Source: Clostridiaceae bacterium
GTDB lineage: Bacteria > Bacillota > Clostridia > Saccharofermentanales > Saccharofermentanaceae
Length of the DNA: 33,317 bases
Direction: 5' to 3'
Assembly (NCBI GenBank): GCA_012718915.1
Contig: JAAYBI010000052.1
Coordinates: 1 to 33,317, forward strand
Shown here: piece by piece, positions 1 through 33,317 of the stretch
Layout of the letters: each line of letters opens with the position of its first letter
Position numbering within the stretch: position 1 is the stretch's first letter
Position numbers and translations under genes: made by a program
Notes under the pieces: generated by a model
What the model saw: only the letters and a program-made list of their open reading frames with translations
Databases searched by the model: none
What the model was told of the DNA's origin: nothing

Positions 1-29
1 CTCGATCTATTGTTTTCAATTTCCGGAGA

Positions 30-704
30 TTAGGCAAAATATTCCGGGTAATGCTCCTTAATGGCTTCGGCGTCGAAATCAAATCGTGATAAGTGCTTAT
101 GAATGGCGGCCTTACCGGCTTCGGGATCCTTGGTGCGTATGGCTTCAAGAATGGCTCGGTGATCGGCGACAATCTTAAGCTCCTTGACGGAGTAAAGGCT
201 CATATTGCGAACACGGTCAAAGTGTAGGCTCATCAATCGAACCATGTAATAGCACTGCATCTTGCTGCAAAGGCGATATAGAGTTTTGTGAAAATCATTG
301 TCCAGTTCGAGCATTTTTTCAGGGGATTGGTTGGCCAGATAAAATTCCTGAAGCTTCAGGTTATCTTCAAGTTCTCTGAAGTCTTGTTCTGTGGCGAGGG
401 TGCAAGCCATAACGACCAGTGCAGACTCAACGGTCTCTCGTAAAAAACGTGCTTCTTCGATCAAGGCGGAATCAATCATCGAAACGCGACAACCTTTCTG
501 GGGTAATATGTCGACGATCTTAGACTTCGAAAGCTCTAGTAAAGCTTCGTGGACCGGCGTTCGAGACAGACCCAGTTCCTTGGCGATTTCTTGCTCGCCA
601 ATCAGGCTTCCGGGCACTATATCCAGACTGATGATGTTGTCGCGAATGACCCTTAGCGCGTATTCGCGGTTGGTCTCGTTGGCGGTCTTGGCTGTAACTT
701 TCAT
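30..704 (-). CDS. GntR/FadR-type (FCD) transcriptional regulator
   Basis: DNA-binding regulator of the GntR family, FadR subfamily. Residues about 14-75 form the winged helix-turn-helix (IAKELGLSRTPVHEALLEL is the typical recognition region). The rest is an all-helical FCD ligand-binding domain with acidic/histidine positions typical of its metal site (NDFHKTLY, DHRAIL). The length of 224 aa is normal for the family. The ATG at 704 follows AGAGG at good spacing. A possible -10 (TATAGT, 746-751 on the minus strand) lies upstream, but its -35 is poor. The gene sits downstream of uxuA-uxuB on the same strand, separated by about 225 bases, so it is probably transcribed on its own. By context I infer that it senses a uronate intermediate and binds the CTAG-N4-CTAG palindromes described below. 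The ligand and target are inferences; UxuR, ExuR and other FCD regulators share this architecture. Confidence 0.9.
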   Translation of the reverse strand: MKVTAKTANETNREYALRVIRDNIISLDIVPGSLIGEQEIAKELGLSRTPVHEALLELSKSKIVDILPQKGCRVSMIDSALIEEARFLRETVESALVVMACTLATEQDFRELEDNLKLQEFYLANQSPEKMLELDNDFHKTLYRLCSKMQCYYMVRLMSLHFDRVRNMSLYSVKELKIVADHRAILEAIRTKDPEAGKAAIHKHLSRFDFDAEAIKEHYPEYFA

Positions 705-929
705 ATCATATACCTCTATACAAAAAACTCCACTTTTACGAGTGTACTATACCCATTTTAAATTGTCCACAACTGACATTCAAGCATTTAAGTGGACATG
801 TAACCTTATTAATAAGAGGTATCAAGTCAGCTCGCGTTCTGAAGAGAAGCGTCATCTCAGAAACGGTGGATAGATGGATGCGGCGCCTACGCTTCCTAGG
901 ATTATCTTCTGATAAGATGCTGTGACTCT
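705..929. other. intergenic region, regulator / uxuB 3' end
   Basis: This gap separates the 3' end of uxuB from the regulator's start. On the minus strand it holds the regulator's ribosome binding site and a possible TATAGT -10. A small hairpin (TTATC-AGAA-GATAA on the minus strand) lies near 907-920 but has no T-run, so a terminator cannot be claimed. No CTAG-N4-CTAG operator is present here. Confidence 0.4.
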
Positions 930-2564
930 CTATTTATCAGAGGCATCAAGTGACAGGTACTTTTGAAGCGTTTGACGAACGGCGCCTTCTCCTTGGATCA
1001 TTTCACAGAACATGGATTCGATTTTATCGGCTAATTGGCAATCGTACAGGTCGACAGAAAAAATCGTTGAGTTGGAAAGGATGTCTTTGAGCGCGCCTCT
1101 GCCGGTTGCCGGTTCTCCGAATCGAACGTGCCTCAACAGGGAAGAGAGCTCACTGTACAAGGGGTCGGGGCTGATTTGCATCGGATGACCGGTATCGGAA
1201 ACGCCGAGCAGATATCGAAGCCATGCGGCGATGGTCAGGGGAATAAATACGAGATTCGTTGCGTCTCGAGCTGGGTCTTGGTGGTAGGCTTGAATCGTTC
1301 GGCCGAAGCGGATGGGCATTTTCTGACTGGTATCGGTAGCAATACGCTGCGGCATATCGGGAATATATGGGTTGGGAAGCCGCTCTAGGACGACTTCGTC
1401 CAGAAACGCTTCCGGCGCCATGATACCGGGGTGTACGACGACGGGCAAGCCCTCCTGATAGCCTATGCGGCGAACCAAGAGCGATAAATCCGGGTCGTTC
1501 ATTTCTTCATATATATATTGATAGCCCAAGAGACAGCCGAAGACGGCCAACGCCGTGTGAAGCGGGTTGAGGCATGTGGTCACTTTCATCGTCTCAACTT
1601 TATCAACGGTTTCGCGATCGGTCAGGTATACGCCAACTTGCTCGAGCGGGGGGCGACCGTTTGGAAAGGTGTCTTCGATGACAAGATATTGCGGAATTTC
1701 GGCATTGACGTAGGGTGCTATATAGGTGCCTCGACTTGTCGTCAACGGGTTGATGCCGTCAATGCCCATCGCGTTGAGGCGGAGCTTGATACTGTCGGAC
1801 GGGCGAGGGGTAATTTTATCAATCATGCTCCACGGAAATGCGATTTTCGAGGGATTCTGAAGATAGGATAAAAATTCTTCGGCAACGAGTTTTCGGTCGG
1901 ACCAGGCTCGGGCTATTTCGAAAATGCTGTCACGGAGTTTGTCTCCGTTATGGCTACAATTGTCCATGCTTACAAGGGCCAGCGGCGCGGCGCCGTTTTT
2001 GTATCGATGATAGAGCATAGCGCAGATTAGGCTCATGGTATGCTTGGGGGATTCCGGGCCGTGATCCATGTCTTCGATAACGACGGGTAGGAGGTTATGG
2101 TTCATGTCATATAGGGCATATCCCTTTTCGGTGATAGTAAAACTGATCATCTGGAGGTCGGCTGAAATACAGACGCGCATCAACTTTGAATAATCGTCCG
2201 ATGAACCGGGGCCGATACATAGGGCGTCGCCGACACCGGCCAAGATCTCGTAAGATTGTTTTCCGTCGGCAGAAAGATCGACCATGAGTGTTAAGTTGTC
2301 GTGCGGTCGGTAGATTTTTTGGATGATTTCTTGGTCGAATGCATCGGCTGCAATAATGCCGGACGAGACCAAGTTCTTTTCGAGGAGGTTGTGTTGGAGG
2401 CGGGCAATGAAGCCACGGAAAATATTGCCGGCTCCGAAGTGAAGCCAAGTCGGGGACTCTTCGGTCTTGGACCTCATGGCTGAGATGTCAAAATTCGGAC
2501 ACTTAACACCGATGCGCTCCCAGAGAATCCGCGGGGAAAGAGACGAGTGATTAAGTATGAGCAT
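930..2564 (-). CDS. uxuB: D-mannonate oxidoreductase (fructuronate reductase), mannitol dehydrogenase family
   Basis: Cytoplasmic NAD-dependent interconversion of D-fructuronate and D-mannonate, the second step of glucuronate breakdown. The protein (544 aa) has the family's N-terminal nucleotide-binding block (FGAGNIFRGF, residues 43-52), the SMDNCSHNG block (199-207) and the catalytic-lysine block MIDKITPRP with Lys250. I chose the ATG at 2564 because GGAG precedes it at good spacing. The frame stays open to 2687, but that extension has no ribosome binding site and is not family-like. uxuA lies 159 bases upstream on the same strand. A separate promoter candidate (2596-2625) is in the gap, so uxuB may be transcribed both with uxuA and alone. 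Mannitol or altronate dehydrogenases of the same family are the alternatives, but the neighbours strongly favour UxuB. Confidence 0.9.
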   Translation of the reverse strand: MLILNHSSLSPRILWERIGVKCPNFDISAMRSKTEESPTWLHFGAGNIFRGFIARLQHNLLEKNLVSSGIIAADAFDQEIIQKIYRPHDNLTLMVDLSADGKQSYEILAGVGDALCIGPGSSDDYSKLMRVCISADLQMISFTITEKGYALYDMNHNLLPVVIEDMDHGPESPKHTMSLICAMLYHRYKNGAAPLALVSMDNCSHNGDKLRDSIFEIARAWSDRKLVAEEFLSYLQNPSKIAFPWSMIDKITPRPSDSIKLRLNAMGIDGINPLTTSRGTYIAPYVNAEIPQYLVIEDTFPNGRPPLEQVGVYLTDRETVDKVETMKVTTCLNPLHTALAVFGCLLGYQYIYEEMNDPDLSLLVRRIGYQEGLPVVVHPGIMAPEAFLDEVVLERLPNPYIPDMPQRIATDTSQKMPIRFGRTIQAYHQDPARDATNLVFIPLTIAAWLRYLLGVSDTGHPMQISPDPLYSELSSLLRHVRFGEPATGRGALKDILSNSTIFSVDLYDCQLADKIESMFCEMIQGEGAVRQTLQKYLSLDASDK

Positions 2565-2595
2565 ATAATCTCCTTCGTCAAGGACGTATGAATAT

Positions 2596-2625
2596 ATTAT
2601 CGTACAAAATGTCGTTATTTTGCAA
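2596..2625 (-). promoter_or_regulatory. candidate uxuB promoter with inverted repeat
   Basis: On the minus strand TTGCAA (2625-2620) is separated by 18 bases from GATAAT (2601-2596), giving 4/6 and 5/6 matches to the vegetative consensus. The -35 overlaps an inverted repeat, CAAAAT-N6-ATTTTG, which could bind a regulator. It lies about 32 bases upstream of the uxuB ATG. This is unlike the CTAG palindrome of the other promoters here, so if real it responds to something else. Confidence 0.45.
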
Positions 2626-2723
2626 CGAACCGACCACCCGTATGCCTGCTGGGTAGCCGGTTCTGCTGCGTTCGGGGTCATCGGCAATGGGAGGACAAAT
2701 GGCTTGCTAATGGAGGAAAAGCT

Positions 2724-3794
2724 TTAGCTCATTTTACGGATTGCTTCCCATAACCCTAATAAGTAATTTGAACCGAGTGCTCTGTCATAAAGTCCATAGC
2801 CGGGTCGGCCGGTTTCTCCCCAGATCATTCGACCGTGATCCGGTCGAATATACCCATCAAATCCGGTGTCCGAAAGTGCTTTCACAATTTCGAACATATC
2901 TAAATCGCCACACTGCGACAGATGAGCGGTCTCGTGAAAATCGCGTTCTCCGGAATGCTTCACATTGCGCAGATGCGCGAAGTGAATGCGCCCTTGTCCG
3001 GAAAACTCGCGAATCATTGCCGGCAAGTCATTGGCGGCATTTGCGCCGAGGCTTCCGGTACAAAATGCCAAGCCGTTGCGGCTACTCGAATGAAGCGAGA
3101 GAAAACGACGAATGGTATCGACTTCCGTGATGAGTTTTGGCAGTCCGAAAATCGGCCACGGCGGGTCATCCGGGTGAATTGCGAAGTTGATATCATATTC
3201 CTCGGCAAAGGGCATGACGGCATCCAGAAAATATCGAATATTGTCGAAATATTGCTCCGGAGATAAATTCTTATAGAATTCGATATCCTTAACCATCGCC
3301 GAAATGCGTTCCGGCTCCCATCCCGGCAGGGAGTAGCAGTTCGCGCCTTTTAACATGGAGTCGGCCATCTTGCTCGGATCCATACGCAGAACTTCGTCAT
3401 GGTGATAGGACATCACAGTACTGCCGTCCGACAGGCTCTGTGACAAGTTGGTTCTCAACCAGTCCATCACCGGCATGAAGTTATAACAGATGCACTTAAT
3501 GCCGCCGTCGTGAAGATTTTTCACAGTAGTTATGTAGTTGCTGATGTATTCGTCGCGTGAGGGTAGTCCCTTCTTGATATCTTCATGTATATTGACGCTC
3601 TCGATGACTTCCATCTCCAGACCGGCCGCAGCAATCTCTTCGCGAAGCGAAAGAATTTGCTCCAAAGGCCACACCTCGCCGACCGGAATATGCGAAAGAG
3701 CCGTTGCGACACCGCTAACGCCCGGAATGTGACGTATATCCTTGAGAGTAACACTGTCATCACCGTTGGGGAACCAACGAAAAATCATTTTCAT
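2724..3794 (-). CDS. uxuA: mannonate dehydratase
   Basis: Converts D-mannonate to 2-keto-3-deoxy-D-gluconate (KDG), the third step of glucuronate breakdown, in the cytoplasm with a divalent metal. The 356-aa length is typical, and family blocks are visible: the N-terminal MIFRWFPNGDDSVTLKDIRH segment, CICYNFMPVMDW (residues 101-112), FAIHPDDPPWPIFGLP, the CTGSLG block and HLRNV. The ATG at 3794 follows GAGG. It is the first gene of the uxuA-uxuB unit, and its promoter carries overlapping CTAG-N4-CTAG palindromes (3831-3850). I am confident of the function because both the motifs and the pathway neighbours agree. Confidence 0.96.
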   Translation of the reverse strand: MKMIFRWFPNGDDSVTLKDIRHIPGVSGVATALSHIPVGEVWPLEQILSLREEIAAAGLEMEVIESVNIHEDIKKGLPSRDEYISNYITTVKNLHDGGIKCICYNFMPVMDWLRTNLSQSLSDGSTVMSYHHDEVLRMDPSKMADSMLKGANCYSLPGWEPERISAMVKDIEFYKNLSPEQYFDNIRYFLDAVMPFAEEYDINFAIHPDDPPWPIFGLPKLITEVDTIRRFLSLHSSSRNGLAFCTGSLGANAANDLPAMIREFSGQGRIHFAHLRNVKHSGERDFHETAHLSQCGDLDMFEIVKALSDTGFDGYIRPDHGRMIWGETGRPGYGLYDRALGSNYLLGLWEAIRKMS

Positions 3795-3830
3795 AAAACG
3801 CCTCGCAAGTCATTTATTAGACTAATATGA

Positions 3831-3861
3831 CTAGTATACTAGATGACTAGAATAGCGTCAA
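3831..3861 (-). promoter_or_regulatory. uxuA promoter with overlapping CTAG palindrome operator
   Basis: On the minus strand TTGACG (3861-3856), a 17-base spacer and TATACT (3838-3833) make a near-consensus sigma-A promoter about 35-40 bases upstream of the uxuA ATG. The perfect 12-base palindrome CTAGTATACTAG (3831-3842) covers the -10. It shares its right CTAG with a second copy, CTAGATGACTAG (3839-3850), in the spacer, so three CTAG tetramers sit at 8-base intervals. A protein bound here would block polymerase, so repression is the simplest model. The GTATAC core suits a GntR/FadR-type dimer. Confidence 0.75.
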
Positions 3862-3973
3862 GGAGAAAGGACAAAACGTTTTAGCGGATTTGCGAGAATA
3901 TACGACCACCGAAGTCAAATCGGAACATGTGCCGATGATGTGAAGTAATCCATCGAGTCACATAGAAAACAGG

Positions 3974-3998
3974 CTCAGCTAAGCTGAGAGATATCTCT
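3974..3998. repeat. two abutting palindromes, possible weak ablB terminator
   Basis: CTCAGCT-A-AGCTGAG (3974-3988) is directly followed by AGAGATATCTCT (3987-3998), sharing two bases. On the minus strand the first can form a six-pair stem with a TTA loop followed by CCTGTTTT, about 95 bases past the ablB stop, so it may end the abl transcript. The T-run is poor. An operator or a transcription pause are alternatives. Confidence 0.4.
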
Positions 3999-4082
3999 TA
4001 TAGACTAAATAGTTGGCGTTCGCATTTCAAGCTACTGTTTATTAAAAATATACGTATAAATTGCATGACTTTGGCCGAGAAA

Positions 4083-4931
4083 TTACTGACAATCAAAGTG
4101 TTTGTACCAAATATTCATACTCTCGAGTTGTCCGGATATCTGTGTATTGTTGATCAGTGTTCCGCCATATGTATATCCTGCAGAGGAAAAAGTGTAATTC
4201 ATACCCGGGGAAACGGCGCGTGCGATGGTATAAGCCGTGAGGTAACCCAGGGCCTCGAATTTCTCATGCATCGTACGGAGTAAGAGGCCGGCCAGCCCTT
4301 TTCCGCGAGCGCCGGGAAGCGTTGCAAAATCGGTCATCTCTCCGTTCCGCTTGGAAGGATCGGCTTCGATCGAAGAAACGGCAATTAGGGTATGGGCTTG
4401 CTTGACACCAAAATAGATGACGTGACTATTCATCGTTGAAAGAATGTAGTCGGGATCGTGAATCGGAAAAGGATAGGTTGCGAACACGTCTCGATAAAGC
4501 CGGGCTACGTTATTGGCGTCTTCGGAATTGAGTTCTTCAACGATGCAATTTGAAGGGCACGGTTTGACAATCGAGCGACCGCTCGGCCGTTGTTTTGCTT
4601 GTTCAAGAATAGATTGAATCTCGAAATCGTTCTCAAGCAATTGGCGCGCCGGATCGAGGTAGTATGCAGCGAAAACACAATCACCTGTACCATCATAGAA
4701 TCCCGGTATGTGGGCCTCTTCCGTATATCCCTCGGATCCGAAAAACGGGAAATGCTTGGCCGGGATTTTGAGTATTATCTTGCCGTAGCCATTTTTCTCG
4801 GCGAGGCTAAGCAGAGGCTCGTGAATCCCCGACAATTTGTTCTCGGGGCAGTTAAGCAAGTAAATACGGTTATTGGACGGGCCGTGATGGATGACGGCAC
4901 CGTCGAGGTTTTCGATGCGATCAAAGTTCAT
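4083..4931 (-). CDS. ablB: beta-lysine N6-acetyltransferase (GNAT family)
   Basis: Predicted to acetylate L-beta-lysine on the epsilon nitrogen with acetyl-CoA, giving the compatible solute N-epsilon-acetyl-beta-lysine. The 282-aa protein has an N-terminal family-specific half and a C-terminal GNAT fold. The acetyl-CoA loop is [11 protein letters not shown] (residues 208-218), followed by the GY-containing strand of the fold. The ATG at 4931 has GGAG seven bases upstream and overlaps the end of ablA by 11 bases, so translation is probably coupled; the longer open frame to 4973 lacks a ribosome binding site. A GNAT immediately downstream of lysine 2,3-aminomutase is the defining arrangement of abl operons in methanogens and some bacteria, which is the main reason for the specific name. 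Confidence 0.87.
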
Positions 4932-6282
4932 GAGGATTCTCCGATTTCGTTGCTGCTTCGGAGGACTCTTCAACAGCCCAGTCGTCTGCTTCGGCGATTG
5001 AGGGCGTCAGCGTGATGGTGTCAATATAATCTGCAAGGAGACGGGAAATGCCGACAACGCTTCTTTCCTCGGCCTCATCAAGCTTGAGATGCAAGTTGCA
5101 GGTATCGCATTTCAAATCACAAACGGTATGCTCATAACATGACGGTTCCTGGTAAGTAGTGATAACCCCCTCGTAATTACGAAGAATGACCTTGTTGGTC
5201 GACCACGAGATGAGGTAGTTGGGCATAACGGGAATTTTCCCGCCGCCGCCCGGAGCATCGATGACGTAGGTCGGAACGGCAAAGCCACTGGTGTGGCCAC
5301 GCAGGCTCTCCATGATTTCGATGCCTTTTCCAACCGAAGTACGGAAGTGTTCGAGACCTTCAGACAAATCGCATTGATAGAGATAGTATGGTCGCACTCG
5401 GTTTTTGACCAGTTTATGCACCAGGTTTTTCATAATTCGCGGACAATCATTAACATCTGCGAGTAAGACCGATTGATTGCCGAGCGGAATGCCGGCCATC
5501 GCGAGCATTTTGAGTGCGCGTTTCGCTGAAGAAGTCATCTCCTGCGGATGATTGAAGTGCGTATTGATCCAGATTGGTTTTTCGCTGTTTTTCAAGATGG
5601 ATACTAGTTCTTCTGTAATGCGATACGGAAGTACGACCGGTGTTCTGGTCCCAATTCGAATGACTTCGACGTGCTCAATCTTATTGAGTTCTTCAATCAA
5701 CCACGAAATCTGTTTGTCCGAGAGTAAAAATGGATCGCCGCCGGACAAGAGCACATCGCGAACGACGGGGTTCTCTCGAATGTATTCGAGACCTTGTTCC
5801 AAAGTTTCCCGATTGGGTATGGAATCCTTATCGCCGACTTTTCTCTTGCGGGTGCAGTGTCTGCAATACATTGCGCAGACGTTACTGACGCAAAAAAGAA
5901 CACGATCGGGATAACGATGCGTAATGCCCGGCACCGGACTATCGGCATCCTCAGACAGGGGGTCGGACATATCGGAGTTCGCAACTTTCAATTCTCGTGT
6001 ATCCGGAAAGGCCTGCTTGAAAATGGGATCATTCTGATAGTCCTCAGGATCGACCAGCGATAAATAATAGGGGGTTATGGACATCGGAAAATGATCGATG
6101 GTCTTCTGGTACTTGACTTTTTCTTCCGATGAAAAGCGTATATTCAATATTTTCTCAATGGTTTCAACATCCTTGATGCAATGCGACGCTTGCCATTTCC
6201 AATCGGACCACTTGGCATAGGTCTCATCGTCGAGCCATTGATGCTCCATCTTTGACTTTGTTGCTCTAATCTCTGAATTCAT
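4921..6282 (-). CDS. ablA: L-lysine 2,3-aminomutase (radical SAM, PLP)
   Basis: Converts L-lysine to L-beta-lysine; also called kamA. The 453-aa protein carries the radical-SAM cluster motif CAMYCRHC (Cys136, Cys140, Cys143), the GGDPFLLSD block and the PLP-binding lysine in [10 protein letters not shown] (Lys349). A C-terminal Cys cluster (CDLKCDTC, near 388-395) matches the family's zinc-binding region. The ATG at 6282 is preceded by AAGAGG; the frame continues upstream to 6414 without a ribosome binding site. Because ablB overlaps its 3' end, the product most likely feeds acetyl-beta-lysine synthesis for osmotic protection rather than lysine fermentation, whose other genes (kamD/E, kdd, kce) are absent here. 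The operon lies in the middle of the uronate locus, with no obvious metabolic link. Confidence 0.95.
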
Positions 6283-6629
6283 GACAACCTCTTTTCGAAA
6301 ATAGATTGCCGCACAACAGTATGCAAAGCCGAGTCCGGCCTTCATAACAACGATCAGAGCTTTCGGAAAAAATGCGAAACAGAAATAATTACGAATAACG
6401 CAATTGAATTGCAAAAACCAAAAACAAACTATATCGCTTGACGTACACGTTGGGTATGAACGAATTCAGGTTTACCGTTCGCGTCAATCTGACTTAATTT
6501 ACGTTGAAAGCATATCACATTGACATGCCTATGTCGAATTTGACGAGGAGAAGGTTGGTGGACAACAACTTAAAACAGGCCACAACTTGAAGGGTCTGAG
6601 CGGTCTTTTTACACGGGAATAATCAGAGT
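6283..6629. other. 347-base non-coding stretch upstream of ablA
   Basis: No convincing gene is present. The stretch should hold the ablA promoter on the minus strand, but I found only a TATAGT -10 candidate (6433-6428) with a poor -35 (TACCCA, 17-base spacing). Two inverted repeats stand out: GCAATT-G-AATTGC (6400-6412) between that -10 and the gene, and GACAT-GCCT-ATGTC (6522-6535). Either could be a regulator site, perhaps for osmotic control; that is speculation. It also receives the 3' end of the 119-aa membrane protein operon, for which I see no clear terminator. Confidence 0.4.
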
Positions 6630-6989
6630 TTACTTCTCTTGCTGCGGCTTTCTCGGATTCTTGAGTCGAACAATGACATAGGGCAGAAGAAGTAAGAAGC
6701 CGGTCTTGTAAACTGTTTCCCACAGCGCCTGTAAAGCAATGATGGTCATCGGAAATCCGTCTTCTCTCATCGGTGTATATAAATTTATACAAAAGAACAA
6801 GGCGACAAAAAGCAAGCCGAAAGCGATGAGACGAGTGCTTTTGAAGACAAGATCTTTGGGAATATCCGCGTATCGATCTTCCTTGTTAAGGGCTTTAACG
6901 GTTTTTCTGATGCCCAAGAAAACCAGCACTGTCGCGGCAAGCAGCGACAGAATTTGTACTATGGCTTGAATCTGTTCAAAGTCGCTCAT
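6630..6989 (-). CDS. small membrane protein of unknown function
   Basis: I do not recognise this 119-aa protein. It has three hydrophobic segments (roughly residues 10-28, 52-70 and 93-108), a charged loop after the first (KALNKEDRYADIPKD) and a basic C-terminal tail (RLKNPRKPQQEK). It has no signal peptide or cysteine pair. AGAGGA precedes the ATG at good spacing. It starts 23 bases after the DUF624 gene and must share its transcript, so it is likely to work with it in the membrane. Since that operon faces an esterase gene across a CTAG-type operator, expression during growth on uronate-bearing substrates is the best guess. Confidence 0.7.
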   Translation of the reverse strand: MSDFEQIQAIVQILSLLAATVLVFLGIRKTVKALNKEDRYADIPKDLVFKSTRLIAFGLLFVALFFCINLYTPMREDGFPMTIIALQALWETVYKTGFLLLLPYVIVRLKNPRKPQQEK

Positions 6990-7012
6990 GAAAGATCCTC
7001 TTTTCGCAGTCG

Positions 7013-7714
7013 CTATATTTCCGGGATGGTCTCGGATTCCGGGGGAGGGGCATTCACATTCGTGAAAGAGGAAGTTGGCTCAGATGGGATGAATGCTCCG
7101 GGGTTATCCGCGATGATTTTGGCGAAATCATTTTCGATCATAAAAGAGCAGATGAGTGCGCACAGTGCCGGAACGACCAATGCCGCCGGTGGGAACAGGG
7201 GCATCACGATGGCAGATCCGATCACGAGAATGAGAATGCCAAGCGTATGAAAAAAGTGTGATGCCGACAGAAAAAAACTATCACGCAAGGTCGCCTTAAC
7301 CGTATTCGAAAATCGCGACAGGTAAGCGAAGACATAGGGCAGAGTGAAAGCCATCGGCAACAAGAGCACATAGGCGACTTGTCCATAAAAGGAGGGAAGC
7401 TTGAAGTTGCCGATACCGCGCCTTGCGAAGAGGATATCCAGAGCCACCAGCGAGCCGTAAATGATGAATATTAAGGTTAGGGCGACGCCTTGCTTCAAAT
7501 TCTGTCGAAAACCTCGAAGGAAATCATGAATGGTGCCGGAGTATCCGAGGCGGAACCGACGAACGACAGCATAATAAAGCGCTGCGCTTGCCGGACCGAT
7601 TGTTATTATAGGTAGAGAAAAGATGAGCCACAAAACGCTAAGTATGATCATATCGCCGAGTTTATCGCCGAGATTGTAGAGCCAGGAATTTGCGTATTTA
7701 TCGTATTCGGCCAT
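7013..7714 (-). CDS. DUF624 (YesL-like) integral membrane protein
   Basis: The 233-aa protein begins with the family's recognisable N-terminus: a short cytoplasmic stretch, then LGDKLGDMIILSVLWLIFSLPI and ITIGPASAALYYAVVRR, followed by DFLRGFRQNLKQG. About five hydrophobic segments follow. DUF624/YesL proteins are usually encoded beside polysaccharide ABC importers and glycan-degrading enzymes in Gram-positive bacteria, but their biochemical role is not established. The ATG at 7714 follows GGAG at about ten bases. A near-consensus promoter lies at 7754-7782 with a CTAG palindrome just upstream, shared with the divergent esterase gene. The last 25 residues are proline- and serine-rich and probably disordered. 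Confidence 0.87.
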   Translation of the reverse strand: MAEYDKYANSWLYNLGDKLGDMIILSVLWLIFSLPIITIGPASAALYYAVVRRFRLGYSGTIHDFLRGFRQNLKQGVALTLIFIIYGSLVALDILFARRGIGNFKLPSFYGQVAYVLLLPMAFTLPYVFAYLSRFSNTVKATLRDSFFLSASHFFHTLGILILVIGSAIVMPLFPPAALVVPALCALICSFMIENDFAKIIADNPGAFIPSEPTSSFTNVNAPPPESETIPEI

Positions 7715-7753
7715 CGCTGATGATCTCCGTCTGTCGTATTAGTGAGCATGCTC

Positions 7754-7782
7754 AGTATAGACGGAATCCAATCAAGCGTCAA
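7754..7782 (-). promoter_or_regulatory. promoter of DUF624 operon
   Basis: On the minus strand TTGACG (7782-7777), a 17-base spacer and TATACT (7759-7754). The hexamers are identical to those of the uxuA promoter and the spacing is the same, which suggests coordinated strength. The start codon is about 40 bases downstream. Confidence 0.75.
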
Positions 7783-7792
7783 CAACTGAACA

Positions 7793-7821
7793 ACTAGAGT
7801 TCTAGTATTAATAGATATGAT
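7793..7821 (+). promoter_or_regulatory. CTAG palindrome operator and candidate esterase promoter
   Basis: ACTAGA-GT-TCTAGT (7793-7806) is a 14-base palindrome with only the central two bases unpaired, containing CTAGAGTTCTAG (7794-7805). It lies between the divergent DUF624 and esterase genes, 11 bases upstream of the DUF624 -35. On the plus strand a TATGAT -10 (7816-7821) sits 17 bases past ACTAGA (7793-7798), so the palindrome would cover the esterase -35. One site could therefore control both directions. The operator reading rests on similarity to the sites at uxuA and eda. Confidence 0.65.
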
Positions 7822-7891
7822 TTGTTGTTCCTGCTGTGATAAAATGGGCAGAGGAAACGGACAATATTTTAATCGAAGGATGGTATTTCAC

Positions 7892-9430
7892 ATGATGGCG
7901 AAAACTCGGCTCGACGGCATTTTTTCTTCGGGCATGGTTCTCCAAAGAGACGTTGAAAACATTATCTCGGGATATGAGGCGATCCGGGAGAAGGTAAGCA
8001 TTCGAATTGAAAACGAGGAGATCGTCGCTTCGGTTGACGACGGCAGATTTTCGGCAACGATTCCTGCTCATGCTGCGGCTTGCGGACTGACGATCGAGAT
8101 TCAAGGGAGCAGCAGGATTCTTCTTGAGGATGTATGTTTTGGTGATGTCTTTATGCTTAGTGGTCAATCGAATATGGAGCTTCCGGCAGAACGGGTCTTA
8201 GATAATTCTGAAGAAGTGATATCGCAAATCAATCTTCCTCAGATTCGACAGTTCCGGATGGTGCCTCAATACGAGTTCGACCGATCTAAAGCATGTGAAT
8301 TGGCAAAGGCTCCGTGGACCAAGGCAATACCCGGTGAAATTATGCAAATGAGCGCTGCGGGTTTGTTTTTCGCAAGAGAAATTCATGCCGAAAAGGGCGT
8401 TCCGATAGGTTTAATCCTGAATGCACAAGGTGGCTCTTCTGTTGAGGCTTGGATGCCGATGACCTTGTTGGATCGATGGGGAGACTATTCTTCTGAGCCA
8501 CGGCGTTTTGCGCCTCCGGGGGCACTGAATAAGTTTATTGAAGATCGGGAAGAGGCGATTCGCACGTGGTATCGACGCAATGAAACCGAGGGAAATGATG
8601 CTTTAGCTAAAGCGATTCCGATCGGTGCCGAGAACATAGAGATTCCGACGATGTATCCCAAAGAAGAGGGGAAGACCTTTTCGGGAAGTGTTTGGTTCTA
8701 TAAGGAGATCGAGATAGATGACGAGCCTTCGGGACCGGCGATGTTATATGTCGGTGAGTTGATTGATTCGGATCGGACATATATCAATGGTATTAAGGTC
8801 GGAGAGACCGCTTATCGATATCCGCCGAGGCGATATCCGTTAGATTCATCCATCCTTCGAAAAGGCAAGAATCTGGTTGCGGTTCGCCTTGTGATCGAAG
8901 GCGGTCGCGGTTCTTTTATTTTTGATCATCCGTATTATCTGTCTTACGGCAACCATAAAATGGACCTTACAGGGATATGGAGTCATTATGTCGAAAAGGA
9001 AACCGCGCCTTGTGATGTGCCGGGATTTCTGTCGCAACAGATACCGACCGGACTATTTCACGCCTGTATCGAGACGCTGCGTGATGTGAAGGTCAAGGGT
9101 GTCCTCTGGTATCAAGGCGAGTCGAATACCGGGAACGCGAATCATTACGCGGAGATGTTTACATCGATGATGCGTGTCTGGCGCGAGACGATGGGGCAGA
9201 GATTGCCGATTATTACGACGGTATTGGCGGACTACGCGGATCCCCTGAACGGTGTCTCCTCGGATTGGGGTGAAATACAAAGAATCCAAAGAGATATTCC
9301 GAGCATCGTGCAAGACTGCGCAGTTGTTTCTGCTCAGGACCTGGGTGCGCCTTATGAATTACACCCACAGGATAAAGAAACGCTGGGGAGGCGATATGCG
9401 CAAGCCGCAAAGACTCTGTTTTATTCGTAA
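7892..9430 (+). CDS. SGNH-type carbohydrate esterase (sialate O-acetylesterase / acetylxylan esterase-like)
   Basis: Predicted to remove O-acetyl groups from oligosaccharides. The 512-aa protein has the nucleophile block GQSNME (Ser93 in residues 91-96), GVLWYQGESN (403-412) and a C-terminal DLGAPYELHPQDK block supplying the Asp/His region (His491). Between about 255 and 345 lies an inserted beta-sandwich resembling the GH2 sugar-binding jelly roll (VWFYKEIEI, TYINGIKVGETAYRYPPRRY), as in other members of this family. There is no signal peptide, so it acts in the cytoplasm on imported oligomers. I start at 7892 because GAAGGA lies 11 bases upstream; the frame is open from 7817 without a ribosome binding site. 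In this locus acetylated glucuronoxylan fragments are the likely substrate, but sialate or other acetyl-sugars cannot be excluded. Confidence 0.86.
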   Translation: MMAKTRLDGIFSSGMVLQRDVENIISGYEAIREKVSIRIENEEIVASVDDGRFSATIPAHAAACGLTIEIQGSSRILLEDVCFGDVFMLSGQSNMELPAERVLDNSEEVISQINLPQIRQFRMVPQYEFDRSKACELAKAPWTKAIPGEIMQMSAAGLFFAREIHAEKGVPIGLILNAQGGSSVEAWMPMTLLDRWGDYSSEPRRFAPPGALNKFIEDREEAIRTWYRRNETEGNDALAKAIPIGAENIEIPTMYPKEEGKTFSGSVWFYKEIEIDDEPSGPAMLYVGELIDSDRTYINGIKVGETAYRYPPRRYPLDSSILRKGKNLVAVRLVIEGGRGSFIFDHPYYLSYGNHKMDLTGIWSHYVEKETAPCDVPGFLSQQIPTGLFHACIETLRDVKVKGVLWYQGESNTGNANHYAEMFTSMMRVWRETMGQRLPIITTVLADYADPLNGVSSDWGEIQRIQRDIPSIVQDCAVVSAQDLGAPYELHPQDKETLGRRYAQAAKTLFYS

Positions 9431-9452
9431 ATGAGCAATCCTTCAATTTTCG

Positions 9453-9478
9453 AGCACCCGGAAACGGGTGCTTTTTTT
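9453..9478 (+). terminator. rho-independent terminator after esterase gene
   Basis: AGCACCCG-GAAA-CGGGTGCT forms a perfect eight-pair GC-rich stem with a GAAA tetraloop, running straight into seven T residues. It lies 22 bases past the esterase stop codon and separates it from the importer operon. Confidence 0.95.
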
Positions 9479-9521
9479 GTGCACTTTGTATACATATCTC
9501 TCAAAAACCGCTTCGATAGCA

Positions 9522-9578
9522 TTGACAGAGCACAGAAACGGTGATAGTCTGTTTGTAATAGTCAACTAGCATGCAAGT
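9522..9578 (+). promoter_or_regulatory. importer operon promoter with degenerate CTAG operator
   Basis: A perfect -35 TTGACA (9522-9527) is followed at 17 bases by TAGTCT (9545-9550), a weak -10. Around the expected start point lies ACTAGCATGCAAGT (9565-9578), a palindrome apart from one mirror pair. It resembles the CTAG-N4-CTAG sites but has CAAG in the right half. A regulator here would block initiation or early elongation. About 90 bases of leader then precede the first permease gene. Confidence 0.55.
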
Positions 9579-9647
9579 GTGGAAGAAGTCTAGAGGGCAA
9601 ATAATTCAATTTCAGACAGCATAGAGTCGGAACGGTGGTATGGGGTT

Positions 9648-10643
9648 ATGAGTGAATTAACAGATAAGTCTGCAGTTCGAGCGAGTCAGAAGCTCGCCGA
9701 TGCGGATAAATCTAAGGAAATCGTGGTTCGACGCAGGAATCCGCTCAAGAAACATATTAAGCTCAATTGGCAACTCTATGCCATGATGGCAATCCCGCTG
9801 ATTTACTATGTTGTTTTTCGGTATATACCCATGGCAGGAAATATTATCGCTTTCCGTCGCTATCGCGCCGGCAGCAGTGTTCTCGGTGATGAGTGGAGCG
9901 GATTGAAATACTTCAATCAATTTATTAATCAGGCGAGTTTTCGGCGCGTATTCAAAAATACTCTCTGGCTTAACGTATCCTATCTCGCTTTTCGTTTTCC
10001 GATGACATTGGCCTTTGCGCTGTTGCTCAACGAACTTCGCAACATTCGTTGGAAAAAATTCGTTCAGACGGTCTCCTATCTGCCTCACTTCATCTCCGTC
10101 GTCTTGGTCGCCGGTATGATTCGAGAGTTGGTCTCCGCGAGCGGACCGATCAATAATCTTCTTGAAAGCCTAGGCATGGCGAGGGTCTTATTTCTATCAG
10201 AAAGCAAATGGTTTACGACGATTTTCGTCACATCCGGTTTATGGCAGAGTTTGGGCTGGGGTACGATTCTCTACTTAGCGGCGATGGCTAACATTAATCC
10301 AAATCTGTATGAAGCGGCTGAGGTAGACGGCGCCGGACATTTCAGACGCGTCCTTCACGTTACGATTCCGTCGATAATGCCTACGATAGCGACCTTGTTG
10401 ATATTGGACTTCGGTAGTCTGGTCGGATCCGGTGCTTCTTTCGAAAAGGTATATCTGATTTACAACCCCATGATTTACGAAAAGGCAGATATCATCTCAA
10501 CATTTGTATTCCGCATGGGTCTTGGCAGCGGCAGCTATTCTTACGCAACCGCCATTGGTCTGTTCGAAGGCGTTATTAACCTGGTGTTACTTTCAGTTGC
10601 TAATTTTACGGCGAAGAAAGTCGTAGGTAACGGACTATGGTAA
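9648..10643 (+). CDS. sugar ABC transporter permease, LplB-like
   Basis: First of two membrane subunits of a CUT1-type importer for oligosaccharides. The 331-aa protein has about six membrane segments after a 40-residue charged N-terminus. The cytoplasmic EAA loop that contacts the ATPase is YEAAEVDGAGHFRRVLHVTIP (from residue 221). The segment IPLIYYVVFRYIPMAGNIIAFRRY is typical of the polysaccharide (LplB/YtcP) subgroup, here with a few residues changed. The ribosome binding site before ATG 9648 is weak (GGGG close to the start). It overlaps or abuts the second permease and is followed by the receptor gene. No ATPase is encoded nearby; relatives share one MsmX/UgpC-type ATPase among several importers. 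Confidence 0.92.
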   Translation: MSELTDKSAVRASQKLADADKSKEIVVRRRNPLKKHIKLNWQLYAMMAIPLIYYVVFRYIPMAGNIIAFRRYRAGSSVLGDEWSGLKYFNQFINQASFRRVFKNTLWLNVSYLAFRFPMTLAFALLLNELRNIRWKKFVQTVSYLPHFISVVLVAGMIRELVSASGPINNLLESLGMARVLFLSESKWFTTIFVTSGLWQSLGWGTILYLAAMANINPNLYEAAEVDGAGHFRRVLHVTIPSIMPTIATLLILDFGSLVGSGASFEKVYLIYNPMIYEKADIISTFVFRMGLGSGSYSYATAIGLFEGVINLVLLSVANFTAKKVVGNGLW

Positions 10644-10657
10644 AGGGCGGCGACAAT

Positions 10658-11701
10658 ATGAAGAATATATCCGATCAAGAATTACTCGAAAAGTCTGAGC
10701 TTCATAAGAAAGCCGCTGAAAGTCGCGAGAGTGCCCGGCGCTATCAAGAGAAGTTCATCGGCAAAACGATGGTCCCGGAATTTCAAGCGGATGGACAAAA
10801 ACTAAAGACGGCAAATGAGTTAGTTATTCGGCGATCTACAAAAAAAGAGTCTGTCGGGTATCGCGTATTTGTGGTCTTCAATAATATCCTGATGCTGATG
10901 ATTTCCCTTGCAACGCTATATCCATTTATTTATCTCGTTGCACAGTCCTTTTCGTCGGAAGCAGCAATCATACAGAATAAGGTTTCGATTATTCCGGTCG
11001 GATTTAATATCACTACTTATATATCGGTTCTCAGTAAAGGCGATTTTCTAAACTATTACAAAAATACAATTGTTTATGCGATTATCGGTACCGTACTTTC
11101 TCTGATTTTTACGTCCTGTCTCGCATACCCATTATCAAAGCCGCTAAAAGCAAACAAGTTTCTGACACCGTTTGTCATTTTTACGATGTATTTTGGTGGC
11201 GGATTAATTCCGAACTATGTTTGGATTACCCGTCTTGGACTTAAGGGTTCTATGTGGGGATTCCTGCTCCCGATGATGATTGGCACGTTCTATGTCTTGT
11301 TAATGAAATCGTTTTTTACCAACACGCCTAAAGAGCTTGAAGAAGCCGGGGAGCTCGACGGACTATCCAAGATCGGCATATTTGTTCGGATTGTCTTGCC
11401 GCTTTCAAAGCCGATCGTGGCAACAATGACGCTGTTCTATGCGGTTCTTTATTGGAACCATTGGTTCAACGCATTTCTCTATCTCAGAAAACCGCAATGG
11501 CCCGTCGCGTATTACCTGAAGACCATCATAACCGGTGCATCCTCGGCGGAGCCCGGTGAGGTAACGGCAGAAAAGATGCAGATTGCGTCGAACGTCAAGT
11601 CTTGCGCCATGGTGCTCATGGTTCTTCCGATTATTTGTGTCTATCCGATTGTTCAAAGATATTACGTCCAAGGCATGATGTTGGGCGGCGTTAAGGAATA
11701 A
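10658..11701 (+). CDS. sugar ABC transporter permease, YtcP/LplC-like
   Basis: Second membrane subunit of the importer. Six hydrophobic segments and the EAA loop (LEEAGELDGLSKIGIFVRIV, residues 227-246) identify it, together with LATLYPFIYLVAQSFSS and the terminal FVQ-like tail YYVQGMMLGGVKE of the subgroup. I prefer the ATG at 10658, which has AAGGGCGG upstream, giving 347 aa; an in-frame ATG at 10637 overlaps the first permease and would add seven residues. Before the first membrane segment there are about 70 mostly charged residues, longer than the short tail usual in this family. The substrate is inferred from the neighbours to be (methyl)glucuronosylated xylo-oligosaccharides. Confidence 0.92.
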   Translation: MKNISDQELLEKSELHKKAAESRESARRYQEKFIGKTMVPEFQADGQKLKTANELVIRRSTKKESVGYRVFVVFNNILMLMISLATLYPFIYLVAQSFSSEAAIIQNKVSIIPVGFNITTYISVLSKGDFLNYYKNTIVYAIIGTVLSLIFTSCLAYPLSKPLKANKFLTPFVIFTMYFGGGLIPNYVWITRLGLKGSMWGFLLPMMIGTFYVLLMKSFFTNTPKELEEAGELDGLSKIGIFVRIVLPLSKPIVATMTLFYAVLYWNHWFNAFLYLRKPQWPVAYYLKTIITGASSAEPGEVTAEKMQIASNVKSCAMVLMVLPIICVYPIVQRYYVQGMMLGGVKE

Positions 11702-11791
11702 GCCGCTTTGAAAACGAATGTTGTCGGCACCGCATCGACAGGGTATGCGAACCGATACAGATAAAGCAAGAAAATTCAGGAGGTTAAAGTA
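11702..11791 (+). other. short leader before receptor gene
   Basis: A 90-base gap within the importer operon. It holds a small TGTCG/CGACA stem and an excellent AGGAGG ribosome binding site before the receptor gene. Such gaps often raise receptor expression over that of the permeases. TTGAAAACGAATGTT (11708-11722) resembles a catabolite-responsive element with one mismatch; I do not claim it as a site. Confidence 0.35.
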
Positions 11792-13534
11792 ATGGCAAAG
11801 AAATTGTTAAGTGTTTGCCTTGCTGCTATGATGCTGCTCGGTATCGCAGCTTGCGGCAAAACGGAAGAGACATCCGGCGCAACCACGACTCAGAAAGGTG
11901 AAACCACAACTGCAACAACCACCGAAGCACCAGTTGATCTTCCTTACGAGTTTGGCCTAGGCACAACTTTTCGTGCGGATGAATTAACAACGTATTCCAT
12001 GTTCTTCAGCGATGCCAGCTGGTATCCGATGGTTGATACATGGAAGACCGAGGGTGTCTTCAAGAAGATTGAAGAGATGACCAACATTAAGCTGGACATC
12101 ACTTCTTATGACAGTGGTGATTACAATCAGAATATCGGTTTGGATATCAATGCCGGTAATTCCGCTTACATCATCCCGAAGGTTTATGAAGAAGGCCAAT
12201 ATGTTGACGGCGGCGCAGTGGTAGCAGTATCGGATTATACACAATATATGCCGAACTACATGGACTTCGTCGAGACTTATCAAATGCAGCCGGAGCTCGA
12301 TACCATCACCCGTGCAGACGGAAAATACTATCGTTTGCCCGGTATGCTTGAGTCTCCTCTACAGGATTACACTATTTTGATCCGTGACGATATTTTCAAA
12401 GCCGCAGGCTATGATGTGTCTACCATGGAGAAGGATTGGACATGGGATGATCTTTGCGACGTATTAGTCGGCGTAAAGGCCTACATGGTTCAAGAAGGAA
12501 TGTGCAGTGAAAGTGATTATATCTGGTCTGACTTGTGGGCGGGCGTTGAGTCCGGACAAGGCAAGGGCGGAAACATCTTAAAGCTGATCGGATCTTCCTA
12601 CGGTGTACCTGCCGGATGGGCAGTCGAAGACGGCATGAAGTTCAACCAAGAGACCGGTGAATGGTATTTCGCTCCGATTACCGATGATTATAAAGAATTT
12701 GTCACGGTTGCAAATCGCTTTGTGAAGGAAGGCATCCTGGATCCGGAAACCTTTACTCAGGATGACACCACCGCAACAAATAAGTTCTATAACGGAGAGA
12801 CCGTTATTATCAGCGTTAACAGAGGACAATATGCGACGTTCAACCAAGGACTCCAAGAGGTTCAGGGCGAAGGTAACTTCTCCACATATATCTGCGTATA
12901 CCCCCGCGGAAATAATAACTTCATCGCTGAGAGCACGCGTCTTGAAAACGGCGTCATGATTTCTAAGAAGGCGTTGGATGAGCTCGGAGAAGAAGGATTC
13001 ATTCAGATGATTCGCTTCGTTGACTGGCTGTTCTACTCCCCGGAAGCTTACACGCTTATCAAATGGGGCGTCGAAGGCGAAACCTTTGAATTTGTGACCG
13101 ATCCGGACACCGGATTGGAAGTCAAGCAACTCCTGCCCGGCTTCAAGTGCAGCGGACTGGGTATCAGCGGTGCTGAAGAAGATATCGACATTCGTCTCCA
13201 ATGGGGATATGCCGGCGGTAACTTCTGGTACGGAGGTACAGTTGCAGAGATGAGCGATAACTTCGTTCCTGCAGTACAGGATTACTATGCGCGCTTAGGC
13301 GAGTATCGCGAACTTGGCCCGACACGTCCCGGTCTGAAGGCCAGTGAGGATCAGAATGAAATGATCAATCTGATTAAGACCCCTCTGATTGACAATGTCA
13401 ACTCCTGGACGCTCGGATTTGTTACCGGTCAAAAAGATATCGCAACCGAGTGGGATGCGTTCGTCGCTTCCTGCCAGGGTCTGGATTCTGAGACCATGGA
13501 AACCATGTACAATGAGATCTACGCGGAGAGCTAA
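11792..13534 (+). CDS. extracellular sugar-binding lipoprotein, LplA-like
   Basis: Receptor of the importer, anchored outside the membrane by lipid. The signal peptide MAKKLLSVCLAAMMLLGIAAC ends in a lipobox with Cys21, followed by a Thr/Ser/Glu-rich linker (about residues 22-48) and a large solute-binding domain; 580 aa is typical of the LplA group, which is longer than ordinary maltose-type receptors. Blocks such as YRLPGMLESPLQDYTILIRDDIF and WTWDDLCDVL belong to that group. AGGAGG stands eight bases before the ATG. A terminator-like hairpin follows. The ligand is inferred, not seen: decorated xylo-oligosaccharides or aldouronic acids. Confidence 0.93.
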   Translation: MAKKLLSVCLAAMMLLGIAACGKTEETSGATTTQKGETTTATTTEAPVDLPYEFGLGTTFRADELTTYSMFFSDASWYPMVDTWKTEGVFKKIEEMTNIKLDITSYDSGDYNQNIGLDINAGNSAYIIPKVYEEGQYVDGGAVVAVSDYTQYMPNYMDFVETYQMQPELDTITRADGKYYRLPGMLESPLQDYTILIRDDIFKAAGYDVSTMEKDWTWDDLCDVLVGVKAYMVQEGMCSESDYIWSDLWAGVESGQGKGGNILKLIGSSYGVPAGWAVEDGMKFNQETGEWYFAPITDDYKEFVTVANRFVKEGILDPETFTQDDTTATNKFYNGETVIISVNRGQYATFNQGLQEVQGEGNFSTYICVYPRGNNNFIAESTRLENGVMISKKALDELGEEGFIQMIRFVDWLFYSPEAYTLIKWGVEGETFEFVTDPDTGLEVKQLLPGFKCSGLGISGAEEDIDIRLQWGYAGGNFWYGGTVAEMSDNFVPAVQDYYARLGEYRELGPTRPGLKASEDQNEMINLIKTPLIDNVNSWTLGFVTGQKDIATEWDAFVASCQGLDSETMETMYNEIYAES

Positions 13535-13566
13535 GGCTTTCAAGTCGGAACTTTTGATATGATGTC

Positions 13567-13597
13567 AGGGGGCCCTCAGTGATGAGTGGCCCCTTTC
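13567..13597 (+). terminator. terminator-like hairpin between receptor and GH115 genes
   Basis: GGGGGCC-CTCA, loop GTGA, TGAG-TGGCCCC pairs into an 11-pair stem with one bulged base, followed by only TTTCC. It begins about 34 bases past the receptor stop codon. The short T-run suggests partial termination, with some read-through into the alpha-glucuronidase gene. Confidence 0.7.
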
Positions 13598-13688
13598 CAT
13601 ATCACAGGACGGAATTATGGCGTAAAATAAAGCCATCCTTTAATATAACGACCGCAGATTGTTAGTTTTTATGAAACGGGAGATAACT

Positions 13689-16544
13689 ATGTCGGATATA
13701 TGCTTTATAAGAAAAGGTCAGATAGCGGTCATATGTGTTGACCGGGCGCAACGAGGACTGACGCGTGTAGCGAATATGGTCGCAAATGACATAAGAAAGC
13801 GATCCGGCGTTCGTCCTTCGGAGATGCGCGTGTCCGGTGAACCCTGTATTGAAAACGGGGCGAGTGCGAATGCGGATGTTGTTGTATGTGCCGGAATTCT
13901 CGGTCAAGGCGGTGAAGTCGATCGACTGGACCGAGACGGACTAATCGATTCTGCGTTGATTCACAACAATAGAGAGTCTTATATCACAAAGGTGATCAAT
14001 GCCGGTCGTCAAACCATCATTGTTATTGCAGGAAGCGATATTCTGGGTGCGGAATACGGTCTTTTGAGGTTGTCTGAGCTTGCGGGTATTTCGCCATGGC
14101 ACTATTGGGCGGATGTGCCGATCAAGCAGGTTGACGAAATTCATTTTTCGCTCGAAGAACTCGAGTGTGTCTCAAAAGAGCCCGCAGTTAAGCTTCGCGG
14201 CTTTTTCATGAACGATGAGTGGCCGTCTCTGGGCAATTGGGCACACAGTACATTCGGCGGGTTCAACGAGCTCTTTTACGAGAAAGTGTTTGATTTGCTC
14301 CTTCGTTTGCGAGGCAACTTCCTGTGGCCGGCCATGTGGACTGGGGTATTTAGCGAAGATGGGAAAGCGTTTCCGACGGCTTCGGCCGAGATGGCGTCGG
14401 AGCTTGGCATCGTGATGGGGACATCGCACCATGAGCCGCTTTTTCGCGCAGGCGAGGAATTTTCGCATTTGATGACGAGCAGTAATGATGTCGGATATGG
14501 CAAAGATTGGAGCTATCATTCGAATAAAAGGGGCATCTATGAGTTCTGGAACGATGGGGTGAAGCGCAATAAAAACTTCAAGTCGCTGATTACCATGGGG
14601 ATGAGAGGCGAGCGTGACAGTAAGATCCTCGGTGAGAATGCGACACTCGGTGATAATATTCAGTTGCTCAAAGATGCGATTATCGACCAGAAGGAGATTC
14701 TGGAGCGGCACGGACTGAAAGACGCACCGACGGTTTTGGCGCTTTATAAAGAAGTTGAGGATTACTATTACGGTGACAAAGAGACTCAAGGGCTGAAAGA
14801 CACGGATCTATTGGACGATATGATGCTTCTTTTGTCTGACGATAATTTCGGGAATCTGCGTACGGTGCCTTCTTCGCACAATAAGGATCGCAAGGCCGGC
14901 TGGGGGATTTACTATCATTTTGACTATCACGGCGGACCGATTTCTTATGAGTGGGTCAATTCCACTCCGATCAACAAGGCCTGGGAGCAATTAACTACAG
15001 CGTATTCTTATGGAATAAAGGATCTGTGGGTCGTCAATGTCGGAGATCTGAGGCCGGTCGAACTGCCACTATCATACTTCATGAAACTGGCATTTGATTA
15101 TGAGGAAATGTGCATCCCGAACCGAACGTACTCGTTTATGGAAGATTGGGTTCGACAGCAGTTCGGCGCGTACGCGAATTCAGAGATCCGGGCTGAGATC
15201 GTGACTATTCTTGACGAATATACGCGACTTAACGGTGACCGTCGTCCGGAGGCCACGGCGCCGGATACCTTTTCTTTGGCGGAGGACAATGAGGCGTTTC
15301 GAGAGATGGATCGCGCAAAGCTTCTTATCAATCGAGTCGACCGGATTATCCGGGAGATTGCACCGGAGATTAAAGATGCATTTTACGGCTTGGTGGCATT
15401 TCCGGCTTGGGCTTCTGCCAACTTGCGATTGATGATGACTCGCGCAGGTTTATACGAGTATTTCGCATCGATTGGTTCAAGCTATGCCAATACTCTTCGC
15501 GAGGAGATTTTCGAGGGTATCGCACGGGATAAAGAGCTTGTTTTTCGCTATAACGAAGAGATGAGTGGCGGCAAGTGGCGCCATATGATGTCATCGAAGC
15601 ACGTTCATTTTGTGAATTGGAATGAGGAAGGCTCGTCGTATCCGAGTCCGGAAATTTTGGACATACCCGAAAAAGGGCGCTTGGTGGTCGCAATCGGTGA
15701 GACGTTGGAATCGACACAGGATGGGACCCTATATATGCCAAGTATTTCGAATGCTGACGGGCATTCGGGTCGGATTTACGTCATGAATACCGGACGTACT
15801 CCGATTGACTTTGATGTCACGGTGACGGCACCGTGGATTGAGATTCAAAGAACGCAACTGGATGCGGATACTTGTATGCTCGAAGTGTGGTCAGTGGAAG
15901 AAAAAATAGAGGAAGAGCGCGTCGCGTCCATTCACATCACTTCTGCCTCGCAACAAATTCAGGTTCGGGTTCGCACCGAAGCGCTGTCAGGCGCTTCATA
16001 TCCGGCGGGGACTTTTGTAGAAACCCGTGGGCTTATCAGTATGCTCGCCGATGCATATGCTCGCAAAACAGATAGTGCAGAGGCTTCTTGGACGAGAATA
16101 GACGGATACGGAAAATCCGGTGTGTCGATGAAGGTGCTGCCGCATACGTATCGATGTGCTAATCCGGAGGGCGCACCCAGTCTTGAGTACGCCTTCGCGA
16201 TGAGCCATGAAGGCGAGTACACGATTCGGGCTTACATTGCACCGACAAATAACCCGCACAAATACGAGGGGCTCAGATTTGCGCTTCAGGTCGATGCTTC
16301 GGATCCGGAAGTGATAGATACCTTGCCGGAGAACTTCAATGCCGGAGACACCGACGACATGAATTGGTGTCGATATGTCTTGGACAATGGTCGTTATGGT
16401 GAGATGAAGGTAAAATTGTGCGCCGGAGAGCATCGACTGCGATTTATTCACATGGACGCAGGCATCGTACTCCAAAAAATAGAGATTGCGCAAAATCCGT
16501 CCAGGAGTTTTTACGGATATTTACCGACGTATCAAGTGAATTGA
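13689..16544 (+). CDS. GH115 xylan alpha-1,2-glucuronidase
   Basis: Cleaves alpha-1,2-linked (4-O-methyl)glucuronic acid from xylan or xylo-oligosaccharides. The 951-aa protein shows the GH115 core: GFFMNDEWPSLGNW (residues 171-184), LRLRGNFLWPAMWTGVFSEDG (206-226) and GTSHHEP (244-250), followed by the large catalytic barrel and the C-terminal GH115 beta-sandwich domain (from about residue 760). No signal peptide is visible, so it works in the cytoplasm on imported fragments. The ATG at 13689 has GGGAG upstream; in-frame ATGs at 13659 and 13671 do not. It is the probable source of the glucuronate used by the surrounding pathway. I found no CTAG operator directly upstream. The 3' end overlaps the convergent GH2 gene by 13 bases. 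Confidence 0.94.
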   Translation: MSDICFIRKGQIAVICVDRAQRGLTRVANMVANDIRKRSGVRPSEMRVSGEPCIENGASANADVVVCAGILGQGGEVDRLDRDGLIDSALIHNNRESYITKVINAGRQTIIVIAGSDILGAEYGLLRLSELAGISPWHYWADVPIKQVDEIHFSLEELECVSKEPAVKLRGFFMNDEWPSLGNWAHSTFGGFNELFYEKVFDLLLRLRGNFLWPAMWTGVFSEDGKAFPTASAEMASELGIVMGTSHHEPLFRAGEEFSHLMTSSNDVGYGKDWSYHSNKRGIYEFWNDGVKRNKNFKSLITMGMRGERDSKILGENATLGDNIQLLKDAIIDQKEILERHGLKDAPTVLALYKEVEDYYYGDKETQGLKDTDLLDDMMLLLSDDNFGNLRTVPSSHNKDRKAGWGIYYHFDYHGGPISYEWVNSTPINKAWEQLTTAYSYGIKDLWVVNVGDLRPVELPLSYFMKLAFDYEEMCIPNRTYSFMEDWVRQQFGAYANSEIRAEIVTILDEYTRLNGDRRPEATAPDTFSLAEDNEAFREMDRAKLLINRVDRIIREIAPEIKDAFYGLVAFPAWASANLRLMMTRAGLYEYFASIGSSYANTLREEIFEGIARDKELVFRYNEEMSGGKWRHMMSSKHVHFVNWNEEGSSYPSPEILDIPEKGRLVVAIGETLESTQDGTLYMPSISNADGHSGRIYVMNTGRTPIDFDVTVTAPWIEIQRTQLDADTCMLEVWSVEEKIEEERVASIHITSASQQIQVRVRTEALSGASYPAGTFVETRGLISMLADAYARKTDSAEASWTRIDGYGKSGVSMKVLPHTYRCANPEGAPSLEYAFAMSHEGEYTIRAYIAPTNNPHKYEGLRFALQVDASDPEVIDTLPENFNAGDTDDMNWCRYVLDNGRYGEMKVKLCAGEHRLRFIHMDAGIVLQKIEIAQNPSRSFYGYLPTYQVN

Positions 16545-19500
16545 ATGGAGTCAAAGTCAAAACGACTGCCCGGCAAAAAAATCACGTGAATATCATAAAG
16601 ACCGTAAATCCGATCGAAGACAAAGCTCTGATCTGTGTAAGAATCGGCATCTGCAGAGCCTTTGAATTCAAATAAATATACGGTCTCGGTATCGTCTTCC
16701 TGATGACGAAACCGTAATTGAATATTTGTTTTAGGAAGCGGCGTACGCCCGGAGATTATCACTTCGGCTGCGCCCTTTTTCTTGAAATCCATATCCAGGA
16801 AGGAGAGCGTAACGTTATTGGTGATACCGGTGACCTGAGTCTTGGTTCGAGTATAAGCGTCACCGCTAATCGCGTCGCAATCGGCGGCGGGTATGCGTGA
16901 AAATTCTTTGTCGAACATCGTAAAAATAAACCCGCGGACATGACATTTTCGAGCAAAACGAAAGTAGACGTCATGAACTCCGGATATTCGTCCGGGTAGT
17001 GAAAAACACTGTCTTTGATAGATGTTCCATTGACTGGGTTTGTTGTAAATCAGTGTGTCCACGAGTTGTGAATCAGGAGAATCGGGCATGCCCAGCCACA
17101 GTTCAACCGGTAGGGGAGCGCTGTCGAGGCAAAAAATATCAATGCATAGAGAGTCGGCTCCGGCTTTTCCGAAGTCCAAATTATCAAATCCAACGTAACT
17201 GGCATGATCGCGTGCGGTCGAAAAACCGCGCTCATTGCCGTTGCTGATGTCTCCGCCGGATTGCGTATATGTGCCGCCACTGACGTACTGATAAGGGTTG
17301 ATTTGCAATTGTCCGAGACCTTCAGATACGAATGGAATCGACGCGTAAAGATAAGGGTGTACACCGCCGTTGTGGCAGAGGCATCTTACGAAAAATGTGC
17401 CGTCACCCTTGGCGCTGACGACTGCTCCTCCTTCAATGGGACGAATTTCAGCGACGGAGGAATCGACACCTCGGGCATCGGTTACACGCCACAAGAGGTC
17501 ATTATAGGTCGTGTTGCCCGGATGCAAACGATATCGGACAGAGGTGGTTGGCGTTGTCGCGCTCAAGTGGTCAGTATCTGCGAACAACTCGATTTTTCGA
17601 ATGGGAATCTCGGACAGAGAAAGAGAGACAGAGTCATCGGATTGTGGTCGGACGTTATCAATGTCAGATAAATTGTCCTGACCGGTGCCGTCGATGACGG
17701 GCAAACGTAATGACGAGGAAGCCAAGCCGCGCGAACGAACCTTTATGAGAATATCGCCGGGTGTATTGCCGGCTTCGATAATGGCCAGGAGCCTTCCATT
17801 AAATAGTCGCATACTCGATCCTTTGAACGAATCGAAATCGGCGCTGTTTCCGTTATCTATTCCGACCAATTGTCCTGCGCCTTGAATAATAATACCAACA
17901 CGATTGTTTGCATTATCGACAGGGTGGCCATCGAGATCCGTGGCTGATATTTCAATAAACGCAAGATTCCGATGACCGGATCGTAAGACGGTCTGTGCCG
18001 AAGAGAGACAAAGCCGGGCGGCGTCACCAAAACTTCTTCTCACAGAACGAGCTCGTTCACGACCGTCGGAATCGTAAGCCACCGCCTCGAGAACACCTTT
18101 TTCGTAAGGAACAAGGTAGTTTGCAATCAAAGTGTGTCCGGAGCTTCCAATCAAATTTCTGATCCCCAGGCTCTTGCGGTTGAGAAATAATTCGACAATA
18201 GGAGCATTACTGCAGATGCGAACGTCGATCGGTTGTCCTTCGCAAAAATCCCAATACGGGAACAGATGAATCATCGGTTTATCTTGAAAAGAGGTCCACG
18301 CCGCCTTGATAATGTAGTAGGAATCTTTTGGAAAACCGGCGGTATCAATGTGTCCGAGATAAGAAGACTTACTGTGATATGGTGTTGGCTCGCCAAGATA
18401 ATCAAAACCGCTCCAAATGAAGTGGCCGGCTGAAAATGGAGTTTTGCAATCATCGAATATGCATTGTTCGATGGACTTTGCGCCCCAGCTGGTACGGCTG
18501 TTGCCGAGTGCGGAGCACTGCATATCATCATCGGCAAGAATTGAAGCGCTTAATGGAAAATGATAAACACCGCGACTCTGTGCAAGGGAACCGGTTTCGG
18601 ATCCAAAAATGATCCATTCCGGGTGCGATTCGTGGTGGGCGGCGTAATATTTCTCTGCGTAGTTATAGCCGATAAGTTTCGTAATATCAGCGCATTTTTG
18701 GGTGTTTTCCCAGGGCATATAGTTTGAGCAAAATGTTATCGGCGCATTTTCGAGCGGGTCGTGCAAACGAACTTGTGACAGCAAAAATTGAAGCGTGTTT
18801 CGTCCGCCCGGTCCGGCGTGAGTATCGTGAATCTCATTACCGATCGACCACATGATGACGCACGGATGATTGCGGTCTCGAGAAATCCAGCTTTTGACAT
18901 CGAGAGCGGACCATTCGTCGAAAAATCGGGCGTAATCGAATTCGGTTTTAGGCGTCCGCCAGATATCCGTAAACTCGCTCATCACCATGAGCCCCATGCG
19001 ATCGCAAGCGTTCATAAATTCCGGACTCATCGGATTGTGAGAGGCACGAACAGCGTTAGCCCCCATTTCCTTGATGATGGAAAGTTGTCGAACGATGGCA
19101 TCCTCATTCACAGCGGCACCGAGAGCACCAAGGTCATGATGTTGACAGACTCCCCTGATTTTCAAAGGCTCCCCATTCAGATATAAGCCGCGATCTGGAT
19201 CGAAATGCAGTGTTCGGAAACCGAGGCTTGTCGAGATTTCATCGACACATTGGCCATTTTCAATGAGAGAGGAGACCAAGGTGTATAGCGTAGGATGGTC
19301 GGGGGACCAGGTCTCAGGAGAAGAGATTCGAAAATTTTGAGTGCAGCCTCCCTCGCACGCTCCGATACAATGCCCCGAAGCATTGATCAATCGATTCAAA
19401 ATCACCGGTTCTGAGGGACATGCAGATGCGCATGACCGATCAGAAGTTTCTACGGAGACCTGAAGAGTAAAATCGTCTCCGTCGGGTTCGCTATGAATAT

Positions 19501-19957
19501 AGATGCTGTGAGGTAGGAAGTGTGTAGGAGAGACGCGAATGAGTCGGACGTTGCGATAAATGCCGGCGCCGGTATACCATCGAGAATTGGGTGCTTGATG
19601 GATGCACCGAATGAAAATCTCATTGCTTATCGGCCGTATATAATCGGTAATATTTATCGTAAAACCGGTGTAACCGTATTTCCACTCATAGGCGACGTGC
19701 CCGTTAATATATACGGTACAATCCATGTAGACACCGTCAAATTCAAGGTAATAAACACCGTCGATCGGGGCATCGAAAGACTTTCTATACCAACCGATGC
19801 CGTCTCGGTACAAATCTCGACTATCACCTATAAGCCAGTCATGTGGAGTCCGGACCGGCTTCCAAGAGGCATTCGGCAAAATGTCCGGTATTTCTCTTGT
19901 TTTGAGATCTGTCTCAAGAAAAGACCAATGACTGTTGAAATCTATAATCTCGCGCAT
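16532..19957 (-). CDS. large GH2 glycoside hydrolase with C-terminal CBM-like modules
   Basis: Retaining exo-glycosidase of family 2 (beta-galactosidase, beta-glucuronidase or related). The 1141-aa protein has the N-terminal jelly roll (about 1-150), an Ig-like domain, and a TIM barrel with acid/base Glu375 in WSIGNE and nucleophile Glu454 in FGSETGS. Next come DUF4982-like and further Ig-like domains (about 600-830). The last 300 residues look like two CBM6-type sandwiches, ending VYFRFARKCHVRGFIFT and YDIHVIFLPGSRFDFDSIQF. No signal peptide is present, so it appears cytoplasmic. The start at 19957 has AAGGTGG upstream, in preference to the open frame from 19984. It lies 83 bases downstream of uxaC in the same direction, suggesting co-transcription. 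The exact bond cleaved cannot be read; a terminal beta-linked sugar on glucuronoxylan fragments is plausible. Confidence 0.88.
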   Translation of the reverse strand: MREIIDFNSHWSFLETDLKTREIPDILPNASWKPVRTPHDWLIGDSRDLYRDGIGWYRKSFDAPIDGVYYLEFDGVYMDCTVYINGHVAYEWKYGYTGFTINITDYIRPISNEIFIRCIHQAPNSRWYTGAGIYRNVRLIRVSPTHFLPHSIYIHSEPDGDDFTLQVSVETSDRSCASACPSEPVILNRLINASGHCIGACEGGCTQNFRISSPETWSPDHPTLYTLVSSLIENGQCVDEISTSLGFRTLHFDPDRGLYLNGEPLKIRGVCQHHDLGALGAAVNEDAIVRQLSIIKEMGANAVRASHNPMSPEFMNACDRMGLMVMSEFTDIWRTPKTEFDYARFFDEWSALDVKSWISRDRNHPCVIMWSIGNEIHDTHAGPGGRNTLQFLLSQVRLHDPLENAPITFCSNYMPWENTQKCADITKLIGYNYAEKYYAAHHESHPEWIIFGSETGSLAQSRGVYHFPLSASILADDDMQCSALGNSRTSWGAKSIEQCIFDDCKTPFSAGHFIWSGFDYLGEPTPYHSKSSYLGHIDTAGFPKDSYYIIKAAWTSFQDKPMIHLFPYWDFCEGQPIDVRICSNAPIVELFLNRKSLGIRNLIGSSGHTLIANYLVPYEKGVLEAVAYDSDGRERARSVRRSFGDAARLCLSSAQTVLRSGHRNLAFIEISATDLDGHPVDNANNRVGIIIQGAGQLVGIDNGNSADFDSFKGSSMRLFNGRLLAIIEAGNTPGDILIKVRSRGLASSSLRLPVIDGTGQDNLSDIDNVRPQSDDSVSLSLSEIPIRKIELFADTDHLSATTPTTSVRYRLHPGNTTYNDLLWRVTDARGVDSSVAEIRPIEGGAVVSAKGDGTFFVRCLCHNGGVHPYLYASIPFVSEGLGQLQINPYQYVSGGTYTQSGGDISNGNERGFSTARDHASYVGFDNLDFGKAGADSLCIDIFCLDSAPLPVELWLGMPDSPDSQLVDTLIYNKPSQWNIYQRQCFSLPGRISGVHDVYFRFARKCHVRGFIFTMFDKEFSRIPAADCDAISGDAYTRTKTQVTGITNNVTLSFLDMDFKKKGAAEVIISGRTPLPKTNIQLRFRHQEDDTETVYLFEFKGSADADSYTDQSFVFDRIYGLYDIHVIFLPGSRFDFDSIQFT

Positions 19958-20040
19958 CTTACCACCTTGTGTTCTAAAAATCAAAACGTCCGGAGAGGGG
20001 ATCGCTTATCGATGTGAAAAGCAAGGAATTGAGGAGAAGA

Positions 20041-21453
20041 CTAGTTTTTCGATGCGAAAAGCGAGGCGGCGTTTTGATAGCATACCCGTGTCACAATTTC
20101 CTTCAGAATGTCGGGATCGCCGGTCATTCGGCCATCTTCGACCCAGCCCCCCAATAAATCACAGAAAATTCGTCGAAAATATTCATGGCGAGAATAGGAA
20201 AGCAAGCTTCGGGAATCGGTGAGCATCCCGATAAAAGCCGGAAGATAACTCTGGGCGGATAGGCTCAGAAGGTGATCTCTTATGCCTTGCTCGTGATCAT
20301 TGAACCACCATGCCGCGCCATGAGAAATATAAGAGGCGCCGTCGCCTTCGCGGAAACATCCGGCGAGGGTGTCGAGAGCAGCGTTGTCGTTGGGGTTTAA
20401 GCTGTAAAGAATCATACGAGGCAATGAGTTTTGTGTTTGCAGGGCATCGAGATATCGTGCGAGCGTCTCGATGTTATTCCCGTTGGCGATGGTATCATAG
20501 CCGGTATTGGGACCCAGCGCTCCCAGGGCAATCGTATTGTTGTCTCGTCGACAACCAAAATGGACCTGCATCGTCCAACCCTTCATATGGTAGGCCTCGG
20601 CGCAGAACATCATCATTTCGGTCTTATAGGACTCGACGTCTTCCGCGCTCAAGGTAGATTCGGATGTGCTCATTCTCTTTTCGAAAATCTGAGCAACACG
20701 TGCGGCGTCAGCCGGTCGAAAAGCAATTTTCTCCGTGCCGTGGTCGGCGATGACGCAACCGCGATCCGCGAAATATTCGATGCGCGACAGGATGGCATAT
20801 TGAAGGTCTTTGAGGGACAGAATCTCTGTGCCGCAAGCCGCCGAGAGGCGTTGAATGTATTCCGGAAAGGAAGTCTTCTCAATGTCAACAGCCGGGTCGG
20901 GTCGGAAAGTCGGATGAACGCCGACTTTGAACTCGGGGTCCGACAGAATAGCCGTGTGCGATTCCAGGGCGTCAGCGGGATCATCCGTCGTGCACAGGCG
21001 CTCAACATTCGACTGAAGAATCAGTCCGCGTGAACTCATGTCACTTTTGGATAGAATGTCTGAGGATATATCCCATATGGCACCGGCGTTGGCGGGAGTG
21101 ATATCACCGGTAAATCCGAAGTATCGAAGAAGTTCGAGATGGCTCCAGTGATATAGGGGGTGACCGGCGGCATAAGAGACCGTATTGATCCAAGCATCGA
21201 ACTTTTCGCGATCTGACGCATCCCCGGTGATCAGTCGCTCATCCACTCCGGCAGTTCGCATCAGTCGCCATTTGTAGTGATCGCCGCGAAGCCAGATCTG
21301 GGTGATATTGTCAAAACGGACGTCTTCGGCAATGTCCCGGGCGTTGATGTGACAGTGATAATCGACAATGGGCAAGGAGCTCGCAATGCCATGGTACAGC
21401 CGTTGTGAAGCCACACTTCGCAGAAGGATATCATCGTTACAAAAGATGTTCAT
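20041..21453 (-). CDS. uxaC: glucuronate isomerase
   Basis: Converts D-glucuronate to D-fructuronate (and galacturonate to tagaturonate) in the cytoplasm, the entry step of the pathway. The 470-aa length is standard. Metal-binding histidines appear in VDYHCHINARDI (His33, His35), and the family blocks WLRGDHYKWRLMRTAGVDE, GWTMQVHFGCRRDNN and LGPNTGYDTIANGNN are intact. GAGG precedes the ATG at 21453. It is read divergently from eda-kdgK across a 181-base region holding a CTAG-type operator, and the GH2 gene follows it. UxaA and UxaB are absent, so use for glucuronate rather than galacturonate is indicated. Confidence 0.96.
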   Translation of the reverse strand: MNIFCNDDILLRSVASQRLYHGIASSLPIVDYHCHINARDIAEDVRFDNITQIWLRGDHYKWRLMRTAGVDERLITGDASDREKFDAWINTVSYAAGHPLYHWSHLELLRYFGFTGDITPANAGAIWDISSDILSKSDMSSRGLILQSNVERLCTTDDPADALESHTAILSDPEFKVGVHPTFRPDPAVDIEKTSFPEYIQRLSAACGTEILSLKDLQYAILSRIEYFADRGCVIADHGTEKIAFRPADAARVAQIFEKRMSTSESTLSAEDVESYKTEMMMFCAEAYHMKGWTMQVHFGCRRDNNTIALGALGPNTGYDTIANGNNIETLARYLDALQTQNSLPRMILYSLNPNDNAALDTLAGCFREGDGASYISHGAAWWFNDHEQGIRDHLLSLSAQSYLPAFIGMLTDSRSLLSYSRHEYFRRIFCDLLGGWVEDGRMTGDPDILKEIVTRVCYQNAASLFASKN

Positions 21454-21546
21454 AAAATACCTCTACAGGCGGAGGATGGTTATTATGTGGTCGATGTTAT
21501 TGTTATCATATAAGAATAGTAGCGCATGAATTGGTAGAAAACAAGG

Positions 21547-21575
21547 CTTATATATGCTAGAATACTAGAAAACAA
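21547..21575 (-). promoter_or_regulatory. uxaC promoter with operator in the spacer
   Basis: On the minus strand TTGTTT (21575-21570), a 17-base spacer and TATAAG (21552-21547) form a promoter candidate with a weak -35 and a 5/6 -10. The palindrome CTAGAATACTAG (21557-21568) lies wholly inside the spacer. The start point would be about 90 bases upstream of the uxaC ATG. Another -10 candidate (TATGAT, further downstream) has no acceptable -35. Confidence 0.55.
21555..21568 (+). promoter_or_regulatory. eda-kdgK promoter -10 and CTAG palindrome operator
   Basis: On the plus strand TGC-TAGAAT (21555-21563) is an extended -10 with no good -35, about 75 bases before the eda start. The operator CTAGAATACTAG (21557-21568) covers it. 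The same palindrome sits in the spacer of the opposing uxaC promoter, so one bound dimer would silence both transcripts. Only the central bases break its symmetry. It differs by one base from the uxuA site CTAGTATACTAG. Confidence 0.68.
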
Positions 21576-21634
21576 TAAGAGAGCGAGAAACTCAGCTGTA
21601 CTGCTCGGACTTAGTACCGCATGGGAGGAATATA

Positions 21635-22282
21635 ATGAATATAGAGCAAATGATTAAAGATGCCCGACTGATTCCGGTGGTGGTCATAAATCGATTGGAA
21701 GAAGCGGTACCGACTGCACAAGCGCTTCAAAGAGGTGGACTTCCAATCATGGAAGTGACGCTTCGTACAGACTGTGCTCTTGATGCCATTAAAGCCATAG
21801 CGATTCAGTGCCCCGACATATGCCTGGGTGCGGGAACCGTGACCTGTGAAGCGCAGGCCCGTGAGGCTGTCGAAGCCGGAGCGAGGTTTATCGTGTCCCC
21901 GGGATTGGATGTCGCGACGGTCAGATACTGCGTTGCGAATGATATTCCGGTCTTTCCGGGTTGTGTCACACCGACGGAAATTATGGCGGCGTTGGCTGAA
22001 GGGATTCGGGTGGTGAAGTTTTTCCCGGCGAATGTCTATGGCGGAACTAAGGCTCTTAGGGCTCTTGCGGCTCCGTTTGTCGATGTTCGTTTTATCCCGA
22101 CCGGAGGGGTGAACGAGAATAATCTTACTGAATATCTGGATGAGCCGGCGGTTTTTGCGGTCGGCGGCAGTTATATGTGTACAAGTAAAGACATTGAGGC
22201 AGGAAACTATAGTCGTATCGAAGCGTTGACAAAGAACGCCATAGAGGCGGTTCATGCATGGAAAGCAGGGGAGAATAGATGA
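21635..22282 (+). CDS. eda: KDPG / KHG aldolase
   Basis: Splits 2-keto-3-deoxy-6-phosphogluconate into pyruvate and glyceraldehyde 3-phosphate, the last step of the pathway. The 215-aa class I aldolase shows Glu40 in MEVTLRT, GAGTV (65-69), [14 protein letters not shown] and the Schiff-base lysine Lys128 in VVKFFPA, then the FIPTGGV phosphate-binding block. GGGAGG precedes the ATG. Its stop overlaps the kdgK start by four bases (ATGA), so the two proteins are made together from one transcript controlled by the operator at 21557-21568. Confidence 0.95.
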
Positions 22283-23346
22283 AAGTATTAACGTTTGGGG
22301 AAATTATGTTGCGATTGAAGACACCCGGCCATGAGCGATTTTTTCAAAGTCCGGATTTTGAGGCGACGTTCGGCGGCGGTGAAGCCAATGTTGCCGTATC
22401 TCTTGCGCAGTTCGGTTTGGATGCCTCGTTTTTGTCAGTTCTTCCGGACAATCCGATTGGTGATTCGTGCATCGGAGAGTTGAGGCGATTCGGCGTGGAT
22501 ACTTCTCGCGTTCAACGTGGTTCAGGGCGAATGGGCATTTACTTTCTGGAGACCGGCGCCAATCAGCGCGCCAGCAAAGTTGTCTATGATCGGGAAGGAT
22601 CGGCGATGGCAAGAGCTGCGGTCGGAGAAATCGACTGGGATCGTACACTATCTGAGATCAATTGGCTTCATATAACCGGAATTACTCCGGCGATATCTCA
22701 ATCGGCTTTTGATCTGAGTATCGAGGGATTGACCGCGGCCAAGTCCAAGGGAATTACCGTGTCGTGCGACTTGAATTATCGCAAAAATCTCTGGAAGTAT
22801 GGCATTGCGGCCGAGCAAGCTATGCCTAAAATTGCGTCATTATGTGATGTGATTATCGCGAATGAAGAAGATTGCCAGAAGTCCCTTGGTATAAACGCAA
22901 AGGTTTCCGTAACTTCCGGAGAACTGGATACAGATAAATACAGGGCTCTCTCAGAGGCGGTCTTGGCGAAATACCCTAACGTCAAAAAAATCGCGATTAC
23001 TCTGAGAGAAAGCATGAGCGCCGATACAAATGCGTGGTCTGCATGCATGAATAATCGAGAGACGTTTTTGATCAGCAAGCGATATATGATATCCGATATT
23101 ATTGACCGTGTGGGTGGCGGTGACTCATTTGCGGCCGGATTGATATACGGATTACTATTACAGCAAGACGCGGAGATTTTCAAGAAATTTGGCGGTGAGA
23201 GGATGGCAGACGATCAGCATGCACTCGAATTTGCAGTGGCTGCCAGTTGCCTCAAGCACTCAATTCCCGGAGATTTTAACCGAGTGAATGTTAATGAAGT
23301 GAAAACACTGATGCAAGGTGATGCAAGCGGGCGCGTTCAGCGATAA
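22279..23346 (+). CDS. kdgK: 2-keto-3-deoxygluconate kinase (PfkB family)
   Basis: Phosphorylates KDG to KDPG with ATP, linking UxuA to the aldolase. The 355-aa protein has the PfkB N-terminal block ([16 protein letters not shown], residues 31-46) and the C-terminal signature [16 protein letters not shown] with catalytic Asp282. It is somewhat longer than typical KDG kinases (about 310-340 aa), the extra residues lying around 205-255. The ATG overlaps the eda stop by four bases and has AGGGGAG upstream. Other PfkB sugar kinases look similar, but the pairing with eda and the rest of the pathway makes the call firm. Confidence 0.93.
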
Positions 23347-23510
23347 TATAAGAGTATGCAGAAATGCATCGGATATGCGCAAAGACACCATTGCCGATCT
23401 TTTTGAGATGTCGTTGATTCCGAGGTATTGACGGAAGTAGCGTTTTTGAGAAGAAGGGAGGAAACTGACCCTTAATGCGCACATAGAAGCGCTTGGGGTC
23501 GGATAATCAA

Positions 23511-23849
23511 ATGGAGAAATTTGCAATTTTTGCGTTTCGCGGAGATCCGGTATGCTTTACGCATGTGATGCTGAACGCACTGGATTTGAATGCTAAGGGA
23601 CACGATGTTAAGGTCATTCTCGAAGGTGAAGCGGTAGAGTTAGTTCGGGCGATGCGCGAAAGCGAGATTCGTTTGTTTGCGGACATGGAGAGCAAGGGAT
23701 TAATCGACGCAATCTGCCGTGCGTGCTCTGCGTCTTACGGTGTGCTGGACTATAACGAGAAATCCGGACTTCGAATCGTAGGGGATATGGGTGGTCATGT
23801 CGCAATTTCGACCTACACCGACCAAGGCTATAAGATTATTACGATGTAA
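23511..23849 (+). CDS. DsrE-family protein
   Basis: A 112-aa protein with the DsrE/DsrF-like fold: N-terminal strand KFAIFAFRGDP, helix FTHVMLNALDLNAKGHDVKVILEGEAVEL, and a cysteine pair in ICRACSASYGV (near residues 68-78). Relatives act in sulfur relay or are small uncharacterised proteins often called peroxiredoxin-like; the function here is unknown. I use the ATG at 23511; an in-frame TTG at 23493 also exists, and neither has a strong ribosome binding site at the right distance. A strong AGGGAGG lies further up (about 23455-23461) before an in-frame ATG at 23475 that is cut off by a TAG at 23484, so the start may have decayed or moved. It stands alone between kdgK and a terminator. Confidence 0.7.
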   Translation: MEKFAIFAFRGDPVCFTHVMLNALDLNAKGHDVKVILEGEAVELVRAMRESEIRLFADMESKGLIDAICRACSASYGVLDYNEKSGLRIVGDMGGHVAISTYTDQGYKIITM

Positions 23850-23882
23850 AAGCAATTGAATTTTCATAGAGTATCAGCATTT

Positions 23883-23910
23883 CGGTCGCCATAAGGCGGC
23901 CGTTTTTCTT
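23883..23910 (+). terminator. rho-independent terminator after DsrE-like gene
   Basis: CGGTCGCC-ATAA-GGCGGCCG forms an eight-pair stem with one G-U pair and is followed by TTTTTCTTTT. It starts 33 bases past the DsrE-like stop and separates the uronate side of the window from the Bce module. Confidence 0.93.
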
Positions 23911-23988
23911 TTCTGACAATTGCTGTAAGTGTTATTTAAGCCACGGAAAGGCATAATAGAAAAAAGCACGATGAGAGGGAGATAACGT

Positions 23989-24765
23989 ATGGATATGAAG
24001 CGGATATTGAGAGTCGATAGTTTGAAGAAAACATACGGAGAGGGCGAAAATAGGACCGAGGCGCTTCGAGGCCTGTCCTTTGATGTTCTCGAAGGTGAAT
24101 TTCTCGGAATTATGGGGCCGAGTGGTTCGGGAAAGACCACACTCCTGAATTGTGTGGCGACGATGATCTCTCCCACAGGCGGCCGGATATTATTGGAAGA
24201 TCAGGATGTCTGTCAATTTTCCGGAAATAAACTTGCCGAGTACCGAGGCAACAGGATTGGATATTTGTTTCAGGAATTCGAGTTGTTGGATAATCTGACT
24301 GCTGAAGAGAATATCGTTTTGCCGCTTTCGCTTCACGGCATCAGTCGAATGGATGCGGAGGTGTCGCTGAATAGAATTGCTGAAAGATTTGATATAAAGG
24401 ATGCGCTCCATAAATTTCCGGGGCAGCTGTCCGGAGGACAGAAGCAGCGCGTAGCGGCTGCGAGGGCTTTGATCAGCGAACCGAGCATTGTACTTGCGGA
24501 TGAACCGACCGGTGCTCTTGACAGTGCAAATGCGAAGGTTCTGATGGACAAACTTCTCAATATCAATGTCACTGAGAAGAAGACTATTATGATGGTGACG
24601 CATGCGGTCGGTGTGGCAAGTTACTGCACCAGGATTTTGTTTATTCGGGATGGTGAAATTTCTCACGAGTTGCGCAAAAAACAAGACGAGGATTCAGATG
24701 CGTTTTATGATCGGATCGTCGAGGTTGTCGCACAAGTCGGAGGGGGTAGCGCGCATGTTCTTTAA
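23989..24765 (+). CDS. ABC transporter ATPase, BceA-like
   Basis: ATP-binding subunit of a Bce-type peptide resistance/sensing transporter. In 258 aa it has Walker A GPSGSGKT (43-50), a Q-loop in YLFQEFELLDNLTAEENIVLPL, the signature LSGGQKQR (147-154), Walker B VLADEPTGALDS (168-179) and a switch histidine (THAVGVA). The early segment after Walker A and the QEFELLDNLT block are typical of the LolD/MacB/BceA group. GGGAG precedes the ATG. It overlaps the permease gene by 11 bases and is the first of four tightly packed genes, so it likely moves together with the permease, regulator and kinase as one unit against cell-wall-active peptides. Confidence 0.9.
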   Translation: MDMKRILRVDSLKKTYGEGENRTEALRGLSFDVLEGEFLGIMGPSGSGKTTLLNCVATMISPTGGRILLEDQDVCQFSGNKLAEYRGNRIGYLFQEFELLDNLTAEENIVLPLSLHGISRMDAEVSLNRIAERFDIKDALHKFPGQLSGGQKQRVAAARALISEPSIVLADEPTGALDSANAKVLMDKLLNINVTEKKTIMMVTHAVGVASYCTRILFIRDGEISHELRKKQDEDSDAFYDRIVEVVAQVGGGSAHVL

Positions 24766-26803
24766 GCAAGTTCGACGCAATGCCGCAAAAAATCGAAAAA
24801 CGAATTCGTTGTTCTATTTCTCTTTGATTGTCGCCATCGTCGCATTCTACACGCTGCTTTCTCTGGGAGAGCAGGACGTCATTAGCTATTTGAGAAGTTT
24901 TGAGAGAGATGCGATTACCAAACTGCTGCGATTGATTCCGATCATTTATGGAATCTCGTTGTTCTTTGTCTATTACTTAGTATACTTCGCGTGTCGGTTT
25001 CAGTTGGAATCACGAAAAAGAGAGCTTGGACTCTATTTAATGATGGGGATGCGAAGGCTTCGTTTGTTTGGCCTTCTGATGACCGAGACGCTGTGGAACA
25101 GCGTGGTCTCAATAATAATCGGATTACCGCTCGCGATACTTCTGACAGAAGTCACCGGATTGGTGACTGTGAAATGGATTGGAATTGATGTATTAGAACA
25201 TCGAATTGCATTTTCTCCATTTGCCCTGGGCATGACGATTATGGGATTTTTGGGCGTCCAGTTTTTTTCAATGATTCGATTAAGTTATTTATATTCATCA
25301 ATGGATCCGATGACGTTGCTGAATGCCGAGGCCGAGAAGAAGCAAAAGAAGACAAACACTTTGAGGGCGTGGATTTCGTTTGCATTAGGTGTCGGATTAT
25401 TGATATATGCTTACTATCTGGGTATTAATAAAATGCACTACCTGAGATTTAGTATCACTGTTTTGATCGTTATATTTGGCACAAGCGGAACGTTGCTTTT
25501 TTTCAAGGGCTTGGCAACGTTTATTGGTAAATGGACTTCGGTCCGGCAGCACAGTAGATCCGGTCTTTACGTATTTACATCGCGGCAACTTCAGGAAAAT
25601 GTATTGTATCAGAATCGCACGATGGCGGTATCTTCGCTATTAGTCCTTATGGCGCTGGCGTGCTTGGCGTATGGTATTAGTGTTGCCGGAGCACGAGGCT
25701 CTAGTGAAAACAGAAGGGTCGATTTTTCGATACAGGCGACAGAAGAACAATTGAATGTATTGATGCAGGATCCTCAGTTTGAATCTCAAATAAAATCCGT
25801 CTATCCGATGAAAGCGGAAAATACTGATCTGGAAAAGATAGATTTTTCGTGGGGAAACTATTCTGAATCAGTTAATAGAGTATCCGATCCTGAAGCCAGA
25901 CAATGTCTTGAGAATGATTTAAAATATTTATATGAACCATACCTTATTCCGGAGAGTAGTTTTAATGCTCTGCTTGAAGCAAACGGACAGAGGCCGCTCG
26001 ATTTGAATGACAATGAGGCGGTATTCTATTCATCCGAAAGTTTCAGCAGGCCATTTATTAACACCCTTTCGAAAATGCTTCCGCAGGGCATATACGTTGA
26101 ATTGGATCATCAGAAAATACAGTTAAGAGAAGAGGTATATTCGCTCAACATCGTATCCGATCAAACGATTACGCTATCAAAAGCGTTGGTGGTTAAGGAC
26201 GATCTATACGATCTCGCTGTTCGGGATCCGGACGTGATTCTGTGCGTGAATCTTCATCTCGGTGAAGACGTTGTCGAGGAGAAAGGATTGATGAATGCGC
26301 TTGCTGACGTGAGCAACATTCTGAACGCGCGTAAAATTGAACATGAGTCTTTTCTCAAGGGAATAGGTCGAAATATGTTTTATATGATAGCAGGAAGTTA
26401 CTTGACTATTTATTTGGGTATTCTCTTCTTAATAATCGCCAACACAGTCATGGGGCTTCGATTTCTGATTATTCAGAGGAGAAATCTTCAGAGGTACCGC
26501 ACAGTAATGCTCTTGGGTGCACAGATCTCGGAGTTGATTCTGTCTGCAAAGCAACAAGTTCGCCTGTATTTTGGATTAACGATCGGCGTATCATGTATCA
26601 GTGGATATTTTGCCGTCCGAACTCTGTTAGGCAGTTTTCTCAAGAGTGAAGGCATTTCAAGCATCAATCAGGTCTATATATTCGCAGCTATCGCGGCCGT
26701 CGGCTTTCTTGTGATAGAATTCGGGTATATCAGATTGGTGGAGCGTTACGCTTCACGAGAGATTTCTGCGCTTCAACAGTCAGACAGGGGCACCATACTT
26801 TGA
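24755..26803 (+). CDS. ABC transporter permease, BceB-like (FtsX-type)
   Basis: Membrane subunit of the Bce-type transporter, 682 aa. About ten membrane segments are visible: one near residue 20-40, the FtsX-type set between about 55 and 300, and the C-terminal set after about 540. Between them is a long hydrophilic extracellular region (about residues 325-535), the part thought to contact the antibiotic-lipid complex and the sensor kinase in this family. I begin at 24755, where MFFKQVRRNAAKNRK, typical of BceB, follows GGAGGGGG; the frame is open from 24602 inside the ATPase gene. The stop overlaps the next gene's TTG start. Substrate cannot be read from the sequence. Confidence 0.9.
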   Translation: MFFKQVRRNAAKNRKTNSLFYFSLIVAIVAFYTLLSLGEQDVISYLRSFERDAITKLLRLIPIIYGISLFFVYYLVYFACRFQLESRKRELGLYLMMGMRRLRLFGLLMTETLWNSVVSIIIGLPLAILLTEVTGLVTVKWIGIDVLEHRIAFSPFALGMTIMGFLGVQFFSMIRLSYLYSSMDPMTLLNAEAEKKQKKTNTLRAWISFALGVGLLIYAYYLGINKMHYLRFSITVLIVIFGTSGTLLFFKGLATFIGKWTSVRQHSRSGLYVFTSRQLQENVLYQNRTMAVSSLLVLMALACLAYGISVAGARGSSENRRVDFSIQATEEQLNVLMQDPQFESQIKSVYPMKAENTDLEKIDFSWGNYSESVNRVSDPEARQCLENDLKYLYEPYLIPESSFNALLEANGQRPLDLNDNEAVFYSSESFSRPFINTLSKMLPQGIYVELDHQKIQLREEVYSLNIVSDQTITLSKALVVKDDLYDLAVRDPDVILCVNLHLGEDVVEEKGLMNALADVSNILNARKIEHESFLKGIGRNMFYMIAGSYLTIYLGILFLIIANTVMGLRFLIIQRRNLQRYRTVMLLGAQISELILSAKQQVRLYFGLTIGVSCISGYFAVRTLLGSFLKSEGISSINQVYIFAAIAAVGFLVIEFGYIRLVERYASREISALQQSDRGTIL

Positions 26804-27474
26804 GACGAATAGTCATCATCGAAGACGACATTATGTTGCGCAATGCATTGATAGAGACTTTTTCACAGAGGGGCTACGAAGTGATCGCCCCGGATACATT
26901 TGTTGCCGTTGAAAAGCAGATCAGTGAATATCGCCCGGACTTGCTCATTCTGGATATTGGACTTCCGGGCACGAGCGGATTTGATTTATGCCGGCGAATT
27001 CGTCCGACGTCCACCTTTCCGATCTTGATATTGACTGCACGCGATACATTAAATGATGAACTGCGTGCTCTTGAGTTGGGTGCGGAAGATTATTTGAGTA
27101 AGCCATGTCCACCGGAGCGATTGATTGCGCGAGCCGATAGGTTAATGAGAACATACGAAAATGCCCGCCATGTCATTCGTGCGGGCACACTCCAGCTGGA
27201 TCTGGATTCGTATAAGCTTTCGTATAAAGATAAAAATCAAGTCCTGTCCGATACAGAGGGGAGAATTCTTCGGGAGCTAATTGAGGCATATCCGAATACG
27301 GTCTCCAAAACAGAGATTATGCGATCTCTCTGGGGCGGCTCGGACTACGTAGACGAAAACGTACTTCAAGTGAATATGACTCGATTGCGAAAAGCCCTGT
27401 CAGCTATCGGCTTAGAAGATCGAATTGAAACCGTTCGAGGTGTCGGATATCGATTGCCGGAGGGAGACCATTGA
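26800..27474 (+). CDS. OmpR-family response regulator, BceR-like
   Basis: 224-aa two-component regulator. The receiver has acidic residues in IIEDD (9-10), phosphorylated Asp52 in LILDIGLPG, Thr in LTARD and Lys in YLSKP; the C-terminal winged helix includes GVGYRLP. The start is a TTG that overlaps the permease stop (TTTGA), with AGGGGC upstream; no ATG is available at a sensible place, since IIEDD must lie at the N-terminus. The kinase follows with an identical TTGA overlap. It probably activates the bceAB-type genes or other resistance genes. Confidence 0.93.
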   Translation: MRRIVIIEDDIMLRNALIETFSQRGYEVIAPDTFVAVEKQISEYRPDLLILDIGLPGTSGFDLCRRIRPTSTFPILILTARDTLNDELRALELGAEDYLSKPCPPERLIARADRLMRTYENARHVIRAGTLQLDLDSYKLSYKDKNQVLSDTEGRILRELIEAYPNTVSKTEIMRSLWGGSDYVDENVLQVNMTRLRKALSAIGLEDRIETVRGVGYRLPEGDH

Positions 27475-28517
27475 TAAGAGCTCGTATGAATCAGAATATG
27501 ATCTTTTTGCTGGGCATGATCCTGTTGACCGACGCGTTTTTCATCCTTTTGTTCTATTTAGCCGCACCTTCTGTTCTCCAAATTGTTATCACGGCTGTCC
27601 TGATTTTCGATGGGTTGGTTTTTGCCTTTTCATACGTTTTTTTTAGACGACGTCGTGAGCATCAATTGAAAGCGATTCAGTCGTTTTTGGAGCAGTCCAA
27701 TCGTGAGCATTTCAATACTATGCTCGAGCAGGTCGACCCCGTTTTTCATCCATTGTTATCCGTAGCGGTTGATAAATATAAAGAGAAAGAGTTCCTTCTT
27801 GAAGAAACGGGCGAGCAGGCGAAGCAGTATCGCGAGTACATTGAGGCGTGGGTTCATGAGGTAAAAACACCATTGTCACTTGGCACGTTGGTTTTGGGAA
27901 ATCACCGTGGCAAAATGCCCAAAGATGTGGCTCGAAAAATGGATTGCTCCCTGGCTTCTGTGGCCGAGCAAGTCGATCGCATTCTTTTCTATTCTCGGCT
28001 GGAGTCAGCGCATGCGGATTACTACTTGTCGGAAGTCTCGTCTGAGGAGGTCATCGAATCGGCACTGGAGCCGATGCTACCCATCATAGAGGAAATGGGA
28101 ATCAGAGTCGTCAAGGAAGGATTCAATCAAAGAATGATTTGCGATCGGCGCATTTTGACGTTCATATTAAGCCAGTTTATAAGCAATGCCATCAAGTATT
28201 GCCATTCGCAGAACGGGATGATTCAGGTTGATGCTGAGTATTCTGAAGACCTTCGAACCGGAGGTCAATACAGGATTCGAGTAACAGACAATGGTCAAGG
28301 CGCGGCTCCGGAAGACTTACCTTTCATTTTTGACAAGGGTTTTACAGGACATCATGCCGGTCGTCAGAAAGCGACCGGGATGGGCCTTTATCTGGCGCAG
28401 AAATATGCTCTGGCACTCAACTGGTCATTGTCGGCAGAACCGGACCCGAAACGGGGAGGCTTTTCTGTATCGGTAATCATTCCGAAGATCGAAGCAGGCG
28501 AAAAGCGCACGGATTAA
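27471..28517 (+). CDS. intramembrane-sensing histidine kinase, BceS-like
   Basis: 348-aa sensor kinase of the type that lacks a sensing domain and receives its signal from the BceAB transporter. Two membrane helices (about residues 10-30 and 35-57) are joined by only a few residues. The phospho-acceptor is His129 in EAWVHEVKTPLSL, and the ATPase half has FISNAIKYC (N box), DNGQGAAPEDLPFIFDKGF (G1/F boxes) and GMGLYLAQKYA (G2). TTG at 27471 is preferred because GGAGGGAG lies just upstream and it overlaps the regulator's stop; an in-frame ATG at 27486 lacks its own site. It completes the ABRS module. Confidence 0.92.
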   Translation: MIRARMNQNMIFLLGMILLTDAFFILLFYLAAPSVLQIVITAVLIFDGLVFAFSYVFFRRRREHQLKAIQSFLEQSNREHFNTMLEQVDPVFHPLLSVAVDKYKEKEFLLEETGEQAKQYREYIEAWVHEVKTPLSLGTLVLGNHRGKMPKDVARKMDCSLASVAEQVDRILFYSRLESAHADYYLSEVSSEEVIESALEPMLPIIEEMGIRVVKEGFNQRMICDRRILTFILSQFISNAIKYCHSQNGMIQVDAEYSEDLRTGGQYRIRVTDNGQGAAPEDLPFIFDKGFTGHHAGRQKATGMGLYLAQKYALALNWSLSAEPDPKRGGFSVSVIIPKIEAGEKRTD

Positions 28518-28690
28518 AGTGCTTCGGGGGATAATTGTATCTACCAGAGGTGTAGTGTGGTCAAGCGGGGCTGAGGGCTGAGGGTGCGCGAATATCGACT
28601 GAAGCTCTAAATAGGTTAGTGTTGTCGGTATTCGCTTCAAGATACCATAGTTCTTGTCGCTCGCAAATTCGCAAGTCTCGAAAAAGGATA
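28518..28690. other. intergenic stretch between Bce and Ytr modules
   Basis: No gene is supported. It contains a short tandem repeat (GGCTGAG twice, near 28566-28579) and no recognisable terminator for the Bce module. Its right end joins the Ytr promoter. Confidence 0.4.
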
Positions 28691-28726
28691 TTGACAGTTC
28701 GACGACAGGTGTATATAGTGTATATA
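28691..28726 (+). promoter_or_regulatory. promoter and tandem-repeat operator of YtrABC-type operon
   Basis: A perfect -35 TTGACA (28691-28696), a 17-base spacer and TATAGT (28714-28719) form a strong promoter. Overlapping the -10 is an exact tandem duplication of GTGTATATA (28709-28717 and 28718-28726), a good candidate for the autoregulatory site of the GntR protein encoded next. The start codon is about 31 bases past the second repeat. Confidence 0.82.
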
Positions 28727-28756
28727 TCTGTTAATACTCACACCGGAGGAGGCGCC

Positions 28757-29158
28757 ATGAAGATCATTCTTTCAAATCGTTCGGCACAGCCGATTTACGA
28801 GCAAATCAAAGATCAAATACGGGAAGCCATCCTCTCCGGTGAACTCAAAGAAAGCGATTTATTGCCGTCCGTCCGCGGATTGGCGCGAGACCTGAAGGTG
28901 AGCGTTATTACGACAACACGCGCATTCGGCGATCTCGAAAAAGAAGGCTTTGTCGTTAACGTCCAAGGCAAAGGCTGTTATGTTCTTCCGCGAAACAAGG
29001 AGCTGGCGCGCGAAAATGCTCTGCGACAAGTTGAAGAAGCATTACAGACGGCCATTTCAGCGGCAAAAAACGGCAGCATTACGCGCGATGAGTTTGACAG
29101 TATACTAGATATTCTCATTCGGGAGGAACAATATGAATCAGATTCTGGAGATCAATAA
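28757..29158 (+). CDS. GntR-family regulator, YtrA subfamily
   Basis: 133-aa regulator with an N-terminal winged helix (IYEQIKDQIREAILSG, LLPSVRGLARDLKVS, TTTRAFGDLEKEGFV, residues about 13-68) and only a short helical tail, the hallmark of the YtrA subfamily, which represses linked ABC transporters until cell-wall-active drugs appear. GGAGGAGG precedes the ATG at 28757; the frame is open from 28619 without support. It overlaps the ATPase gene by 26 bases. It probably acts on the repeat at 28709-28726. Confidence 0.93.
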   Translation: MKIILSNRSAQPIYEQIKDQIREAILSGELKESDLLPSVRGLARDLKVSVITTTRAFGDLEKEGFVVNVQGKGCYVLPRNKELARENALRQVEEALQTAISAAKNGSITRDEFDSILDILIREEQYESDSGDQ

Positions 29159-29993
29159 ACTAACGAAACGCTACGACAATTACACGCTTAATGAGCTGAG
29201 TTTTTCGGTGCCTCAAGGTTATATTATGGGATTTATCGGACCGAACGGTGCAGGTAAGACGACGACAATCAAGTCCATCATGAAAATGGTTCATCCTGAC
29301 TCCGGCGAGATCAAGGTTTTCGGTGAATCGCTTTCGGATAGTAATGAGTACAATGACCGAATCGGATATGTAATGGACAACCCGTTTTACTGTGAGAGCT
29401 GGACGGTTCAGGGCGTCGAAAAGGCAGTACGCGGTTTTTATAAACACTGGGATAGCAAAGTATATGCGGATTATATCAGTCGTTTTCAATTAGAGCCGAC
29501 CAAGACGGTTAAGGCACTTTCAAGAGGAATGAAGGTCAAGCTGATGCTCGCGGTTGCGCTCTCGCACGGCGCGGAGCTCTTGATTCTGGATGAACCGACC
29601 AGCGGCCTGGACCCGGTGGCTCGCGAAGAAGTCTGTGACATCTTAAGAGAATTTATTACCGACGAGAAGAAGGGTGTCATTTTCTCGACTCATATCACCT
29701 CAGATCTTGAGAAAGTAGCGGATTACATCACATTTATACTCAATGGCCGACTGATATACACCGGCCCGCGCGATGAGTTGATTGAATCTTATGTTCGCGT
29801 TGCCGGTGCTCAAAAAGCTTTAAATGAAGCGCTTCGCGAAAAAATCATCGGACTTCGCGACCATGGCGTGGGCTTCGAAGGCCTGATGCGACGAGAAGAC
29901 ATCGCGATGCTATCGTCCGACGTCGAAGCCGAGTCGACCACACTCGAAGAAATCATTGTATTTATGAACAAGGGGGAGAAAAACAATGGATAA
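29133..29993 (+). CDS. ABC transporter ATPase, YtrB-like
   Basis: 286-aa ATP-binding protein with Walker A GPNGAGKT (36-43), signature LSRGMKVKL, Walker B LLILDEPTSGLDP and the switch histidine in STHITSDLEKVADY. The residue after LS is R rather than G, as is usual in YtrB/CcmA-type drug and lantibiotic exporters. GGGAGG precedes the ATG inside the regulator gene, and the stop overlaps the permease start by eight bases, so the three proteins are translationally linked. It likely powers the small ABC-2 permease encoded next. Confidence 0.92.
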   Translation: MNQILEINKLTKRYDNYTLNELSFSVPQGYIMGFIGPNGAGKTTTIKSIMKMVHPDSGEIKVFGESLSDSNEYNDRIGYVMDNPFYCESWTVQGVEKAVRGFYKHWDSKVYADYISRFQLEPTKTVKALSRGMKVKLMLAVALSHGAELLILDEPTSGLDPVAREEVCDILREFITDEKKGVIFSTHITSDLEKVADYITFILNGRLIYTGPRDELIESYVRVAGAQKALNEALREKIIGLRDHGVGFEGLMRREDIAMLSSDVEAESTTLEEIIVFMNKGEKNNG

Positions 29994-30657
29994 AGTCTTG
30001 CAAGCCGGAAGACTCGATTTGATGACACTTAAATCCTATGTCAAGCCACACATGCTCGTGCTGTTCGCCGGAATTGCCATATTTATGGGTTTTTCGGTTG
30101 AGAATTCGATGAGTATTGCCTTCGGATCCATGATTGGATTCTTGTTCGTATCGTATCCGTTTGCGCTCGCTGAAAGAGACAACCTGAATACGCTTTATGC
30201 TACGCTTCCGGTATCCAAAGTGAAAATGGTCATCGGTCGCTACCTCTTCGCGGCAGTCATAGTATTTATTGGAATGGCCTCGGGTTCGGTGATGTCGGTG
30301 TTTGCAATGCTGGTGGATAAAAAACCCGTTGACCTCAAAGTCATTGTTATTACGGCGGCATCATTTTTCGTCGCCTTTGTGCTTCTCTTTTGCATTCAAT
30401 TTCCGCTTTACTATAAACTTGGATATGCCAAAGGCAGACTGGTGGTATTTATTCCGTTAATGTTGATATCTGCCGTCGGACTTTTCGTCGGCAACAATAT
30501 CAAAGACACGGCCGTTTGGACTAAATTAATCGCCGCGGCGCAATGGGTCGAAGCTCATCCGCAAGGCTTTGCAGCAGTGGTATTCTTAGCGGTGGTGGTG
30601 TCCGTCGTGGTATCTATTTTCGCATCGGTAAAACTATCTGCGAAAAACGAGTATTAA
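29986..30657 (+). CDS. ABC-2 type transporter permease
   Basis: 223-aa membrane protein with six hydrophobic segments and little outside the membrane. The block YPFALAERDNLNTLYATLPVSKVKMVIGRYLFA is characteristic of the ABC-2 permease subfamily found beside YtrA-type regulators. AGGGGGAG stands before the ATG. The operon is the compact regulator-ATPase-permease form with no second permease or lipoprotein. What it exports is unknown. It ends eight bases from the convergent pgaD stop, with no visible terminator between them. Confidence 0.88.
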   Translation: MDKVLQAGRLDLMTLKSYVKPHMLVLFAGIAIFMGFSVENSMSIAFGSMIGFLFVSYPFALAERDNLNTLYATLPVSKVKMVIGRYLFAAVIVFIGMASGSVMSVFAMLVDKKPVDLKVIVITAASFFVAFVLLFCIQFPLYYKLGYAKGRLVVFIPLMLISAVGLFVGNNIKDTAVWTKLIAAAQWVEAHPQGFAAVVFLAVVVSVVVSIFASVKLSAKNEY

Positions 30658-30665
30658 TCGAACGA

Positions 30666-31124
30666 CTATCGCTTTCTTTTGATCGGATTATTGTTGAAAC
30701 TAATACGTTTAGCATTTTGCAGTTCGAGAAAAACACTTCGGTCGATCATTTTCAGCGCCAACAATTCTTCTTCAGTGGTTTTTTGCGGATACTTGCGTCT
30801 TCGAAGCGATCCGAACTTTCTTTTGTTATATACACTCCAGGCCAACAACAATAGAAAGAACAACACAAACAGTAAGAGGATCAGCGCAGAGAAACGCCTT
30901 ACAGTTCCGGCGTCCATCCCAAAGTAATCGCGTATTCTTTCAGGAATGGCTTGATTCATCGCGAAAATGGAGTCGACAAAAAACCAGGTGACCGCGAGGC
31001 AATATGTCCAGGCCACCAATGACAATAGTATGATGACCATCTCGCGAAAAACGCTTTTTTTCGTCTTGACGATAAATATCCGGTTGCGCTCTATTTGCGA
31101 TTTCCGCGATCCGGACTGGTCCAC
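30666..31124 (-). CDS. pgaD: PgaD-like partner of poly-GlcNAc synthase
   Basis: 152-aa membrane protein with two helices (about residues 29-52 and 79-98), then WSVYNKRKFG and a soluble tail with EEELLALKMIDRSVFLELQNAKRISF. This pattern closely follows PgaD (WALYNKLRF, then a [21 protein letters not shown]-like tail), the subunit needed with PgaC for polymer synthesis and, in E. coli, for response to cyclic di-GMP. The start is GTG at 31124, nine bases after a full-length AAAGGAGGTGAT site, and overlaps pgaC by 34 bases. Similarity is from recall of the family pattern, so the name is less certain than for pgaC. Confidence 0.78.
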   Translation of the reverse strand: MDQSGSRKSQIERNRIFIVKTKKSVFREMVIILLSLVAWTYCLAVTWFFVDSIFAMNQAIPERIRDYFGMDAGTVRRFSALILLLFVLFFLLLLAWSVYNKRKFGSLRRRKYPQKTTEEELLALKMIDRSVFLELQNAKRISFNNNPIKRKR

Positions 31125-32320
31125 ACGGCATCACCTCCTTTGATACGGCTGCGAATGGCTCTGGGCAAAGCAAACATGACGATGACAGCGTTGATCACCC
31201 AATACAAGGAAGGATACCATGCACCATAGAAAAAGTACCTGCGTACATTGTCGTATTTACTATCGATGGAGAGCGAAAACATGAGCTGCACCATCGACAG
31301 CATGACCAATGCAAAAGAAGCAAATGTCAGCCATATCAGCATTTGCTTTAAGGATGTTGCCACAAAGAGGTGATATGCCGTCACGAAAACCCAGCTATAA
31401 GACCAAAAAAGACTCATCCACTGCTCATAATAGATCGGCCAAATACGTCGATGCCGAATATCCAGGATTACTTTCCAGTGTCTCAGGATGACCTCCTGCC
31501 CGCCTTGAGCCCAGCGAATGCGTTGTTTCCAGATACCCTTAAACGTCTCGGGAACGAGCATCCAGCAAAGCGCCTTCGGCTCATACCGAATGTCCCAAAA
31601 ATGCTCCTGCAATTTCCAAGAGACCGAGATATCCTCGGTAATCATATCGGTATCCCAAAGGCCGACCTCGACCAAAGCCTTTTTTCGAAAAGCCACGACT
31701 ACACCGGAAACGGTCATGATCTTGCCCGACAAACGTTGAGCTCGTTTGATTGCACCGATGATTGAAGCGTACTCGACCAATTGCAACTTTGCCAAAAGAG
31801 TATCGCGGTTGCGGATGCGCGGGTTGCCGGTGACGGCGCCCAAGCGTTCACCGCTGTGAAGAAAATTGAAAACCAAATATTGGATTGCATAACTATCCAA
31901 TAAAGCGTCGGAATCAACACAAATCAAATACTCGGCACGAGACGCGTGACAAGCCAGGTTCAGCGCGGTGGCCTTGCCGCGATTCTCTTTACAATCAATG
32001 AGGCGCACACTTGGATATATTTTGGCTAACCGATGCAAAATTGAGCCGGTACGATCCATGCTTCCATCGTTAACGGCGATAATTTCTTTATTCTCGTAGG
32101 GCAAATCAACCAGATGCCTTATGGTCTCTTCAATGGTTGCCTCTTCGTTATAGCAAGGCACCAAAATGCTGACCATCGGCCAGTCGATGTGATTCAGATC
32201 AATCTCGCCCTTATACTCGCGCCGCCGGTAAAAAATAAACGCACCGGCAATCCAGATCAGTGACATAATCAGCGGATACCAGAAAACATATATGGCTAAG
32301 GTGTCGGCAATTGCGCTCAT
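31091..32320 (-). CDS. pgaC: poly-beta-1,6-N-acetyl-D-glucosamine synthase (GT2)
   Basis: Membrane glycosyltransferase that polymerises UDP-GlcNAc into the biofilm polysaccharide PNAG. The 409-aa protein has an N-terminal membrane helix pair, a GT2 domain with VPCYNEE, VNDGS, the DSD metal site (136-138), the acceptor-base TED (228-230) and QRIRW (266-270, within KQRIRWAQGG), then three to four C-terminal helices. This is the PgaC/IcaA arrangement and length. The ATG at 32320 has AAGGA upstream; the frame is open from 32443 but the promoter candidate lies inside that extension. pgaD follows with overlap. No deacetylase (pgaB/icaB) or outer-membrane porin gene is in the window. Confidence 0.92.
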   Translation of the reverse strand: MSAIADTLAIYVFWYPLIMSLIWIAGAFIFYRRREYKGEIDLNHIDWPMVSILVPCYNEEATIEETIRHLVDLPYENKEIIAVNDGSMDRTGSILHRLAKIYPSVRLIDCKENRGKATALNLACHASRAEYLICVDSDALLDSYAIQYLVFNFLHSGERLGAVTGNPRIRNRDTLLAKLQLVEYASIIGAIKRAQRLSGKIMTVSGVVVAFRKKALVEVGLWDTDMITEDISVSWKLQEHFWDIRYEPKALCWMLVPETFKGIWKQRIRWAQGGQEVILRHWKVILDIRHRRIWPIYYEQWMSLFWSYSWVFVTAYHLFVATSLKQMLIWLTFASFALVMLSMVQLMFSLSIDSKYDNVRRYFFYGAWYPSLYWVINAVIVMFALPRAIRSRIKGGDAVWTSPDRGNRK

Positions 32321-32374
32321 AATTGTGGTCCTTTGTTGCGATATGATCGGGTCGGGAATAAAATCGGGGGGAGT

Positions 32375-32403
32375 ACTATAAAATAATAATGTTATATAAA
32401 CAA
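32375..32403 (-). promoter_or_regulatory. candidate pgaC promoter
   Basis: On the minus strand TTGTTT (32403-32398), a 17-base AT-rich spacer and TATAGT (32380-32375). The -35 matches only in TTG. It would give a leader of about 45-50 bases before the pgaC ATG. Confidence 0.5.
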
Positions 32404-32535
32404 AATTAAGACGATATTGATAATAAACGAAGGTTGTACTCATTTCAATCAGAAAGTAAATAATCGCAAAGATTTAATTAGTTATTGTCCGGAACCCCCA
32501 TCCTATTCAACCATATACTTCGGCGAATTAGCTCG

Positions 32536-32564
32536 TTGACCACCCCAAAGGAGATTGATATCAT
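32536..32564 (+). promoter_or_regulatory. candidate promoter of SDR gene
   Basis: TTGACC (32536-32541), a 17-base spacer and TATCAT (32559-32564), each a 5/6 match to consensus. The start codon is 50 bases downstream. Confidence 0.6.
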
Positions 32565-32613
32565 GAGGCAGTAAACAGACTTAACACTTTCGATATAAGA
32601 GGAGGAGATAGAT

Positions 32614-33317
32614 ATGTTTTCGTTAAAGGGTCGCGTAGCTGCGATTACCGGTGCTTCATCCGGATTGGGATTACAGATGGCAAAAGGGTTTGCCGAACAG
32701 GGTGCAGATCTAGTCATTATGGCTAGGCGCATAGAACGACTGGAAGCCATAGCAGATAAATTTCAATCAGAAGGCGTTCGATGTCTTCCGATTCAGTGCG
32801 ATGTAACCAAGACCGATGAAGTGAATCGCGCAGCGGAGCAGGCCGTCAAGCATTATGGGAAAGTGGATATTCTTGTTAACAATGCCGGAGCAGCTCGGAA
32901 CGCCGGCGTGCTTGACATGAGTGATGAAGACTGGCAGTTCACTATCGATGCTGATTTAACAAGCGTTTTCAAGGTCACAAGGGCGTTTGCCAACTATATG
33001 GCAAAAGAAAAGCATGGTCGCATTATCAATATTGCTTCCATTTACGGGCAAGTCGGCAATACCGCAATGGATACGGTCGCGTACCATTCATCCAAGGGAG
33101 GCGTCATCAATTTCACCCGCGCCGTAGCCGCTGAACTGGCCAAATACAACATCACCTGCAATACCATCAGCCCCGGCTATTTCGAGACCGAACTGACGGC
33201 AGACACCTTGCGTACAGAGGGATTTACGAACTTTATGAAGGTCTCTGTTCCGATGGGTCGTTACGGCGCCGAAGGCGAACTCAATGCAGCGGCCGTCTTC
33301 CTCGCAAGCGACGAAGC
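32614..33317 (+). CDS. SDR-family dehydrogenase, gluconate 5-dehydrogenase / KduD-like (3' end cut by window)
   Basis: Classical short-chain dehydrogenase, NAD(P)-dependent. 234 codons are visible, out of roughly 250-260 expected. The cofactor motif is TGASSGLG (12-19), followed by NNAG (89-92) and a catalytic Ser142, Tyr157 and Lys161 (YHSSK). The opening MFSLKGRVAAITGASSGLG resembles gluconate 5-dehydrogenases and KduD-type enzymes, which act on sugar acids. AGGAGGAG precedes the ATG. It is read divergently from pgaC. If it is KduD-like it would feed KDG into the kdgK/eda route, but the substrate cannot be decided from the visible part, and other SDRs look alike. Confidence 0.88.
   Translation, partial: MFSLKGRVAAITGASSGLGLQMAKGFAEQGADLVIMARRIERLEAIADKFQSEGVRCLPIQCDVTKTDEVNRAAEQAVKHYGKVDILVNNAGAARNAGVLDMSDEDWQFTIDADLTSVFKVTRAFANYMAKEKHGRIINIASIYGQVGNTAMDTVAYHSSKGGVINFTRAVAAELAKYNITCNTISPGYFETELTADTLRTEGFTNFMKVSVPMGRYGAEGELNAAAVFLASDE

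Follow-up and report, generated by a model that had tools for sequence, protein, structure and literature searches.

Gene order, phylogenetic profiles and a predicted operator provided good support for placing a DUF624 gene and the gene of a 119-aa membrane protein (hereafter P119) in one putative operon of a glucuronate (UxuR-type) regulon, the assignment that the original prediction had proposed. We infer the tie of the pair to import itself, and we give roughly even odds (a probability of about 0.5) to the reading that DUF624 and P119 act as a MusI-like pair of accessory proteins for a CUT1 importer that takes up (methyl)glucuronoxylan oligosaccharides. The finding joins a known family (DUF624, MusI-like) to a new small partner family, P119, and its novelty is moderate.

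The window, meaning the whole 33-kb stretch of DNA analyzed here, corresponds to contig C37 in a genome of 2.2 Mb and 113 contigs. On the minus strand it encodes a UxuR-like GntR/FCD regulator (30–704), which is the presumed reader of the operator described below, a UxuB-like oxidoreductase of the mannitol dehydrogenase family (930–2687), the mannonate dehydratase UxuA (2724–3794), a beta-lysine acetyltransferase and a lysine 2,3-aminomutase, P119 (6630–6989) and a uxu-type DUF624 (PF04854) protein of 233 aa that is a remote relative of MusI (7013–7714); the two adjacent reading frames of the original prediction were both confirmed. The opposite strand carries a SASA-family carbohydrate acetylesterase (7892–9430), two CUT1-type ABC permeases (9648–10643 and 10637–11701), an SBP_bac_8 solute-binding lipoprotein (11792–13534) and a GH115 protein, an alpha-glucuronidase by family (13659–16544). 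Then come a GH2 protein, UxaC (20041–21453, minus strand), KdgA (21635–22282, plus strand) and a KdgK-like kinase (22279–23346, plus strand). Inspection by eye revealed no signal peptide on the esterase, the GH115 protein or the GH2 protein, together with a lipoprotein-like N-terminus on the binding protein, and the substrate therefore probably enters as an oligosaccharide that is cut intracellularly. No ATPase gene was found in the window beside the CUT1 permeases and binding protein; the ATPase genes that the window does hold (23989–24765 and 29133–29993) sit with FtsX-type and ABC-2 permeases. The region downstream of the KdgK-like gene (23989–30657) comprises an ABC transporter with an FtsX-type permease, a two-component system, a GntR regulator and a second ABC transporter.

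The DUF624 protein scored well over the Pfam cut-off (PF04854, 49.7 bits versus 24.2), and its AlphaFold model is helical with a low-confidence tail (pLDDT 86.7, pTM 0.80). The model of P119 (AlphaFold; pLDDT 84.5, pTM 0.70) consists of three long helices spanning residues 3–36, 45–76 and 81–109. The window protein had been described as unrecognized, and it indeed matched nothing in Pfam at E 0.001 or in NCBIfam at E 1. Comparison with its counterpart in a congener (G001) gave dN 0.078 and dS 0.824, so P119 looks like a real protein under purifying selection. The closest approach to a named family was DUF6773 (PF20563), for which two of ten scanned P119 relatives barely passed the cut-off of 27 bits (27.3 and 27.4), two reached 21.3 and 20.9, and six were unmatched at E 0.01, whereas most scanned members (24 of 30, the window's included) remained unmatched even at E 1; P119 can essentially be counted as a small new family. 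Structure comparison in search of a known fold for P119 gave generic helical matches only, and searches for solved relatives of DUF624 or P119 alone yielded none, with profile matches at E values of 0.23 or worse. The two genes are 23 nt apart in the window, overlap by 4 nt in G001 (locus L033), and overlap or lie within 3 nt of each other in 36 of 56 measured pairs (window counted), with P119 starts set by rule at the last methionine before the matched stretch.

A single-sequence search detected P119 in 61 of 148 relatives and a profile search in 62 of the 148, at one copy per genome and always in the window's own family (4 of 30 genera, and 62 of the 88 members searched). Strong matches were confined to that family among the genomes searched: among 391 genomes drawn more widely from the class, all six strong matches were family members, and the four matches outside it were weak (20–26 bits, in frames of 226–1033 aa). 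One P119 locus among the named genomes (L143) is titled Oscillospiraceae. None of 60 same-order genomes outside the family had P119, and a UxuA match, in some cases partial or weak, was present in 25 of these 60, which argues for glucuronate use without a general need for P119.

Within the family, P119 stood directly behind DUF624 in 55 of 60 fetched loci, one of which (L062) has its DUF624 frame split in two, and the window and G035 bring this adjacency to 57 of 62 genomes; the co-occurrence on which the original prediction had staked the pairing was thus found. Two of the remaining five loci (L082 and L091) run off the contig, and in the other three (L059, L063 and L065, from G047, G025 and G049) P119 is located behind uxaC at a distance from DUF624, the latter remaining beside uxuA. 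The moved genes (L059 2006–2362, L063 6065–6415, L065 9638–9988) adjoin a gene like the FkbM-methyltransferase gene found after uxuR in some relatives. The order DUF624, P119, uxuA was observed in 53 of these 60 loci; in most cases uxuB and uxuR follow, and the esterase, both permeases and the binding protein lie on the opposite strand. All 53 are without ablA and ablB, the lysine 2,3-aminomutase and beta-lysine acetyltransferase genes that separate P119 from uxuA in the window (4083–6414) and follow P119 as ablA-ablB in the congener; these two genes look like an insertion into a DUF624-P119-uxuA operon.

The notion that P119 always accompanies DUF624 had to be narrowed to the uxu-type, given one P119 against two to five DUF624 matches per genome, and even there it fails in the three genomes with P119 behind uxaC. 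Among 80 listed of 133 loci on contigs of named genomes, 14 had a uxu-type DUF624 and P119 was found in 14 of 14, some of these being the same genomes as among the 62 and hence not independent of them. Beside DUF624 proteins of other types P119 was found in 0 of 66 loci in named genomes (among the matches listed), ruling out that it goes with DUF624 in general.

The phylogenetic profile tied P119 closely to UxuA. Across the 88 family genomes, 61 had both, one P119 only, two UxuA only and 24 neither (Fisher 3e-18), and the corresponding counts for P119 and the permease were 55, 7, 1 and 25 (1e-14); these p values are too small, since the genomes are related yet treated as independent. When only UxuA-bearing genomes were considered, P119 and the permease associated weakly (54, 7, 0 and 2; p 0.018). 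The two genomes with UxuA and without P119 (G026 and G074) have a uxu locus that is also without DUF624 and permeases, and in the one genome with P119 and without UxuA (G001) the contig breaks before uxuA. Five genomes (G018, G022, G035, G037 and G041) keep DUF624 and P119 with no close permease relative, none being detected at E 1e-75; at E 1e-20 the best permease matches reached 36–37% identity in three of them, and nothing was found in G022 and G037. The loci of the other two genomes with P119 and no permease (G064 and G027) are cut by contig ends, and G005, with a permease and no P119, is uninformative because only 435 bases of its contig precede the permease match. The search for a replacement importer in the five genomes gave a lipoprotein in two, with no match to the window's binding protein. 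This lipoprotein, of 593–595 aa and with no Pfam family, is encoded at L089 (4720–6501) and L090 (3854–5641), at the position of the relatives' importer genes. A mirror-tree analysis indicated no special co-evolution of P119 and DUF624 after removal of the UxuA distance (partial correlation 0.22, similar to several other genes).

Promoter and operator predictions place the pair under the same control as uxuA. The elements TTGACG-17-TATACT occur upstream of both DUF624 (7782–7754, minus strand) and uxuA (3861–3833), confirming the predicted identity of their hexamers, which alone proves nothing, since the region 3700–9700 held five promoter-like sites versus a mean of 8.2 in shuffles, fewer than expected by chance. 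The conservation of the predicted DUF624 promoter in G001 is more telling: neither the CTAG half-sites nor the -35 and -10 elements differ, although synonymous divergence between the window and G001 is strong for both genes (dS 0.82 and 2.3). The palindrome said to lie just upstream was likewise recovered, as CTAGAGTTCTAG at 7794–7805, within a predicted UxuR-type operator (7791–7808) in the intergenic region between the divergent DUF624 and esterase genes, and the form CTAGN4CTAG also occurs at uxuA and between uxaC and kdgA. It is found in seven places in 2.2 Mb, four of them within the 33-kb window (3831, 3839, 7794 and 21557); a loose palindrome search of the window (up to three mismatches) gave 11 matches versus 7.8 expected, with no enrichment.

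A motif learnt from the exact CTAGN4CTAG sites upstream of uxuA, reading ACTAGTATACTAGT, extended these observations to the family. In 51 of 56 loci uxuA had an exact site no more than 300 nt away (0.4 in shuffles), a count that is not independent, the motif having been built from those sites, in distinction to the other regions and controls, which are. Exact sites also occurred in 10 of 48 DUF624/esterase gaps (0.25 in shuffles) and 5 of 29 uxaC/kdgA gaps (0.05 in shuffles), and the scored motif exceeded 99% of the null in 35 of the 48 and 17 of the 29, respectively, whereas none of the regions upstream of 14 other DUF624 genes did so and 356 kb of other loci gave a single match. Together, the genome count and the motif learnt at uxuA rule out a chance palindrome. 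The remaining 13 of the 48 DUF624/esterase gaps fell below threshold; G009 and G011 have no site in that gap, though sites are present at uxuA and the permeases, and no operator was found in the three loci with P119 behind uxaC. In the window, the scored motif starts at 3828, 3836, 7791, 9563 and 21554, plus 15868 inside the GH115 gene, and four further sites occur elsewhere in the genome. The first two are overlapping predicted operators over the uxuA promoter (3828–3853), and the 72 exact sites in 51 of the 56 family loci suggest that such a tandem arrangement is often kept. The site at 9563–9580, a close variant of CTAG-N4-CTAG, stands ahead of the permease-permease-binding protein operon, and that at 21554–21571 lies between uxaC and kdgA. 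Standing between divergent genes, the 7791 site may serve the esterase, DUF624 or both. A predicted UxuR-type operator is common to uxuA, uxaC/kdgA and DUF624.

We propose that DUF624 and P119 would be co-produced from the single promoter and would form a MusI-like membrane accessory complex for the neighboring CUT1 ABC importer. This importer, made of the two permeases and the binding lipoprotein, would take up acetylated oligosaccharides of (methyl)glucuronoxylan for degradation in the cytoplasm by the esterase, GH115 and then UxaC-UxuB-UxuA-KdgK-KdgA; the pair could help in assembly, in stability or in coupling to a shared ATPase. How DUF624 proteins help sugar ABC importers has, to our knowledge, hardly been studied. 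We know of no P119-like partner of MusI, the loss of which reportedly abolishes maltose uptake, nor of P119 beside the Bacillus subtilis DUF624 proteins, presumably those named YesL and YteU.

The original prediction held that DUF624 proteins lack an established role, which does not agree with the best NCBIfam model for the window protein, MusI_fam (NF052431; 77.2 bits, E 1.5e-21, below the cut-off of 160). MusI is a membrane part of a CUT1 sugar importer, and the title of a 2013 paper names it as part of the maltose ABC importer MusEFGK2I of Corynebacterium glutamicum. The window DUF624 matches over residues 10–190, at 77 bits versus 160, and the MusI sugar is maltose. In the DUF624 loci of the family and order, CUT1 permeases were present at 18 of the 22 other loci fetched, which were hand-picked and not random, and a CUT1-type permease was present at 27 of 66 other DUF624 loci in named genomes with flanks of up to 6 kb (among the matches listed). 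With MusI_fam as the nearest model and CUT1 permeases at other DUF624 loci, the role with the best support is that of a CUT1 importer accessory, and in the window the permeases and binding protein face the pair. Two described clusters are comparable in part. In B. subtilis, the excerpt of one source places a DUF624 gene next to YesU and the rhamnogalacturonan acetylesterase RhgT (PMC6120924), similarly near an esterase, there in a pectin cluster. In the aldouronate utilization cluster of Paenibacillus sp. JDR-2, an ABC importer is combined with an intracellular alpha-glucuronidase, as in the window, but with GH67, GH10 and GH43 where the window has GH115; DUF624 goes unmentioned in the excerpts consulted (PMC4765114).

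The main evidence against an accessory role is the five genomes that keep the pair without this importer; the separation of P119 from DUF624 in three genomes, the MusI_fam score below cut-off, the below-threshold operator scores in 13 of 48 gaps and the exact motif in just 10 of them, the mirror-tree null, the detection of a CUT1-type permease at fewer than half of the other DUF624 loci in named genomes and the P119-free UxuA genomes in the order count against it as well. In a different reading, the pair would itself move glucuronate, acetate or another product as a small transporter or channel, with DUF624 as the pore and P119 as its partner and no part in ABC import. The best alignment of the DUF624 model was to CysZ (6d79_B; Z 10.4 over 165 residues at rmsd 3.7), followed by CTL1/PNS1 (Z 9.0–9.4, 181–192 residues), the next entry being at Z 6.2, and in the five permease-less genomes the pair comprises the only multi-helix membrane proteins seen from uxu to kdgK (the G037 contig starts inside uxuA). 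However, Z values below about 13 can reflect a common helical arrangement, Foldseek gave no match at E ≤0.001 for the DUF624 model (E above 0.1), and both the MusI precedent and the presence of CUT1 importers at most of the family and order loci, though at fewer than half of the named ones, point to an ABC importer part; we regard this reading as rather unlikely.

Somewhat less probable still is that the pair acts in the assembly, turnover or sensing of the regulon's membrane transporters generally, instead of as stable importer subunits. Such a role would accommodate both the persistence of the pair where neighboring permeases are missing and the position of P119 by uxaC, yet neither Pfam nor NCBIfam recognized an enzyme or sensor domain, and in both G026 and G074 the uxu locus lacks the pair together with the permeases. 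Mere hitchhiking of the pair in the cluster, with an unrelated envelope function, fits the lack of P119 in every one of the 60 searched genomes of the order that fall outside the family, including the 25 with a UxuA match, but poorly explains the UxuA profile, the operator and the overlapping genes, and appears very improbable.

If the accessory reading is right and the pair is needed for uptake, a widespread class of importers would gain two subunits, and one step in the use of glucuronoxylan by gut bacteria and their relatives would be explained; many bacteria carrying the pair with the glucuronate genes come from animal guts. Many of the loci examined have a DUF624 gene adjoining a sugar ABC importer, and the present locus offers a clean test case, with a small operon, often overlapping genes, a near-constant partner, a likely inducer and natural losses.

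A further, tentative proposal, to which we give less credence than to the accessory role itself, is that DUF624 serves as a common membrane base for CUT1 importers with exchangeable partners, P119 for glucuronate and a one-helix protein for other sugars. This would make P119 a partner dedicated to DUF624, with a regulon of its own. As an idea and not a result, P119 may be the counterpart in glucuronate use of the one-helix partner.

A divergent DUF624 protein of 356 aa is encoded at L094 (10049–11119), with no permeases nearby. The one-helix protein, of 217–225 aa, adjoins DUF624 in six loci (L098, L099, L101, L102, L104 and L105). It was unmatched by the P119 model, and the copy in L098, the sole one scanned, had no Pfam family. 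Four of the six are clearly related, and those of L102 and L104 are alike and weakly similar to the rest. In three loci of one genus (L095–L097) a relative is fused behind DUF624 in a chain of about 500 aa, and this fused domain shares 26–30% identity with the proteins of L098, L101 and L105 (E down to 4e-28). The fusions are located at L095 7607–9112, L096 7182–8684 and L097 5688–7196, and the separate protein at L098 6914–7570.
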